From assembly GCF_000744815.1 (NCBI RefSeq), contig NZ_JQMQ01000004.1, forward strand, positions 496,001 to 560,000: a DNA stretch of 64,000 nt, in the 5' to 3' direction. Under the pieces are notes generated by a model that worked only from the letters and a program-made list of their open reading frames with translations, did not search any database and was not told where the DNA came from. The translations under genes were made by a program, and so were the position numbers. This stretch comes from Phaeacidiphilus oryzae TH49 (GTDB lineage Bacteria; Actinomycetota; Actinomycetes; Streptomycetales; Streptomycetaceae). Positions 1 to 64,000 of this stretch are shown here, one piece after another; the stretch's first letter is position 1, and each line of letters begins with the position of its first letter.

Positions 1-54
1 GCAGGCTGGGGGGACGCCCGTGACGGAGGAGGAGCGGCGAGGGATGCGAAAGCC

Positions 55-1278
55 GTGGTGCGGAGAGGGACGGCGAGCCGGCGGTCGGGCGGTGGCCGCC
101 GGTCGGGGCCGGCCGCCGGTCGGGCGGTGGCCGTGGCGTTGGCGGTGCTGCTGGCCGGGCCGCTGGCCGCGTCCTGCTCCTCGACCGCCGGGCCGTCCCG
201 TCCGGCGGCCTCGCCCCGCTCGCGGCCGCCCTCGCCTACGCCGTCACCCTCGCCCCCGAGCGCCAGCCGCGGGCTGACGCCGGCGCAGCTGGTGGGCCAG
301 CATCTGGTGTACTCCTATCCCGGCGACACGCCCCCGCAGGCGCTGCTGCAGCGGATCCGCGCCGGCGAGGTCGCCGGAGTGATCTTCTTCAAGGAGAACG
401 TGGCCAGCGCCGCCGGACTGCGCTCGGCGGTGGACCAGCTGCGCCGGGCCCAGCAGGCGAGTCCGGTCCACCGGCCGCTGCTGCTGATGACGGATCAGGA
501 AGGCGGCCAGGTCCGCCGGGTGCCCGGGGCGCCCGCGTCCTCCGCCAGGATGATCGGGGCCACCGGCAGCACGGCCGCCGCCGCGGCGGCGGGCCGGGAC
601 GCCGGACGGAATCTGCGCTCCCTCGGGCTCACCGTCAACCTCGCTCCGGTGCTCGACGTCTACCGCAGTCCCGGCGACCTCACGGACCAGGCGCAGCGCT
701 CGTTCAGCCAGGACCCCGCGGCGGTCGGCGCCATGGGCACCGCGTTCGCCGTCGCTCAGCAGGCCGCCGGGGTCGCCTCGACCGCCAAGCACTTCCCGGG
801 CCTGGGCGCGGCCGCCGCGGCGGAGAACACCGATCTGCGGCCGGTCACCCTCGACCTGCCCCTGGCGCAGCTGCGGGAGCGGGACGAGGCCCCCTACCGG
901 CAGGCGATCACGGCCGGTGTGAAGCTGGTGATGCTGAGCTGGGCACGCTATCCGGCGCTGGACGCGGCGCACCCGGCCGGCCTGTCGCCCACCGTGGTCC
1001 GCACCGAGCTGCGCGGTCGGCTCGGCTTCACCGGGGTCACCATCACCGACGCACTGGAGGCCAAGGCCCTGGACCCGGTGGGGCCCACCGGCACCCGGGC
1101 GGTCGCCGCGGCGGGCGCGGGGATGGACCTCCTCCTCTGCTCGGCCCGCGCCGTGGGGCAGGGGGACGCCGCCGCCCAGGCGCTCGGCGCCGCCCTGCGG
1201 GACCACCGGCTCGACCCCGCGGCGTTCCGCGCCTCGGCGGACCGGATCCTGGCGCTGCGGGCGACCCTGGCGGGTTGA
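55..1278 (+). CDS. Secreted GH3-family glycosidase lipoprotein (beta-N-acetylhexosaminidase-like)
   Basis: Family 3 glycoside hydrolase, N-terminal TIM-barrel type, probably anchored outside the cell. After an Arg-rich start and a hydrophobic stretch there is a plausible lipobox (LAASC), then a low-complexity Ser/Pro linker, then the barrel (about residues 80-405). Visible family motifs are DQEGGQVRR, AKHFPG and ITDALEA, whose Asp is the expected nucleophile. The Asp-His acid/base dyad of NagZ enzymes (a DSH after KHFPGHG) is not evident: KHFPG is followed by LGAAAAAENTD. The substrate is therefore uncertain. The GTG at 55 is provisional because the frame stays open to base 1, so the true start may lie upstream of the window. 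The next gene is convergent. Confidence 0.8.
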   Translation: MVRRGTASRRSGGGRRSGPAAGRAVAVALAVLLAGPLAASCSSTAGPSRPAASPRSRPPSPTPSPSPPSASRGLTPAQLVGQHLVYSYPGDTPPQALLQRIRAGEVAGVIFFKENVASAAGLRSAVDQLRRAQQASPVHRPLLLMTDQEGGQVRRVPGAPASSARMIGATGSTAAAAAAGRDAGRNLRSLGLTVNLAPVLDVYRSPGDLTDQAQRSFSQDPAAVGAMGTAFAVAQQAAGVASTAKHFPGLGAAAAAENTDLRPVTLDLPLAQLRERDEAPYRQAITAGVKLVMLSWARYPALDAAHPAGLSPTVVRTELRGRLGFTGVTITDALEAKALDPVGPTGTRAVAAAGAGMDLLLCSARAVGQGDAAAQALGAALRDHRLDPAAFRASADRILALRATLAG

Positions 1279-1340
1279 GCGCGGGGCGAGCGGCCCGCGG
1301 CCCGTGGGCGTCCCCGGCCGGAGCGGGTCGGCCGGAGGCC

Positions 1341-1362
1341 GCCCGCCCCGGCCGGGGGGGGC
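1341..1362. terminator. Possible GC-rich hairpin between convergent genes
   Basis: Two 11-base arms that pair with one mismatch lie between the convergent GH3 and GH27 genes. The centre is continuous, so some central pairs would have to open to form a loop. There is no T tract, as is common in actinomycetes. Confidence 0.3.
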
Positions 1363-1380
1363 GTACATGGCGCTGAGCGG

Positions 1381-3009
1381 TCAGCCCAGGGACCACTGCT
1401 GGTTGGTCTGCCCGTTGCAGGTCCACAGCTCGACGCCGGCGCCGTCGGCCGTGGAGGCACCGGTGACGTCGAGGCACAGGCCGGACTGGACGCCGGTCAC
1501 CGTGCCGTCGGCGTTCACCGACCACTGCTGGTTGGTCTGGCCGTTGCACGTCCAGGTCTCGACCTTGGTGCCCGGGGCCGTCTGGTTGTCGTAGGCGTCC
1601 AGGCACAGCCGGCTGCCGGCGAGGTCGACCGTCAGCTGTCCCGAGGAGGTGCGTGTCCAGATCTGGTTCGAGCCGCCGTTGCAGTCCCAGACGTCCACCT
1701 GGGTGCCGGGCGTGGCGGAGCCTCCCGGCACGTCCAGGCACTTGCCCGCCCCGACCGCGTGGAGTTCACCGCTGCCGGCCGTGGTGCCGCCGCTGCCTCC
1801 GGAGACCCGGAACATGACCGTCCCGTGGGCCGGGACGGACGCGCTGATGGTCCCGGTGGTGGTGCTCACCGCTCCCGTCCACAGGTTGGTCAGCGAGTAG
1901 TCGGCGGCGCCGCTCTTCCCGACGGCGGCGGCGGTGGTGGAGATGGTGGCGGGGGAGCCGTTCTCGTTGAACAGCGCCACCGACACGTCCCCGTTGGCCA
2001 GCGGCTTGGCCAGGACGTCGAGTCCACCGGAGGAGGAGACCTCGGTGCCCTGCTTCCCCAGGGGGTCCTGGTCGACCGCGATCACCCGGGAGTTGGTCAG
2101 GATGCCGAGGGTGGTGGAGCTCGCGTTGGCGAGGTCGGTGCCGGAGATCAGCGGCGCCGCCATCTCGGCCCAGAGGCTGAACTCGCTCTGGTCCTCGGTC
2201 GCGGACATGCCGTTGCCGACCTCCAGCATGTCGGGGTCGTTCCAGCCGCCGGGCCCGGCATAGGCGGCCAGGGCGACGTTGCTGTGGAAGTTGGACAGCA
2301 TGCTGGCGTAGCTCGCGTTGATGTCCCCCGTGGTGCGCCAGCTGTTGCCGACGCCGGCGCCCCAGGTCCACACGTTCTCCTGGCCCCAGTCGCACAGGCT
2401 GAACAGGATCGGCCGGCCGGTGGCGGCGATCGCGTCCCGCATCGTGGTGTAGCGGGTCTGGGCGCTGATGCCCTGGTTGTTGCAGTTGTCGTACTTGAGG
2501 TAGTCGACCCCCCAGGAGGCGAAGCTGGCCGCGTCGGTCGTCTCGTGGCCGAGACTGCCCGGGTAGCCGGCGCAGGTCGCGGTGCCCGCGTCCTCGTAGA
2601 TGCCGAGCTTCAGGCCCAGCGAGTGGACGTAGGCGGCGGTGCCGGCGATGCCGTCGGGGAACTTGGCCGGATCGGGGACGAGTTGGCCGGAGGCGTTGCG
2701 GCTCTTGGTCATCCAGCAGTCGTCGATGTTGACGTACTGGTACCCGGCGGCCTGCATGCCGTCGGTGTGGATGGCCAGCGCAGTCGCCTTGATCAGGGAT
2801 TCGGAGACGTTGCAGCCGTAGGCGTTCCAGTCGTTGAACCCCATCTGCGGGGTGCGGGCCAGGCCGTTGCCGAGGGCCTGGGCGGGGGTGGCGGCCGTCA
2901 GCTGGGCGAACGGCAGCACCACCAGGCAGGCGAGGAACGCCAGGACCGAGAGGAGGAGGCCGCCGGCGCGGACGCGCCGGCCTCGGAGGGAACGGACGAG
3001 TGGAGTCAT
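1381..3009 (-). CDS. Secreted GH27 alpha-galactosidase / beta-L-arabinopyranosidase with C-terminal CBM13
   Basis: 542-residue exoenzyme. The start is the ATG at 3009, preceded by GGAG about 10 bases upstream; the reading frame continues further up but without GH27 or signal features. A signal peptide (residues 1 to about 45, ending AQA) is followed by the GH27 barrel: MGFNDWN, NIDDCW (D96, D97), YLKYDNC with nucleophile D174, and the acid/base Asp in WRTTGD. A Gly/Ser linker leads to a ricin-B (CBM13) trefoil with three QxW repeats. GH27 also includes actinomycete beta-L-arabinopyranosidases that differ in one pocket residue. Here GIYEDAG carries Glu139 where many alpha-galactosidases have Ser, and I could not align it to decide. 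The GH10 xylanase gene lies 31 bp upstream on the same strand, so the two may be co-transcribed. Confidence 0.88.
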   Translation of the reverse strand: MTPLVRSLRGRRVRAGGLLLSVLAFLACLVVLPFAQLTAATPAQALGNGLARTPQMGFNDWNAYGCNVSESLIKATALAIHTDGMQAAGYQYVNIDDCWMTKSRNASGQLVPDPAKFPDGIAGTAAYVHSLGLKLGIYEDAGTATCAGYPGSLGHETTDAASFASWGVDYLKYDNCNNQGISAQTRYTTMRDAIAATGRPILFSLCDWGQENVWTWGAGVGNSWRTTGDINASYASMLSNFHSNVALAAYAGPGGWNDPDMLEVGNGMSATEDQSEFSLWAEMAAPLISGTDLANASSTTLGILTNSRVIAVDQDPLGKQGTEVSSSGGLDVLAKPLANGDVSVALFNENGSPATISTTAAAVGKSGAADYSLTNLWTGAVSTTTGTISASVPAHGTVMFRVSGGSGGTTAGSGELHAVGAGKCLDVPGGSATPGTQVDVWDCNGGSNQIWTRTSSGQLTVDLAGSRLCLDAYDNQTAPGTKVETWTCNGQTNQQWSVNADGTVTGVQSGLCLDVTGASTADGAGVELWTCNGQTNQQWSLG

Positions 3010-3040
3010 CCTCGGACTCCGCTCCGCCGGTGGGGGGCCA

Positions 3041-3436
3041 TCAGCCGAGGGTCCATTGCTGGTTGGACTGGCCGCTGCAGGTCCACAACTGGACCAGGGC
3101 CGCGTTCGCGGTGGAGGCCCCGGACACATCCAGGCACAGCCCGGACTGCACCCCGGTCACCGTCCCGTTGGAATTGAGCTTCCACTGCTGGTTGGCCTGA
3201 CCGTTGCACGGCCACACCACCACCTTGGTCCCCGCCGTGGTGCCCTGACCGTTGGCGTCCAGACACATCTGCGAACTGCCGCTGTAGACCGTCAGCGCAC
3301 CACCCGAGGTATGCGTCCAGGTCTGGTTCGACCCACCCCAGCAGTCATAGATCTGCACCTGGGTCCCCGCCGTCGTCGACCCGTTCGGCACATCCAGACA
3401 CTTCCCCGCCCCCACCGCATGCAACTCACCCGTGGT
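3041..3436 (-). repeat. CBM13-coding inverted repeat, copy 1 (GH10 gene)
   Basis: About 395 bp that is nearly identical, in inverted orientation, to 6123-6518. Over the stretch compared by eye only a few bases differ (for example near 3087, 3106 and 3199), and the encoded CBM13 proteins look identical. Confidence 0.9.
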
Positions 3437-4516
3437 GGCGGTGCCCCCGCCGCCGGAGGTGGAGCCGCCGAGGGCGGAAAGGGCCGCGTAGTAGGAGGGC
3501 TTGGGCTGGTCGTTGTCGTCGTACATGGTGGCCGACCCGTAGCCGGAGAAGGTGCCGGGGATCCAGGAGTGGGCGTCGTCCACGCCCCACTGGCTCACGC
3601 CGACGCAGCGGGAGACGGCCAGGCAGTCCCGGACCACGTTGCCGTAGTCGGTGGCCTGCTGCTGGAGGTTGGCGCTGCTGGCGGGGAGCTGGATGCGGTC
3701 GTCGAGCTCGGTCACCGCGACGTCCAGGCCCAGGTTGGCGAACCGCTGGAGGTTCGCCTGCATGTCGGAGGGGACCTGGCCGAGGACGAAGTGGCTCTCG
3801 AAGCCGATGCCGTTCAGCGGCACGCCCTGGGAGAGGAGGGACTGGGCCAGGCTGTAGAGGGCGTTGCTCTTGGCGTTCTCACCCTCGATGCCGTAGTCGT
3901 TGATGTAGAGCTTGGCGTTCGGGTCGGCGGCGTGCGCGGTGCGCAGCGCGTCGGCGATGTAGCCGGAGCCCATGGCCCGGTAGAACGGGTCCTGGACGAG
4001 GGAGCCGTCGCCGTTCATCGGCTCGTTCACCACGTCCCAGGAGTACACCTTCCCCTTGTAGTGGGTCGCCTCGGTGGTGATGTGCGACTCCATGGCGGAC
4101 TGGACCTGGCTCAGCGGCAGGTTGGAGACCCAGGAGGGCAGCTGGTTCTGCCAGACCAGGTTGTGGCCGCGCACCCGCATGCCGTGCGCCTGGGCGAACT
4201 GCACGATCTGGTCGCCGGGGCCGAAGTTGTACGAGCCGTTGGAGGGCTCGGTGGTGTCCCACTTCATCTCATTGCCGGGGGTCACCATGTCGAACTGCGC
4301 CTCCGCGACCGAGGTCTCGCCGCTCACGCTGAGGTCGCCGTCGGTCAGGGCGGTGCCGAAGTACCGGCCGTCCGCCTCGGCCGCGGCCTTCAGCGTGCTG
4401 CCGGCCGCGGCGGCCCGCGAGGCCGGGAGCAGTGCGCCGACCGCGAGGGCCAGCACCGCGACCACCCCCACGATCCAGGAGCGGCGTAATCCGAGCAGGG
4501 TTCTTCCGAGGGGCAT
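3041..4516 (-). CDS. Secreted GH10 endo-beta-1,4-xylanase with C-terminal CBM13
   Basis: 491-residue endoxylanase that cuts the xylan backbone outside the cell. The ATG at 4516 follows GGAGG 5-6 bases upstream, which fixes the start; the longer frame to 4708 is unlikely. Signal peptide at residues 1 to about 38 (ends ASRAAAA). GH10 barrel motifs: MKWDTTEP, HNLVWQ, WDVVNEP with acid/base Glu, and VAVTELD with nucleophile Glu. The last 130 residues are a CBM13 trefoil that is identical in protein sequence to the CBM13 of the divergent GH54 gene. The architecture matches the S. lividans/S. olivaceoviridis XlnA type. It precedes the GH27 gene on the same strand, and a CGAAACTTTTC element lies about 260 bp upstream. 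Confidence 0.95.
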   Translation of the reverse strand: MPLGRTLLGLRRSWIVGVVAVLALAVGALLPASRAAAAGSTLKAAAEADGRYFGTALTDGDLSVSGETSVAEAQFDMVTPGNEMKWDTTEPSNGSYNFGPGDQIVQFAQAHGMRVRGHNLVWQNQLPSWVSNLPLSQVQSAMESHITTEATHYKGKVYSWDVVNEPMNGDGSLVQDPFYRAMGSGYIADALRTAHAADPNAKLYINDYGIEGENAKSNALYSLAQSLLSQGVPLNGIGFESHFVLGQVPSDMQANLQRFANLGLDVAVTELDDRIQLPASSANLQQQATDYGNVVRDCLAVSRCVGVSQWGVDDAHSWIPGTFSGYGSATMYDDNDQPKPSYYAALSALGGSTSGGGGTATTGELHAVGAGKCLDVPNGSTTAGTQVQIYDCWGGSNQTWTHTSGGALTVYSGSSQMCLDANGQGTTAGTKVVVWPCNGQANQQWKLNSNGTVTGVQSGLCLDVSGASTANAALVQLWTCSGQSNQQWTLG

Positions 4517-4774
4517 GTCGACCTCCAGGGGTCGTCGCGGCGGGGAGCGCGCACGCCCGGCAGCACCAGGGCAGCGCCTGGGTTGTCTTGCGCGGTGCGT
4601 GGCCGTCTGCAGGCGCACAGGCGCACAGGCACACAGACGCAGGCCGGGATCACGGGCAGCCGCCATCGGTTCAGGGGTTCGGAGCGCCTCGCGGCGGCCG
4701 TCCGGCAACGGCTCGCGGCGGGATGTGCTCCCGGGGCTAGAGAACTCGGAACGGAAGGAAGCGTCAATACGCTA

Positions 4775-4785
4775 GAAAAGTTTCG
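4775..4785 (-). promoter_or_regulatory. CGAAANTTTCG-like element upstream of GH10 gene
   Basis: On the minus strand this reads CGAAACTTTTC, matching 9 of 11 positions of CGAAANTTTCG. From memory, such elements are reported upstream of Streptomyces xylan genes. A perfect copy lies at 9827-9837, upstream of the GH11 gene. Confidence 0.4.
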
Positions 4786-4892
4786 TCGTTGTTTCGGACA
4801 GGCTGCGGCGGCCGCGCACCTGTGAGCTGGGGAGGCACAGGATCGCCATGACTCCGCCTCCGATGGGCCAACCCGCATGCGAGCGCTAACAC

Positions 4893-4898
4893 TTGACA
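4893..4898 (+). promoter_or_regulatory. Possible -35 box (TTGACA) for GH54 gene
   Basis: Consensus TTGACA with only a weak -10 candidate about 17 bases downstream. It lies next to a partial operator-like palindrome, AGCGCTAACA (4882-4891). Confidence 0.35.
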
Positions 4899-4974
4899 TG
4901 TCCTCAGTCCCGCTGCACCGTCTTCACCTAGCGCATCCCCATCCCCGACGGACCGGCATCCTCAGGGACATGAG

Positions 4975-4988
4975 TGTTAGCGCTAACA
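4975..4988. promoter_or_regulatory. LacI-type operator palindrome TGTTAGCGCTAACA
   Basis: Perfect 14-bp palindrome with the central CG typical of LacI-family operators, 34 bp before the GH54 start codon in the divergent GH10/GH54 control region. A related partial copy lies at 4882-4891. Confidence 0.65.
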
Positions 4989-4998
4989 ATCCATCCAG

Positions 4999-5008
4999 GT
5001 TGCGCAAC
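4999..5008. promoter_or_regulatory. Palindrome GTTGCGCAAC, candidate shared operator
   Basis: Perfect 10-bp palindrome directly before the GH54 ribosome binding site. The TTGCGCAA core recurs at 13079, 13165 and 45758, upstream of other sugar genes. Binding here would block transcription or translation initiation of the GH54 gene. Confidence 0.5.
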
Positions 5009-5021
5009 GAAAGGAGTTCAG

Positions 5022-6518
5022 ATGAGACATCTACGACCATGGCGCAGACTCCGGCGGTCAGTGGGAGCCAAGGCTCTCGCCCGCGGGAGCGCCGCAGCGC
5101 TGCTCGTCATCGGGGGACTGGCCGCCGCGGGGATCACGACCGGCTCGGCCCAGGCCGCCTCGCAGGGCCCGTGCGACATCTACGCCTCCGGCGGCACGCC
5201 GTGTGTGGCGGCGCACTCCACCACCCGGGCGCTGTACGGGTCCTACAGCGGCTCGCTGTACCAGGTGCGCCGCTCCTCCGACGGCGCCACCAAGAACATC
5301 GGCGTGCTGAGCGCGGGCGGCTACGCCGACGCCGCGTCCCAGGACTCCTTCTGCGCCGGCACGACCTGCGTCATCACCGTCATCTACGACCAGTCCGGCC
5401 GCGGCAACAACCTCACCCAGGCCCCTGGCGGAGGGGCCGCCTCCGGTCCGGACAACCTCGCCAACGCCACCGCGGCGCCGATCACCCTGGGCGGCCACGA
5501 GGCCTACGGGGTCTATGTCGCCCCCGGCACCGGCTACCGCGACGACAACACCTCGGGCATCGCCACCGGCGACCAGCCGGAGGGGGAGTACGCCATCCTC
5601 GACGGCACCCACTACAACGGCGGCTGCTGCTTCGACTACGGCAACGCCGAGACCAGCAACAACGACACCGGCAACGGCCACATGGAGGCCATCTACTTCG
5701 GCAACATCAAGGTCTGGGGCTATGGCGCGGGCAGTGGCCCCTGGGTGATGGCCGATATGGAGAACGGCCTGTACTCCGGGGTGAACGCGGGCTACAACGC
5801 CAACGACCCCAGCGTCAACCACCGGTTCCTCACCGCAATGCTCAAGGGCGAACCGAACCAGTGGTCGATCCGGGGAGGCGACGCGCAGTCCGGCGGACTG
5901 TCGACCTTCTACAGCGGTCCGCGCCCGAACGTCTCCGGCTACAACCCGATGCACAAGGAGGGCGCCATCATCCTCGGCATCGGCGGCGACAACAGCAAGG
6001 GCGCCGCGGGCACCTTCTACGAGGGCGTGATGACCTCCGGCTACCCCTCCGACTCCACCGAGAACGCCGTCCAGTCCAACATCACCGCGGCCGGTTACGG
6101 AGCCGGCGCCACCAGTGGCGGGACCACGGGTGAGTTGCATGCGGTGGGGGCGGGGAAGTGTCTGGATGTGCCGAACGGGTCAACGACGGCGGGGACCCAG
6201 GTGCAGATCTATGACTGCTGGGGTGGGTCGAACCAGACCTGGACGCATACCTCGGGTGGTGCGCTGACGGTCTACAGCGGCAGTTCGCAGATGTGTCTGG
6301 ACGCCAACGGTCAGGGCACGACGGCGGGGACCAAGGTGGTGGTGTGGCCGTGCAACGGGCAGGCCAACCAGCAGTGGAAGCTCAATTCCAACGGGACGGT
6401 GACCGGGGTGCAGTCCGGGCTGTGCCTGGATGTGTCCGGGGCCTCCACCGCCAACGCGGCCCTGGTCCAGCTGTGGACCTGCAGCGGCCAGTCCAACCAG
6501 CAATGGACCCTCGGCTAG
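5022..6518 (+). CDS. Secreted GH54 alpha-L-arabinofuranosidase with C-terminal CBM13
   Basis: 498-residue enzyme expected to remove arabinose side chains from arabinoxylan or arabinan. The ATG at 5022 has AAAGGAG 5 bases upstream; an earlier in-frame ATG at 4974 overlaps the operator and is rejected. Signal peptide to about residue 46 (GSAQAAS). The catalytic domain closely follows the Aspergillus AbfB GH54 pattern: GPCDIYASGGTPCVAAHS, IYDQSGRGN, CCFDYGNAE, MADMENGLYSG (nucleophile Glu by analogy) and GIGGDNSKGA (acid/base Asp by analogy). Fungal GH54 enzymes end in a CBM42; here a CBM13 with QxW repeats takes that place, and it is identical to the CBM13 of the divergent GH10. GH54 is uncommon in bacteria. 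Confidence 0.93.
   Translation: MRHLRPWRRLRRSVGAKALARGSAAALLVIGGLAAAGITTGSAQAASQGPCDIYASGGTPCVAAHSTTRALYGSYSGSLYQVRRSSDGATKNIGVLSAGGYADAASQDSFCAGTTCVITVIYDQSGRGNNLTQAPGGGAASGPDNLANATAAPITLGGHEAYGVYVAPGTGYRDDNTSGIATGDQPEGEYAILDGTHYNGGCCFDYGNAETSNNDTGNGHMEAIYFGNIKVWGYGAGSGPWVMADMENGLYSGVNAGYNANDPSVNHRFLTAMLKGEPNQWSIRGGDAQSGGLSTFYSGPRPNVSGYNPMHKEGAIILGIGGDNSKGAAGTFYEGVMTSGYPSDSTENAVQSNITAAGYGAGATSGGTTGELHAVGAGKCLDVPNGSTTAGTQVQIYDCWGGSNQTWTHTSGGALTVYSGSSQMCLDANGQGTTAGTKVVVWPCNGQANQQWKLNSNGTVTGVQSGLCLDVSGASTANAALVQLWTCSGQSNQQWTLG
6123..6518 (+). repeat. CBM13-coding inverted repeat, copy 2 (GH54 gene)
   Basis: Partner of 3041-3436. The copies are about 2.7 kb apart and point away from each other, so recombination between them would invert the GH10/GH54 promoter segment. 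Confidence 0.9.
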
Positions 6519-6577
6519 GACGCGGCTGACGGCCTCGGCTGAGGGCCCCGGCTGACGGCCCCGGCCCCCGGGTACCG

Positions 6578-6595
6578 GGCGAGGCGCCCCTCGCC
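6578..6595. terminator. Possible hairpin between convergent GH54 and DUF3140 genes
   Basis: GGCGAGG and CCTCGCC arms around a CGCC loop. It sits in a 140-bp GC-rich gap that also holds imperfect GGCTGACGGCC-type repeats. Confidence 0.4.
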
Positions 6596-6659
6596 GTGGA
6601 GACGATCTCGGTGCGGCAGCCCCGAGCGCTCCCGCGGCGAGGGGCAATCCGCGCCCGGG

Positions 6660-6998
6660 TCATCTCTTCGGGTCGTGGCCCCAGTTCATCAGGGAGTACC
6701 GCCATGTCGTGTCGGTGACGTCGCCCTTCGGCCGCTGGGCCAGGTGGCGGTGGACATAGCCGGTGACCTTGCGCATATGGGCGAGGTCGTCCTGGTCCAG
6801 GTCGCCCTTGCGGGTGCGCAGCAGTGCGACGATGCGCCGCCCGGAGGCGTGCCCGACACTCTCGCCTCCGTCGCCGTGCCGGCCCGCGCCACGCGAGCGG
6901 TCGGTGCCGAGCCAGTCCTCCAGTTCGCCCGGCGTCATGTTCACCGCCTCGTGGAAGGCCCGCAGCACCTCCTCCTGGTCCTCATCGCCGCCCGTCAC
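6660..6998 (-). CDS. DUF3140-family small protein
   Basis: 112 residues, function unknown. The GTG at 6998 overlaps the stop of the upstream DUF2945 gene as GTGA, indicating translational coupling. The protein is highly charged, with FHEAVNMTPGELEDWL near the N-terminus, SVGHASGRRIVALL in the middle, and HMRKVTGYVHRHLAQRP then WRYSLMNWGHDP near the C-terminus. This is the pattern I associate with DUF3140 proteins of actinomycetes, which often sit beside DUF2945 genes. A DNA- or stress-related role is only inferred. Confidence 0.75.
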   Translation of the reverse strand: MTGGDEDQEEVLRAFHEAVNMTPGELEDWLGTDRSRGAGRHGDGGESVGHASGRRIVALLRTRKGDLDQDDLAHMRKVTGYVHRHLAQRPKGDVTDTTWRYSLMNWGHDPKR

Positions 6999-7219
6999 GA
7001 GTGACCGTCCTCTCTGTGCAGCGCCTCCGGCTTGTGGACGGCCCGACGGCCGGACTTCTCGCTGCGCACCTCGTACTGCGGCTCCTGCGGCGAGGCGTCG
7101 ACGGTTCGGCCGGCCGCCCGGGTGCGGCCGGTGATCCTGCGTGTCACGCGGCCCACGGCACTGCTGCCGTGGCTGCGCCAGGACACCCGGTCGCCCTTCC
7201 GCGGCTTCTGCCTGGACAT
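6995..7219 (-). CDS. DUF2945 (HVA1/TUDOR-like) small protein
   Basis: 74-residue basic protein opening with KGDRVSWRSHG, then GRVTRRITGRT and a YEVRSEKSGRRAVHKPEAL segment, the usual DUF2945 layout of an SH3/Tudor-like barrel. The ATG at 7219 is preceded by GGAAGGAG. It forms a coupled pair with the DUF3140 gene downstream (4-base overlap). Molecular function is unknown. Confidence 0.8.
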   Translation of the reverse strand: MSRQKPRKGDRVSWRSHGSSAVGRVTRRITGRTRAAGRTVDASPQEPQYEVRSEKSGRRAVHKPEALHREDGHS

Positions 7220-7463
7220 GGCGCTCTCCTTCCCGAGGAAGCCCTTGGCACGCGGCTACCCGTTCTGTCGTGTTCACCCGCTCTGGGGCGTTATGCCGCC
7301 ACCCGAGGCCGACTGACGCGCCCAGCCGGGGCCGATCCGGTGCAGCGCCAGCGCGTCCCATCGGCGCACCTCGGCATCGGACGGCGCGCACACCAGGTGA
7401 TCCACCCGCGGCGCGCGGCCCGGCCGCGGCCGCTCACCGCCCGGCACGGCTCCGACGAAGTCG

Positions 7464-7598
7464 GTGGCCAAGGAGATCCAGCTCAACATGTGGGTCCGGT
7501 TCTGCCTGGCCGCCGTCGCGACCTCGGGCGGACGGCTGGTGGACGGGGTGCACATCTCCACCCGCCGGCTGGAGGTGCCGGGCGAAGGGGAGCCGTGA
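7464..7598 (+). CDS. Short unassigned ORF overlapping the SDR start
   Basis: 44 codons from a GTG, ending in a TGA that overlaps the next gene's GTG (GTGA). It contains LNMWVRFCLAAVATSGGRLVDG. I recognise no family. It may be a small coupled leader gene or the tail of a decayed gene; the frame is open only back to about 7401. Confidence 0.3.
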   Translation: MAKEIQLNMWVRFCLAAVATSGGRLVDGVHISTRRLEVPGEGEP

Positions 7599-8482
7599 GA
7601 AGGCGCGGCCGCCGCCCTCTCGAGGACCGGGTCGTCGTGGTGACCGGAGCCGCGCGCGGGCTGGGCGCCGCCCTGGCGGGCGAGTTGGCCCGGCGCGGTG
7701 CCCGGCCGGCGCTCCTCGGCCACGACCGGCCCGGCCTGGAGGCGGTCGCGGCCGCCCTCCCCACCCCGGCGCTGGCCGTCGAGGTGGACGTCACCGATGC
7801 CCAGGCGCTGGAGGACGCCGCCCGGGAGGTCCGCGGCCGGCTCGGCCGGCCGTCCGCGGTCGTGGCGAACGCGGGAATCGCGGAGGGCGGAACGTTCGCC
7901 ACCTCGGACCCCGCCGCATGGCGCCAGGTGGTCGAGGTGAACCTGACCGGGAGCGCCCACACGGCCCGGGCGTTCCTGCCCGACCTCATCGCCACCAGGG
8001 GCTACTTCCTGCAGGTCGCCTCGCTGGCCGCGCTCGGCGCCACGCCCATGTTGAGCGCCTACTGCGCCTCCAAGGCGGGCGTGGAGGCGTTCGCCCACTC
8101 CCTGCGAGCGGAGGTGGCGCACCAGCGGGTCGCGGTCGGCATCGCCTATCCCACCTGGACGGACACCGACATGATCCGCGACGCGGAACGGTATGCGGCC
8201 GTCCACGGCCTGCGGGCCCGGATGCCTCCTCCGCTGCGTGCCGTCCACCCGGTGGAGGCGGTCGCCGACCGCCTGGCGCGCGCGGTCGAGCGCCGCCGCC
8301 CCGCGGTCTGCGTGCCGGGGTCGCTGCGGCTGCTCCAGATCACCCGGCCGGCCGTGCCCCCGGTCGTACTGCGGGTCTCCCGCCGGCTGCTGCCCCGCCT
8401 GGACGCCGGAGAGCCGCTGCCCGGCACGGGTCGGCTGGGCGCCGGCGGAGGCTCCGCCGGCAGGCGGGAAGCGGGGGGCTGA
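7595..8482 (+). CDS. Short-chain dehydrogenase/reductase (SDR)
   Basis: 295-residue classical SDR oxidoreductase. The Rossmann motif VVVTGAARGLGAALA lies near the N-terminus (TGxxxGxG), followed by an NAG motif (VVANAGIAEGG), a catalytic Ser region (LQVASLAAL) and the YCASK motif (Tyr and Lys). The C-terminus from about residue 215 resembles long SDRs related to CmrA/fatty-acyl reductases, with VHPVEAVADRLARAVERRRPAVCVPG. The GTG at 7595 is chosen because the Rossmann strand begins soon after it; GGGGAG precedes it at short spacing. The substrate is unknown. It converges on the P450 gene 20 bp away. Confidence 0.85.
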   Translation: MRRRGRRPLEDRVVVVTGAARGLGAALAGELARRGARPALLGHDRPGLEAVAAALPTPALAVEVDVTDAQALEDAAREVRGRLGRPSAVVANAGIAEGGTFATSDPAAWRQVVEVNLTGSAHTARAFLPDLIATRGYFLQVASLAALGATPMLSAYCASKAGVEAFAHSLRAEVAHQRVAVGIAYPTWTDTDMIRDAERYAAVHGLRARMPPPLRAVHPVEAVADRLARAVERRRPAVCVPGSLRLLQITRPAVPPVVLRVSRRLLPRLDAGEPLPGTGRLGAGGGSAGRREAGG

Positions 8483-8501
8483 TCACCGGTCGCCGCGCGG
8501 C

Positions 8502-9689
8502 TCAGCCGTCGAGGACCGGCAGCGTCCGCAGGCCGCGGATGAGCCTGGTCGAACGCCAGACGAGTCGGTCGGCGGGCACGGCGAGGCGGAGGCGGGGGAA
8601 GCGGGCGAGCACCGCCCGCAGGGCGATGGCGGCCTCGGCCCTGGCGAGTGGCGCTCCGACGCAGCGGTGGATGCCGTATCCGAAGGTCAGATGGCCGGCG
8701 GCAGCCCGGTCCAGGTCCAGCCGATCGGGTGAGGGGTAGCGGTCCGGGTCGCGGTTGGCGGCGCCGAGGGCGAGGAGCACCGGGGAGCCGGCCGGGACCT
8801 GCCGGCCGGCCAGAGTGACCGGCTCCTCGGCGTATCGGAAGGTCGCGGTGGTGAACGGGGAGCAGTACCGCAGCAGTTCCTCCAGCGCGGCCGGCAGGGA
8901 GTCGGGGTCGGCGCGGAGGCGGTCGAGCTCGGCCGGGTGCTGGAGGAGGGCGAGGACGGCGTTGCCGAGGAAGGCGGTCGTGGTCTCGTGCCCGGCGACG
9001 AGCAGCAGGACGGCCAGGGAGAGGAGTTCCTCCTCGGTCAGCCGGTCTTCTCCGTCCCGGGCCGCGATGAGCCGGTCCAGCAGCGACGCCGAAGGGGAGG
9101 CCCGCCGGGCGGCGATGAGCTGTGCCAGGTACGAGGCCAGGGAGTGGGAGGCCGCGTCGACGCGCTCCGGCGCCCCTGCCGCGAAGAGCTCGGCGGACCA
9201 GTGGCGGACGCTGGGGCGGTCGTCCTTCGGCACCCCGAGGAGTTCGCAGATGACGATGACCGGAAGCGGCATGGCCAGGGCGGCCACGAGGTCGAAGGCG
9301 ACCCCGGGCTCGCCGGGGCACCGGTCCAGCAGCGCCTGGGTGGTCTTGGCGATGAAGGGCCGGAGCGCTGCCACCGCTCCCGTGGTGAACGCCGTGGTCA
9401 CCAGCTTCCGCAGCCGGGTGTGCCGCGGTGGGTCGGTGGCCGACATGCTCTGCGAGACGGCGGGATGGAGGTCGCGGGTGGAGGGCTTGCCGGCGAAGAA
9501 GCGCGCGGTGTCCTTGGAGACCTGAGGGCAGGTCAGCGCTTCGCGGGCGGCCTGGTAGCCGGTGACGAGGTAACCCGGTGGCCGCTCGGGGTGGCGGGTG
9601 TCGGGCAGCGGGTGGACCGGGTCGCTCGCCCGCAGTCGGGCGAAGTAGGGGTACGGGTCCTCGGCGGGGTCCTGCGGTGGGTGGCTCAT
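8502..9689 (-). CDS. Cytochrome P450 monooxygenase
   Basis: 395-residue soluble bacterial P450. The I-helix motif is AGHETTTAF, the K-helix ExxR is EELLRY, and the haem-binding loop is FGYGIHRCVGAPLAR with the Cys ligand. The ATG at 9689 starts the conserved N-terminal DPYPYFARLR region; the longer frame up to 10034 lacks family sequence and runs through the divergent promoter. No ferredoxin or ferredoxin reductase gene is adjacent, so electron partners must be encoded elsewhere. The substrate cannot be told. It is divergent from the GH11 xylanase gene across a 516-bp gap. Confidence 0.95.
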   Translation of the reverse strand: MSHPPQDPAEDPYPYFARLRASDPVHPLPDTRHPERPPGYLVTGYQAAREALTCPQVSKDTARFFAGKPSTRDLHPAVSQSMSATDPPRHTRLRKLVTTAFTTGAVAALRPFIAKTTQALLDRCPGEPGVAFDLVAALAMPLPVIVICELLGVPKDDRPSVRHWSAELFAAGAPERVDAASHSLASYLAQLIAARRASPSASLLDRLIAARDGEDRLTEEELLSLAVLLLVAGHETTTAFLGNAVLALLQHPAELDRLRADPDSLPAALEELLRYCSPFTTATFRYAEEPVTLAGRQVPAGSPVLLALGAANRDPDRYPSPDRLDLDRAAAGHLTFGYGIHRCVGAPLARAEAAIALRAVLARFPRLRLAVPADRLVWRSTRLIRGLRTLPVLDG

Positions 9690-9826
9690 ACCTGCCGGCG
9701 CTGACGGGTCGAGGGGTCGACGGTTCTTCGGACGAGGAGGCGGGTGGGCGGGGAGGTCCGGAAGACCGAGGGTAGCCCGTCGGATGCCGCTCCAGAACCC
9801 GGATCGGAGAAAGCGGCGAGTAGGTC

Positions 9827-9837
9827 CGAAATTTTCG
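9827..9837. promoter_or_regulatory. Palindromic element CGAAATTTTCG
   Basis: Perfect match to the CGAAANTTTCG pattern, 138 bp before the P450 start and about 370 bp before the GH11 start. A second palindrome cluster lies at 9969-9982. Confidence 0.5.
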
Positions 9838-9968
9838 ATGAAGTCCCTGCTCCCCGGCCCCACGAGTGCGCGGCTCTCCAGGCAGTCCCGGCGGACCGCA
9901 TCTGAAGGAGAGCGGCAACACGTCTTTGAACTGGGATTTCTCCTCTGGTTTGGTTGATTCGAAGAACA

Positions 9969-9982
9969 GAAAGCTTTCGAAA
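9969..9982. promoter_or_regulatory. Overlapping palindromes GAAAGCTTTC and TTTCGAAA
   Basis: GAAAGCTTTC (9969-9978) and TTTCGAAA (9975-9982) overlap in an AT-rich patch just upstream of the candidate GH11 -35 box. This is a plausible operator or activator site for the xylanase gene. Confidence 0.45.
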
Positions 9983-9997
9983 CTCTTACCGAAGGTA

Positions 9998-11234
<1,237 letters not shown>

Positions 11235-11269
11235 TCCGCGTCCCCTGAGCACCACCCGCCCAGCAGCAC

Positions 11270-11307
11270 GCTGCGGCGCGGCGGCCCCCGGGCCGCGGCG
11301 CCGCAGC
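11270..11307. terminator. Strong bidirectional hairpin
   Basis: Two 18-base arms (11270-11287 and 11290-11307) pair with one mismatch around a 2-base centre. The site lies between the convergent GH11 and GH39 genes and would serve both. Confidence 0.7.
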
Positions 11308-11319
11308 GCCTCCGTCAGC

Positions 11320-12840
11320 TCACTCCGGGCCGAGGCCGAAGAGCCGGCCGCCGTCCCACCACTCCGGCGTCTCGTCGACCACCGGGGTGAGTTCGAGCAG
11401 CGTCACCTCGTTGCGGCCGAGGACGAGGTCCACCTCGGCGCGCCCGCCGGAGACCGGAACGCCGTCGTGCGAGCGTGCGGGCTCGGCGGCCTCGCGCAGG
11501 GCGTCGAGCTGGCGGTCGTTCGGCGCCGGCGGCCGTCCCATCTCGGACCAGGCCGCCCAGGAGTTGCCGGCCTCCTCGCTCACGGAGCGCCGCAGAGCGA
11601 AGGCGGAACCGTGCGACTCGGGGGCGCCCACGGGCAGGGACAGCCGGACGGTGTGGCCGTCGAGGGGCTCGCCGCCGGCCGGGTCGGCCGGGGCCCAGGC
11701 GAGCACCGTGACCCGGCCGTCGCCGTGCCGGGTGACCAGGTGGTCCTCGCCGCGGGCCAGCAGCTGGTCGCCCATCCGGGCCATGAAGGCGTACAGGTGG
11801 TAGGTGGGCTTCTTGATCTGACGGTGGGTCAGCAGGCCGAAGCCGCCGTGGAACAGCGCGGTGGGGATGCCCACCTCCTCGAACACGTCGCTGAACGTCC
11901 AGTACGAGAAGGAGTCCGCCAGGTCGCCGCCGTTCGCCAGCACCGGCGCCAGGTAGGCCGCGTGGAAGGCCGTGTCGTGGATCGGGTTGTCGGGCCGGTA
12001 CGAGGAGTTGAACTCCGTGATGTGCAGCGGCAGATCCGCCAGCCCGGTGCCGGCGAGCTGCCGGCGCGGGGCCGCGAACTGCTCCAGGAGGGCACTGGCC
12101 GGCATCAGCGTCTGGTGCGTCCCGAACGGCACGATCTGCTCGGGGCCGGAGCTGTAGGCGTGCCGGCTGACGAAGTCGATCGGCAGGTCGCGGGAGTCGA
12201 CGAACTCCGCGAACCGCTGAATCCAACCCTCCTCGTAGCCCGGGGCCAGCGAGGGGCCGCCCACCTGGAGTCCGGCGTCCACCTCCTTGACCGCAAGTGC
12301 GGTCACCTCGTAGAGGCGGTGGTAGGCGTCCTGGTCCGCGGCCCAGAACCCGCGCAGATTCGGCTCGTTCCAGACCTCCACGGGCCAGCTTCGGACCTGC
12401 TCCAGGCCGTAGCGGTCGACCAGGTGGCCGAGGACCGCGCGGACCAGCTCCGCCCACTCCCGCTCGTCGTGTGGGGGAGTGACGTTGCCGTTCCACCAGA
12501 AGACGGTGTCCTCGCCGGAGGCCAGCCCCGAGGGCATGAAGCCGAGTTCGAGGAAGGGCGCGATCCCCGACTCCAGATAGGAGTCCACCACCTGGTCGAG
12601 GTAGGTGAAGGCGTGCCGCACCCGCCGCCGCCCGGCGTGGTCGTAGGGCCGGTGGATGCCCATCCCGTCGCTCAGCAGCCCGTGCCCGCGGATGTGCCGG
12701 AAGCCGATCTCCTGCTGCACCAGCCTGAGCGACTCCTGATAGTCGCGCCGCAGCGCGAGGTCGAGCCGGCCTGTGCCCACGCAATGGCGCCAGGCGTCGG
12801 GCAGTTGGGCTGTCGACTGACGTGGGACGACGATCCGCAT
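11320..12840 (-). CDS. GH39 beta-xylosidase, cytoplasmic
   Basis: 506-residue GH39 enzyme expected to release xylose from imported xylo-oligosaccharides. No signal peptide: it starts MRIVVPRQ. The ATG at 12840 is preceded by AAAGGGA. Barrel motifs: FRHIRGHGLLSDGMG, WPVEVWNEPNLRGFW (acid/base Glu) and LHITEFNSSY (nucleophile Glu). A C-terminal beta-sandwich (GRVTVLAWAP onwards) ends with a typical LLELTPV strand. It is divergent from the ABC importer operon across a 378-bp control region, so the enzyme and importer are probably co-regulated. Confidence 0.93.
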   Translation of the reverse strand: MRIVVPRQSTAQLPDAWRHCVGTGRLDLALRRDYQESLRLVQQEIGFRHIRGHGLLSDGMGIHRPYDHAGRRRVRHAFTYLDQVVDSYLESGIAPFLELGFMPSGLASGEDTVFWWNGNVTPPHDEREWAELVRAVLGHLVDRYGLEQVRSWPVEVWNEPNLRGFWAADQDAYHRLYEVTALAVKEVDAGLQVGGPSLAPGYEEGWIQRFAEFVDSRDLPIDFVSRHAYSSGPEQIVPFGTHQTLMPASALLEQFAAPRRQLAGTGLADLPLHITEFNSSYRPDNPIHDTAFHAAYLAPVLANGGDLADSFSYWTFSDVFEEVGIPTALFHGGFGLLTHRQIKKPTYHLYAFMARMGDQLLARGEDHLVTRHGDGRVTVLAWAPADPAGGEPLDGHTVRLSLPVGAPESHGSAFALRRSVSEEAGNSWAAWSEMGRPPAPNDRQLDALREAAEPARSHDGVPVSGGRAEVDLVLGRNEVTLLELTPVVDETPEWWDGGRLFGLGPE

Positions 12841-13078
12841 GGTGATCCCTTTGCTGCGGGAGGGGTGGGGTGGAGGTGGGCGGCGGTCGTGGCCGGCCGG
12901 CCGGGTTTCCGCTCGACGCGCTGCCGCACCATAGGGAGACCGGGAAAACGGCGTCAAGCATCGATACCACCAGGTCTGCGCCCCGGTGGCGTGCTCCGAG
13001 TACGGGAGCCGGGGGTCCGCACGGCCCTGACCCCCGGCTCCCCGCCGTCCCGCTTCGCCCCGCAACCTTCGATAACGA

Positions 13079-13086
13079 TTGCGCAA
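13079..13086. promoter_or_regulatory. TTGCGCAA palindrome, operator candidate
   Basis: One of two copies upstream of the importer operon, 133 bp before the binding-protein start. Same core as upstream of the GH54 and GH31 genes. Confidence 0.5.
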
Positions 13087-13163
13087 CTTGCGAAAACTTG
13101 AGTGTTGCCGCCCTCCCAACTGAGGCGGTACACATGGCTGCGGCTTCGCGAATGGCCGATTAA

Positions 13164-13173
13164 TTTGCGCAAA
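13164..13173. promoter_or_regulatory. TTTGCGCAAA palindrome, operator candidate
   Basis: Perfect 10-bp palindrome, 46 bp before the binding-protein start and 85 bp from the other copy. That distance is about eight helical turns, compatible with looping by a LacI tetramer or with two independent dimers. Confidence 0.55.
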
Positions 13174-13218
13174 GTATTCGCATCATCATGTCGTGACGAC
13201 AGAGCAGGGAGTTCCACG

Positions 13219-14520
13219 ATGGCGAGGAAAACCCACACCGCGACGGCCGTCGCGATCGGCCTGGGCATCGCACTGGCCGCCACCGGCTGTGCCGGAGGCG
13301 GCAGCGCCGGCGGCAGCGGCGGCGGTGCCTCCGGCGGGAAGGTCACGCTGACCGTCTGGGAGAACGCCACGCCCGGGCCCGGGGCGGAGTACTGGCGGCA
13401 GGCCGCGAAGGAGTACCACGCCCTCCACCCGAACGTCACGATCAAGATCCAGTTGGTCCAGAACGAGGACTTCGACGGCAAGCTGCAGACCGCACTCAAC
13501 TCGAACTCCGCGCCGGACATCTTCATGCAGCGCGGCGGCGGCAAGATGCAGGCCATGGTCGACGCCGGCCAGATCCAGCCGCTGGACCTCACCGCCACCG
13601 ACCGGGCCAACGCGGGTGCGGCAGCCCTCGCGGGCAACTCGATCGACGGCAAGGTCTACGCGATGCCGACCGACACCCAGCCCGAGGGCGTCTACTACAG
13701 CAAGGACCTCTTCAAGAAGGCCGGCATCGCCTCGACACCGACGTCCATGGACGCGCTGGAGGCGGATGTCGCCAAGCTGAAGGCGATCAATGTGGCGCCG
13801 ATCGCGGTCGGGGCAAAGGACGCCTGGCCGGCCGCCCACTGGTACTTCAACCTCGCCCTGCGCGAGTGCAGCCGGGACACCATGCAGCAGACCGCCAAGT
13901 CGCTCAAGTTCACCGATCCGTGCTGGACCAAGGCCGGCGAGGACCTGGCATCCTTCCTGAAGACCAGCCCCTTCCAGAAGGGCTTCCTGACCACCTCCTC
14001 GCAGCAGGGCGCCGGGTCGTCGGCGGGCATGCTCGCGAACCACCGGGCGGCGATGGAGCTCATGGGCAACTGGGACCCCGGGGTGATCGCCAGCCTCACC
14101 CCGAACCAGAAGCCGCTTCCCGACCTGGGCTGGTTCCCCTTCCCCGCGGTGCCCGGCGGCCAGGGCGACCCGACCGCCATCATGGGCGGCGGCGGCGGAT
14201 ACTCGCTGTCCAAGAACGCGCCGAAGGAGGCCTTCGGCTTCCTCGAGTTCCTGGTGACCAAGGGTCAGCAGGAGGCGTACGCCAAGGACTTCTACACGAT
14301 CCCGGTGAACAAGGACGCGCAGGCGGTCGTCACCGACTCCTACAACATCTCGGCACTGCAGGCCTTCAACAAGGCCGCGTACACCATGCAGTTCCTTGAC
14401 ACCGAGTACGGGCAGAACGCCGGCAACGCCATGAACACCGCCGTCGTCAACCTGATGGCCGGCAAGGGCACCGCTGCCGACATCGTCAAGGACACCAACG
14501 CCGCTGCCGCGAAGGGCTGA
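13219..14520 (+). CDS. ABC importer sugar-binding lipoprotein
   Basis: 433-residue family 1 extracellular solute-binding protein. The ATG at 13219 follows AGGGAG. Lipobox LAATGC near residue 22, then a Gly/Ser-rich tether and the binding fold (LTVWENATPGPG, YHALHPNVTIKIQ, ALNSNSAPDIF, IMGGGGGYSLSKNAP). It captures the oligosaccharide and delivers it to the two permeases that follow. The neighbouring GH39, GH51 and GH43 genes point to xylo- or arabinoxylo-oligosaccharides. This is an inference from context; the protein itself does not reveal the ligand. Confidence 0.93.
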   Translation: MARKTHTATAVAIGLGIALAATGCAGGGSAGGSGGGASGGKVTLTVWENATPGPGAEYWRQAAKEYHALHPNVTIKIQLVQNEDFDGKLQTALNSNSAPDIFMQRGGGKMQAMVDAGQIQPLDLTATDRANAGAAALAGNSIDGKVYAMPTDTQPEGVYYSKDLFKKAGIASTPTSMDALEADVAKLKAINVAPIAVGAKDAWPAAHWYFNLALRECSRDTMQQTAKSLKFTDPCWTKAGEDLASFLKTSPFQKGFLTTSSQQGAGSSAGMLANHRAAMELMGNWDPGVIASLTPNQKPLPDLGWFPFPAVPGGQGDPTAIMGGGGGYSLSKNAPKEAFGFLEFLVTKGQQEAYAKDFYTIPVNKDAQAVVTDSYNISALQAFNKAAYTMQFLDTEYGQNAGNAMNTAVVNLMAGKGTAADIVKDTNAAAAKG

Positions 14521-14531
14521 GTGCGCAGACG

Positions 14532-15557
14532 ATGAGCGACACCCTGGGTACCCAGGCGGCCACCGGCCGCCGGTCGCAGGGCACGCACCGGGTCGGGGGC
14601 GCGGCCGAGTCCGCGCCCCCGACCCCGCCGCGAGCGGCCGGACGCCGCCGTGGCCGTGCCAGGATGCGACTCGAGATCGCGGTCATGTCCGGACCCGCGA
14701 TCCTGATGTTCCTGGCGTTCGTGATCTTCCCGGTCGCGCTCGCCGCCTACTACGGCTTCTACCGGTGGCACGGCTACGGCCCGCCCACCGACTGGACCGG
14801 CCTCAACAACTACCGGCTGATCCTCACCGACCCCGCGTTCCAGCAGGTGCTGGAGCACAACGCGCTGATCCTGGTGCTCTCGCTGGTCATCCAGGGGCCG
14901 GTGGCGATCGTCCTCGCGCTGCTGCTCAACCAGAAGATCCGCGGCCGCTCGCTGATCCGCGTCCTGATCTTCGTGCCCTACATCATCTCCGAGGTCATCG
15001 TCGGCACCGGCTGGAGTCTGATCCTGCAGCGCGGCGGCGCGTTCAACGACCTCCTCCAGCACATCGGCCTGGGCTCCCTGCAGGCCGACTGGCTGGCCGA
15101 CTCGAAGCTGGCCCTCTGGACCCTGATGGCCCTCATCTCGTGGAAGTACATCGGCTTCGCGGTGATCCTGATGCTCGCCGGGCTCCAGTCGATCCCCGAC
15201 GAGCTCTTCGAGGCCGCCCAGCTCGACGGTGCCTCCTACTGGCAGATCCAGCGGCGGATCACCCTGCCGCTGCTGGGCCCGACCATCCGGATCTGGGCGT
15301 TCCTGTCGATCATCGGCTCGCTGCAGCTGTTCGACCTCGTCTACATCATCTGGGGCCAGTACGTCTCGGGCACCGCGGGCACCTCGACGATGGCGATCTA
15401 CATGGTCTCCCAGGGCCGCGACGCCGGGAACTACGGCTACGGCAGCGCGGTCGCCGTGGTGATGTTCCTGATCTCGCTCGTCGTCGCGCTCCTCTACCAG
15501 CGCTTCGTCCTGCGCCGCGACCTCCGGGGCGCCGTCACCGAAGGAGCCGCCCGATGA
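14532..15557 (+). CDS. ABC sugar importer permease, MalF type
   Basis: 341-residue membrane protein with a basic cytoplasmic N-terminus of about 55 residues and around six membrane segments (first: AVMSGPAILMFLAFVIFPVALAA split at the usual P). The coupling-helix EAA motif reads ELFEAAQLDGASYWQIQRRITLPLL. It starts 12 bp after the binding-protein stop and overlaps the next permease by 4 bases (ATGA). No ATPase gene is present in the operon; in streptomycetes a shared MsiK-type ATPase usually serves such importers. Confidence 0.93.
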   Translation: MSDTLGTQAATGRRSQGTHRVGGAAESAPPTPPRAAGRRRGRARMRLEIAVMSGPAILMFLAFVIFPVALAAYYGFYRWHGYGPPTDWTGLNNYRLILTDPAFQQVLEHNALILVLSLVIQGPVAIVLALLLNQKIRGRSLIRVLIFVPYIISEVIVGTGWSLILQRGGAFNDLLQHIGLGSLQADWLADSKLALWTLMALISWKYIGFAVILMLAGLQSIPDELFEAAQLDGASYWQIQRRITLPLLGPTIRIWAFLSIIGSLQLFDLVYIIWGQYVSGTAGTSTMAIYMVSQGRDAGNYGYGSAVAVVMFLISLVVALLYQRFVLRRDLRGAVTEGAAR

Positions 15558-16456
15558 GCGCGACGAGTGCCGATTCCTGGTTCTCCCCCTCCGCCGAGGC
15601 GGGGGCGCCTAGCGGGGGCCGCGCGGGCCGCGGCAGGCCGGAGCGGTGGGGGAGCCCCCTCACCTACTTCGTGGCCCTCCTCTTCATCGCGGTCTGCGTC
15701 GCACCGGTGCTCTACATCGTGCTGGGCGGCTTCCGCACCAACTCCCAGATCACCACCCGGCCGGCCGCCCTCCCGCACCCCTGGGTCCTCGGCAACTACG
15801 CCGGCGTCCTCAGGTCGACGACGTTCTGGGGCGAATTCGCCAACTCCGTCATCGTCGCCCTGGCGAGCACGCTCGGTATCGTCGTCCTCGGCCTGATGGT
15901 GAGCTTCGTCATCGCGCGCTACGACTTCAGGCTCAAGGGGGCGATGTACTCGCTGTTCGCGGCCGGTCTGATGTTCCCCATGGTCATCGCGATCACCCCG
16001 CTGTACATCGTGGTCAAGGACCTCGGCCTGGTCGACAACCTCCTCGGCGTGATCATCCCGCAGATCGCCTTCGGGCTGCCGACGACCGTGATCATCCTGG
16101 TGCCGTTCCTCAGGGCCATCCCGAACGAGATCGAGGAGGCCGCCGCCATCGACGGGGCGAGCCGGCTCGGCTTCTTCTTCCGCATGGGGGTGCCGCTGTC
16201 GCTGCCCGGTGTGGCGACCGTCGGCATCCTGTCGTTCATCGGCAGCTGGAACAACTACGTGCTGCCCCTGTACATGCTCAACTCGCAGGCGAACTACACG
16301 CTGCCGCTCGGCGTCCAGGCGTTCTCCTCGCAGTACTCCTCGGACACCGCGAAGGTCCTCGCCTTCACCTCCCTCGCCATGCTGCCCGCGCTGCTCTTCT
16401 TCTCGATCTTCCAAAAGCGGATCGTCGGCGGGCTGACCGGCGCCGTCAAGGGCTGA
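15554..16456 (+). CDS. ABC sugar importer permease, MalG type
   Basis: 300-residue partner permease. The ATG at 15554 overlaps the upstream stop (ATGA) and has AAGGAG 7 bases before it. About six membrane segments (PLTYFVALLFIAVCVAPVLY is the first). The EAA loop reads EIEEAAAIDGASRLGFFFRMGVPLSLPG. It forms the translocation pore with the MalF-type subunit. It is followed after 27 bp by the GH51 gene, so import and hydrolysis are in one operon. Confidence 0.93.
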   Translation: MSATSADSWFSPSAEAGAPSGGRAGRGRPERWGSPLTYFVALLFIAVCVAPVLYIVLGGFRTNSQITTRPAALPHPWVLGNYAGVLRSTTFWGEFANSVIVALASTLGIVVLGLMVSFVIARYDFRLKGAMYSLFAAGLMFPMVIAITPLYIVVKDLGLVDNLLGVIIPQIAFGLPTTVIILVPFLRAIPNEIEEAAAIDGASRLGFFFRMGVPLSLPGVATVGILSFIGSWNNYVLPLYMLNSQANYTLPLGVQAFSSQYSSDTAKVLAFTSLAMLPALLFFSIFQKRIVGGLTGAVKG

Positions 16457-16483
16457 ACCGACCCACAGAGAAGGACCACCGAA

Positions 16484-17983
16484 TTGCCCCGCGCCCATAT
16501 CGAGCTCGACCGGCAGGCCGTCATCGCCCCCGTCCGACGCCGTACCTTCGGCTCCTTCGTCGAGCACCTCGGCCGCTGCGTGTACACCGGCCTCTACGAG
16601 CCGGAGCACCCGAGCGCGAACGAGGAGGGGTTCCGCATGGACGTCGTGGAACTCGTCAGGGAGCTCGGCAGCACCACCGTCCGCTACCCGGGCGGCAACT
16701 TCGTCTCCGGCTTCCGCTGGGAGGACTCGGTCGGCCCACGCGAGAAGCGCCCGGTGCGCCGCGACCTCGCCTGGCACTCGCTGGAGTCCAACCAGGTCGG
16801 CCTCGACGAGTTCGCCCGGTGGCTCAAGCTCACCGACTCGGAACTGATGCTGGCGGTCAACGTCGCCACCCGGGGGATCCTGCCGGCCCTGGACCTCCTC
16901 GAGTACGCCAACCACCCCTCGGGGACGGCCCTGTCGGACCTGCGGATCGCCAACGGCACCCCCGACCCGCACAACGTGCGGATGTGGTGCCTGGGCAACG
17001 AGATGGACGGCCCCTGGCAGACCGGATACATGGCCGCGGACGACTACGGCAAGACGGCCGCCCGCACCGCCGCGGCGATGAAGGCGGCCGACAAGGACCT
17101 CGAACTGGTCGTCTGCGGCTCCTCCGGGTCCGGCATGCCGACCTTCGGCGACTGGGAGCGGACGGTGCTCGAGCACGCCTACGAGCACGTGGACTACGTC
17201 TCCTGCCACGCGTACTACCAGGAGCACGACGGCGACCTCGGCTCGTTCCTCGCCTCGGCGCTCGACATGGACCACTTCATCGACGCCGTCGTCACCACCG
17301 CCGACCACGTCGGGCACAAGAAGCACTCCCGGAAGAGGATCAACGTCTCCTTCGACGAGTGGAACGTCTGGTATCTGACGGAGCATCAGAAATCCGCCGA
17401 GGTCAACGACGAGTGGCGGCACGCCCCCCGTCAGCTGGAGGACGTCTACTCGGTGGCGGACGCCGTGGTCGTCGGCAACCTGCTGATGACGCTCCTCAAG
17501 CACAGCGACCGCCTCACCTCGGCATCGCTCGCCCAACTCGTCAACGTGATCGCGCCGATCATGACCGAGCCCGGCGGGCCGGCCTGGCGCCAGACGACCT
17601 TCTACCCGTTCTCGATCACCAGCCGGCTCGCGGCCGGCGAGGTGATCCGCCCGGTGATCGAGGCGCCGGTCTACCGGACGGCGCGGCACGGCGAGGCGCC
17701 CGTGGTGGACGCCGTCGCCACGGTGGACGAGGACCGGGCCGCGGTCTTCCTCGTCAACCGCGACCTGGGCGAGGTCGCCCGGGTCACGGTCGACGTGCGC
17801 GGCCTCGGCTCCTCGCGCGTCGCCGAGGCGGTCACCCTCGCCGACGCCGACGTGTACGCCAGGAACACCCTCGCTGAGCAGCACCGGGTGACCCCGACCG
17901 CGAACAAGAGCGCGACTCTCGCCGACGGCCTGCTGAGCATCGAGCTGCCGCCGGTCTCCTGGACGGCGATCGCCCTGCGGTGA
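16484..17983 (+). CDS. GH51 alpha-L-arabinofuranosidase, cytoplasmic
   Basis: 499-residue enzyme that removes arabinofuranosyl units from imported oligosaccharides. It uses a TTG start at 16484 with GAAGGA 8 bases upstream. No signal peptide. Motifs: RTFGSFVEHLGRCVYTGLYE, VRYPGGNFVSGF, CLGNEMDGPW (acid/base Glu) and NVSFDEWNVWY (nucleophile Glu), then a C-terminal beta-sandwich. Length and start are typical of streptomycete intracellular AbfA enzymes. Last gene of the importer operon; downstream is a 19-bp tandem repeat array and the convergent LacI gene. Confidence 0.95.
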   Translation: MPRAHIELDRQAVIAPVRRRTFGSFVEHLGRCVYTGLYEPEHPSANEEGFRMDVVELVRELGSTTVRYPGGNFVSGFRWEDSVGPREKRPVRRDLAWHSLESNQVGLDEFARWLKLTDSELMLAVNVATRGILPALDLLEYANHPSGTALSDLRIANGTPDPHNVRMWCLGNEMDGPWQTGYMAADDYGKTAARTAAAMKAADKDLELVVCGSSGSGMPTFGDWERTVLEHAYEHVDYVSCHAYYQEHDGDLGSFLASALDMDHFIDAVVTTADHVGHKKHSRKRINVSFDEWNVWYLTEHQKSAEVNDEWRHAPRQLEDVYSVADAVVVGNLLMTLLKHSDRLTSASLAQLVNVIAPIMTEPGGPAWRQTTFYPFSITSRLAAGEVIRPVIEAPVYRTARHGEAPVVDAVATVDEDRAAVFLVNRDLGEVARVTVDVRGLGSSRVAEAVTLADADVYARNTLAEQHRVTPTANKSATLADGLLSIELPPVSWTAIALR

Positions 17984-18012
17984 GCGGCGGCCCGACAGCT
18001 GCCGGGGCCGCT

Positions 18013-18107
18013 TCATCGGCGGCGGGCCGTCTCGTCGGCGGCGGGCCGTCTCATCGGCGTCGGCGCGCCTCATCGGTGGCGGCCCGTCTCACCGGCGCCG
18101 GGCCGCG
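18013..18107. repeat. Five 19-bp tandem direct repeats
   Basis: Units begin at 18013, 18032, 18051, 18070 and 18089, each close to TCATCGGCGGCGGGCCGTC. The last unit forms the 3' end of the convergent LacI gene and supplies its stop codon. This looks like expansion of the regulator's 3' end into the intergenic gap. It may also act as a structured terminator. Confidence 0.75.
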
Positions 18108-19147
18108 CCCTTCGCGGCGGGCCCGGTGGAGGAGCGGACGACCAGTTCGGTGGCCAGCTCCATGCGGGCGGGCCGCCGAACGCCCTCGTCCTCGCCGCGG
18201 GTGAGCTCCCGCAGGAGCTTGACCGCCTCGGCGCCCAACTCGGTGCTCGGCTGCCGGACGGTGGTCAGCCGGGGGCTGACCCAGTCCGCCTCCGGCAGGT
18301 CGTCGAAGCCGATCACGCTGACGTCCTCGGGCACCCGCAGCCCTCGGGCGCGCAGCGTGTCGTAGACGCCCACCGCCATGGAGTCCGCGCAGGCGAAGAC
18401 CGCGGTGATCCCCGGGTCCTTCTCCAGCAGCGTCTGGGTGGCCGCCGCCGCTCGGCCCCGGTTCCAGTCGCCGTAGGCAACGGACACCGTCGCGCCGCCG
18501 GCCGACGCGGTTTCGGCCGCCGCGCGGAACCCGTCGACGCGCGCCCGGCTGTAGAGGTGCCGGGCGTGGCCGGCGACGACCCCCAGGCGCTGGTGGCCGA
18601 GGGACAGCAGATGCTCGGCGGCGATCCGGCCGCCGTTCCAGTTCGCCACGCCGATGCTCGCCGCGCCGGACGGCGGCGTGCTCATGGGGTCGATCAGCAC
18701 CATCGGCACGCCCGCCGCGGAGAGCGCGTTGAACTGCCGCGAGGTGGGATCGACCAGCACCCCGATGGCGCCGAGGGCGCGCCTCCGCAGGAGGCGGGAC
18801 ACCCAGTCGCTGTCCGGATCGGCGAGCGTCAGCACGACGTCCAGCCCCGCTGCCGCCGCCTCGCGGCCGACCCCCGCGATCACCAGATTGGCCCACGAGC
18901 CCTCGAAGTGGGTGACCACCAGGTCGAGGAGGTTGCGCAGCCCGCCTTCGTCCCCCGGCGCCTCGATCTTGGCCCCGCCGCGGCGGGTGTAGCCGACCTC
19001 CCGCACCGCCTCCATGACCTTGGCGCGGGTCTCGGCCGAGACGTCGGTTCCGCCGCGCAGCACCTTGGACACGGTGGGCACGCTGGTACCGGCGGTCTCG
19101 GCGACCAGTGACAGAGTCGGGCGCGATCCGGCGGGTCGGGGAGACAT
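18089..19147 (-). CDS. LacI-family transcriptional regulator of the hemicellulose locus
   Basis: 352 residues. N-terminal helix-turn-helix LVAETAGTSVPTVSKVLRGG and hinge, then a periplasmic-binding-like sugar domain (VVTHFEGSWANLVIAGV, DLPEADWVSPRLTTVRQP, ELVVRSSTGPA). It follows the GH43 gene by 29 bp on the same strand, so they probably share a transcript. A GGTTAACC palindrome (19155-19162) lies just before its start. It is the most likely binder of the TTGCGCAA sites flanking the importer operon. This is an inference from position and operator type. Confidence 0.9.
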   Translation of the reverse strand: MSPRPAGSRPTLSLVAETAGTSVPTVSKVLRGGTDVSAETRAKVMEAVREVGYTRRGGAKIEAPGDEGGLRNLLDLVVTHFEGSWANLVIAGVGREAAAAGLDVVLTLADPDSDWVSRLLRRRALGAIGVLVDPTSRQFNALSAAGVPMVLIDPMSTPPSGAASIGVANWNGGRIAAEHLLSLGHQRLGVVAGHARHLYSRARVDGFRAAAETASAGGATVSVAYGDWNRGRAAAATQTLLEKDPGITAVFACADSMAVGVYDTLRARGLRVPEDVSVIGFDDLPEADWVSPRLTTVRQPSTELGAEAVKLLRELTRGEDEGVRRPARMELATELVVRSSTGPAAKGAARRR

Positions 19148-19176
19148 GGGGAAAGGTTAACCAGCAAGGGGGCTGT

Positions 19177-20712
19177 TCAGGGGGCCGGGGCCGGAGCCGG
19201 CCGGTAATCGAAGCGGTCGAATGCCACCGTGCCCTCGGTGGCGTACATGCCGATGACGCGTCCGGTGAAGCCGCAGGCGACCTCGGTGGAGAGGTACCGG
19301 CCGTCGAGCTCGGCCAGCAGCCGGGCCTCCGGGGCGTCCGGATCGCCCAGCCAGAAGGCGAGGGTGTCCGGTCCTGTGGTCCCGCCGTCGGTCAGTTCGG
19401 GGGAGGCGGGGACGAGGTCGGAGGTCCGGATCGCCACGGTCAGGGTCAGCGGGCCGGACGGGACCGGGAGGGTGGCCACGGTCTGCCGCAGCGGGCCGAT
19501 CCGCGCCACCACGGCGACCGCGCCGTTCCCCGCCTCCAGTGCGTAGTGGTGGGCCTCGTCCAGGCGGACGGCCAGGCCGCCGCGTCCGGTGCCGGGGTCG
19601 ATCAGCACCGCGGCCCGGCAGTCGTGGTGCTGCTGGCGGCGGCCGACGAAGGTGTAACCGGGACGGTCGAGGGTGGGCCCGGTGGCGGTGAGGGTCAACC
19701 AGCCGGGGCGCTCGCCGAGCGACCAGGAGCCGGCGGGCCGGGCGAACGGCGAGATCCAGTGCGGCGCGAGCTCCGGCGCGTCGAAGTCGTCCCGGGGCGC
19801 CGGCTGTTCGACGGGGTGCCAGGCTCCGCCCGGTGCCGGATGGGTCTCGGGCACGGGCGCGACGACGGGCCAGCCGTCCGGGTCCCACTCGACGGGGGTC
19901 AGGAAGGTCTCGCGGCCGAGGACGTGGACGTCCGGGGTGAATCCGCGGGGACGGACGCCGAGCAGCACCATCCACCAGCCGCCGTCCGGCGCCTCCACCA
20001 GGTCGCCGTGGCCGGTGTTCTGGATGGACCGGGCGGTACCGCTGTGCGACAGCAGGGGGTTGGCCGGCGCCCCCTCCCAGGGGCCGCGCGGCGAGCGGCT
20101 GCGGGCGATGGAGACGCTGTGCCCGCGCTCGGTGCCGCCCTCGGCGATCAGCAGGTACCACCAGTCGCCTATCCGGTAGAGGTGCGGGGCCTCGGGGTAC
20201 TTCAGCCCGCTGCCGGACCAGGTGGCGAAGGGTCCCTCCAGCACCTCGCCCTCGACCGGGTCGATCCTGGCCAGGTTGATACCGCCCGCGGGCCCGGAGA
20301 AGGCGCACCAGCAGGTGCCGTCCTCCTCCCAGGCCAGATCCGGGTCGATGCCCTCCAGGTCGATCCAGACCGGGTCGCTCCACGGCCCCTCGGGCCGCTC
20401 GGCCGTGACCACGAAGTTGCCGCCGCCGTCGATGTTGGTGTTGATCACCCAGTAACGGCCGTCGTGGTGGCGGATCGTGGGCGCGTAGAGCCCCCCGGAC
20501 GCCTTGGCGCCGGGGAAGGGCAGCGGCAGCTGCTCCTGCCGGTCGAGCACGTTGCCGATCTGCTCCCAGTGGACGAGGTCCTTGCTGTGGAAGATCGGCA
20601 GACCGGGGAAGTACTCGAAGCTGGAGCACACGAGGTAGTAGTCGTCCCCCACCCGGCACACGCTCGGGTCGGGGTGGAACCCGCCGATCACCGGGTTCTG
20701 GTACCTGTACAC
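19177..20712 (-). CDS. GH43 beta-xylosidase / alpha-L-arabinofuranosidase, cytoplasmic
   Basis: 511-residue GH43 enzyme. The GTG at 20712 is chosen because AGAGGAAG lies about 8 bases upstream and the protein then begins VYRYQNPVIGGFHPDPS, the canonical N-terminus. Five-blade propeller residues: Asp in GFHPDPSV (base), Asp in GIDPDLAW, and Glu in KYPEAPHLYR (acid). The C-terminal half is the beta-sandwich accessory domain of the longer GH43 subfamilies (DDFDAPELAPHW onwards). No signal peptide. Transcribed with the LacI gene; divergent from the snapalysin gene. Confidence 0.93.
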   Translation of the reverse strand: MYRYQNPVIGGFHPDPSVCRVGDDYYLVCSSFEYFPGLPIFHSKDLVHWEQIGNVLDRQEQLPLPFPGAKASGGLYAPTIRHHDGRYWVINTNIDGGGNFVVTAERPEGPWSDPVWIDLEGIDPDLAWEEDGTCWCAFSGPAGGINLARIDPVEGEVLEGPFATWSGSGLKYPEAPHLYRIGDWWYLLIAEGGTERGHSVSIARSRSPRGPWEGAPANPLLSHSGTARSIQNTGHGDLVEAPDGGWWMVLLGVRPRGFTPDVHVLGRETFLTPVEWDPDGWPVVAPVPETHPAPGGAWHPVEQPAPRDDFDAPELAPHWISPFARPAGSWSLGERPGWLTLTATGPTLDRPGYTFVGRRQQHHDCRAAVLIDPGTGRGGLAVRLDEAHHYALEAGNGAVAVVARIGPLRQTVATLPVPSGPLTLTVAIRTSDLVPASPELTDGGTTGPDTLAFWLGDPDAPEARLLAELDGRYLSTEVACGFTGRVIGMYATEGTVAFDRFDYRPAPAPAP

Positions 20713-20902
20713 GGATGCACTTCCTCTGCTGGTCGCGGACGGACGAACGGACGAGGTGACGGGCGGTTCTCCGGAGCCGGACGGCGCCCGGGGACATCGT
20801 TCCAGCCCGCGCGGCGGAGGGGACGCTCTCCTCACAAGTTGTCATGTCCGTGGTAAGAAGGGACGGTTCGAGCGCAGACAACCAAGGAGGCGCATCAGCC
20901 TT

Positions 20903-21622
20903 ATGAGCAATCGCCTAGCCGCCGCCGCGGCACTGGTTCCGGTCGTGCTGGCGGCCACTCTCGGAGTCGCCTCGGCGGACTCCGCGCAGGCCGCCGCGCG
21001 GCCGGGGGCCGCCGTGGTCACCCTGACCTACGACGACAGTCAGGCCGGAGCCACCTGGGAGAGCGCGATCGACCAGGCCGTGGCCAACTGGAACGCCGCG
21101 GTCCACAACGTCCACCTGCAGAAGGCCGCTTCGCCCGGTTCGGCCGACTACACCTATGTGGCCACCGACGGCTGGCCGCAGACCACCCTCGGGCCGATCG
21201 TCCCCGGCGGCGCCAAGGGCGAGGTCGACCTCGGAAGCCAGGCCCTGGACCAGGGCTACGACGCCACCCGCGTCACCGCCCACGAGACCGGGCACATCTT
21301 CGGCCTCCCGGACGACTACAGCGGGCCCTGCTCCGAGCTGATGTCCGGTCACGGTCCGGGCCCCTCCTGTACGAACGCCGTCCCCTCGGCCGCGGAGGCC
21401 GCCCAGGTGGACGAGAACTACGCGGGCGGCGCCGGCGCCCTCCGGGCCGGCCCCACCCCGTCGTCACCGACGTCTGGGCCGCCTCCCCGGCCACTGCCGG
21501 GACCGCTGCCGGGTCCGCTGACCGGGCCGCTGCCGGGTCCGCTGACCGGGCCGCTGCCGGGTCCGCTGCCCGGTAGACCACCCGCGGCGCCGCCTGACGC
21601 GCGGTGGTCGATGTCCCGCTAA
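20903..21622 (+). CDS. Snapalysin-like secreted metalloprotease (M7) with Gly-Pro-Leu repeat tail
   Basis: 239 residues. The ATG at 20903 follows AAGGAGG. Signal peptide ends near residue 33 (DSAQAAA). The zinc-binding motif HETGHIFGLPDD (HExxHxxGxxD) and CSELMSGHGPG are typical of the streptomycete small neutral protease snapalysin. The C-terminus from about residue 185 is a Pro-rich tail with repeated GPLPGPLTGPLPG units encoded by near-perfect DNA repeats (about 21490-21575). Such a tail is not usual for the family. The stop overlaps the stop of the convergent LacI gene. I see no LysR (SnpR-type) activator beside it. Confidence 0.88.
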   Translation: MSNRLAAAAALVPVVLAATLGVASADSAQAAARPGAAVVTLTYDDSQAGATWESAIDQAVANWNAAVHNVHLQKAASPGSADYTYVATDGWPQTTLGPIVPGGAKGEVDLGSQALDQGYDATRVTAHETGHIFGLPDDYSGPCSELMSGHGPGPSCTNAVPSAAEAAQVDENYAGGAGALRAGPTPSSPTSGPPPRPLPGPLPGPLTGPLPGPLTGPLPGPLPGRPPAAPPDARWSMSR

Positions 21623-22677
21623 GCCCCGTCGGCGGGCGCGGGGCCGGTGCTCTCCCGGACGATCAGCCGGGTGGCCAGCTCCATGCTGACCGCCTCGTGG
21701 GCATGGCCGTCGAGTTGGCGCATCAGCATCGTGACGGCGGTCCTGCCCATCTCCAGCAGGGGCTGGCGGACCGTCGTCAGGCGGGGGGAGGCGGCCCGGC
21801 TGACGTCGATGTCGTCGAAGCCGGTCACCGACAGGTCCTCGGGGACCCGCAGCCCGCGCTCCCTGGCCGCCTCCAGCACGCCGACGGCGACCTTGTCGTT
21901 GTAGCAGACCACCGCCGTCGGCCGCGGACCGAGGTCGAGCAGTTCGCCACCCGCCCGCAGCCCGGTCTCCGTCGCGGGCTCGCCATGGCGCAGCAGCCCG
22001 GGATCGCCGAGCAGACCGGCCTCCGAGAGCGCCGCGAGGTGGCCGCCCACCCGGTCGTCCCGGGAGTGCCAGGCGGCCGGCCCGGTGATCAGGCCGATCC
22101 GGCGATGGCCGAGCTCCACCAGGAGGCGGGTGACGGCGCGGGCGCCGGAGAAGTGCGCCGCCGAGACCGACATCGTGCCGCGCGGCACGGTGACCCGCGG
22201 ATCGATCACCACGAACGGGTAGCCGCGCGCGGCCAGCGCCTCCAGATCGGCGCGCGGCTCGGGCGGCAGGATCAGCACCGCGCCGCGGACGTCCCGCCGG
22301 CCGGGCAGCTCGCGGAGCGCCGTCGAGCCGACCACCGCGTCCCCCGCGTCGAGCAGCATGGCCCGGCCGCGCAGGGCCAGCGTCTCGGCGACCGAGGTCA
22401 CGATGTGCCCGAAGTAGTCGGTCAGCAGGTAGGGGCAGCGGACGAAGACCGGCAGCCGCGACTCCGGCCCGCGGGCCCGCGGCCGCGGCTCCGGCGCGCG
22501 CCCGCCGAGCCGGTCCACCACCTGCCGTACCCGCTCGCGGGTGGCGGGCGCGACGCCGTCCGCGCCGTTCAGCACCCGGGAGACGGTCGCGATGGACAGC
22601 CCGGTCTGCGCGGCGATCGCGCGCACCGTGACCCGGCCGCCCGCCTCGTCGCCCTTCGAAACAGAGCTCTGTTTCAT
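21619..22677 (-). CDS. LacI-family regulator of the GH18/beta-helix operon
   Basis: 352 residues from the ATG at 22677, which has GGGGAAG upstream; an alternative ATG at 22698 lacks a ribosome binding site. Helix-turn-helix VRAIAAQTGLSIATVSRVLNG and sugar-binding C-terminal domain (VTGFDDIDVSRAASPRLTTVRQP). Its first codons carry a perfect 18-bp palindrome (22658-22675), suggesting autoregulation. Divergent from the GH18 gene, whose leader holds a related GTTTC/GAAAC inverted repeat, so it probably controls that pair. Confidence 0.9.
   Translation of the reverse strand: MKQSSVSKGDEAGGRVTVRAIAAQTGLSIATVSRVLNGADGVAPATRERVRQVVDRLGGRAPEPRPRARGPESRLPVFVRCPYLLTDYFGHIVTSVAETLALRGRAMLLDAGDAVVGSTALRELPGRRDVRGAVLILPPEPRADLEALAARGYPFVVIDPRVTVPRGTMSVSAAHFSGARAVTRLLVELGHRRIGLITGPAAWHSRDDRVGGHLAALSEAGLLGDPGLLRHGEPATETGLRAGGELLDLGPRPTAVVCYNDKVAVGVLEAARERGLRVPEDLSVTGFDDIDVSRAASPRLTTVRQPLLEMGRTAVTMLMRQLDGHAHEAVSMELATRLIVRESTGPAPADGA
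22658..22675. promoter_or_regulatory. Perfect 18-bp palindrome GAAACAGAGCTCTGTTTC
   Basis: It lies inside the first codons of the LacI gene (AAA CAG AGC TCT GTT). This is either an operator embedded in coding DNA or a sign that translation starts further in. The half site GAAACA/TGTTTC recurs at 22770-22792. Confidence 0.6.
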
Positions 22678-22727
22678 CACTTCCCCGTAACGATGCATTT
22701 TGGTCTGTACCAGTCATCCGCAGCCCG

Positions 22728-22756
22728 TTGACGCCATTCGAGCGCACTGCTGCAAT
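22728..22756 (+). promoter_or_regulatory. Candidate promoter of GH18 gene
   Basis: TTGACG (22728-22733), 17-bp spacer, TGCAAT (22751-22756). The expected start of transcription near 22763 lies just before the inverted repeat, a position suited to repression. Confidence 0.5.
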
Positions 22757-22769
22757 CGCTGGCACCCCT

Positions 22770-22792
22770 GTTTCTGAAGTTGTTTCAGAAAC
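22770..22792. promoter_or_regulatory. Operator-like inverted repeat before GH18 gene
   Basis: Arms GTTTCTGAA (22770-22778) and TTCAGAAAC (22784-22792) pair perfectly over a 5-base spacer. It shares GTTTC/GAAAC half sites with the LacI palindrome at 22658. Confidence 0.55.
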
Positions 22793-22816
22793 GATGCGAC
22801 CGAAGGGATCCCCCAC

Positions 22817-24193
22817 ATGCGTCCCACGAAGTCGGCGCGCCGGGTCCGAGTACCCGGCGCCGCGCTGGCCGCCGTCCTGGCCGGCCTCGGCCTCGGTTTC
22901 ACCGGCTCGACGCCGGCCGCCGCGGCGGGCGGCGCCTTCCCCGCCCACTACGCCGCGCCGTACCTGCAGATCTCCTCCTCCGACGCCGGCGACATGGCCG
23001 CGGACCAGTCCGCGACCGGCTTGAAGGACTACACCCTGGCCTTCCTCATCCCCAAGTCCGGCTGCACGCCGGAGTGGGAGGACGACGGCTCCGGAGTCGG
23101 CGCGTTCTCGTCGCAGATCAGCTCGCTCCAGTCGTCCGGCGGCAACGTCATCGTCTCCTTCGGCGGCGCCTCCGGCGGAGAGCTCGCGCAGACCTGCACC
23201 AGCGTCTCCTCGCTCACCGCCGCGTACAAGAACGTGGTCGACACCTACGGCGTGACGCGGCTCGACTTCGACATCGAGGGCGGCGTCCTCTCCGACACCG
23301 CCGCCACCACCCGGCGCGACCAGGCACTGGCCGCTCTGCAGGCCGAGGACCCGTCCGTACAGGTGGACTTCACCCTGGCAGTGGCCCCGGACGGACTGCC
23401 CACCGGCAGTGGCTCCGAGTACGCGCTGCTGCAGGACGCGCGCTCGCAGGGGGTGAAGGTCACCACCGTCAACCTGATGACCATGGACTTCGGCGACGGC
23501 CAGAACGCCCTCGCGGACGCCGAGTCGGCCGCCCAGGCCTCTGCCTCGCAGCTGGCCGGCCTGTACGGGATCTCGACCTCCGCCGCCTACGGGATGATGG
23601 GCCTGACCCCGATCGCCGGGCAGAACGACGACAACGAGTACTTCTCCACCTCGGACGCCGCCACGCTGGAGAGCTTCGCCGCCGCCAAGGGCGTCGGCGA
23701 GCTGTCCTTCTGGGAGGTGGACGGCTACGACAAGCCGACCGGCTACCAGTACTCGTCCCTCTTCAACGCGATCACCGGCAGCAGCAGCAGCGGCGGTGGC
23801 GGCGGCACCGGGACGGGCACCGGGCAGATCACCGGCTACCAGGGCCTGTGCCTGGACGACCAGTCGGCGAGCACCGCCGACTACAACCCGATCCAGGTCT
23901 ACACCTGCAACGGGACCGGCGCCCAGCAGTGGACCGCCGGCTCGGACGGCACGCTGAGGGTCCTCGGCAAGTGCCTGGACGTGGACGCGGCGGGCACCGC
24001 GAACGGCACCAAGGTCGACCTGTACGGCTGCAACGGCACCGCCGCCCAGGTCTGGCAGCACCAGTCCAACGGCGAGCTGGTCAACCCCAACTCCGGCAAG
24101 TGCCTGGACGACACCGGGTACGGCGGCTCCGGGACCCAGGTGCAGATCTGGAGCTGCGCCGACACCGCCAACCAGATCTGGACCCTGCCGTGA
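22817..24193 (+). CDS. Secreted GH18 chitinase-like enzyme with C-terminal CBM13
   Basis: 458 residues. The ATG at 22817 follows AAGGGAT. Signal peptide to about residue 38 (STPAAAA). The GH18 barrel has SFGGASGG, LDFDIEGG (DxxDxDxE-type, acid Glu), MTMDFGDG and ELSFWEVDGYD. A Ser/Gly linker leads to a CBM13 trefoil of 121 residues. GH18 includes chitinases and endo-N-acetylglucosaminidases; the missing CBM5/12 and the presence of a CBM13 leave the substrate open. The stop overlaps the GTG of the next gene (GTGA), so the two proteins are translationally coupled. Confidence 0.9.
   Translation: MRPTKSARRVRVPGAALAAVLAGLGLGFTGSTPAAAAGGAFPAHYAAPYLQISSSDAGDMAADQSATGLKDYTLAFLIPKSGCTPEWEDDGSGVGAFSSQISSLQSSGGNVIVSFGGASGGELAQTCTSVSSLTAAYKNVVDTYGVTRLDFDIEGGVLSDTAATTRRDQALAALQAEDPSVQVDFTLAVAPDGLPTGSGSEYALLQDARSQGVKVTTVNLMTMDFGDGQNALADAESAAQASASQLAGLYGISTSAAYGMMGLTPIAGQNDDNEYFSTSDAATLESFAAAKGVGELSFWEVDGYDKPTGYQYSSLFNAITGSSSSGGGGGTGTGTGQITGYQGLCLDDQSASTADYNPIQVYTCNGTGAQQWTAGSDGTLRVLGKCLDVDAAGTANGTKVDLYGCNGTAAQVWQHQSNGELVNPNSGKCLDDTGYGGSGTQVQIWSCADTANQIWTLP
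23828..24190 (+). repeat. Direct repeat of CBM13 module, copy 1
   Basis: 363 bp encoding a 121-residue CBM13 at the end of the GH18 protein. It is highly similar to 24424-24786, the module at the start of the next protein, and exactly the same length. This indicates a local duplication. Confidence 0.85.
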
Positions 24194-26472
24194 GCGGCCG
24201 TATCGGCGCGCGCGGCGGCGTGCGTATCGGCGCGCGCGCCGGCGCCCGCGCCGGCAGCCGGGCGGGAGCGCGGGCGCGCCTGGCTGCCGTCCTCGCCGTG
24301 GCGGCCCTGCTCCTCGCCGCGTTCAACGCCCTGACCCCGCAGCACGCGCAGGCCGCCGCCAGACCCGCCGCAACGCCCAACGCCAAGCCCGGCACCACGC
24401 CCAACGCCACTCCCGCCGGCGCGATCGTCGGCTACCAGGGCCTGTGCCTGGACGACCGCTCCGCCTCCACGGCCGACGGCAACCCTGTGCAGGTCTACAC
24501 CTGCAACGGGACCGCGGCGCAGCAGTGGACCGTGGCCTCGGACGGCACCCTCCGCACCCTCGGCAAGTGCCTGGACGTCGCCGGGGCCGGCACCGCCGAC
24601 GGCACCGCGGTGGACCTCTACACCTGCAACGGGACGGTCGCCCAGGTCTGGCAGCCGCGGTCGGACGGCGAGCTGGTCAACCCCGACTCCGGTAAGTGCC
24701 TGGACGACACCGGGTACGGCGGCTCCGGCACCCAGGCGCAGATCTGGAGCTGCGCCGGCACCGCCAACCAGACCTGGACCCTGCCCACCGCCACCGCGCC
24801 CGGCAACACCCCGGCCCTCGGCCCGAACGTCTACGTCTTCGACACCTCCATGTCGACCACCACGATCCAGAACGACATCGACGCCGTCTACGCGACCCAG
24901 GAGTCGAACCAGTTCGGTAACCAGCGCTACGAGTTGATGTTCGAGCCGGGGACGTACGACGTGTCGGTCCCGGTCGGCTTCTACACCGAGGTGGTGGGCC
25001 TCGGCCAGAACCCCTCGCAGACCGTGATCACCGGGGGCGGCATCCACGCCGACGCGGCCTGGAGCAACGGCAACGCCACCCAGAACTTCTGGCGCGGGGT
25101 GGAGAACATCACCATCGACCCGTCCTCCGGTTCCACCGAGTGGGCGGTCTCCCAGGCCTCGCCGATGCGCCGGGTGAACATCGACGGCAACCTGGTGCTG
25201 GACGACGACACCTCGGGGAACACCACCAGCAACTGGTCCTCCGGCGGCTTCCTCGGCGACTCGGTGGTCACCGGGCAGGTCGACTCCGGCACCCAGCAGC
25301 AGTTCCTCTACCGCAACGACCGGTTCGGCGGCTACACCGGATCCAACTGGAACATGGTCTTCGTCGGCACCGGCGGCGCGCCCGCGCAGAGCTTCCCCAG
25401 CCCGCCCGACACCACGGTCGGCCAGACCCCGACCGTGGACGAGAAGCCCTACCCCTACGTCGACGGCTCAGGGAACTGGAACGTCTTCGTCCCCGGTACC
25501 CGGACCGGCTCGCAGGGGGTGTCCTGGGCGAACGGCGACACCCCAGGCACCTCGCTGCCGATCGGCGACTTCTACATCGCCACCCCCGGCGACACGGCCG
25601 ACCAGCTCAACTCGGCGCTCGCCGCGGGCAAGGACCTGCTGTTCACCCCGGGCGTCTACCAGATCGACGGCACCCTCGACGCCACCGACCCGGACACCGT
25701 CGTCCTCGGCCTGGGCCTGGCCACGCTGGTCTCCGACAACGGCGACACCGTCCTGAAGACGGCGGACGTGAACGGCGTCCGCATCGGCGGCCTGCTCTTC
25801 GACGCGGGCACCACCAACTCCCCGGTGCTGGTGGAGATCGGCCCGAACGGCTCCAGCGCCTCGCACGCCGGCGACCCGACCGTGCTCTCCGACGTCTTCG
25901 CCCGGATCGGGGGAGCGACGGTCGGCAGGGCCACCGAGACCCTGGAGGTGAACAGCTCCGACGTGATCGGCGACGACCTGTGGCTGTGGCGCGCCGACCA
26001 CGGCAACAGCGGCACGGTCGGCTGGAACACCAACACCGCCGCCAACGGACTGGTGGTCAACGGCGCCCGCGTGACCATGTACGGCCTTGCCGTCGAGCAC
26101 TACCAGGCCGTCCAGACCCAGTGGAACGGCGACGGCGGAGCCGACTACTTCTACCAGAGCGAGATGCCCTACGACCCGCCGGACCAGGCCAGCTGGATGG
26201 ACGGCTCGTCCGACGGCTACCCCTCGATCGCCCTCGCCGGCTCGGTGACCGGCTTCCAGGGCTACGGGCTCGGCGTCTACTGCTACTTCAGCGCGAACTC
26301 CGGCGTGGCCGCAGCCAACGCGTTCACCTCGCCCACCGTTTCCGGGGTGCAGTGGCACGACATGGTCACCGTCTCCCTGGGCGGCGTCGGCACCATCGAC
26401 CACGTCATCGACGGCACCGGCCCCACGGTCCGCTCAGGCAGCACCGTCGGCTATCTGACCAGCTACAACTGA
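24190..26472 (+). CDS. Secreted CBM13 plus right-handed beta-helix protein of unknown activity
   Basis: 760 residues starting at a GTG that overlaps the GH18 stop. An unusual Arg/Ala/Gly-rich n-region of about 30 residues precedes the hydrophobic signal core and an AQA cleavage site. Then comes CBM13 (about 79-199) and a long beta-solenoid domain with repeated short strands (FEPGTYDVSVPVGFYTEVVGLG, NFWRGVENITIDP, GVRIGGLLFDAGT, EVNSSDVIGDDLWLWRADHG). Relatives in actinomycetes are often labelled adenylyl cyclase or coagulation factor 5/8-type protein, names I consider uninformative. The fold suggests polysaccharide cleavage; no activity can be assigned from the sequence. It probably acts on the same material as the GH18 enzyme. 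Confidence 0.85.
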   Translation: MSGRIGARGGVRIGARAGARAGSRAGARARLAAVLAVAALLLAAFNALTPQHAQAAARPAATPNAKPGTTPNATPAGAIVGYQGLCLDDRSASTADGNPVQVYTCNGTAAQQWTVASDGTLRTLGKCLDVAGAGTADGTAVDLYTCNGTVAQVWQPRSDGELVNPDSGKCLDDTGYGGSGTQAQIWSCAGTANQTWTLPTATAPGNTPALGPNVYVFDTSMSTTTIQNDIDAVYATQESNQFGNQRYELMFEPGTYDVSVPVGFYTEVVGLGQNPSQTVITGGGIHADAAWSNGNATQNFWRGVENITIDPSSGSTEWAVSQASPMRRVNIDGNLVLDDDTSGNTTSNWSSGGFLGDSVVTGQVDSGTQQQFLYRNDRFGGYTGSNWNMVFVGTGGAPAQSFPSPPDTTVGQTPTVDEKPYPYVDGSGNWNVFVPGTRTGSQGVSWANGDTPGTSLPIGDFYIATPGDTADQLNSALAAGKDLLFTPGVYQIDGTLDATDPDTVVLGLGLATLVSDNGDTVLKTADVNGVRIGGLLFDAGTTNSPVLVEIGPNGSSASHAGDPTVLSDVFARIGGATVGRATETLEVNSSDVIGDDLWLWRADHGNSGTVGWNTNTAANGLVVNGARVTMYGLAVEHYQAVQTQWNGDGGADYFYQSEMPYDPPDQASWMDGSSDGYPSIALAGSVTGFQGYGLGVYCYFSANSGVAAANAFTSPTVSGVQWHDMVTVSLGGVGTIDHVIDGTGPTVRSGSTVGYLTSYN
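24424..24786 (+). repeat. Direct repeat of CBM13 module, copy 2
   Basis: Second 363-bp module, at the N-terminus of the beta-helix protein. It starts 596 bp after copy 1. Confidence 0.85.
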
Positions 26473-26501
26473 CCGGCGGAGCGCGGAGCGCGGGACACGG
26501 C

Positions 26502-26538
26502 GGCCGGGGCCCCGGAGCACAGTTCCGGGGCCCCGGCC
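26502..26538 (+). terminator. Strong rho-independent-like hairpin
   Basis: Two perfect 15-base arms (26502-26516 and 26524-26538) with a 7-base loop, 30 bp after the beta-helix gene. No T tract follows. Confidence 0.8.
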
Positions 26539-26691
26539 GTGGACCGCCTCGACGTCAGAAGGCCGTGCCGGGGGCGGACCCGCCGCGTACTACTCCGCGA
26601 CCCCTCCTGGGAGCCGAGTTCCGAGCGACCGTGGACAGCCGGCCTGGCGCGGGTCCAAGCTGCCAGCGGGTCGGTCTCATAAGGGGGAAGC

Positions 26692-27321
26692 GTGGTCACA
26701 GGTGCCGAGGCGGCGAGTGTGGCGAAGCTCGGAGCGAGCATCGCCGAGGTGATCAGGAAGGCCACGCCGCCCGCGCAAGGATGGCCTGGCGCCCGCGAGG
26801 CGCTGATGGAGCTCTTCACCGTGCTGGACGAATGGTGTGCCGCCGCTGAGGAGAGCAATCACGCCGTCGAGTACGCCCTCGATGCCCGCTTGACCGGTTC
26901 GCCATGGTTCTATCGTGGCGGCCCTCCTCAAATGGCGCCAGACCACCGGATGCGCCTGCATCGGGGGTTCATCGAACGGATCACGGCGGATGCGGACCGG
27001 CTCCTCCAGCCGGCCGTTCCGTGGCTGCGGCGGTGGCGTGGATCGCGGAGTCGCGCCGAAGCGCGCCGCACCCTGCGCAGCATGATGCGGATCTACTGCC
27101 CGGAGGTCCTCGAGGCGTACGAGACGGCGGTCGCGGGCCGTGCGGCCTGGGTGCTGCAACATCGAGACGAATTCGTCGAGAGCCTGCGCGACCCCGGCAT
27201 CTCGGCTGAGGAACTGCAGCGCACGCTGGACGAATTGGACGAATCGTTGCGAGACCTTCTGTCCGTCCGCGAGGAGATCGGCCGGCTCATCCGGGATAAC
27301 TACCCCCTCGGCTCCGGATAG
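26692..27321 (+). CDS. Hypothetical alpha-helical protein
   Basis: 209 residues from a GTG with AGGGGGAAG upstream. I recognise no family. It is predicted largely helical, rich in Glu, Arg and Leu, with no signal peptide. An N-terminal helix is followed by an aromatic patch (SPWFYRGG), a basic stretch (RRWRGSRSRAEARRTLR) and a C-terminal heptad-like segment (ELQRTLDELDESLRDLLSVREEIGRLI split) that could form a coiled coil. Codon use looks genuine, with GC-rich third positions. Isolated between a strong terminator and a low-coding stretch. Confidence 0.6.
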   Translation: MVTGAEAASVAKLGASIAEVIRKATPPAQGWPGAREALMELFTVLDEWCAAAEESNHAVEYALDARLTGSPWFYRGGPPQMAPDHRMRLHRGFIERITADADRLLQPAVPWLRRWRGSRSRAEARRTLRSMMRIYCPEVLEAYETAVAGRAAWVLQHRDEFVESLRDPGISAEELQRTLDELDESLRDLLSVREEIGRLIRDNYPLGSG

Positions 27322-27465
27322 CAGTGGCTGACTCCTGGCGGACCGGTCCGGTCTGCGACATCGTCACCCGAAGATCGCCGTCGACTTCGAGCGCGGCCAC
27401 TTCGTCGAGTGTCCCGACGACGAGTCAGGACGTGGCGTGGCTCCGGTCCGCGTGGTTTGTCGCCG

Positions 27466-27841
27466 TCACTCGATCCAACGGGCGGCGGCCTCGTAGGTGG
27501 TGGCTGGGCTGCTGTTGAAGGCGATGGCCGCATCGGGTGCGTGGCGCCGAATCAGGTTGATCACTAGCTCGAGGAGCGACCTGATCGTCTGAGTGCCGCA
27601 GGCCACCGCCGACGGTGACACACTCCCACCGGTGGGCTCGCAGTGCTTTCCCGACGACCGCTTCCACGTCGTCACTTCCATCGAGGCCGAACAGGCAGGT
27701 CTCCGCGCCCACGCCGTGTTCGGCGAACTTGTTCAGCCCCTCCTCGATCGCCTGGGCTGCCGGCTCGGGATCCCACGGCCCGGGCACCCGATACGGATCG
27801 AGCCCGATGACGAGGACGCGGGGTGCGGCGTCGGTGTCCAT
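27466..27841 (-). pseudogene. Frameshifted small gene (LVIGLDPYRVPGPWDP family)
   Basis: The ATG at 27841 opens a protein with VLVIGLDPYRVPGPWDPE, FAEHGVGAETCLFGLDGSDD and WECVTVGGGLR. Coding then moves to another frame near 27577-27583, where SLLELVINLIRRHAP and IAFNSSPATTYEAAARW follow to the stop at 27466. One extra base explains the shift. I recall intact relatives of about 115-120 residues in actinomycetes with this continuous sequence; their function is unknown. It is either a recent pseudogene or a sequencing error. Confidence 0.7.
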
Positions 27842-28056
27842 GGGACTCTGCAACGACTGAGTTGGCACACCCGACGGGCTGCTGGAACGGCGTCTCGAAA
27901 AGCCGGTCCGGCGCCTTGGCCTCATCAGGAGTGCTGCACTCCCGAGGTGATGGGGGTGTCACGCAGGTTGTATCAACATGCAAGATGTTGTGTCCTGTTA
28001 TTCGAGATGATTGATACGGTCGCCCGACCAGTCCGAACGACCGGAGGGCGTGCTAG

Positions 28057-28413
28057 ATGCTCAAGACCGTCATCCATGTGTTCCACGACGACGATGACTC
28101 GATCGCCACAGGAACCCGCGTAGCCCAGCGCATTCATGAGGTCGCGCCGGACCAGGGCAGCAGCGTCGAGGTCTTCTGCTTCGGGCCGGCCCAGCGCCGT
28201 CTCACGGACGGGGATGCCTCCGTGGCAAGCGCCACCTACAACCGTCAGATCGACGAGTTGATCGCCGACGGTGTCCTTGTCGGGGCCTGCGTCAACGCAG
28301 CCCGTGCCGAGGGAGTCGAAGCCGAACTCGCACGGCGCGGGCTCAATCTGCGGGTTGCCCGAGACGAGTTCCTGCGCTTCACACTCGAACACGCCACCGT
28401 GGTCACCTTCTAG
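28057..28413 (+). CDS. DsrE-like small protein
   Basis: 118 residues. The ATG at 28057 follows GGAGGG. The pattern is a DsrE/DsrF-type alpha/beta fold: VIHVFHDDDDSI strand-helix start, VEVFCFGPAQRRL strand, YNRQIDELIADGVLVGACVNAARAEG with a Cys at the usual active-site-like position, and an RDEFLRFTLEHATVVTF end. Some DsrE proteins transfer sulfur; whether this one does is unknown. The neighbouring frameshifted gene and this one lie back to back with 215 bp between starts, where I see no further gene. Confidence 0.65.
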   Translation: MLKTVIHVFHDDDDSIATGTRVAQRIHEVAPDQGSSVEVFCFGPAQRRLTDGDASVASATYNRQIDELIADGVLVGACVNAARAEGVEAELARRGLNLRVARDEFLRFTLEHATVVTF

Positions 28414-28561
28414 TCTCGGGCATGGTCGTCCGGGCAGCCGAGTCCAGCAGGTGATCACTAAGCGAAAAGCGCCGCTCCCGAGCGAGAACGTCCGCGTGCC
28501 GGCCCTCGGCCGCTTGGGGTGAGCGCTGACCGCCCGCACAGCCCTGCGGGCGGAAGGATCG

Positions 28562-28634
28562 GGTAAACAGAGTGTTCCCCCATCGGCTCCGATGACTGTA
28601 TGGCAGGCCCTGATGGGGGAACACCATGTTTACC
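28562..28634. promoter_or_regulatory. Large inverted repeat: two TetR operator candidates
   Basis: 23-base arms (28562-28584 and 28612-28634) pair at 21 of 23 positions across a 27-base spacer. Each arm is itself a quasi-palindrome of AACA and TGTT half sites (AAACA-GAG-TGTTC; GAACA-CCA-TGTTT). This fits two inverted binding sites for the adjacent TetR, just upstream of its promoter. Confidence 0.7.
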
Positions 28635-28642
28635 TGAAAGCG

Positions 28643-28672
28643 TTGACGGGGCCCGTGGGCGCCCTCTAGGTT
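28643..28672 (+). promoter_or_regulatory. Candidate leaderless promoter of tetR-MFS-M20 genes
   Basis: TTGACG (28643-28648), 18-bp spacer, TAGGTT (28667-28672). The predicted transcription start coincides with the ATG at 28681, and no Shine-Dalgarno sequence is present, so the mRNA is probably leaderless. Confidence 0.6.
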
Positions 28673-28680
28673 GAACGGCC

Positions 28681-29253
28681 ATGGGCAGGGAGAGCGCGTC
28701 GGGCGACGCGCAGCGCAAGGTGCTGGACGCCGTCGCCGAATTGCTTACGGAGCTCGGCTATCTGGAGCTGACCGTCGACAAGGTCGCCAAGCGGGCCGGG
28801 GTGACGCGCAAGACCATCTACCGCCGGTGGCCGCACAAGGCCGCCTTGGTGGGGGAGCTCCTCATCCGGGACGCCCGGATGGACACCGTGCCCGAGCTCG
28901 GCGACAGCCGGGCCGAACTGCGCCGCCTGTTCGAGCTGATCCTCCGCGATGTGCAGGAGGAGGGCAGCCGCGTCCTGCCCGCCCTGTGGGCGAACATGGG
29001 TGATCCCGCGGTGATGGAGCGCTTCCGCCGCGAGGTGATCGCGCCGCGCCGGCTGGATGCCCGGGCCGTCGTCCAGCGGGCGATCGCACGCGGTGACCTC
29101 CCCTCCGACACCGACGTGGATCTGCTGATCGACACATGGTCGGGAGTCGTCCAGTTCCGCAGCGAGGTCCGCCGGGACGTCTTCCTGGCGTCCCAGGCCG
29201 ATGAGCTGGTGGACCTGGCGCTGCGCGGCGGGGTCCCCCGGCTGCGCTCCTGA
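28681..29253 (+). CDS. TetR/AcrR-family regulator
   Basis: 190 residues. N-terminal HTH: VLDAVAELLTELGYLELTV and KVAKRAGVTRKTIYRRWPHKAAL. The C-terminal ligand domain is of the TetR_C type with RADPPLDARAVVQRAIARGDLP-like helices. The start at 28681 lacks a ribosome binding site but fits a leaderless transcript. The inverted repeat at 28562-28634 is its likely operator, and the MFS transporter and M20 hydrolase genes downstream are its likely targets. Confidence 0.92.
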   Translation: MGRESASGDAQRKVLDAVAELLTELGYLELTVDKVAKRAGVTRKTIYRRWPHKAALVGELLIRDARMDTVPELGDSRAELRRLFELILRDVQEEGSRVLPALWANMGDPAVMERFRREVIAPRRLDARAVVQRAIARGDLPSDTDVDLLIDTWSGVVQFRSEVRRDVFLASQADELVDLALRGGVPRLRS

Positions 29254-29314
29254 GTGGTCTGCGTTTTCATGCCTGCCCCGGCCCCCGCCCCAGAGATCTC
29301 CGAGGAGAGCTGCC

Positions 29315-30727
29315 ATGCCCGAAACCATCGACCCGCCCAGAGACGTCTCCTCCGGCCAGAGGGGGCTCGGCGTAGGTCCGATGCTCGGCTCGATGGCCGT
29401 CGTCGAGGTCGTCAGCGGCTTCACCCAGCAGTATCTGTATCCGGTGCTGCCGACCGTCGGTTCCCAGCACGGGATCAGTGTCGTCCAGCTGTCCTGGATC
29501 TACGTGGTGCAACAGGTCGGGATGACGGTGTTCACCCCCGTGCTGTCCAGGCTGGGCGACAACCACGGCTACCGGAAGGTGCTGAGGCTGTCAGTGGCGA
29601 TGGTGGCCTTCGGCTCGCTTTTGATGGCGGTGTGGCCGTCGCTGGGCGGCATCGCGCTGGGGGCGCTGCTGCAGGGCGGCGTGGTGGGCTTCATGCCGCT
29701 GATGATCGGAATCCTGCGGGACCGCGCGGGCGACGCGGGGGTCCGGCGCGGGATCGGCGCCCTGGCGGGGGTGCTGCTGGCGGCAGTCGGGGTGGCCGGG
29801 GTGGCGGCCGGTGCGGTGGCCGCGGTCAGCCCGGTGCTCGGGCTGTGGGCCGGGGCCGTCGTCGGGGTACTGGGTTTCACGGCCTGTCTGCTGATCCCCG
29901 CCGAACGCTCGGAACCGGTCGGTCAGGGATTCCCCCTGCTGCCGTGTGCCCTCCTCTCGGTGGGACTGATCGGGATCACCTTGGCGCTGTCCCAGGGCCC
30001 CGCTTGGGGCTGGGCGTCCTCCGCCACACTGATCAGTGCCGCGATCGGTGTACTGGCGGCTGCCGCCTGGCCATTCGCAGAGCTGAGAGCCGAGCGGCCG
30101 ATGGTGGACGTCCGGATGTTCCGCAACCGCCGGGTGGCGCTGCTGTCGGTGGTGACCTTCTGCCTGTCCTTCGGCACCCTCGGCACCCTGGGCGCGAACT
30201 CCACCTTTCTGGGCGCCTCCCCGCACACCGCCGGATACGGCTTTGGACTGGGCTCGCTGGCGACCGGCTTCGCCTTGTTGCCCTTGTCGGCGACCGGGAT
30301 GGCCGCCTCGCTGCTCACGCCGCGGGCTCTGCGGCTGCTGGGCGACCGCGTGACGGTGGCGATCGGCGGGTTGGCGGCGCTGGTGGGCTTCGGCGGACTG
30401 GCACTGCTGTACAGGACACTGACGGGCTGGGTAGTGACATCAGCGCTGGTCGGGATCGCCATGGGCGTCTTCGAATCGGCGACCCGGGCCCTTTCGGTGG
30501 AGGCCGTGCCCACGTCTGAGACGGCGACCGCGGCAGGGGTGAACGAACTGGTGCTCTCCCTCGGCGGGGCGGTCGGTGCCGCACTGGTGAGCGCCACATT
30601 GAGCGCACACGCCGATGCCGCCGACAGGGTGGAGCTCGGCGGCTACAGCACGGCCTGGGTGATCTGCGGCCTGGTCGGCGCGGCCGCCGCGGTGGCGGCC
30701 GGCTGGCTGCCCCGAAAGACGAACTGA
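29315..30727 (+). CDS. MFS transporter
   Basis: 470-residue integral membrane protein with multiple hydrophobic segments. The ATG at 29315 follows GAGGAG. The RLGDNHGYRKVLR loop after the second segment is the MFS motif A. A FESATRALSVEAVPTSETATAAGVNE loop (split around TSE) near the C-terminus resembles drug-efflux transporters of the DHA2 type. It lies 61 bp after the TetR gene and 14 bp before an M20 hydrolase, so export of, or import for, a hydrolysable conjugate is conceivable. Confidence 0.88.
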   Translation: MPETIDPPRDVSSGQRGLGVGPMLGSMAVVEVVSGFTQQYLYPVLPTVGSQHGISVVQLSWIYVVQQVGMTVFTPVLSRLGDNHGYRKVLRLSVAMVAFGSLLMAVWPSLGGIALGALLQGGVVGFMPLMIGILRDRAGDAGVRRGIGALAGVLLAAVGVAGVAAGAVAAVSPVLGLWAGAVVGVLGFTACLLIPAERSEPVGQGFPLLPCALLSVGLIGITLALSQGPAWGWASSATLISAAIGVLAAAAWPFAELRAERPMVDVRMFRNRRVALLSVVTFCLSFGTLGTLGANSTFLGASPHTAGYGFGLGSLATGFALLPLSATGMAASLLTPRALRLLGDRVTVAIGGLAALVGFGGLALLYRTLTGWVVTSALVGIAMGVFESATRALSVEAVPTSETATAAGVNELVLSLGGAVGAALVSATLSAHADAADRVELGGYSTAWVICGLVGAAAAVAAGWLPRKTN

Positions 30728-30741
30728 CGAGGAGTCACCCT

Positions 30742-31953
30742 ATGAAGTCCAGTACGGCCGAGCTGCGCCGCCAGGTTGAAGAGCGCGCTCGCGAGCTCAA
30801 CGGCTCCCTCATCGCGTTGAGTCACCGCCTGCACGCCGAGCCGGAGCTCGCCTTCCAGGAGCACCGATCGGCCGCGGCGATCGCGTCCCTGGCGCAGAAG
30901 GCCGGTTTCACGGTGCAGCGCGGGGCCGGGGGACTGCCGACCGCCTTCGACGCGCGCTTCGGAGCCGGCGATCTGGTGATCGCCTTCTGCGCTGAGTACG
31001 ACGCGCTGCCCGGGCTCGGCCACGCCTGCGGCCACAACGTCAACGCAGCTGCGGCCACCGGCGCGGCGCTGGCGCTGAGCGCCGTGGTCGACGCACTCGA
31101 TATCACCGTCCGGCTGATAGGCACCCCGGCCGAGGAGGACGGCGGCGGCAAGGCGTACCTGATCGAGGCGGGTGTCTTCGACGGGGTCGGCGCGGCGATG
31201 ATGGCGCACGCCGACGCCGAGGACCAGGTGCATGGACAGTCGCTGGCCATCGGTTCCTGGAACATCTCCTACACCGGACGGCCGGCGCATGCCGCGGCGG
31301 CCCCCTGGGAGGGGGTGAACGCCCTGGACGCCCTCACCGTGGCCCAGACCTCGCTCGGCCTCCTGCGCCAGCAGCTGCCCAGGGACGCGGTGGTCCACGG
31401 GATCGTCACCGACGGCGGTCAGGCAGCGAACGTCATCCCCGCGCACACCGCCGCGCTCTACGAGGTCCGTGCCGACTCCCTGGCCCGGCTCCGCGACATC
31501 CAAACGCGCGTCCGGGCCTGCTTCGAGGCCGGTGCGGTGGCCACCGGTGCCGAGCTGGAGATCGCCCCCAACGGACGGGACTTCGCCGAGCTCCGCCAGA
31601 ACGGGGAGCTGAGCGAGCTCTACGCCGCGGCCGCGGAGGAGCTGGGCCGCAACGTCGACCGCACGCCCCACCGCACCGGCTCCACCGATATGGGCAACGT
31701 CTCCCAACTCGTCCCGGCCATCCATCCCACGATCGGCTTCGACACGGCCGGCGCCCGCCAGCACACGGCAGAGTTCGCTGCCGCCAGCGCCACGCCCGGC
31801 GCCGACCGCGCGGTCTTGGACGGTGCGATCGCGATGGCCTGGACCGGCGTCGAATGCGCGGCCCAGCCGGCCCTGCGCAAGCGTCTGCTGACCGGCGCTC
31901 AGGAACGCGACGCCCGGCCCGCGCCCCCGGACCAGGGGCGCCCTCCGCAGTAG
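30742..31953 (+). CDS. M20-family metal-dependent amidohydrolase (AbgB/aminoacylase-like)
   Basis: 403 residues. GAGGAG precedes the ATG. Motifs: LSHRLHAEPELAFQE, EYDALPGLGHACGHN (metal His), TPAEEDGGGKAYL (catalytic and metal Glu), AHADAEDQVHG, and TGSTDMGNVS near the end. It is similar to p-aminobenzoyl-glutamate hydrolase subunit B and other amide-hydrolysing M20D proteins. It is the last gene of the TetR-MFS-M20 set, so the regulator ligand may be its amide substrate or product (an inference). Confidence 0.9.
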   Translation: MKSSTAELRRQVEERARELNGSLIALSHRLHAEPELAFQEHRSAAAIASLAQKAGFTVQRGAGGLPTAFDARFGAGDLVIAFCAEYDALPGLGHACGHNVNAAAATGAALALSAVVDALDITVRLIGTPAEEDGGGKAYLIEAGVFDGVGAAMMAHADAEDQVHGQSLAIGSWNISYTGRPAHAAAAPWEGVNALDALTVAQTSLGLLRQQLPRDAVVHGIVTDGGQAANVIPAHTAALYEVRADSLARLRDIQTRVRACFEAGAVATGAELEIAPNGRDFAELRQNGELSELYAAAAEELGRNVDRTPHRTGSTDMGNVSQLVPAIHPTIGFDTAGARQHTAEFAAASATPGADRAVLDGAIAMAWTGVECAAQPALRKRLLTGAQERDARPAPPDQGRPPQ

Positions 31954-32244
31954 TAGCGGGCCGAACTCAGGCGCGCCGCCGCGCGCCGTGCCGCCACAGC
32001 CCGTTGGGACCTGCGGAAGGTGCTTTGCGCAACACTCCGCGAGTTCGATCACGGAGCAGCCGTAGCCGGGCCTGCGCGAGGTGGAGACGTGGGGCGTCAT
32101 CGACGTCGAAGGGTGCTGGAGGCGTTCCCGTCGGTCGTCGCAGCTTCACGCGCAGCTTGCCTGGGGGTGGTGTGCTACCAGCGACTGTCGTGCGACTGAT
32201 CGGGGAGAATGGAGATCGGGAGCGGGAGTGTCTAGGGTCATGGC

Positions 32245-32898
32245 GTGGCTCTCCTCATGGTGTGCGAAGACGACGCGACCGTCCGCGGTCTTCTCAAGCG
32301 CGCCCTGGAGCGCGACGGCCACAGAGTCTGCGTCGCCGCCACGGCCGGCAGCCTGCTGCGGCAGCTCGAACCCGCACCCCAGCTCGTCGTCCTGGATCTA
32401 GGACTCCCGGACGCCGATGGCAGGGACGTCTGCCTGGCGCTTCGGGCACGCGGCGTCGACGCGCCGGTATTGATGCTCACCGCCATGGACGGTCTGCATC
32501 ACAAAGTAGGCGGCTTCGAAGCGGGTGCCGATGACTACCTGACCAAACCCTTCGACATCCCGGAACTCCTGGTCCGTATCCGCGCGCTACTGCGGCGGGC
32601 CGCCGCGCCGCCCGCAGCGGGTGAGGTCATCCTTGACCCGGCCAAGCACGTGGTGACCTACAACTCGGTGAGCGAAGGCCTGACCCCGACTGAGTTCCGG
32701 CTCCTGGGCCGCCTCATCGCCGGGCAGGGCGAGGCGGTGCGCCGTCACGCCCTTGTCGCCGCCGGCTGGCCGCTCGGGGCCCAGGTCAGCGACAACACCC
32801 TCGACTCCTTTGTGCGACGGCTGCGTACCAAGCTCGGTCTTCTGGGTGTGGCCGAGCGTCTGGCGACGGTTCGCGGCGTGGGCTACCGATGGCAGTGA
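32245..32898 (+). CDS. OmpR/PhoB-type response regulator
   Basis: 217 residues. Receiver domain with the CEDD acidic pair, phosphorylation Asp in VVLDLGLPDADG, and LTKPFD Lys; winged-helix output domain ending VRRLRTKLG...VRGVGYRWQ. The GTG at 32245 lies 7 bases after a TAGGGT hexamer (32233-32238), so a leaderless transcript is possible, although no clear -35 is seen. It overlaps the kinase gene by 10 bases, or by 4 if the kinase starts at the GTG at 32895. The 291-bp gap upstream shows no gene. Confidence 0.93.
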   Translation: MALLMVCEDDATVRGLLKRALERDGHRVCVAATAGSLLRQLEPAPQLVVLDLGLPDADGRDVCLALRARGVDAPVLMLTAMDGLHHKVGGFEAGADDYLTKPFDIPELLVRIRALLRRAAAPPAAGEVILDPAKHVVTYNSVSEGLTPTEFRLLGRLIAGQGEAVRRHALVAAGWPLGAQVSDNTLDSFVRRLRTKLGLLGVAERLATVRGVGYRWQ

Positions 32899-34169
32899 CG
32901 GGATTCCGCTCGAGGATTGTCGCGCTCACCGTGCTGATCGCGACCGCCGTGGTGGCGATACTGGTCGTGGTTTCGCACGTGCTCCTGAGCCGGGTGACGG
33001 ACGCGGACGCGCACAAACTGGCGCGCACCCGCGCCGAGGCCGTCGCGGCGAACGTCACCGCCACCGCGGGCGGCCGAGTCGTGCTGACGGAGAACGGCAG
33101 CGAGGCGCTGGACGAGGTTGTCTGGGTGTACGCCGACGGCCGCCTGGTCGACGGCAACGTACCCACGCGCATGATCGGGCCGGTCGAGGCGCTGGCCGGC
33201 TCAGAACGAGCACAGACGGCCACAGTCGACCGGTATCTCCTCTATGCGCAGCAGATCCCGATCGATGGCCACCACGTCATGGCGATCGTCCGCGTGGACC
33301 TCACGCCCTACGAGACCTCCGAGCAGCACAGTCTGACCTTGTCCCTGATCCTGGGCGGTCTGGCGATCCTCTTCGCCGGCGCCGTCGCCCACCTCGTGGT
33401 GCGCCGCGCGCTGCGGATCGTGCACGAGATGGCCGCTCTCGCTGATGACTGGGGTCATCGCGAACCCGGACGCCGCTTCGATCTCGGCGTCCCCCGTGAC
33501 GAGTTCGGGGAACTGGCACAGACCCTGGACCACTTGCTGGCACGCGTCGACAGCGCGCTGGCGGACGAGCGCCGGCTCACCGACGAGATCGCCCACGAGC
33601 TGCGGACACCGCTCACGGTCCTGCGGGCCGAGGCGCAGATGGCGCAGCTGTACGGCGAGCCCGTGGCGCCGGCAGTGGTGCTGGCCGAGGTCGACCGCCT
33701 CAACTCGGCGATCACGACGCTTCTGGGCGCCGCTCGGGCGCGGATAGACGCCGGGAACCGGTGCGATCTGCGCGCCGTCGCGTTGAAGGCGATCGCCGGC
33801 CGCGCGGTCGAGGTCGACTGCCCCGCGGGAGTCGAGGTCGCCGTTGCGGGTGACGTCGCCGTGTCGCTTCTGTCGCCTCTCCTGGAGAACGGCCTCCGGC
33901 ATGCGCGGTCGCGCGTGTGGATCACCGCCCGACCCCAGGGCGGGGACGTCGTGGTCGATGTCCGCGACGACGGTCCCGGGTTCGATCCCGGTGAGGTCGA
34001 CCGGGTCTTCGAGGCGGGCGTGACCGGCGGCGCGGGATACGGGCTCGGGCTGCCGGTGGTCCGGCGAATCGCCGCCTCGGCCGGTGCGGAGGTCCGCGCG
34101 TGGGCGGATGGCCACGGCCACGTTCAGGTGACGCTTCCGGCCGCTCAGGCGACTGCCCCGGCCACGTAG
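32889..34169 (+). CDS. Sensor histidine kinase
   Basis: 426 residues. Two membrane helices (VALTVLIATAVVAILVVV and LTLSLILGGLAILFAGAVAHL) enclose an extracytoplasmic sensor region of about 120 residues. HAMP-like linker, then the dimerisation His in DEIAHELRTPLTVLRAE, and an ATPase domain with LLENGLRHA, DDGPGFD and GYGLGLPVV boxes. It phosphorylates the response regulator it overlaps. The COG4705 membrane protein gene follows at 38 bp and may be a partner or target. Confidence 0.93.
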   Translation: MAVTGFRSRIVALTVLIATAVVAILVVVSHVLLSRVTDADAHKLARTRAEAVAANVTATAGGRVVLTENGSEALDEVVWVYADGRLVDGNVPTRMIGPVEALAGSERAQTATVDRYLLYAQQIPIDGHHVMAIVRVDLTPYETSEQHSLTLSLILGGLAILFAGAVAHLVVRRALRIVHEMAALADDWGHREPGRRFDLGVPRDEFGELAQTLDHLLARVDSALADERRLTDEIAHELRTPLTVLRAEAQMAQLYGEPVAPAVVLAEVDRLNSAITTLLGAARARIDAGNRCDLRAVALKAIAGRAVEVDCPAGVEVAVAGDVAVSLLSPLLENGLRHARSRVWITARPQGGDVVVDVRDDGPGFDPGEVDRVFEAGVTGGAGYGLGLPVVRRIAASAGAEVRAWADGHGHVQVTLPAAQATAPAT

Positions 34170-34207
34170 TCAGGTTGCGTGCAGGTTCCGAGCGCAAACC
34201 TCACTTC

Positions 34208-35482
34208 ATGACAACGACGACCGAAGCCCGCACGCGCCGCGGGCGGCTCATGCTCAACAAGGTCCCTGAGGTCACCGTCTGGTTCTGGGTGATCAAGATC
34301 CTGTGCACCACGGTCGGTGAGAGCTTCGCCGACTGGATCAACATGCAGCTGGGCGTCGGCTTGGTGAACACGGCCTGGCTCTTCACTGCGGTCTTCGCGG
34401 TGGCCCTCGCCGTCCAGTTGCGCCTGAAGCGGTACGTACCGTTCCCGTACTGGCTGACCGTTGTCGTCGTGAGCGTCACTGGCACCCTGTACACCGACAT
34501 CCTGACGGATCAGCTGAACGTTCCGCTGTGGATCAGTTCCGCGGTCTTCTCGGTGCTGCTCGCGGTGGTGTTCGGCGTGTGGTGGCTGCGAGAGCGCACC
34601 CTGTCGATCCACTCGGTCACCACACCCTCGCGGGAGTCCTTCTACTGGCTCTCCGTCCTCGTCACCTTCGCGCTCGGGACCGCGACCGGCGATTGGACCC
34701 TGGAGCTGTCCGGCTGGAGCCCGGGCGTCTCCGTGCTGCTGCCGCTCGCCCTGATCGCGGCGATCACAGCGCTGTGGCGCTTCGGCGCGAACCCGGTGCT
34801 GTCCTTCTGGCTCGCCTACATCCTCACCCGCCCCCTGGGCGCCAACATCGGCGACTGGCTCGCATCGCCGAAGGTCGCCCAGAACCCGGGCGATCCCACC
34901 GGCCTTGCCTTGGGTACCTTCACCACCAGTCTGATCTTCCTCGGGCTGATCCTGGCGACCGTCGTCTACCTCACGGTGACACGCTCGGACGTGACCGAGA
35001 CCTATGAGGCGACCCACGCTTCCCAGGCGGCCACCGATCCGCGCAGAGAGCGCGTCGCGCTTGCCGGTTTCGGGCTTCTCGCCGTCGCCACCACGGTCCT
35101 GCTCGCCTGGGCCCACGCCCAGCCGCACGTGGGGCCGGCACCCGAGACCGACACCACCTCCACCGTGCAGCTCGCGCCCGGCCAGGCCGTGAAGAAATTC
35201 CCCATCGCCAAGGTCCAGGCGCTGCGCTCCCTCGCCACCACCTCCCTCAAGGACACCCGCGCAGGAGACACGTCCGGCGCCCACAAGGCGGCCCAGTCAC
35301 TACGCGACCTGTGGGACGCCGACCAGTCCTCCCTCCAGCCCCTGGACGGCACCGGCTGGACCTCCATCGACGCCCAGATGGACAAGGTCCTCAAGACCTT
35401 CGGCATCGACCACCCGAACCCGCCGATGGCACCGGCGCAGCAACAGATCGAACTCAAAACCCTCCTGGCCGCCCTGGGCTGA
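34208..35482 (+). CDS. COG4705-type polytopic membrane protein with soluble C-terminal extension
   Basis: 424 residues. The N-terminal 290 residues hold repeated units of paired membrane segments marked by KVPEVTVWFWVIKIL, TTVGESFADW, TATGDWTLE and RPLGANIGDWL, so a TxG(E/D)..ADW-like motif recurs several times. After a last hydrophobic segment (VALAGFGLLAVATTVLLAWA) there is a helical domain of about 130 residues on the far side of the membrane (KAAQSLRDLWDADQS). COG4705 proteins are uncharacterised; relatives are often encoded beside two-component systems. Typical members lack such a long tail. Confidence 0.75.
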   Translation: MTTTTEARTRRGRLMLNKVPEVTVWFWVIKILCTTVGESFADWINMQLGVGLVNTAWLFTAVFAVALAVQLRLKRYVPFPYWLTVVVVSVTGTLYTDILTDQLNVPLWISSAVFSVLLAVVFGVWWLRERTLSIHSVTTPSRESFYWLSVLVTFALGTATGDWTLELSGWSPGVSVLLPLALIAAITALWRFGANPVLSFWLAYILTRPLGANIGDWLASPKVAQNPGDPTGLALGTFTTSLIFLGLILATVVYLTVTRSDVTETYEATHASQAATDPRRERVALAGFGLLAVATTVLLAWAHAQPHVGPAPETDTTSTVQLAPGQAVKKFPIAKVQALRSLATTSLKDTRAGDTSGAHKAAQSLRDLWDADQSSLQPLDGTGWTSIDAQMDKVLKTFGIDHPNPPMAPAQQQIELKTLLAALG

Positions 35483-36033
35483 CGAACGGCTCACGGACCT
35501 GCACTAGCCGCTCCCGGGGCCGACCGGCCCACAGGTGCAGTCCGCCGATGCCGCGACACCTCACCTTCGCTCAGACCCGGCTCGGAAGGCGGCTCAGGTC
35601 TCCGCGCCCGGCGGTCGAGGTGCCTCGCCCTGCGCCGAGGTCACGGTCGCCGCCGTGCGTGGCGGAACCCTGGTGCTGGCCGTGGCCGGCCTGCTGGAGG
35701 GCCGCCCCGCCACCACCCGCCACCTGGACATCGACCTCCTCTTCGCCGCCGGAGCCCACGCCGACCGTCCCGGAAGGAAGAACCGCACCGTGCCCGTCGA
35801 CGGCCCCTGGGACCTCCTCGACGTCGACCGGCTCACCTGGAAGCAGGCCCTCACCAAGCCCCGCGCCTCAACCTGCAACGGCGCCGGGCTTCGGCCTGCT
35901 TGGGAACGCTTGTCGGAGCCGCGGGCCAGTGGCCGCGAGCCCGGACGGCCGGTAGGCGCGGTGCTGTTCGGCTGCTGAGCCGCGGGGCGCGCGACAGCGC
36001 CGCTGTGGGGCTCGGGCGGCGGAGTGGGGCTTC
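35483..36033. other. Low-coding gap between COG4705 and TetR genes
   Basis: About 550 bp. The only candidate gene is the weak ORF at 35535-35978. No palindrome or hairpin of note was found. Confidence 0.5.
35535..35978 (+). CDS. Doubtful ORF or gene remnant
   Basis: 147 codons from a GTG without a good ribosome binding site. A middle part (TLVLAVAGLLEGRPATTRHLDIDLLF split) looks protein-like, but both ends are low-complexity and I recognise no family. It could be a decayed gene. Confidence 0.25.
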   Translation: MQSADAATPHLRSDPARKAAQVSAPGGRGASPCAEVTVAAVRGGTLVLAVAGLLEGRPATTRHLDIDLLFAAGAHADRPGRKNRTVPVDGPWDLLDVDRLTWKQALTKPRASTCNGAGLRPAWERLSEPRASGREPGRPVGAVLFGC

Positions 36034-36648
36034 CTACGCGCGCCACATCGCGAGGACGGCGTCCGCGGCGGCGTGCAGTGCCTGGGCGGACATCCCGTCG
36101 CATGCCTGGGTGGACACACCCAGCAGGAAGGAATGGATCACGGACGCGATGGCGTCCACATCGGTGTCCTCGGGGAGTTCTCCCGCGGCGACGCTGCGGA
36201 CGACGCAGGCCCGGATGCGCGCCCTGCCCGTCGCGCGCCACCTCTTCATCGTGTCGTGCGCGGCGCCTTCGTCCTTGCCGTGGTTCCCGACGGTGCCCGC
36301 CAGCGAGACGAGGCAGCCGCGCGGATGTGCGGGGTCGGTCTGCATGTCGATCGACCGGTGCAGCATCTGGGCGATCGCCTCGCGCGGGCTCAGGGTCTCG
36401 TCGTCCACCACCGCGGTGACGCTGCCGGGTCCGGCCATGTAGTGCTCCACGGCCCGCTCGAACAGGCCGTGCTTGGAGCCGAAGGTGCCGTACAGGCTGG
36501 CCGAGGACAGGCCAGTGGCCTCGCGGAGCTGGGCCAGCGAGGTGGCTTCGTAGCCGTGTTCCCAGAACAGCAGGGCTGCGGCTTCCAGCACCTTCTCCAT
36601 GTCGAAGGCGCGGGGACGTCCGACGGCGGACAAACGAGCCTCCCGCAT
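36034..36648 (-). CDS. TetR-family regulator divergent from MFS exporter
   Basis: 204 residues. HTH region: FDMEKVLEAAALLFWEHGYEATSL, REATGLSSASLYGTFGSKHGLF. The C-terminal domain has the PRGCLVSLAG and HSFLLGVSTQACDG segments typical of the TetR_C group seen with DHA1 efflux genes. The start is the ATG at 36648, with no clear ribosome binding site. Three copies of the palindrome GGATCGATCGATCC fill the gap to the divergent MFS gene. It is almost certainly the local repressor of that gene and of itself. Confidence 0.92.
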   Translation of the reverse strand: MREARLSAVGRPRAFDMEKVLEAAALLFWEHGYEATSLAQLREATGLSSASLYGTFGSKHGLFERAVEHYMAGPGSVTAVVDDETLSPREAIAQMLHRSIDMQTDPAHPRGCLVSLAGTVGNHGKDEGAAHDTMKRWRATGRARIRACVVRSVAAGELPEDTDVDAIASVIHSFLLGVSTQACDGMSAQALHAAADAVLAMWRA

Positions 36649-36659
36649 GTCATAGTTTC

Positions 36660-36673
36660 GGATCGATCGCTCC
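36660..36673. promoter_or_regulatory. TetR operator candidate 1
   Basis: GGATCGATCGCTCC, one mismatch to the perfect palindrome. It lies 12 bp upstream of the TetR start codon and so is placed to block its transcription. Confidence 0.7.
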
Positions 36674-36718
36674 ACTTTAGCACTTGGGTCGGCGTCCGCC
36701 GGCGCTGCCGGTCCTTGT

Positions 36719-36732
36719 GGATCGATCGATCT
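36719..36732. promoter_or_regulatory. TetR operator candidate 2
   Basis: GGATCGATCGATCT, one mismatch. It directly precedes the MFS -35 box (TTGACA at 36736). Confidence 0.7.
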
Positions 36733-36735
36733 AAT

Positions 36736-36765
36736 TTGACAGCGGATGCGGCCTGGGATCAGTAT
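36736..36765 (+). promoter_or_regulatory. Candidate promoter of MFS exporter
   Basis: TTGACA (36736-36741), 18-bp spacer, CAGTAT (36760-36765). It is sandwiched between operator copies 2 and 3. Confidence 0.6.
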
Positions 36766-36766
36766 C

Positions 36767-36780
36767 GGATCGATCGATCC
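36767..36780. promoter_or_regulatory. TetR operator candidate 3 (perfect)
   Basis: Perfect 14-bp palindrome GGATCGATCGATCC at the expected transcription start of the MFS gene. Confidence 0.75.
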
Positions 36781-36801
36781 ATAAAACCAGGAGTCAATCT
36801 C

Positions 36802-37995
36802 ATGACTGCCACGAGCGTCACATCCGCTTCGACCCAGCCGGATACGCGGCTTCCCCTCGCCGCCCTGGCCGTGATGGCGAGCACCATCTTCATCGTCATC
36901 ATGACCGAGACGATGCCGGCCGGACTCCTTCCTCAGATCGCCGGCGGAATCGGGGTCTCGGTCGGCGCGGCCGGCCAACTCGTCAGCGCCTACGCGATCG
37001 GAACGGTCCTGGCGGCGATCCCGGCGATCGTCATGACGCGCGGGGTCCGGCGAAAGCCGCTGCTCGTCATCGGGCTGAGCGGCTTCCTCGTCGCGAACAC
37101 CGTCACCGCCCTGGCGCCCGACCTCGCCGTCGCGCTCGTCGTCCGGTTCATCGCGGGGGCGTTCTCCGGGCTGCTGTGGGGGATGCTTGCCGGGTACGCC
37201 ATGCGTATCGCGGCGCCGGAGCGTGCCGGGCGCGCCCTGGCCATCGCGATGAGCGGTACCCCGGTCGCGCTCGCCGCCGGAACGCCGCTGGGTACCTGGC
37301 TCGGTTCGGTGGCCGGCTGGCGGTGGACCTTCGCCGCGATGTCCGTCCTCATCGCCCTCGTCGCGGTCGCGGCGCTGGCAATCGTCCCGGACGTTCCGGG
37401 GCAGGAGGCGCACACCCGCCTGCCCTTCGCGGCCGTCCTGCGGCTTCCGGGCGTGGCGACCATCCTCGCCGTCGTGTTCGTGTGGATGCTCGCCCACAAC
37501 CTCATGTACGCCTACATCGCCCCGTACCTGCAGCAGTCGCACCTCCACCTGCGGCCCGACGTGGCACTCGTCGTCTTCGGCATCGCCGCGATCGGCGGTA
37601 TCTGGGTCACTGGGGCGCTGGTGGACCGGATGATGCGGCGTCTCGTTCTGGCCGGCGTGAGCCTGTTCATCGTCGCCGGTGTCCTCCTCCTCGCCACGCA
37701 GGGGTCCACTCCACTGGCGATCCTCGCCATCGTCCTGTGGGGTGTCGCCTTCGGCGGCTCGGCGACACAGCTGCAAACCGCCACCGGGGACGCGGCTGGG
37801 GAGAATGCGGACGCCGCCATCGCCTTGGTGACCACGGCCTTCAATCTGGCGATCTTCGCGGCGGGTGCAGTCGGAGGGATCCTGGTCGACGGCGTCGGAG
37901 CGCGATCACTGCCGGTGGCGATGATCGTCCTCGCGGCCGTTGCGCTGGTCGCTGTCGGCTTCGGTCGACACGCCGCATTCAGGTCCCCCCGCTGA
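36802..37995 (+). CDS. DHA1-family MFS exporter
   Basis: 397 residues, about 12 membrane segments. The ATG at 36802 has CAGGAG upstream. The first segments read FIVIMTETMPAGLLPQIA and GQLVSAYAIGTVLAAIPAIV, and motif A-like TRGVRRKPLL follows. This is the AraJ/CmlR-type drug exporter group. Controlled by the divergent TetR through the palindromes described. Its substrate is unknown; drug or metabolite efflux is likely. Confidence 0.92.
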   Translation: MTATSVTSASTQPDTRLPLAALAVMASTIFIVIMTETMPAGLLPQIAGGIGVSVGAAGQLVSAYAIGTVLAAIPAIVMTRGVRRKPLLVIGLSGFLVANTVTALAPDLAVALVVRFIAGAFSGLLWGMLAGYAMRIAAPERAGRALAIAMSGTPVALAAGTPLGTWLGSVAGWRWTFAAMSVLIALVAVAALAIVPDVPGQEAHTRLPFAAVLRLPGVATILAVVFVWMLAHNLMYAYIAPYLQQSHLHLRPDVALVVFGIAAIGGIWVTGALVDRMMRRLVLAGVSLFIVAGVLLLATQGSTPLAILAIVLWGVAFGGSATQLQTATGDAAGENADAAIALVTTAFNLAIFAAGAVGGILVDGVGARSLPVAMIVLAAVALVAVGFGRHAAFRSPR

Positions 37996-38310
37996 CTGAC
38001 GGCCGCTGGCCGGCTCGGAGTAGGTCGGCGGTGGCAGCGGGAGCTGGTGCGGGTCGAACCCCCGGAACCGCTTTCCCGCTGCTGCCGCAGGCGCCTGCCG
38101 TCCCGGCTCTACCGCTGCGGCATCGAAATGCACTATTTGCTCCCAGGTCGCGGCCCGCTCCCCGCTCCCTTGGGCCTCCGCCGCAGATGGGCGCGGGGTG
38201 GCGGCGGTTGGTACGCGCAGGCGTGGCCGATCTCGCCCGGGAGAGGCGTTCGGCGCAGAGACGGGGTAGGCGACCCGGGTGGGGAGTGGGAGGGCGTCTC
38301 GGGAGCCGAT
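37996..38310. other. Gap without recognisable gene
   Basis: About 315 bp. A GGGTCGAACCC string near 38048 recalls a tRNA T-arm but no cloverleaf can be built around it. No operator or terminator stands out. Confidence 0.5.
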
Positions 38311-38601
38311 ATGACAGACCTGCGCACGCCGGCTCAGCTCATCGAGCTGTTCTTGACCGACACCCACGCCTGGCCGCGGGCGGAGGCCGAGAACGAGACG
38401 CGCCTGCGCCTGGCTCGGCTGACCTGGCGTCAGCACAGCTACCTCGCCCCGGCCACCGTACGGGCTCTGACCGCATGGGCCCACGAGCGGGTGAGCACAG
38501 CCCCCGCGATGGAAGTGGCCCGCGCCTACCGCGAACACCACACACTGCTGACCTGGCTGGTCAACACCGGCCACCTCCCCACCAGCCAACGACCCAGGTG
38601 A
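38311..38601 (+). CDS. Small hypothetical protein
   Basis: 96 residues from the ATG at 38311 with GGGAG 5 bases upstream. Helical, with Trp and Arg-rich segments (LRLARLTWRQHSYL, VRALTAWAHERV, REHHTLLTWLVNTGHLP). I recognise no family. The composition suggests a real cytoplasmic protein. It lies 62 bp before a methyltransferase gene on the same strand, so the two may be linked. Confidence 0.5.
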   Translation: MTDLRTPAQLIELFLTDTHAWPRAEAENETRLRLARLTWRQHSYLAPATVRALTAWAHERVSTAPAMEVARAYREHHTLLTWLVNTGHLPTSQRPR

Positions 38602-38663
38602 ACCGGCCGCGACCAGGGCACGGCTAAGCTGCACCCGGGGCACGAAACGGGAGGCAGAAGGCC

Positions 38664-39326
38664 GTGGCGGACGAGCGGGAGCTGGCCGAGGCCCAGCGGC
38701 GGCACTGGCAGGACACCTACACCGCCCATCCCGGCATGTACGGCGAGGAGCCCTCCGCGCCGGCCCTCCACGCCGTCGGCGTGTTCCGTGCTGCCGGGGC
38801 CCGGGACGTCCTGGAGCTCGGCGCCGGACACGGCCGCGATGCCCTGTACTTCGCCCGCGAGGGCTTCGCCGTCCAAGCCGCCGACTTCAGCCCCGTCGGG
38901 CTGGAACAACTGCGCCGGGCGGCCCAGGCGCAGGGCGTGACGGGACAGGTCACCACCGTGGTCCACGACGTGCGCGAGGCACTGCCGCTGCCGGACGCCT
39001 CCGTGGACGCCGTCTTCGCGCACATGCTGCTGTGCATGGCCCTGTCCACCAAGGAGATCCACACGATCGTCGGTGAGATCCGCCGCGTCCTGCGACCTGG
39101 CGGCACATTCGTGTACACCGTCCGGCACACGGAAGACGCCCACTACGGCGCCGGCACCTCGCACGGCGACGACATCTACGAGCACGGCGGCTTCGCCGTC
39201 CACTTCTTCGACCGCGACCTGGTCGATGCCCTCGCCGACGGCTGGACACTGAACGAGGTCCACCCCTTCGAGGAAGGCGACCTGCCCCGCCGCCTGTGGC
39301 GCGTCACCCAGACCTTGCCCCGCTGA
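38664..39326 (+). CDS. Class I SAM-dependent methyltransferase
   Basis: 220 residues from a GTG preceded by GGGAGGCAGAAGG. Rossmann motif I is VLELGAGHGRDALYFA; motif II region QAADFSPVGLEQLR; motif IV VDAVFAHMLL; post-motif LRPGGTFVYTV. The N-terminus (AEAQRRHWQDTYTAHPGMYG) resembles small TehB/thiopurine-type methyltransferases. The substrate is not evident. No obvious pathway partner is adjacent. Confidence 0.88.
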   Translation: MADERELAEAQRRHWQDTYTAHPGMYGEEPSAPALHAVGVFRAAGARDVLELGAGHGRDALYFAREGFAVQAADFSPVGLEQLRRAAQAQGVTGQVTTVVHDVREALPLPDASVDAVFAHMLLCMALSTKEIHTIVGEIRRVLRPGGTFVYTVRHTEDAHYGAGTSHGDDIYEHGGFAVHFFDRDLVDALADGWTLNEVHPFEEGDLPRRLWRVTQTLPR

Positions 39327-39840
39327 CGGGCGCGCGCGTCCCCGGCCGCCGACAAAGGGAGTGCGACGGCGCGACCTGGTCCGCGCGGAGCATCGACCGT
39401 GGTCAGGCGACGCAGATTCCTGGCACGGCCTGTGCTCTGAACAGATGCGGACTGGCGACCAGGCTTGCCGGGTAGAGCTCGCGTGCCGCAGCGCGGACGG
39501 AGTCGTCCAGGCGTGCCGCGCGATAGTGGTCTGTCGACTTGCCATGAGTTCCGCCCGGGGCGGGGGCGCCCCGCCCTGAGGCCGGGAAGCCGGGCGGGGC
39601 GCGGTGCCGGAAGGGACGCCGGTCCGCCCGTCCGCTCGGTCAGCTGCGTTGCGATACGGCCCGGCCGGCCTGCCTGGGCCACCGTGCCACTGAAGCCGTG
39701 AGCCGGGATCGGATGACCCACTGACACCCACCGACCGCAGAAGGGGCCCGGACCGCTGTGCGGGCCGCGACTATTGTGGGCGTTGGGGCCCGCGGCGCAG
39801 AATCCGGACTCCTCATCGCTTCTGCCTCTCGGGAGGTCCA
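39327..39840. other. Intergenic region before esterase gene
   Basis: About 510 bp without a convincing gene. Only the GGGAGG ribosome binding site (about 39830) of the esterase is clear. The promoter was not identified. Confidence 0.5.
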
Positions 39841-41499
39841 GTGCGGTTCACTCGCCGGCGGAGCTTCGCCCTGCTGCTGAGCCTGTTCGCCCTACTGGTC
39901 GTGACGACGGCCGTACCCGCGTCAGCCGACACCCGCCCCGTGACGGTCACCACCGACAAGGGCACCCTCGCGGGAGGCACCGCGGACGGCGTCGACCGCT
40001 TCCTCGGCATTCCCTACGCCGCACCGCCGGTCGGCCACCGACGGTGGCAGCCCCCCGCTCCCGCCGCCGCCTGGGCGGGTGTGCGGTCGGCCACCGCCTA
40101 CGGCCCGCGCTGCCTCCAGGCGGCCAACGGCCAGAGCGCCGGTCCGGGGATGAGCGAGGACTGCCTCTACCTGAACGTCTACACCCCCGCGAAGCGCGGC
40201 AACCGCCCGCTGCCGGTGATGTTCTGGATCCACGGTGGCGGCTTCTCCAGCGGCTCGGGAGACATCTACGACGGTTCGCGGATCGCGAAGGCCGACAACG
40301 TCGTGGTCGTCTCGATCAACTACCGGCTGGGCGTGTTCGGCTTCCTCGACCTGCCCGGACTGAGCAGCCAGGGCGCCGGCGACTACGGGCTGCTCGACCA
40401 GGAGGCGGCGCTGCGTTGGACCCACCGCGACATCGGCGCCTTCGGCGGGGATCCGGATCGCGTGACCATCGCCGGCCAGTCCGCCGGCGGGCACTCCGTC
40501 TGCGCCCTGCTCGCCTCGCCACCGGCGCGCGGCCTGTTCTCCGGCGCGATCATCCAGAGCGGCGGATGCCCCAGCCTCACCGTCGCCCAGGCCACCGCCA
40601 GGGGCCGGAGTTACGCGGCGGCAGCGGGCTGCGGCGACGTCCCGGCCAGTGTGTCCTGCCTGCGGAACAAGCCGGCCGACCAACTGCTGGCGTCGGACGG
40701 CGGCTTCCTCGGGGGCCTCCTGAGCGGCCCCCTGCCGGTGGCCGGTGTCCCCGAACTCCCGCTCGCGCCGGGCACCGCCGTCCGGTCCGGCCGGTACGCG
40801 CACGTCCCCCTGCTGATCGGCACCACCCGGGACGAGGTGCGCGAGTGGGCGCTGCCGTTCGCGGGCGCGACCCAGGCGCAGTACGAGCGGGCCGTTCGGC
40901 TGGAGTTCGGCGCTCGGGCCGACGCCGTCCTCGCGCACTACCCCTACCGCGCCCGCAGCGGCCCGTATGCCGCGACCTACGCCATCAGTTCGCTGTGGGA
41001 CGACAGCAGCGTCTTCTACGGCCTGGCGGGCTGTCAGTACCAGAACCTCACGGCCGAGTTCGCGGCCCGGCAACCCCGGACCTACCTCTACGAGTTCGAC
41101 GACCCGCATCCGCCGACCCCCGGCGCTCCCGCCGACTTCGACGCCGGAGCCCCGCACACCGGCGAGCTGAGCTATCTGTGGCCCTCGGAGACCTCGTCCC
41201 TCCTCTCCCCGCCGCAGCAGGAGCTGTCCAGTGAGATGGTGCGGTACTGGGGCTCCTTCGTGGAGCACGCGAACCCCGCCACCCCGGGTCAGGCCCCCTG
41301 GCCGGCGTACGGCAGCGGCAGCGGCGGCGACGGCGGCGACGGGTACATGTCGCTGCTGCCCGGTGGCGGCAGCCGGGCCCTGGACGCCGGGGTCTACGCC
41401 GCCCGGCACCAGTGCGCGTTCTGGAACTCCATCCGCTACGGCTGGCTGACGACCGACCCCGGCCGACTCGCCGCCGAGGCAGGCGTCCCCACCTCCTGA
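39841..41499 (+). CDS. Secreted type-B carboxylesterase/lipase
   Basis: 552 residues from a GTG start. Signal peptide of about 29 residues (ends VPASA). Carboxylesterase hallmarks: FLGIPYAAPPVG, SEDCLYLNVYTP, oxyanion loop IHGGGFSSGSG, catalytic Ser in IAGQSAGGHS, Glu in GTTRDEVREW, and His in HTGELSYLW by analogy to Bacillus PnbA. Expected to hydrolyse small esters outside the cell. It might remove feruloyl or acetyl groups from plant material, which would suit the nearby aromatic-acid operon; that link is an inference. Confidence 0.93.
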   Translation: MRFTRRRSFALLLSLFALLVVTTAVPASADTRPVTVTTDKGTLAGGTADGVDRFLGIPYAAPPVGHRRWQPPAPAAAWAGVRSATAYGPRCLQAANGQSAGPGMSEDCLYLNVYTPAKRGNRPLPVMFWIHGGGFSSGSGDIYDGSRIAKADNVVVVSINYRLGVFGFLDLPGLSSQGAGDYGLLDQEAALRWTHRDIGAFGGDPDRVTIAGQSAGGHSVCALLASPPARGLFSGAIIQSGGCPSLTVAQATARGRSYAAAAGCGDVPASVSCLRNKPADQLLASDGGFLGGLLSGPLPVAGVPELPLAPGTAVRSGRYAHVPLLIGTTRDEVREWALPFAGATQAQYERAVRLEFGARADAVLAHYPYRARSGPYAATYAISSLWDDSSVFYGLAGCQYQNLTAEFAARQPRTYLYEFDDPHPPTPGAPADFDAGAPHTGELSYLWPSETSSLLSPPQQELSSEMVRYWGSFVEHANPATPGQAPWPAYGSGSGGDGGDGYMSLLPGGGSRALDAGVYAARHQCAFWNSIRYGWLTTDPGRLAAEAGVPTS

Positions 41500-41560
41500 C
41501 GACGGCTCCCGGCCCGCGGGGGCATCCTCCCGCGCCGCCCGCGGGCCGCCGCACAGACCC

Positions 41561-42448
41561 TCACCCTCCGATGCGCGCGCGGTGGCGGAAGGCCGTGGGG
41601 GTCTCGCCGGAGCAGCGGCGGAAGAACTTGGTGAAGACCGTGGCCGAGGTGAAGCCCAGCTGCTCGGCGATGCGGGCGGGGGCCAAGTCGGTGTGCACCA
41701 GGAGGCGCTTGGCCTCCAGCAGCACGCGGTCGTCCAGGTACTGCTTGGCGGTGCGGCCGGCGGCCGCCAGGCAGGCCCGGGTGAGGGTGCGCACGCTGTA
41801 GCCGAGGGCCTGCGCGTACTCGTCGACGGTGTGGCTGACGGTGAAGTCGCGTTCCAGCGCCTCGTGGAACCGGCGGAAGGTGTCGCTGCTCGGCGCCTCG
41901 GCGTGCTGCCGGTCGCGGAGGTGGGCCAGGCGCAGGAGGAGCGCGGAGGCCAGGTGCCGGACGAGCTCGATATGCGTGGCGAGGGGCACGGAACCGGTGT
42001 CGTAGTAGACCTCGCGCAGCAGGGCGAGGAGCCGGGTCGCCAGCTCCTGCTCGGTCCGGTCCGGGATGATCAGGCCCCGCCGCGGGGACGGGTCCAGACC
42101 GACGGCATCGACGGTCGAGGCGTCGAAGAACCCCGGCATGAACATCAGGATGGTCCCGTCCGCCGCCTCGGGGGACTGGTCGAAGCTGTGCACCTGCCCC
42201 GGGTGGATCCACAGCCACCTGCCGGGCAGCACGAGGTGTTCGGCCCCGTCCACCCAGTGCCGCAGGCTCCCGGTGCGCACGGTGATCAGGTGATGGAACT
42301 CGGCGCGCATCGGACGGCCCAGATCGACGCCGTGGGCCTCGGCTCGCTCCCGAAGCTCGGCGAACTCCCGGATGTCCAGGCCCGGCGGTCCGCCGGGGGA
42401 GGGCCGGAAGGGGATCCGCGCGATCGCATGCTGTCCGTTTTGGTTCAT
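41561..42448 (-). CDS. AraC-family regulator of the decarboxylase operon
   Basis: 295 residues. N-terminal cupin-like effector domain (HHLITVRTGSLRHWVDG, WLWIHPGQVHSFD) and C-terminal double HTH (VDEYAQALGYSVRTLTRACLAAAG, ARIAEQLGFTSATVFTKFFRRCSGETP split). The ATG at 42448 is chosen; the frame extends upstream into the divergent operon without family sequence. Three GGT(G/T)ACCG repeats lie in the 136-bp gap to the UbiX-like gene. It probably activates that operon in response to an aromatic acid. Confidence 0.9.
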   Translation of the reverse strand: MNQNGQHAIARIPFRPSPGGPPGLDIREFAELRERAEAHGVDLGRPMRAEFHHLITVRTGSLRHWVDGAEHLVLPGRWLWIHPGQVHSFDQSPEAADGTILMFMPGFFDASTVDAVGLDPSPRRGLIIPDRTEQELATRLLALLREVYYDTGSVPLATHIELVRHLASALLLRLAHLRDRQHAEAPSSDTFRRFHEALERDFTVSHTVDEYAQALGYSVRTLTRACLAAAGRTAKQYLDDRVLLEAKRLLVHTDLAPARIAEQLGFTSATVFTKFFRRCSGETPTAFRHRARIGG

Positions 42449-42460
42449 GAGCTGTCCCAA

Positions 42461-42523
42461 GGTTACCGGAGCGGGCCCTGAACCCCTGCTTAGCGTGGTG
42501 GGTGACCGGGCTGCCGGTGACCG
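42461..42523. promoter_or_regulatory. Three GGTKACCG direct repeats, AraC binding candidates
   Basis: Copies at 42461-42468, 42501-42508 and 42516-42523. The last two are spaced 15 bp and the first is 40 bp away. This resembles AraC-family half-site arrangements in a divergent promoter. Confidence 0.55.
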
Positions 42524-42584
42524 AAATCTTCCTTCGGCCACCCGGGCGCCCGCGTGACACGAGTACCTGAGGAGCGAGCCGCCC

Positions 42585-43181
42585 ATGCGTCGATTGATCG
42601 TAGGCATGACAGGAGCGACCGGTGCGGTCTTCGGCGTCCGGCTCCTGCAGAACCTGGCGGAGCAGCCGGAGGTGGAGACCCATCTGGTGCTCTCGCGTTG
42701 GGCGCGGACGACCATCGAGCTGGAGACGGGGATGTCGGTGCGCGAGGTGACCGCCCTCGCCGACGTGGCGCACGCGCCCGAGGACCAGGGCGCGGTGATC
42801 TCCTCGGGCTCGTTCCGGACCGACGGCATGGTGATCGCGCCGTGCTCGATGAAGAGTCTGGCCGGCATCCGCGCCGGTTACGCGGACGGCCTGCTGGGCC
42901 GGGCGGCGGACGTGGTCCTCAAGGAGCGGCGGAAGCTGGTGCTGGTGCCGCGGGAGACCCCGCTCAGCGAGATCCATCTGGAGAACATGCTGGCGCTGTC
43001 CCGGATGGGCGTGCAGCTGGTGCCGCCGATGCCCGCCTTCTACAACCACCCCCGGTCGGTGGACGACATCGTCGACCACGTCACCGCCCGCGTGCTGGAC
43101 CAGTTCGACCTGCCCGCTCCCGCCGCCCGGCGGTGGGACGGCATGCGCGCAGCCCGAGAGCTGCGGCCCACCGCCGTCTGA
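42585..43181 (+). CDS. vdcB: UbiX-like flavin prenyltransferase (VdcB type)
   Basis: 198 residues. GAGGAG precedes the ATG. FMN-binding start IVGMTGATGAVFGVRLLQ, then SGSFRTDGMVIAPCSMKSL, ADVVLKERRKLVLVPRETP and MPAFYNHP, all hallmarks of UbiX/Pad1. UbiX proteins make prenylated FMN, the cofactor of UbiD decarboxylases; the UbiD gene follows at 25 bp. Gene order UbiX-UbiD-small zinc protein matches the vanillate decarboxylase cluster vdcBCD of Streptomyces sp. D7. Confidence 0.92.
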   Translation: MRRLIVGMTGATGAVFGVRLLQNLAEQPEVETHLVLSRWARTTIELETGMSVREVTALADVAHAPEDQGAVISSGSFRTDGMVIAPCSMKSLAGIRAGYADGLLGRAADVVLKERRKLVLVPRETPLSEIHLENMLALSRMGVQLVPPMPAFYNHPRSVDDIVDHVTARVLDQFDLPAPAARRWDGMRAARELRPTAV

Positions 43182-43206
43182 GCCCTACGACGATCCTGGA
43201 GTTCCC

Positions 43207-44625
43207 ATGGCCTATGACGACCTGCGCAGTTTTCTGGACGCCCTCGACAAGGAGGGCCAGCTTCGGCGCATCACCGAGGAGGTGATGCCGGAGCCGGACA
43301 TCGCGGCGGCCGCGAACGCGGCTCCCCGCCTCGGGGAGGCCGCCCCCGCACTGTATTTCGACAACGTCTACGGCTTCCAGGACGCGAGGATCGCCGTCAA
43401 CGTCCACGGCTCATGGGCGAACCACGCGCTGGCCCTCGGCCTCCCCAAGGAGACCGGGACCAAGGAGCAGGTGGACGAGTTCATCCGGCGCTGGGCCGAG
43501 TTCCCCGTCGAGCCGGAGTGGCGGGAGAACCCGCTGTGGGCGGAGAACTCCGTGGAGGGCGACGAGGTCGACATCTTCGAGGTCCTCCCGCTGATCCGGC
43601 TCAACGACGGCGACGGCGGCTTCTACCTGGACAAGGCGGCGGTGGTCTCCAAGGACCCCGACGACCCGGAGAACAGCGGGAAGCAGAACGTCGGCGTCTA
43701 CCGCATCGAGGTCAAGGGCAAGCGCAAGCTCGCCCTCCAGCCGGTGCCGATGCACGACATCGCCCAGCACCTGCGCAAGGCCGAGGAGAGGGGCGAGGAC
43801 CTGCCGATCGCCATCACCCTCGGCAACGACCCGGTCATCTCCATCGTCGCGTCCACCCCCATGGAGTACGACCAGAACGAGTACGAGCTGGCCGGCGCGC
43901 TGCGCGGCGCTCCCGCCCCCATCGCCGCCGCCCCGCTCACCGGGCTGCCGGTGCCGTGGGGCTCCGAGGTGGTCATCGAGGGCGTGATCGAGGGCCGCAA
44001 GCGCGAGATCGAGGGCCCCTTCGGCGAGTTCACCGGCCACTACTCCGGCGGCCGGAACATGACGGTGATCCGGATCGACCGGATCTCCTACCGCAGCAAC
44101 CCGGTCTTCGAGCACCTCTACCTCGGCATGCCGTGGACCGAGATCGACTACCTGATGGCCGCCAACACCTGCGTCCCCCTCTACCAGCAGCTCAAGCGGG
44201 ACTTCCCCGAGGTGCGGGCGGTCAACGCGATGTACACCCACGGCCTGGTGGTGATCGTGTCGACCGGGAAGCGCTACGGCGGCTTCGCCAAGGCGGTCGG
44301 CATGCGGGTGCTGACCACCCCGCACGGACTCGGCTACGCGGCCACCGTGATCGTGGTCGACGAGGACGTGGACCCGTTCAACCTGCCGCAGGTGATGTGG
44401 GCTCTGTCGACCAAGATGAACCCGCGCGGCGACCTGATCACCGTCCCCAACCTGCCGGTACTCGAACTCGCCCCGCAGGCGGAGACCCCCGGCATCACCG
44501 ACAAGCTCATCATCGACGCCACCACCCCGGTCGAACCGGACCGCCGGGGCAACTACGGCAACCAGGTCCGCGACCTGCCGGAAATGGGCGCCTGGCTGAC
44601 GAAGCTTCAGCAGCTCGGCAAGTGA
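43207..44625 (+). CDS. vdcC: UbiD-family aromatic acid decarboxylase (VdcC type)
   Basis: 472 residues. MAYDDLRSFLDALDKEGQL is the usual N-terminus of the vanillate/4-hydroxybenzoate decarboxylase group. Prenyl-FMN/metal region: NVGVYRIEVKGKRKLALQ, NDPVISIVASTPMEYDQNEYEL (split), EVVIEGVIEG and EGPFGEFTGHYSGG, which carry the conserved Glu-Arg-Glu network. Catalyses non-oxidative, reversible decarboxylation of hydroxy-aromatic acids such as vanillate to guaiacol. Substrate is inferred from gene order. Dependent on VdcB for cofactor. Confidence 0.93.
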   Translation: MAYDDLRSFLDALDKEGQLRRITEEVMPEPDIAAAANAAPRLGEAAPALYFDNVYGFQDARIAVNVHGSWANHALALGLPKETGTKEQVDEFIRRWAEFPVEPEWRENPLWAENSVEGDEVDIFEVLPLIRLNDGDGGFYLDKAAVVSKDPDDPENSGKQNVGVYRIEVKGKRKLALQPVPMHDIAQHLRKAEERGEDLPIAITLGNDPVISIVASTPMEYDQNEYELAGALRGAPAPIAAAPLTGLPVPWGSEVVIEGVIEGRKREIEGPFGEFTGHYSGGRNMTVIRIDRISYRSNPVFEHLYLGMPWTEIDYLMAANTCVPLYQQLKRDFPEVRAVNAMYTHGLVVIVSTGKRYGGFAKAVGMRVLTTPHGLGYAATVIVVDEDVDPFNLPQVMWALSTKMNPRGDLITVPNLPVLELAPQAETPGITDKLIIDATTPVEPDRRGNYGNQVRDLPEMGAWLTKLQQLGK

Positions 44626-44639
44626 AGGAGAACCAAGCC

Positions 44640-44900
44640 ATGACCACGACCCGCACCCCCGCCACGCCGCCTGCCGAGTGCCCCCGCTGCGCCCACCGCA
44701 CCCTGGAACTCCTCTTCGTCTCCCCGGTCGCCGGCGCCTGGGAGGTCTACCAGTGCCAGCAGTGCCTGTACTGCTGGCGCACCACGGAACCGGCCCGCCG
44801 CACCCAGCGCGAGGCCTACCCGGAGAGCTTCCGGATGACCGTCGAGGACATCCGCAACGCCCCGGAGGTCCCGGCGATCCCGCCGCTGCGCGGCATCTGA
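44640..44900 (+). CDS. vdcD: Small zinc-ribbon subunit VdcD
   Basis: 86 residues. The ATG at 44640 has AAGGAG 9 bases upstream, overlapping the UbiD stop. Four or more Cys in CPRCAH and CQQCLYCW suggest a zinc ribbon. The tail (YPESFRMTVEDIRNAPEVP) matches VdcD/ShdD-type proteins required with UbiX/UbiD partners for hydroxyarylic acid decarboxylases. Role: probably assembly or activity of the decarboxylase complex. Confidence 0.88.
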   Translation: MTTTRTPATPPAECPRCAHRTLELLFVSPVAGAWEVYQCQQCLYCWRTTEPARRTQREAYPESFRMTVEDIRNAPEVPAIPPLRGI

Positions 44901-45073
44901 TCTAGCGGGCTTCGCCCCCCCGCATGCCGGTGCCCGGAGGTCCCAATCGCCGGGCACCGGCTCGTCGTTCCGCTGACCAGTACGTTGTCGCTGAGCCGCC
45001 GCTGAGCCGCCGGCAGGGTGACGCTGGCGGGGGGCGTTGGGATGCGCGCCGCTGGACCGCGATACTGGGGATC

Positions 45074-45706
45074 ATGCGCATCGACTTCGATCCCGAGACC
45101 ACGAGTTCCCCCGACTTCTACCGGCTGCTCACCGCGACGGTCGTGCCGCGGCCGATCGCGTGGGTGTCCACCCTCTCCGCGGACGGCGTCGCCAACGTCG
45201 CACCGCACTCCTTCTACACGGTGTCCAGTGCCGCCCCGCCGATCGTGCAGTTCACCTCGGTGGGCACCAAGGACAGCCTGCGGAACGCGGTGGAGACCGG
45301 GGAGTTCGTGGTGAACTTCGCCTCGGAGTCGCAGTTCGCGGAGATCAACGACTCGGCGACCGACTTCCCGCCGGAGGAGGGCGAGTTCGCGGCGGTCGGG
45401 ATCGCTCAGGAGCCCTCGGCGCTGGTGAAGCCGCCGCGGGTGGCGGGCTCGCCCGTGGCGATCGAGTGCCGGCTGCACAGCACCGTCGGCTTCGGCGTCT
45501 CGACGGTGGTCTTCGGCAGGGTGCTGCGGATCGCGATCGACGAGGCGGTGCTGGTGGACGGGCACCCGGAGATCACCCGGCTGCGACCGCTGGCCCGGCT
45601 CGGCCGCAATGAGTGGGGGACTGTGGGGGACCTCCTCGACCAGGGCCGGATCCGGCACGCCGAGTGGCGAGAGGGCGTCAGGACCCCGAAGGGCGACCGG
45701 AGTTGA
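45074..45706 (+). CDS. Flavin reductase-like FMN-binding protein
   Basis: 210 residues. The ATG at 45074 is near a GGGGA. The flavin reductase-like domain is clear: TATVVPRPIAWVSTLSADG, NVAPHSFYTVSSAAPPIVQF, and EFVVNFASE. This family uses NAD(P)H to reduce FMN or acts as a flavin-binding oxidoreductase. It may be linked to the adjacent decarboxylase operon by supplying reduced flavin for prenyl-FMN synthesis, but a 173-bp gap separates them, so this is only a suggestion. Confidence 0.88.
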   Translation: MRIDFDPETTSSPDFYRLLTATVVPRPIAWVSTLSADGVANVAPHSFYTVSSAAPPIVQFTSVGTKDSLRNAVETGEFVVNFASESQFAEINDSATDFPPEEGEFAAVGIAQEPSALVKPPRVAGSPVAIECRLHSTVGFGVSTVVFGRVLRIAIDEAVLVDGHPEITRLRPLARLGRNEWGTVGDLLDQGRIRHAEWREGVRTPKGDRS

Positions 45707-45756
45707 GGCCGGGCGGAGACAAGGGACGGGGGTGACGGCCGGAACGGGACGCGGGT

Positions 45757-45766
45757 CTTGCGCAAG
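45757..45766. promoter_or_regulatory. Palindrome CTTGCGCAAG before GH31 gene
   Basis: Same TTGCGCAA core as at 4999, 13079 and 13164. If TTGCGC (45758) acts as a -35, CATCAT lies 17 bp downstream as a weak -10, so binding would block the promoter. Confidence 0.5.
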
Positions 45767-45849
45767 CGGTTGCCGCAGCACATCATGTGACTGCCCTGTG
45801 CCCGATCCATGTGAAACGGCGTCCCGTCCGCGGTTCTGAAGGAGTCCTG

Positions 45850-48800
45850 GTGCTGCGCCGCAGAGCCAAACCCGTCGTCATACTGGTCGCCGCACTGCTG
45901 GGGCTGACCGCCCTCCAGCAGTCCTCGAGCGCCGCCCCCGCCCGCACTTCGACAACGATGTCAAGTCCCCGGGCCAAAGCGGTGGTCTCCGGCGACGCCC
46001 GTTTCGAGGTGCTGTCGCCCACCCTGATCCGCACCGAGTACGCCGGCGACACGCAGTTCCTGGACGCGCCGACCTACAACGCCATCGGCCGGGACGGCTT
46101 CTCCGGGGCGCCCTTCACCACCAGCACCTCCAACGGCTGGCTGAGCATCGACACCGGCACGGTGGTCCTCCGGTACAAGACCGGCTCCGGCCCCTTCGGC
46201 CCGGACAACCTCCAACTCCGGCTGAAGGCCGGGCGCCAGCAGGTCACCGCCGCCCCCTGGGGCGCGCACTCCTGCGACTTCGGCAAGCTCTGCGAGGCCG
46301 AGAGCCTCCAGTTGAACGGCGTGGGGGTGGCCACCGACCACACCGGGTACACCGGCACCGGCTTCGCCGCCGGCTTCCAGAGCAGCGGTTCCTCGATCTC
46401 CTTCCAGGTGACCGCGCCCACCGCCGGCACCTACGAGCTCGACGCCCGGTACGCCAACGCGGTCGGCGGCGACGGCCAGGACGTCACCCGCACCCTCACC
46501 GTCTCCGCCAACGGCACCGACCACGGCCTCACCCTCCCGACCACGGCGGACTGGAACACCTGGGGGCTCGCCAAGACCCAGGTGACCCTCGCCGCGGGCA
46601 CCAACACGGTGACCGTCCATCGGAGTGCGAGCGACTCGGGCAACGTCAACATCGACAGCCTGGCCGTGCTCACCCCGGGCGCCGCCTACCCGCCGGCGCC
46701 GTCCAACGTGCGGCCCTGCCCGTTCGGCACGGTCTGCGAGGCCGAGGCCGGCACCCTCAACGGCTCCGCCGTGCTGGCCGGCGACCACAGCGACTACTCC
46801 GGCGGCGGCTTCGTCGCCGGTCTGGAGTCGGCCGGCGCCTCGGACGTCCTCCACGTCACCGGGGTGCCCAAGGCGGGCCACTACGCCCTCCAACTCCGTT
46901 ACTCCAACGCCCAGTCGGCGGCTCGCAAGATCACCGTCCAGGTGGGCTCGGAGGCGGCCACCACCGCGTCCCTCGACACCACCAGCAGCTGGGACTCCTG
47001 GCGGACGGTCGCCGTCCCGGTCGACCTCGCGGCCGGCGACCAGGACGTGACCCTCGGCTGCACGGCCGACGCGGACAGCTGCCACCTCAACCTGGACACC
47101 GCGGCGCTCACCGCGGCCAACGCGCCGCTGCTCGCCCCGCACGCCCCGCTCGGCGGCTACCGCCGCGGTCTGGACGGCGTCAACGGCTCCGCCCCGACCA
47201 CCCCCGGGCTCCTCTACCAGGACGGCTGGAGCCTGCTGGACGACAGCGGATCGGCGGTCTTCGACGACGCCACCAAGCAGGTCACCCAGCGCGGCGACCA
47301 CCACGGCAAGCCGTACCAGGACGGCTACCTCTTCGCCTACGGCCACGACTACCAGCGGGCGCTCTCCGAACTGGCCACCCTCACCGGCCCCTCCGAGCTG
47401 CTGCCCCGCTGGGCCTACGGCGTCTGGTACTCCGAGTACTACGACCGGAGCGCCGCCGACTACGAGAACACCATCCTGCCCAAGTTCCGCGCCGACGGCG
47501 TCCCGCTGGACGTCCTGGTGACCGACACCGACTTCAAGTCGCCCAGCACCTGGGACGGCTGGGAGATGGACCCGGCCAAGTACCCCGACCCCAAGGCGTT
47601 CTTCGACTGGGCGGCCTCGATGGGTCTCCACAACACCCTCAACATCCACCCCAGCATCGTCCCGAACGACTCGCAGTACGCCCAGGCCCAGGCCACCGCG
47701 GGCAACACCCTGACCAAGGACGGCAGCCAGTACGTCTTCGACTGGGGCCAGCCGGCCCAGCTCAAGGCCTATATGGACCTCCACCAGAGCATGGAGCAGG
47801 CCGGCGCCGACTTCTGGTGGCTCGACTGGTGCTGCGACAACTCCTACTCCTCGCTGGGCGGGGTCACCCCTGACGCCTGGATCAACCAGCAGTACGCGAG
47901 CGACGCGAACAAGACCGTCGGCCGCGGCTTCGTCCTCTCCCGCGCCTTCGGCTCGCTGCAGGCCGGCGGGTACAGCGGCCCGCAGCCGGTGGCCGGCGGC
48001 CCCTGGGCGGACAAGCGCACCACCGTCCACTTCACCGGGGACACCACCTCCACCTGGGCGACGCTGAAGTTCGAGGTCGGCTACACGCCCGGGGAGTCCG
48101 CCTCCACCGGCCTCTCCGCGGTCAGCCACGACATCGGCGGCTTCAACAACGACGGCACCCAGGCCAAGGGCGCCGAGCCGGGCAGCACCAAGGACGCCGA
48201 CGACCTCTACGCCCGCTGGGTGCAGCTCGGCACCTTCCAGCCGATCGACCGCCTCCACGGCAACCACAGCGACCGGCTGCCCTGGCAGTACGGCACGGCG
48301 GCCAAGGACTCCGCGGAGAAGTTCCTCAACCTCCGCGAGAACCTGGTGCCCTACACCTACACCCTGGCCCAGCAGGCCTCCCGGACCGGTGTCCCGGTCA
48401 CCCGGCCGCTCTACCTGCAGTACCCGGACTCGCAGGAGGCGTACGCCCAGGACGGTGCCGAGTACCTCTACGGTCCGGACATGCTGGTCGCTCCGGTGAC
48501 CACGCCGGGCGAGTCGGCGACCACCTCGGTCTGGTTCCCGCCGGGGAGCAGCTGGACCGACTACTTCACGGGCAAGACCTACGCCGGCGGCACCACCGCG
48601 CAGATCACCACCGACCTGTCCACCATGCCGGTCTTCGTCAAGTCCGGCGGCATCGTCACCACCCGCACCCACGACGTCGCCAACGACGTGCAGAGCAAGC
48701 TGACCGCGGTCACGGCCACGGTCGCGGAGGGGGCGTCCGGCAGCAGCTCGCTCTACGAGGACGACGGCGTCTCCAAGAGCCCCGCGCAGGTCCGCCAGAC

Positions 48801-49041
48801 CCGCCTGGACTACTCCCGCACCGGCGCGGTCCACACCCTCCGGATCGCGGCGGCCACCGGCCCGGTGACCCAGCGTCAGTGGACGGTCGCCTTCACCGAC
48901 GCCACCGCGCCCAGCGTGGTCTCCCTGAACGGCCGCCCGCTGCCGTCCTCCGCCTGGAGCTGGGACGCGGCCGGTCACACCCTCACCGTCACCACCCCGA
49001 CCCGCCCGACCGACCAGAGCCAGACGGTGTCCTACCGCTGA
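45850..49041 (+). CDS. Secreted GH31 glycosidase with two CBM35-like inserts
   Basis: 1063 residues. The GTG at 45850 has GAAGGAG 5 bases upstream. Signal peptide to about residue 30. The GH31 N-terminal sandwich is interrupted by two modules (CDFGKLCEAESLQLNG..., CPFGTVCEAEAGTLNG...) of about 130 residues each that look like CBM35/CBM6 folds. Catalytic barrel: WAYGVWYSEYYDRS, FWWLDWCCDN (nucleophile Asp by position), VSHDIGGF, HFTGDTTSTW (acid Asp), RWVQLGTFQPIDRLHG, and the LYLQYPDSQEAY/MLVAPVTTPG end. The nucleophile motif LDWC is not the DMNE of classical alpha-glucosidases, so the sugar removed is uncertain; alpha-xylose, galactose or glucose are possible. Confidence 0.9.
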   Translation: MLRRRAKPVVILVAALLGLTALQQSSSAAPARTSTTMSSPRAKAVVSGDARFEVLSPTLIRTEYAGDTQFLDAPTYNAIGRDGFSGAPFTTSTSNGWLSIDTGTVVLRYKTGSGPFGPDNLQLRLKAGRQQVTAAPWGAHSCDFGKLCEAESLQLNGVGVATDHTGYTGTGFAAGFQSSGSSISFQVTAPTAGTYELDARYANAVGGDGQDVTRTLTVSANGTDHGLTLPTTADWNTWGLAKTQVTLAAGTNTVTVHRSASDSGNVNIDSLAVLTPGAAYPPAPSNVRPCPFGTVCEAEAGTLNGSAVLAGDHSDYSGGGFVAGLESAGASDVLHVTGVPKAGHYALQLRYSNAQSAARKITVQVGSEAATTASLDTTSSWDSWRTVAVPVDLAAGDQDVTLGCTADADSCHLNLDTAALTAANAPLLAPHAPLGGYRRGLDGVNGSAPTTPGLLYQDGWSLLDDSGSAVFDDATKQVTQRGDHHGKPYQDGYLFAYGHDYQRALSELATLTGPSELLPRWAYGVWYSEYYDRSAADYENTILPKFRADGVPLDVLVTDTDFKSPSTWDGWEMDPAKYPDPKAFFDWAASMGLHNTLNIHPSIVPNDSQYAQAQATAGNTLTKDGSQYVFDWGQPAQLKAYMDLHQSMEQAGADFWWLDWCCDNSYSSLGGVTPDAWINQQYASDANKTVGRGFVLSRAFGSLQAGGYSGPQPVAGGPWADKRTTVHFTGDTTSTWATLKFEVGYTPGESASTGLSAVSHDIGGFNNDGTQAKGAEPGSTKDADDLYARWVQLGTFQPIDRLHGNHSDRLPWQYGTAAKDSAEKFLNLRENLVPYTYTLAQQASRTGVPVTRPLYLQYPDSQEAYAQDGAEYLYGPDMLVAPVTTPGESATTSVWFPPGSSWTDYFTGKTYAGGTTAQITTDLSTMPVFVKSGGIVTTRTHDVANDVQSKLTAVTATVAEGASGSSSLYEDDGVSKSPAQVRQTRLDYSRTGAVHTLRIAAATGPVTQRQWTVAFTDATAPSVVSLNGRPLPSSAWSWDAAGHTLTVTTPTRPTDQSQTVSYR

Positions 49042-49115
49042 CCCCGGTCCGCTGAGCCCGGACCGCTGACCGCGGTCCGATGACGCGGACCCGTGACCCC
49101 GGTCCGCCGCTACCA

Positions 49116-49151
49116 GGTGACCCGCGCCGCCTTTCGGGGGCGCGGGTCACC
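49116..49151. terminator. Strong hairpin between convergent GH31 and TetR genes
   Basis: Perfect 13-base arms (49116-49128 and 49139-49151) with a 10-base loop containing TTT. It is preceded by short GGTCCG/CGGACC repeats. Confidence 0.75.
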
Positions 49152-49172
49152 GTGCTGCCAGGGGCGGGGGCC

Positions 49173-49835
49173 TCAGGCGCCGGCCCGCTCCCTCCGGGGG
49201 AGGGCCGCGGCGGCCGAGTCCCGCCGGGCGCCATCGGCGACCAGCGTGAACAGATCGGTGAGCTGCTCTATCAAGGCGTCCCTGGGGGTCGGGCGGTCGG
49301 CCCGCAGCCAGGCGGTGACGGTCTCGGCGACCCCGCCGACCAGGAAGGTGCCCAGGAACTCCGCCCGCTCGGTGCCCAACTCCCTTCCGGCATCGGTCTG
49401 TTCGAGCATCAGCCGGACGAACGGCCGGACCGTCTCCCGGCGCCGCCCGGCCAGCTCGGGGCTGAGCGGCGCCTCCAGGAAGAGCACTCTGGCCTTCCGG
49501 GGATCGTCCGTGACCAGCTCGACGGCGGCCCGCAGTGCCGCCCCCGCGATGGCCCGCGGTGTGCGCGGGGGAGCGACCGCGCTCGCCGCCGCGCCCATCG
49601 CGGCCACCACCTCGTCGGTGACCCGGCCGGCCACCGCGGCCAGCACGGCCTCCCGGTCCTTGAAGCTCTCGTAGTAGTACCGCTCGTTCAGCCCCGCCCG
49701 GGCGCACAGCCCGGCCACCGTGAGTGCCGGGAAGCCGCGCTCACCGATGATCTCCAGCGCGGCGTCGAGCAGTTCGATGCGCCGCTGCTCGCGCCGCCGC
49801 TCGGCGGTCTGGCCGCCGTAGGTCCTGGTGCCCAT
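49173..49835 (-). CDS. TetR-family regulator of MpaB-like gene
   Basis: 220 residues from the ATG at 49835. HTH: RRIELLDAALEIIGERGFPALTVAGLC, ARAGLNERYYYESFKDREAVLAA (each split). It lies 50 bp downstream of the DUF2236 gene on the same strand, so the two form an operon, and it probably represses it. No strong palindrome was seen in the 50-bp gap. Confidence 0.9.
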   Translation of the reverse strand: MGTRTYGGQTAERRREQRRIELLDAALEIIGERGFPALTVAGLCARAGLNERYYYESFKDREAVLAAVAGRVTDEVVAAMGAAASAVAPPRTPRAIAGAALRAAVELVTDDPRKARVLFLEAPLSPELAGRRRETVRPFVRLMLEQTDAGRELGTERAEFLGTFLVGGVAETVTAWLRADRPTPRDALIEQLTDLFTLVADGARRDSAAAALPRRERAGA

Positions 49836-49885
49836 GGCAGCTCATTCTGCCCGCGCGGGAGCCGTCCGCGGCGTTGTTCCGCCGG

Positions 49886-50716
49886 TCATGTGAAGGCGCG
49901 TCCGGCTCGCATCCGCCGTTGGAAGTCCCGGTAGTAGACGTTGAAGGGGAACTCCCGCAGCGGGCGGGGGAGCGCGCCCAGGGCCCCGGCCAGACCGCGC
50001 ACCACTCCCCGGAACAGCCGCTCGCGGCGCGGCCCCCAGTCGAGGCGGAGCTCTTCCCGGAACTCCTGGGGCAGCCAGCCGATCGACATGAACCGCATGC
50101 CCGGGCCCAGCAGCAGGGAGAGCGGGCGAGGCAGGTAGCGCAGGTCGATGAGCTGGTGGAGGAAGGCGCGGGAGGCCTCGTCGGACCCGATCCGCCGCAG
50201 CCCCTCCTGCCAATACTCCTCGAAGGCCCGCCGGTCGGCCGGCCACATCTCCGTCGGCACCTGGAGGGTGTCGGCCAGCCGCGCGCCGTGCCGGTACAGC
50301 GCCTCCAGCGCCTCGCCCTCGGGCTCGCCGAACCGCGCCCGGTAGAGCTCCTCATAGCCGAGGTAGATACAGGCGGCCACCCACAGCTGGAGCCCTCGGT
50401 CGAAGGCGTTGTAGGCGACGGAGTCGCCGGGGGCCGAGCGGACACCCCGGTGCTGGCGGTTGATCTCCTCGCGCAGCCAGGCGCGTTCCTCCTCGGTGCC
50501 GAGGTCGGCGACGACGAGGTAGGTGAGGGTGGTCCGGGTGCGCTTGACCGGGTGCCGGTCCAGGCGGCCGCTGTGGACCCTGCTCTTCATCACCCCGTAG
50601 GCGACGGGCAGCCTGCTCAGCTGCATCAGGACGTTGGCCGGTCCCGCGGTGAAGACCAGCGGGCCGAGGACGAACTCCTGGAAGGTCCGGGGGACGGGCT
50701 TGCCGGCGACAGGCAT
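49886..50716 (-). CDS. DUF2236 oxygenase MpaB/Lcp-like protein
   Basis: 276 residues. Entirely helical, with conserved DUF2236 segments: PANVLMQLSRLPVAYGV, RTRTTLTYLVV, LREEINRQHRGVR, FDRGLQLWVAACIYLGYE and MRFMSIGWLPQEFREEL. DUF2236 includes haem-containing oxygenases such as latex clearing protein and MpaB; this short form lacks a secretion signal. Substrate unknown. Co-transcribed with the TetR gene downstream. Confidence 0.85.
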   Translation of the reverse strand: MPVAGKPVPRTFQEFVLGPLVFTAGPANVLMQLSRLPVAYGVMKSRVHSGRLDRHPVKRTRTTLTYLVVADLGTEEERAWLREEINRQHRGVRSAPGDSVAYNAFDRGLQLWVAACIYLGYEELYRARFGEPEGEALEALYRHGARLADTLQVPTEMWPADRRAFEEYWQEGLRRIGSDEASRAFLHQLIDLRYLPRPLSLLLGPGMRFMSIGWLPQEFREELRLDWGPRRERLFRGVVRGLAGALGALPRPLREFPFNVYYRDFQRRMRAGRAFT

Positions 50717-50876
50717 CGCAACCTCTCAGCGGGCGATCCGGTATCTGGCAAGAGTGTCCACCAGATCGTGGGATCTGGCAACGTGCCTTGCCGGATCGGC
50801 GCTCCGCCGCAGGCCGCCGGGGCTTTCGGGAGGCTTTCAGGGGGCTTTCAGGAGGTGGGGGACGGGGGCGGCGCCG

Positions 50877-51389
50877 TCACGGCGCGCTGTGCCGGGCCCA
50901 GTCCTCCAGCCGTGCCTCCAGCTGCCCGTGGGCGCGGTGCAGCCGGGTCGCCGCTATCCCCTTGGGGACCCCGGTGATCTCGGCGATCTCCGCCTCGGAG
51001 AAGCCCTCGACGTCGGCGAGGTAGACGGTGAACCTGACCTTGGGGGTGAGCGAGTCCATCGCGTTGCGGACGGCGTCGGCCGCGTCCGTGGTCGGCGAGC
51101 CGGGGCCACCGCCCTGCGCCGGGACCTCCTCCTCGGCCGCGTCCAGCCAGGCGCTGTAGAGGTTGCGGAAGAGCCAGGTGCGGGCGTCGCCGGCGGGCGG
51201 CGCGGACTTGCGGTAGGTGCGGTAGGCGCGGGTGAAGGCGCGCTCCACCAGCTCCTCGGCGCGGGCCGCCGCGCCGGTCATCCGGTGCGCGGCCGCGTAG
51301 AGGCGGTCGAGGTAGGGGAGGGTCTCGTGCTCGAAACGCGGGTCTCCGCAGTCGTCGGCGGCTGGGGAGGGCAGGACCACGGTGCTCAT
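50877..51389 (-). CDS. ECF-type RNA polymerase sigma factor
   Basis: 170 residues. The start at 51389 is chosen over the ATG at 51398 because GAGGAG lies 9 bases before it but directly abuts the first ATG. Sigma2-like region: YLDRLYAAAHRMTGAAARAEEL and ERAFTRAYRTYRK; sigma4-like region: MDSLTPKVRFTVYLADVEGFSEAEIAEITG (split) and VPKGIAATRLHRAHGQLE. Similar to the SigR/ECF12 group in the N-terminal region, but the core Asp-Leu-Val-Gln motif is altered to AEELVER. No anti-sigma gene is adjacent. Confidence 0.8.
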   Translation of the reverse strand: MSTVVLPSPAADDCGDPRFEHETLPYLDRLYAAAHRMTGAAARAEELVERAFTRAYRTYRKSAPPAGDARTWLFRNLYSAWLDAAEEEVPAQGGGPGSPTTDAADAVRNAMDSLTPKVRFTVYLADVEGFSEAEIAEITGVPKGIAATRLHRAHGQLEARLEDWARHSAP

Positions 51390-51591
51390 CGGCCACATCT
51401 CCTCGGGACGGACGTCGATCGATCACCGATCGATCAGCATCATGCCCTGAGATCCCGTGTGATGTCCAACACTTCCTCGGGATCGTCCCGATAGAGGCCG
51501 ACTATCGACCCCAGTCGCCCACGCCTATCTGGCGAACCGTCAGCGGACCGGCCGGTCGCCCCGCCGCCCCGCCGGCCCGCCGTCCCCCGGC

Positions 51592-52310
51592 TCAGGGCTG
51601 CACCGGCTGGACCGTGAAGACCCCCGAGCAGACCTGGTACCGCGCCTGGACCTGGAGCGAAGCGCGGGAGGCCGGCGGGTACACCCGGAGCGAGGAACCC
51701 GTCGCCCGGCAGGAGCCGCCGAGCGGACCGTTGGTGGTGTGCAGCGGGGCGCGGGCGGACTTCCCGGGACGCAGCACGACGGTGTTCACCGATTGGCCCG
51801 ACTCGTGGGTCGCGGGCGCTCCGATCTGCCGCCCCTGCGCGTCCAGCACGCTCACGCCCGGGTAGCCGCGCAGCGCGCAGGCGGCCGAACCGGTGTTGGT
51901 GAAGACGAGGGGGGTGTAGAGCTGGCCCGCGCCCACGTCTCCGGGGCCGAGGGAGAGCCGGAGCTGCCCGGCGGCGCAGGTGGCGACCCCGCCCGCGGGG
52001 CCGCGCCGGCGGAGGCCGGGGCACCGGCGCCGGCCGTGCCGCCGCCCGTGCCGCCCGCGGAGCCGGCGGCCGGGCCGGGGGAGCCCGTGCCGGCGCCGGT
52101 GCCCGTCGTCACGGTCGCGGAACGGGCCGTTCCCTGCGCGCCGGTGGCGGGAGCGGAGGGGGCCGAGGCCGCCGCGGAGGTCGCGGAGCCGCTCGGCGCC
52201 GTCTGCTGGGCGCTCCCGCCGGAGGAGCCGCAGCCGGAGAGCGCGGCGGCCGCTGCGATCGCCGCTCCGGCCATCAGCGCTGTGCGGGGGGTGACGAGGT
52301 TGCGGCGCAT
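51592..52310 (-). pseudogene. DUF4232 lipoprotein gene broken by a one-base frameshift
   Basis: The ATG at 52310 follows GAAGGAG and opens MRRNLVTPRTALMAG with lipobox ALSGC and an Ala/Ser/Gly/Pro linker. The DUF4232 domain (CAAGQLRLSLGPGDVGAG, FTNTGSAACALRGYPGVSV, RPGKSARAPLHTTNG) continues in a frame shifted by one base. The switch falls in a GC-rich stretch near 51985-52010. Total length (719 bp) is one base short of a whole number of codons plus one. It is either a real null allele or a consensus error. Intact DUF4232 lipoproteins are abundant in streptomycetes. Confidence 0.8.
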
Positions 52311-52451
52311 GCGCGTGCTCCTTCGAAACGGTCGGAAGCGGTCGTGCACGGACGAAGACGCAGCCGACGCATCGTCAGTTCCCATGCCAAGCGCGGCTAT
52401 TCGGACACGTGTCGGCGAGCGTCACGCGAGCACGAGAGGGGGTCCACCGTC

Positions 52452-53788
52452 TCAGGTTCGAACGGGGCCGGGACGCCCGCAACTCGCGGCCCGGGGTCCG
52501 CTCGGGCACGGCGGGCACGACGGGCGCGTCAGCTCACCGGAAGCCGGCCGCCATGATGCTGCGCTGGAGCGCCGCGGAGGACGGCGCGGCCGGCCCGGCG
52601 GGAGCCGGAGCGAGCCCGGGCGCGGGGACTGCGCGGGGGCGCGTTCGATCGCCAGCACGGTTATGTCGTCGCGCTGCCGCCCGTGGGTGTACGCCTCCAC
52701 GTCGCTCTCCATCCGGGCGAGCAGTTCGTCCGTCCGCAGCCGCTCCGCGGACCAGGCAGAGAGCCGCTCCTCCAGCGGGTAGAAGGCGCCGCCGGGGGCG
52801 CGCGCCTCGGTGACCCCGTCGGTGAAGAGCAGCAGCACCGACCCGGCCGGCAGGGCGAAGCTGTGCGCGGAGCGCGGCTCCGGGGAGAGCGCCTGCAGCC
52901 CGAGCGGCACGGACGGCGCCTCCGGCAGCGGCCCGACCGGCGGCTGGGCGCCCGGGGGCAGCTCCGCCCTCGCGCCCCCGCGGGGCCGCCGCCGGGGATC
53001 AGCAGCGGGGCGATATGGCCGCAGTTGACGGCGCGGACGGTGCGCCCGCCGTCGGTCTCCAGCAGCAGGGCGGTGACGAAGCGCTCCGGCTCGCCCGCGC
53101 GCACGGCCTGCTCGTTGTGCCGGACGACGGCGTCCTCCAGGGCGGCGGCCACCCGCTGGAGGCTCTCCTCGCGCGGCGCCGACTCGCGGAAGGCGCCGAG
53201 CACGGCGAAGCCGGTGCCGATCGCCGGAAGTCCCTTGCCCTGGACGTCGGCGATCAGGATCCGGCTGCGCCCGCCGGGCCCGTCGGCCACGTCGTAGATG
53301 TCGCCGCCGACCAGCCGCTCCTCCTCCATCGGCCGGTACAGCCCGTGGACGAGGACGCTGGGCTCCCGGGCCGGCGCCCGGGCGGGGAGGGAGCGCAGCA
53401 GCTGGCGCTGGAGGGCACCCGCGGTGGTGCGCAGCCGGTCCACCCGCTCCTCCTGGCGGAGCCGGCGGCGCCCGGCCTCCAGCGAGAGCGCGCTCAGCAC
53501 CACCGCGACGCCGATCAGCGTGGCCACCGTGCGCGGCGGGGACGGCTGGAAGTGGAAGGAGACGATCAGCCCGGCGACGCTCCAGGCGCCCGCGACCAGG
53601 GTCTGCCGGGCGGTGCCGTAGCCGGAGACGAAGGCGGGCAGGAAGAGCAGGACCAGGGAGAGCCGGATGCCGAGGCCGAAGGCCAGGTCCACCACGGCGA
53701 TCAGCGCGGAGACGCCGGTAAGGAGGAGGACGAGGGCGGCGGTGGTCAGGCGGGGGCGGCGGGTGGTGGCGCCGGGGTCCTGCGGCAT
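52452..53788 (-). pseudogene. SpoIIE/PP2C membrane phosphatase gene broken by a frameshift
   Basis: The ATG at 53788 starts a protein with about four membrane segments (AALVLLLTGVSALIAVVDLAF first), then a phosphatase domain: GLYRPMEEERLVGGDIYDVAD, ILIADVQGKGLPAIGTGFAVL, AVNCGHIAPLLIPGGG. The domain continues in another frame as SVLLLFTDGVTEARAPGG and RQRDDITVLAIERAP. The shift maps to a CCCCC run at 52975-52979 (GGGGG on the coding strand). PP2C-type phosphatases like this usually dephosphorylate anti-sigma antagonists. A second frameshifted gene lies next to it. Confidence 0.82.
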
Positions 53789-53945
53789 CGTCCGTCCCTC
53801 CGTTGCTCGGCGGTGGTTCCGAACCTACGTGCCGAAGGAGAGTGCGGGCCAGGGACCTTGGTCCGGATACCGGTGCGGAGGGTTCCTCGCCAGTAACATG
53901 ACGCTCCGCGATATGCGGACGTCCACGGAGGGGGATCCATCAGTC

Positions 53946-54662
53946 ATGGCAGCAACGTCATCCGCGTCCACAACGGGGCCCGACCCGGAGGTCCGGCGGC
54001 GGCGCCGGGTGACGGCGTACCGCGCGGTGCTCTTCCTGGTCGGGGCGGTCGGGCTCGTCCAGGCCGTCTACTCGGGCATCGCCGATCCGGGGCCGGCGGA
54101 CTTCTGGATCTACTTCACCTTCCAGTCGAACCTGATCCTGGCGGTCTGCTTCGGCATCCTCACCGTGCAGGGCCTGCGCGGCGGGGCGGGGCCCGGCGTC
54201 CCGCCCGCGGTGAAGGGCGCCGCGACGCTGTACATCCTGATCACCGGGCTGGTCTTCAACCTGCTGCTGGCCAACCCGGCCAGCCCCTTCTACACCGTCC
54301 AGCAGGAGTCGCACTACGTCTGGCACAGCGTGCTGCTCCACGTCCTGTGCCCGCTGATGGCGCTGGGCGACTGGGTGTTCATCGGCCCGCGCGCCCGGCT
54401 GCGGCTGCGGGACGCCCTCCACTGGCTCGGCTATCCGCTGGCCTACCTGGCGTTCGCGCTGGTCCGGGGCGCGGTGGTGGGCGGCGGCACCCGCTACCCG
54501 TACCCCTTCCTGGATCTCACCGAGCACAGCGGGGTGGCGGTCACGATCAACTGCGTCTGCCTGGCGGTCTTCTTCTGGCTGCTGGGGACGGCGCTGGTGG
54601 GGATCGAGGCCGGGCTGACCCGGAGGTGGACGCGGCTCGCCGCGCAGAGCGTGAACCCTTGA
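53946..54662 (+). CDS. Pr6Pr-type six-helix membrane protein
   Basis: 238 residues from the ATG at 53946 with GGAGGGGG upstream. About six membrane segments: AVLFLVGAVGLVQAVYSGI, FWIYFTFQSNLILAVCFGIL, AATLYILITGLVFNLLLANP, SVLLHVLCPLMALGDWVFI, YPLAYLAFALVRG and VCLAVFFWLLGTALVG. The FTFQSN and HVLCPLMALGDWV features match the Pr6Pr/FAR-17a-like membrane protein family. Function unknown. It sits alone, followed by a 14-bp palindrome and the thioesterase-PaaK pair. Confidence 0.78.
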   Translation: MAATSSASTTGPDPEVRRRRRVTAYRAVLFLVGAVGLVQAVYSGIADPGPADFWIYFTFQSNLILAVCFGILTVQGLRGGAGPGVPPAVKGAATLYILITGLVFNLLLANPASPFYTVQQESHYVWHSVLLHVLCPLMALGDWVFIGPRARLRLRDALHWLGYPLAYLAFALVRGAVVGGGTRYPYPFLDLTEHSGVAVTINCVCLAVFFWLLGTALVGIEAGLTRRWTRLAAQSVNP

Positions 54663-54679
54663 CAGCCCCGGCCGACTGA

Positions 54680-54693
54680 ACCGAATATTCGGT
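54680..54693. promoter_or_regulatory. Palindrome ACCGAATATTCGGT, TetR operator candidate
   Basis: Perfect 14-bp palindrome 37 bp before the thioesterase gene. It resembles the ACCGAN...NTCGGT sites of TetR regulators (PaaR-like) that control phenylacetate genes. No such regulator gene is in the immediate neighbourhood. Confidence 0.6.
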
Positions 54694-54729
54694 CGGTGAC
54701 AGCCTGCTGGACCGCTGGGAGGGGTGCCC

Positions 54730-55236
54730 GTGTCCGAAGAGCCGACGCCCGGCGAGGAGCCGGAGCCCGGCGAGGAGCCGGAGCCCGGCGGCGCCGCGCG
54801 CCCGCCGGAGTCCGTACGCCGGATGTTCGCGGAGGACGCGGCCTCCCAGGCGCTGGGCATCGAGCTGCTGGAGGCGGAGGCGGGCAGCGCGCTGCTGAAG
54901 ATGACCGTCACCCGGCAGATGGTCAACGGCCACGGCATCGCCCACGGCGGCTACCTCTTCCTCTTCGCCGACACCGCCTTCGCCTGCGCCTGCAACGGCC
55001 GCGGACCGGTGACGGTCGCGGCCGGCGCGGGCATCGACTTCCTCGCCCCGGTGCGAGAGGGTGACGTACTGCTCGCCCAGGCCGAGGAGCGGCACCGGGC
55101 CGGGCGCGGCGGGCTGTACGACGTCCGGCTGCTGCGCGGTTCCGAGGTGGTCGCGGAGTTCCGCGGACGCAGCCGGGAGCTGCGCCGGGGCGGCGCGGCC
55201 GATGCGGTTTCCGGAGACGGGAGGCGGTCCGAATGA
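54730..55236 (+). CDS. paaI: PaaI-like hotdog thioesterase
   Basis: 168 residues from the GTG at 54730, which has GGGAGGGG at good spacing; a GTG at 54724 abuts the ribosome site. A Glu/Pro-rich N-terminal tail precedes the hotdog domain: MFAEDAASQALGIELLE, TRQMVNGHGIAHGGYLFLFADTAFA (split; conserved HGG and Asp) and GAGIDFLAPVREGDVL. PaaI hydrolyses aromatic acyl-CoA thioesters. It overlaps the PaaK gene by 4 bases (ATGA), and the two form an operon under the ACCGAATATTCGGT palindrome. Confidence 0.88.
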   Translation: MSEEPTPGEEPEPGEEPEPGGAARPPESVRRMFAEDAASQALGIELLEAEAGSALLKMTVTRQMVNGHGIAHGGYLFLFADTAFACACNGRGPVTVAAGAGIDFLAPVREGDVLLAQAEERHRAGRGGLYDVRLLRGSEVVAEFRGRSRELRRGGAADAVSGDGRRSE

Positions 55237-56540
55237 CCCGGCTCGGCACCCCGCCCACCCCCGAACTCCTCGACCCGGCCGAGCGGTTGAGCCGCGGTCA
55301 GCTGCGCGAGCTGCAACTGCGGCGACTGCGGGAGATGCTGGCCTACACCTATACGAACGTCCCCGCCTACCGGGAGAGGTTCGACCAGGCCGGGGTCCGG
55401 CCCGAGGACTGCCGCGAGCTCTCGGACCTGGCCCGCTTCCCGCTCACCGGCAAGGACGACCTGCGGGCCCAGTACCCCTTCGGGATGCTCGCCGTTCCGC
55501 GCGAGCGGCTGCGCCGACTGCACGCCTCCAGCGGGTCCACCGGCGCCCCGACCGTGGTCGGCTACACCGACGGAGATCTGGACACCTGGTCCGGGGCGGT
55601 GGCCCGGTGCATCCGCGCGGCCGGCGGACGGCCGGGCGACCTGCTGCACAACGCCTACGGCTACGGGCTGTTCACCGGCGGGCTCGGGCTCCACTACGGT
55701 GCCGAGCGGCTGGGCTGCACGGTGGTGCCGGCCTCGGGCGGGATGACCTCCCGGCAGGTGCGGCTGATCCAGGACTTCCGGCCGGACGTCATCACCGCCA
55801 CGCCGTCCTATCTCCTCACCCTCATCGACGAGTTCGAGAAGCAGGGGCTCGACCCGCGGGCCTCCTCGCTGCGGATCGGCATCCTGGGCGCCGAGCCGTG
55901 GACCGCCGAGATGCGCGAGGAGATCGAGGAGCGGCTCGGCATCCACGCGGTGGACATCTACGGCCTCTCCGAGCTGATGGGGCCCGGCGTCGGCCAGGAG
56001 TGCGTGGAGACCAAGGACGGGCTCCACCTGTGGGAGGACCTCTTCCTGCCCGAGATCGTCGACCCGCTCACCGGAGAGGTGCTGCCGGACGGCGAGGAGG
56101 GCGAGCTGGTCCTCACCTCGCTGGTGCGCGAGGCGATGCCGGTGATCCGGTACCGCACCCGCGACCTGACCCGGTTGCTGCCCGGGACCGCCCGTCCGGC
56201 GTTCCGGCGGATGGGGCGGATCACCGGGCGCACGGACGACCTGATCATTCTGCGCGGGGTCAACCTCTACCCCACCCAGATCGAGGAGCTGCTGCTGCGG
56301 ATCCCCGTTCTGGCCCCGCACTTCCAGCTGCGGCTGACCCGGGAGGGCCGGCTGGACCGGCTCACCGTCCGGGTCGAGGCACGCCCCGACGCGGGCCGCG
56401 AGCAGCGCGAGGCGGCGGCCGAGGCGCTGGTCCGCGCGGTGCGGGACGGCATCGGCGTGGGAGTGGGCGTCGAGGTGGTCGACCCGGAGACGCTGGAGCG
56501 CTCGGTCGGCAAGATCCGGCGGATCGTCGACGAGCGCTGA
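55233..56540 (+). CDS. paaK: Phenylacetate-CoA ligase (PaaK)
   Basis: 435 residues. AMP-forming ligase motifs: HASSGSTGAPTVVGYT (P-loop-like), DIYGLSELMGPGVGQEC, YRTRDLTRLL, GRTDDLIILRGVNLYPTQIE. Converts phenylacetate to phenylacetyl-CoA, the first step of the paa pathway. The epoxidase genes (paaABCDE) are not in the window, so the pathway must be completed elsewhere, or the ligase acts on another aryl acid. Start overlaps the thioesterase stop. Confidence 0.93.
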   Translation: MTRLGTPPTPELLDPAERLSRGQLRELQLRRLREMLAYTYTNVPAYRERFDQAGVRPEDCRELSDLARFPLTGKDDLRAQYPFGMLAVPRERLRRLHASSGSTGAPTVVGYTDGDLDTWSGAVARCIRAAGGRPGDLLHNAYGYGLFTGGLGLHYGAERLGCTVVPASGGMTSRQVRLIQDFRPDVITATPSYLLTLIDEFEKQGLDPRASSLRIGILGAEPWTAEMREEIEERLGIHAVDIYGLSELMGPGVGQECVETKDGLHLWEDLFLPEIVDPLTGEVLPDGEEGELVLTSLVREAMPVIRYRTRDLTRLLPGTARPAFRRMGRITGRTDDLIILRGVNLYPTQIEELLLRIPVLAPHFQLRLTREGRLDRLTVRVEARPDAGREQREAAAEALVRAVRDGIGVGVGVEVVDPETLERSVGKIRRIVDER

Positions 56541-56706
56541 GGGGGCGCGGGCGTTGAGGGGGCACGGGAAAGGGGACACCCTAACGGGCTGAACAAAACG
56601 GACATAACGGACTTGGGTCCCTCGGGCGGCGCGACTCGGCTGGTCGGGGCTGCGATGGGCGGCTGACGCTGGTCTGGTGCGGTCCCCACTCCCTGAGGAG
56701 CCCTGA

Positions 56707-57702
<996 letters not shown>

Positions 57703-57719
57703 TGCATAAGGAGTCCGGT

Positions 57720-58382
57720 ATGGCGGCCGGTCAGGCGGAGGCGTACGGACCCGGCGAGCGGACCGTGCCCACCAGGGCGCGGGAGCGGGCGGACTGGGAC
57801 GCGGAGACGATCCACGGGATCCTCGACGAGGGCTACCTCGCGCACCTCGGATTCATCCGCGACGGAGCGCCGGTGGTGCTGCCGACGCTGTACGGGCGGA
57901 TCGGCCACCGGCTCTACGTCCACGGCTCCACCGGCTCCCGTCCGCTGCGCGCGGCGGACGGGGACGCCGGCCTCGCGGTGTGCCTGACGGTCACTCATGT
58001 CGACGGCATCGTGCTGGCGCGCTCGGCCTTCCACCACTCCATCAACTACCGCTCGGTGGTGGTGCACGGCACGGCGTACCAGGTCACGGACGCGGAGGAG
58101 CGGGCGACCGCGCTGGACGCGATCGTCGACCAGGTGGTGGCGGGGCGCGCGGCGGACTGCCGGCCGCCGGACGCGAAGGAGCTGGCCGCGACCGCGGTGA
58201 TCCGGCTGGACCTGCGGGAGGCGTCCGCGAAGGTGCGCACCGGGGATCCGAAGGACGAGCCGGAGGACCTCGAACTGCCGTACTGGGCAGGGGTTCTGCC
58301 GCTGCGGCGGGGGTATCTGCCGGCGCAGGCGTCGGCGGATCTGAGCTCGGGGATCGCGCTGCCGACGTATCTGGGCGGCTGA
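57720..58382 (+). CDS. Pyridoxamine 5'-phosphate oxidase family protein (FMN-binding)
   Basis: 220 residues from the ATG at 57720 with AAGGAG upstream. Split-barrel FMN-binding features: EGYLAHLGFIRDGAPVVLPT, GRIGHRLYVHGSTGSRPLR, and VTHVDGIVLARSAFHHSINYRSVVV (split). This matches the Pyridox_ox_2/NimA-like subgroup rather than PdxH, so it is probably a flavin-dependent reductase or nitroreductase-type protein. No relation to vitamin B6 can be claimed. A regulatory palindrome (57669-57679) precedes it. Confidence 0.88.
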   Translation: MAAGQAEAYGPGERTVPTRARERADWDAETIHGILDEGYLAHLGFIRDGAPVVLPTLYGRIGHRLYVHGSTGSRPLRAADGDAGLAVCLTVTHVDGIVLARSAFHHSINYRSVVVHGTAYQVTDAEERATALDAIVDQVVAGRAADCRPPDAKELAATAVIRLDLREASAKVRTGDPKDEPEDLELPYWAGVLPLRRGYLPAQASADLSSGIALPTYLGG

Positions 58383-58415
58383 GCGCGCGCCGGGCGCGCG
58401 GGCCGGCGACGGCGC

Positions 58416-58735
58416 TTGGGTTGCAAGCGTGGGCGGCGTTGCCGGGTGCGGCGCCGTGGCTGGTTGGGCGCGCAGTTCCCCGCGCCCCTTTTCGCCCTTC
58501 GGGCTCATGCGGGGCGTGGGTTGCTGCGTGGGCGCCGTTGCGGGGTGTGGCGAGGTGGGCGGCTGGGCGCGCAGTTCCCCGCGCCCCCTTTTTCGCCCTT
58601 CGGGCTCATGCGGGCCTGGGTTGCTGCGTGGGCGCCGTTGCGGGGTGCGGCGAGGTGGCTGGCTGGGCGCGCAGTTCCCCGCGCCCCTTTTCTCGCCCTT
58701 CGGGCTTCGGCCTTTGGGCTTGGGCGGGGCGCGGG
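58416..58735. repeat. Three tandem copies of a 100-bp GC-rich intergenic repeat
   Basis: The marker GGGCGCGCAGTTCCCCGCGC starts at 58466, 58565 and 58665, so the period is about 99-100 bp. Each unit has a CGCGC/GCGCG hairpin and a CGCCCTTCGGGCTC segment. Relatives of this motif are scattered between genes in many Streptomyces genomes. It may be a transcription terminator array for the convergent PNPOx and asd genes. Confidence 0.85.
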
Positions 58736-58748
58736 GTGGGGTCGTGGG

Positions 58749-59843
<1,095 letters not shown>

Positions 59844-59961
59844 TCACTGACCAGCACCCTACCGGAGGGCCCCGCACCACCGGCAAGGAATATTGCCTGG
59901 TGGGACGGGGCCCGGAGGTGCGGGGGACGGCGGTGGGGCCGCCGTCCGGCGCGAGCCGCGG

Positions 59962-61200
59962 TCAGGCCGCGCGGACGCCCTTGAGCGAACCGTGCGGGTC
60001 CAGGACGTACTTGCGGCTCGCGCCCTGGTCGAACTCCGCGTACCCACGTGGGGCGTCCTCAAGCCCGATCACCGTGGCGTTCACCGCCCGGGCGATGTGC
60101 ACCCGGTCGTGGAGGATGGCCATCGAGAGCTGCCGGTGGTAGCGCATCACCGGGCACTGGCCGGTAGCGAAGCGGTGCGACTTGGCCCAGCCGAGGCCGA
60201 GCCGGACCTTGAGGGTCCCGGTGCGGGCGTCGGTGTCCACTCCGCCGGGGTCGTCGGTGACGTAGAGGCCGGGGATGCCGAGGGCGCCGCCCGCCCGGAC
60301 CGTCGACATCAGCGAGTTGAGGACGGTCGCCGGCGCCTCCGGCGCGGACCGGCCGTGGCCGCGCGCCTCGAAGCCGACCGCGTCCACCGCCGCGTCCACC
60401 TCGGGCACGCCGAGGACGTCCGCGATCTGCTCGCCGGGCTCGCCCCTGGTCAGGTCGACCGTCTCGCAGCCGAAGCTGCGGGCCTGCTCCAGCCGCTGCC
60501 GGTTGAGGTCGCCGACGAAGACCACGGCCGCGCCCAGCAGCTGGGCCGAGGCCGCCGCGGCCAGACCCACCGGACCGGCCCCCGCCACGTACACCGTGGA
60601 GCCGACGCCGACCCCGGCGGTGACCGCGCCGTGGAAGCCGGTCGGGAAGATGTCCGCGAGCATCGCCAGGTCGATCAGCCTCTCCCGGGCGGCCTGCTTG
60701 TCCGGGAACCGCAGCAGGTTGAAGTCGGCGTAGGGGACGAGGACGTACTCGGCCTGGCCGCCGACCCAGCCGCCCATGTCCACATAGCCGTAGGCGGCGC
60801 CCGGGCGGGCCGGGTTGACGTTGAGGCAGATCCCGGTCTGCCCCTCCTTGCAGTTGCGGCAGCGGCCGCAGGCGATGTTGAAGGGCACCGAGACGATGTC
60901 GCCGACCTTGACGAACTCCACGTCCGGGCCGCGTTCCAGCACCTCGCCGGTGATCTCGTGGCCGAGGACGAGGCCCTCCGGGGCGGTGGTGCGGCCGCGC
61001 ACCATGTGCTGGTCGCTGCCGCAGATGTTGCTGGCGAGGACTTTGAGGATGACGCCGTGCGGCACCTTCCGCCCGACGTTCTCCTTCGCCACGCCCGGGC
61101 CGTCGCGCAGCTCCAGCGCCGGGTAGTCGATGGACCTGACCTCGACCGCCCCCGGCTTCAGGTAGCAGACCGCGCGATTGCCTTGACCCTGACCGCTCAT
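59962..61200 (-). CDS. Zinc-dependent alcohol dehydrogenase (glutathione-independent formaldehyde dehydrogenase type)
   Basis: 412 residues from the ATG at 61200 with GAAAGGA upstream. Zinc ligands: Cys in ASNICGSDQHM, His in LVLGHEITGEV; structural-zinc Cys cluster CGRCRNCKEGQTGIC. Rossmann motif VYVAGAGPVGLAAA and VVFVGDLNRQRLEQA. The length and the VPFNIACGRC segment match FdhA/PdH-like enzymes that oxidise formaldehyde with NAD without glutathione. Its role here could be to detoxify formaldehyde from demethylation of lignin-type aromatics (an inference). Confidence 0.9.
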   Translation of the reverse strand: MSGQGQGNRAVCYLKPGAVEVRSIDYPALELRDGPGVAKENVGRKVPHGVILKVLASNICGSDQHMVRGRTTAPEGLVLGHEITGEVLERGPDVEFVKVGDIVSVPFNIACGRCRNCKEGQTGICLNVNPARPGAAYGYVDMGGWVGGQAEYVLVPYADFNLLRFPDKQAARERLIDLAMLADIFPTGFHGAVTAGVGVGSTVYVAGAGPVGLAAAASAQLLGAAVVFVGDLNRQRLEQARSFGCETVDLTRGEPGEQIADVLGVPEVDAAVDAVGFEARGHGRSAPEAPATVLNSLMSTVRAGGALGIPGLYVTDDPGGVDTDARTGTLKVRLGLGWAKSHRFATGQCPVMRYHRQLSMAILHDRVHIARAVNATVIGLEDAPRGYAEFDQGASRKYVLDPHGSLKGVRAA

Positions 61201-61407
61201 GACCGTAACCGTCCTTTCGCGTACGGGTTGGGCGGTTCGGAGTCTGCTACTGATACGGGGGACTGGCCATCCTCCGCGCGGCGGCCGTCGCACGGAGGAT
61301 CCGGACCATCCCGGTCCGCTTGGGTGTGCCCAGGGGTGCCGCCGGAGAGCAGCGCGGGCGGTCAGCGGACTCCGGTGCGGCCGTGTGGCGCTCCCGCTGC
61401 AACGGGA

Positions 61408-64000
<2,593 letters not shown>

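Follow-up and report, generated by a model that had tools for sequence, protein, structure and literature searches.

A probable two-gene operon of Phaeacidiphilus oryzae for fungal-wall degradation: a predicted chitinase and beta-1,3-glucanase with twin CBM13 modules behind a divergent LacI regulator

The window, a stretch of 64,000 nucleotides from Phaeacidiphilus oryzae TH49, contains a pair of overlapping genes that probably form an operon for degrading the fungal cell wall, encoding a predicted chitinase and a predicted beta-1,3-glucanase behind a LacI-family regulator of their own. Chitin and beta-1,3-glucan are main parts of that wall. The enzyme families are known ones, and it is their conserved pairing behind one regulator, whether as an operon or as a fusion, for which we found no description in the open-access literature searched. 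The pair had previously been described as a possible two-protein system for one polysaccharide, with one partner of unassigned function; our analyses lead to a different reading of both points.

The gene pair and its enzymes

The first gene (22817-24193, forward strand, ATG start, 458 aa) encodes a GH18-CBM13 protein and the second (24190-26472, forward strand, GTG start, 760 aa) a CBM13-GH55 protein. Both open reading frames lie where the preliminary description had placed them, and so does the GTGA start/stop overlap that joins them at 24190-24193 on the same strand. By eye, the GH18-CBM13 protein has a signal peptide and the CBM13-GH55 protein a signal sequence, each at the N-terminus.

The sequence of the first product identifies it as a GH18 chitinase-type protein, in agreement with the earlier call, and hydrolysis of chitin is predicted for it. 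Its catalytic domain (22925-23752, forward strand) matches the solved chitinases 9buf (E 2e-57) and 2dsk (E 5e-38) and contains the DxDxE motif in the form DFDIE (D150-x-D152-x-E154, 23264-23278, forward strand), while its score of 25.5 bits against Pfam PF00704 is under the 29.6-bit cut-off. The domain can be aligned with those of 9BUF (Exochitinase 1) and 2DSK/3A4X (chitinase) over 260-270 residues, DxDxE being common to all of them; unlike these enzymes, the window protein carries a C-terminal CBM13 and is followed by an overlapping GH55 partner gene.

The beta-helix domain of the second protein (24814-26469, forward strand) looks unassigned by domain scans, because neither Pfam nor NCBIfam has a model that reports it, and it had been attributed to a family without known function. 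A search of solved structures instead matched the protein over 542 residues to SacteLam55A (4pew, E 1.7e-164 to 5e-164), the SACTE_4363 protein of Streptomyces sp. SirexAA-E, a biochemically characterised GH55 laminarinase (PMC12772271). Fold prediction had been suggested for this protein, and our AlphaFold2 model (pLDDT 87.8) also matches the laminarinase: Foldseek superposes it on SacteLam55A (4pex) with a TM of 0.97 by target length and an rmsd of 1.5-1.7 Å, and it shows the rib cage of two tandem beta-helical domains. The SacteLam55A residues T149, F152, Q174, S198, W444, W446, D449, E480, H481, E502 and Y505 are all eleven kept in the window protein. They include the general acid E502, the adjusting Y505, the proton relay T149/S198/Q174/E480, the subsite -1 residues W446/D449/H481 and the aromatic block F152/W444/W446 (PMC10637969). 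In the alignment E502 corresponds to E658 of the window protein (26161-26163, forward strand), the predicted catalytic acid, and the catalytic, relay, subsite -1 and aromatic-block residues are invariant in 30 relatives. By sequence and model, the beta-helix domain is GH55, and a laminarinase-type activity is predicted for it.

The silence of the Pfam and NCBIfam models is what speaks for a beta-helix enzyme without assigned activity, acting together with the GH18 protein on one polysaccharide. We consider this extremely unlikely given the match to SacteLam55A in sequence (E 5e-164) and fold (TM 0.97), the retention of every catalytic and subsite -1 residue, and the fact that GH55 members act on laminarin (PMC10637969). 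A single shared polysaccharide for the two enzymes was likewise rejected; GH18 and GH55 are predicted to cut different polymers, chitin and beta-1,3-glucan, of one material.

The window protein and SacteLam55A have the double beta-helix fold in common, at 47% identity in the structural match. What sets the window protein apart is the CBM13 at its N-terminus, the crystallised chains of SacteLam55A aligning to the GH55 part only, and the GH18 gene with which it is paired. The fungal enzymes PcLam55A and MnLam55A have the same catalytic residues (PMC10637969) and the rib-cage fold (ranks 6-9 of the structural matches), but they are distant from the window GH55 (14-16% identity by structural match) and exceed SacteLam55A in length by about 200 residues. 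Exo action of the window GH55 is likely rather than certain, because two outer-cleft positions differ from SacteLam55A, the Phe beside W143 and Y194 both being Ser. Its substrate could also be plant callose or algal laminarin. A second GH55 gene of the same genome, at C5:1789690, is unlinked.

The two CBM13 modules are near copies of each other, as the preliminary description had noted. Copy A, at the C-terminus of the GH18 protein (23807-24190, forward strand; Pfam PF00652, Ricin_B_lectin, E 4e-28, residues 335-455), and copy B, near the N-terminus of the GH55 protein (24406-24789, forward strand; PF00652, E 3e-29, residues 77-196), are 128 aa each and 80% identical as protein and 84% as DNA, far over chance. 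The three-fold beta-trefoil of copy B matches the Streptomyces CBM13 1knl with a TM of 0.92 by target length, and by eye the NQxW form is kept in the third subdomain only of the window copies. The xylan-binding CBM13s of Streptomyces xylanases (1KNL, 1ISV) share this fold, at 42-48% identity in the structural match, but fall in a different sequence group.

The LacI regulator and its putative operators

A gene for a 352-aa LacI-family regulator (21619-22677, reverse strand; Pfam LacI PF00356, 1e-10, and Peripla_BP_3 PF13377, 2e-39) diverges from the pair. An orthologue 57-79% identical occupies the same divergent position in all of the loci with twin CBM13s that we examined, and Streptacidiphilus jeojiense, where the gene order is GH55 then GH18, has one that is 64% identical. 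The adjoining plant hemicellulose locus has a LacI gene of its own.

Just inside the LacI start is a perfect 18-bp palindrome, GAAACAGAGCTCTGTTTC (22658-22675), a putative operator that would be autoregulatory. Just before GH18 is an inverted repeat, GTTTCTGAAGTTGTTTCAGAAAC (22770-22792), a second putative operator, with the core GTTTCAGAAAC at 22782-22792. Within the 7.8-Mb genome GAAACAGAGCTCTGTTTC occurs once at up to one mismatch, and the core is the single exact GTTTCnGAAAC. Such uniqueness implies a dedicated switch, and we infer that the divergent LacI operates it and regulates itself through it.

The arms of GAAACAGAGCTCTGTTTC are conserved among relatives while its middle varies, and almost every twin locus, as well as locus L055, has the same core or one with a single mismatch upstream; in 985 kb of other GH55 loci the core had six near-matches and GAAACAGAGCTCTGTTTC had none. 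Actinospica locus L021 is without a GTTTCAGAAAC-type core, the Catellatospora and L050 loci have a LacI gene without the GAAACAGAGCTCTGTTTC and GTTTCTGAAGTTGTTTCAGAAAC motifs, and the fused gene of genome G006 (described below) has no LacI gene in the approximately 4 kb examined upstream. A promoter/terminator consensus scan was uninformative, with no sigma-70-like promoter found.

Partners of GH55 and the predicted target

We compared 80 GH55 loci from GTDB species genomes, picked by similarity to the query and thus not a random sample. A complete GH18 domain lies in the flanks of 42 of the 80 (43 if a fragment at L086 is counted), and about half of the loci have no GH18 nearby. The pair, whose absence from other genomes had been named as grounds for abandoning it, is therefore widely conserved. 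Other partners were fewer: GH19 (5 loci), GH30 (4), GH16 (3), GH3 (2), a GH54-type enzyme (1) and PL7 (1), with zero occurrences of GH10, 11, 12, 27, 39, 43, 51, 75 and NagZ-type GH3 among the same 80. These partner counts led us to reject chance adjacency of GH18 and GH55. Members of the partner families GH18, GH30, GH16 and GH19 commonly act on chitin or on beta-1,3- or beta-1,6-glucan, and these usual substrates are our reason for taking the fungal wall as the target.

Genes of the GH27, GH10, GH54-type, GH39, GH51-type and GH43 families, several of them with CBM13, lie within 22 kb to the left, and it is conceivable that the pair belongs to this adjoining plant hemicellulose cluster, in which case the substrate of GH55 would be callose or some different beta-1,3-glucan of non-fungal origin, and its pairing with GH18 would be incidental. 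We judge this quite improbable. The CBM13s of the hemicellulases to the left in the window are mostly only about 39% identical to those of the pair, GH10, 11, 27, 39, 43 or 51 accompanies GH55 at none of the 80 loci against the 43 with GH18 sequence, and the pair comes with a separate regulator and with palindromes that are unique in the genome. The next nearest CBM13s in the genome are on GH16 (71%) and GH30 (59%) enzymes. Among relatives the same CBM13 group is carried by GH18 and GH55, GH16, GH3, GH19 and GH30 proteins, and also by PL7-type alginate-lyase-like, GH12, ThuA, GH31 and GH59 proteins; given the latter carriers, the proposition that this group marks fungal-wall enzymes only was too strong and was dropped.

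It is also possible that GH18 and GH55 are adjacent by inheritance of one ancient operon and not by repeated selection for the pairing. Many of the linked loci are indeed from Streptomyces and of one layout, so that their counts are not independent events. Nevertheless, several GH18 lineages are paired with GH55 (the window lineage, the L041/L050 type, the L020/L027 type and the AIDIDIEAD type, with that of Ktedonobacter L092 apart), they occur in three arrangements (GH18 before GH55, GH55 before GH18, and divergent), and the GH55 tree has at least 15 points at which linkage was gained or lost. In Catenulispora, moreover, GH18 and CBM13 group with those of the window but the GH55 domain is from another GH55 clade, from which we conclude that the catalytic half was exchanged. 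A single ancient origin of the adjacency seems unlikely to us on this evidence. Exchange of partners is visible around GH55: the Catellatospora locus has LacI, GH30-CBM13 and CBM13-GH55, several Streptomyces have CBM13-GH19 after GH55, and S. phaeofaciens has a GH16 with CBM13 before it.

Sequence itself shows the enzyme families with their catalytic residues, the gene overlap, the conservation, the orthologues of LacI and the uniqueness of the palindromes, and the fungal-wall model adds to them what we infer about enzyme activity, synergy, the CBM13 ligand, repressor binding, the inducer, translational coupling and secretion. The divergent gene would supply a dedicated repressor of the LacI type, which would bind both palindromes of the 140-bp intergenic region until a sugar derived from the wall released it. 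The GH18 and GH55 genes would be carried on one transcript, ribosomes would re-initiate at the GTGA overlap to translate the GH55 frame, and the two products would be secreted. The GH18 enzyme would cut chitin, the GH55 enzyme would take glucose off beta-1,3-glucan, and the near-identical CBM13s may keep the two enzymes on a shared material, where each would expose substrate for the other.

Twin CBM13s, gene conversion and fused proteins

The overlapping layout with twin CBM13s recurs in Actinospica, Trebonia and Catenulispora, where the genes likewise overlap by ATGA or GTGA. The twin layout was also found in ten genomes of a 61-genome sample, although some of the ten may be the same strains; a sample of the genus comprised the window genome alone. 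The likeness of the twins differs among these genomes. Those of the Actinospica type are 89-96% identical, with four-fold-site identities of 79-90% within a genome versus approximately 45-72% to other genomes, and a tree test rejected the grouping of the four A copies as one clade (p-AU 9e-7). Gene conversion is the simplest reading of these twins, and independent or repeated duplications could mimic it. The Catenulispora twins, at 72-79% of four-fold sites within a genome, are no closer than the copies of sister species. The window twins, at 66%, are indistinguishable from between-genome values and show no recent conversion event.

In two relatives GH18, CBM13 and GH55 form one polypeptide, which is encoded in an unbroken frame and contains a single CBM13. 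The fusion of G006 (L103/L179) has a GH18 of the same lineage as the window and is 81% (GH18), 70% (CBM13) and 67% (GH55) identical to the window proteins; that of Streptantibioticus silvisoli (L020) has a GH18 of another lineage. The twin layout may be a snapshot of gene fusion or fission, an idea that had been raised before. In our version of it, in-register recombination between the CBM13s would remove the stop codon, one of the CBM13s and the signal peptide of the second protein to leave GH18-CBM13-GH55, or the reverse would take place. The anatomy of the fused proteins is consistent with their origin from twins by repeat recombination in one step, and the Actinospica-type twins, with their rejected A-copy clade, are alike within each genome as if recombining. 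Set against this, the window and Catenulispora twins show no excess of within-genome likeness, independent duplications could produce the pattern attributed to conversion, and neither fusion nests in the twin clade of the GH55 tree, where L020 is sister to that clade and L103 lies further out. The existence of one-polypeptide versions thus bears out part of the earlier suggestion, and, with the fusions outside the twin clade, the direction could be either fusion or fission. We regard a snapshot of this kind as a tentative explanation.

More speculatively, the twin CBM13s might serve as an evolutionary hinge. Gene conversion would keep them alike, and they would let a secreted two-enzyme wall-degrading system alternate between a split form, with co-targeted proteins, and a fused form, a single bifunctional chitinase/beta-1,3-glucanase. 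GH18 lineages, GH30, GH16, GH19 and GH55 clades would be swapped as catalytic partners while the targeting module and the dedicated LacI switch are kept.

In summary, a supposedly unassigned pair becomes a testable fungal-wall unit with a predicted substrate, switch and class of inducer, which bears on the ways in which actinomycetes attack fungi or recycle them. Fusions of the form GH18-CBM13-GH55 occur naturally and offer ready-made enzymes, predicted to be bifunctional, for comparison with the split pair. Moreover, the twin CBM13s give a view of the exchange and fusion of parts in secreted multi-enzyme systems.

Genomic setting of the pair

The contig carrying the window (G000:C4; 894342 bases, 0.89 Mb) is separate from the 6.86-Mb contig of the same genome; it may represent an arm of the chromosome or a second replicon. 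Left of the coupled GH18-CBM13 and CBM13-GH55 genes lies a plant hemicellulose locus (1381-20835) that encodes CBM13-bearing enzymes (GH27, GH10 and GH54-type), further enzymes (GH39, GH51-type and GH43), sugar ABC transporter proteins and a LacI of its own. Between the GH43 gene and the LacI gene of the pair is a gene for a secreted snapalysin-like protease (Peptidase_M7; 20903-21622), the tail of which is a proline-rich repeat.

N-terminus of the GH55 protein and a second homologue

An arginine-, glycine- and alanine-rich segment, VSGRIGARGGVRIGARAGARAGSRAGARAR, stands at the N-terminus of the GH55 protein (24190-24290), where it precedes the hydrophobic core; the DNA coding for this segment is a GC-rich 24-bp/12-bp tandem repeat. 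In relatives the signal peptide is short and ordinary. Elsewhere in the genome, unlinked to the pair, is another GH55 homologue (L205; G000:C5:1788500-1792500), which is 51% identical, with one TGA reported within the matched stretch.

A related locus without GH18

One genome of the Catenulispora-type group has the LacI gene and CBM13-GH55 with GH18 absent between them (L106/L199; G050:C817). This arrangement apparently reflects either loss of GH18 or an earlier state of the locus.
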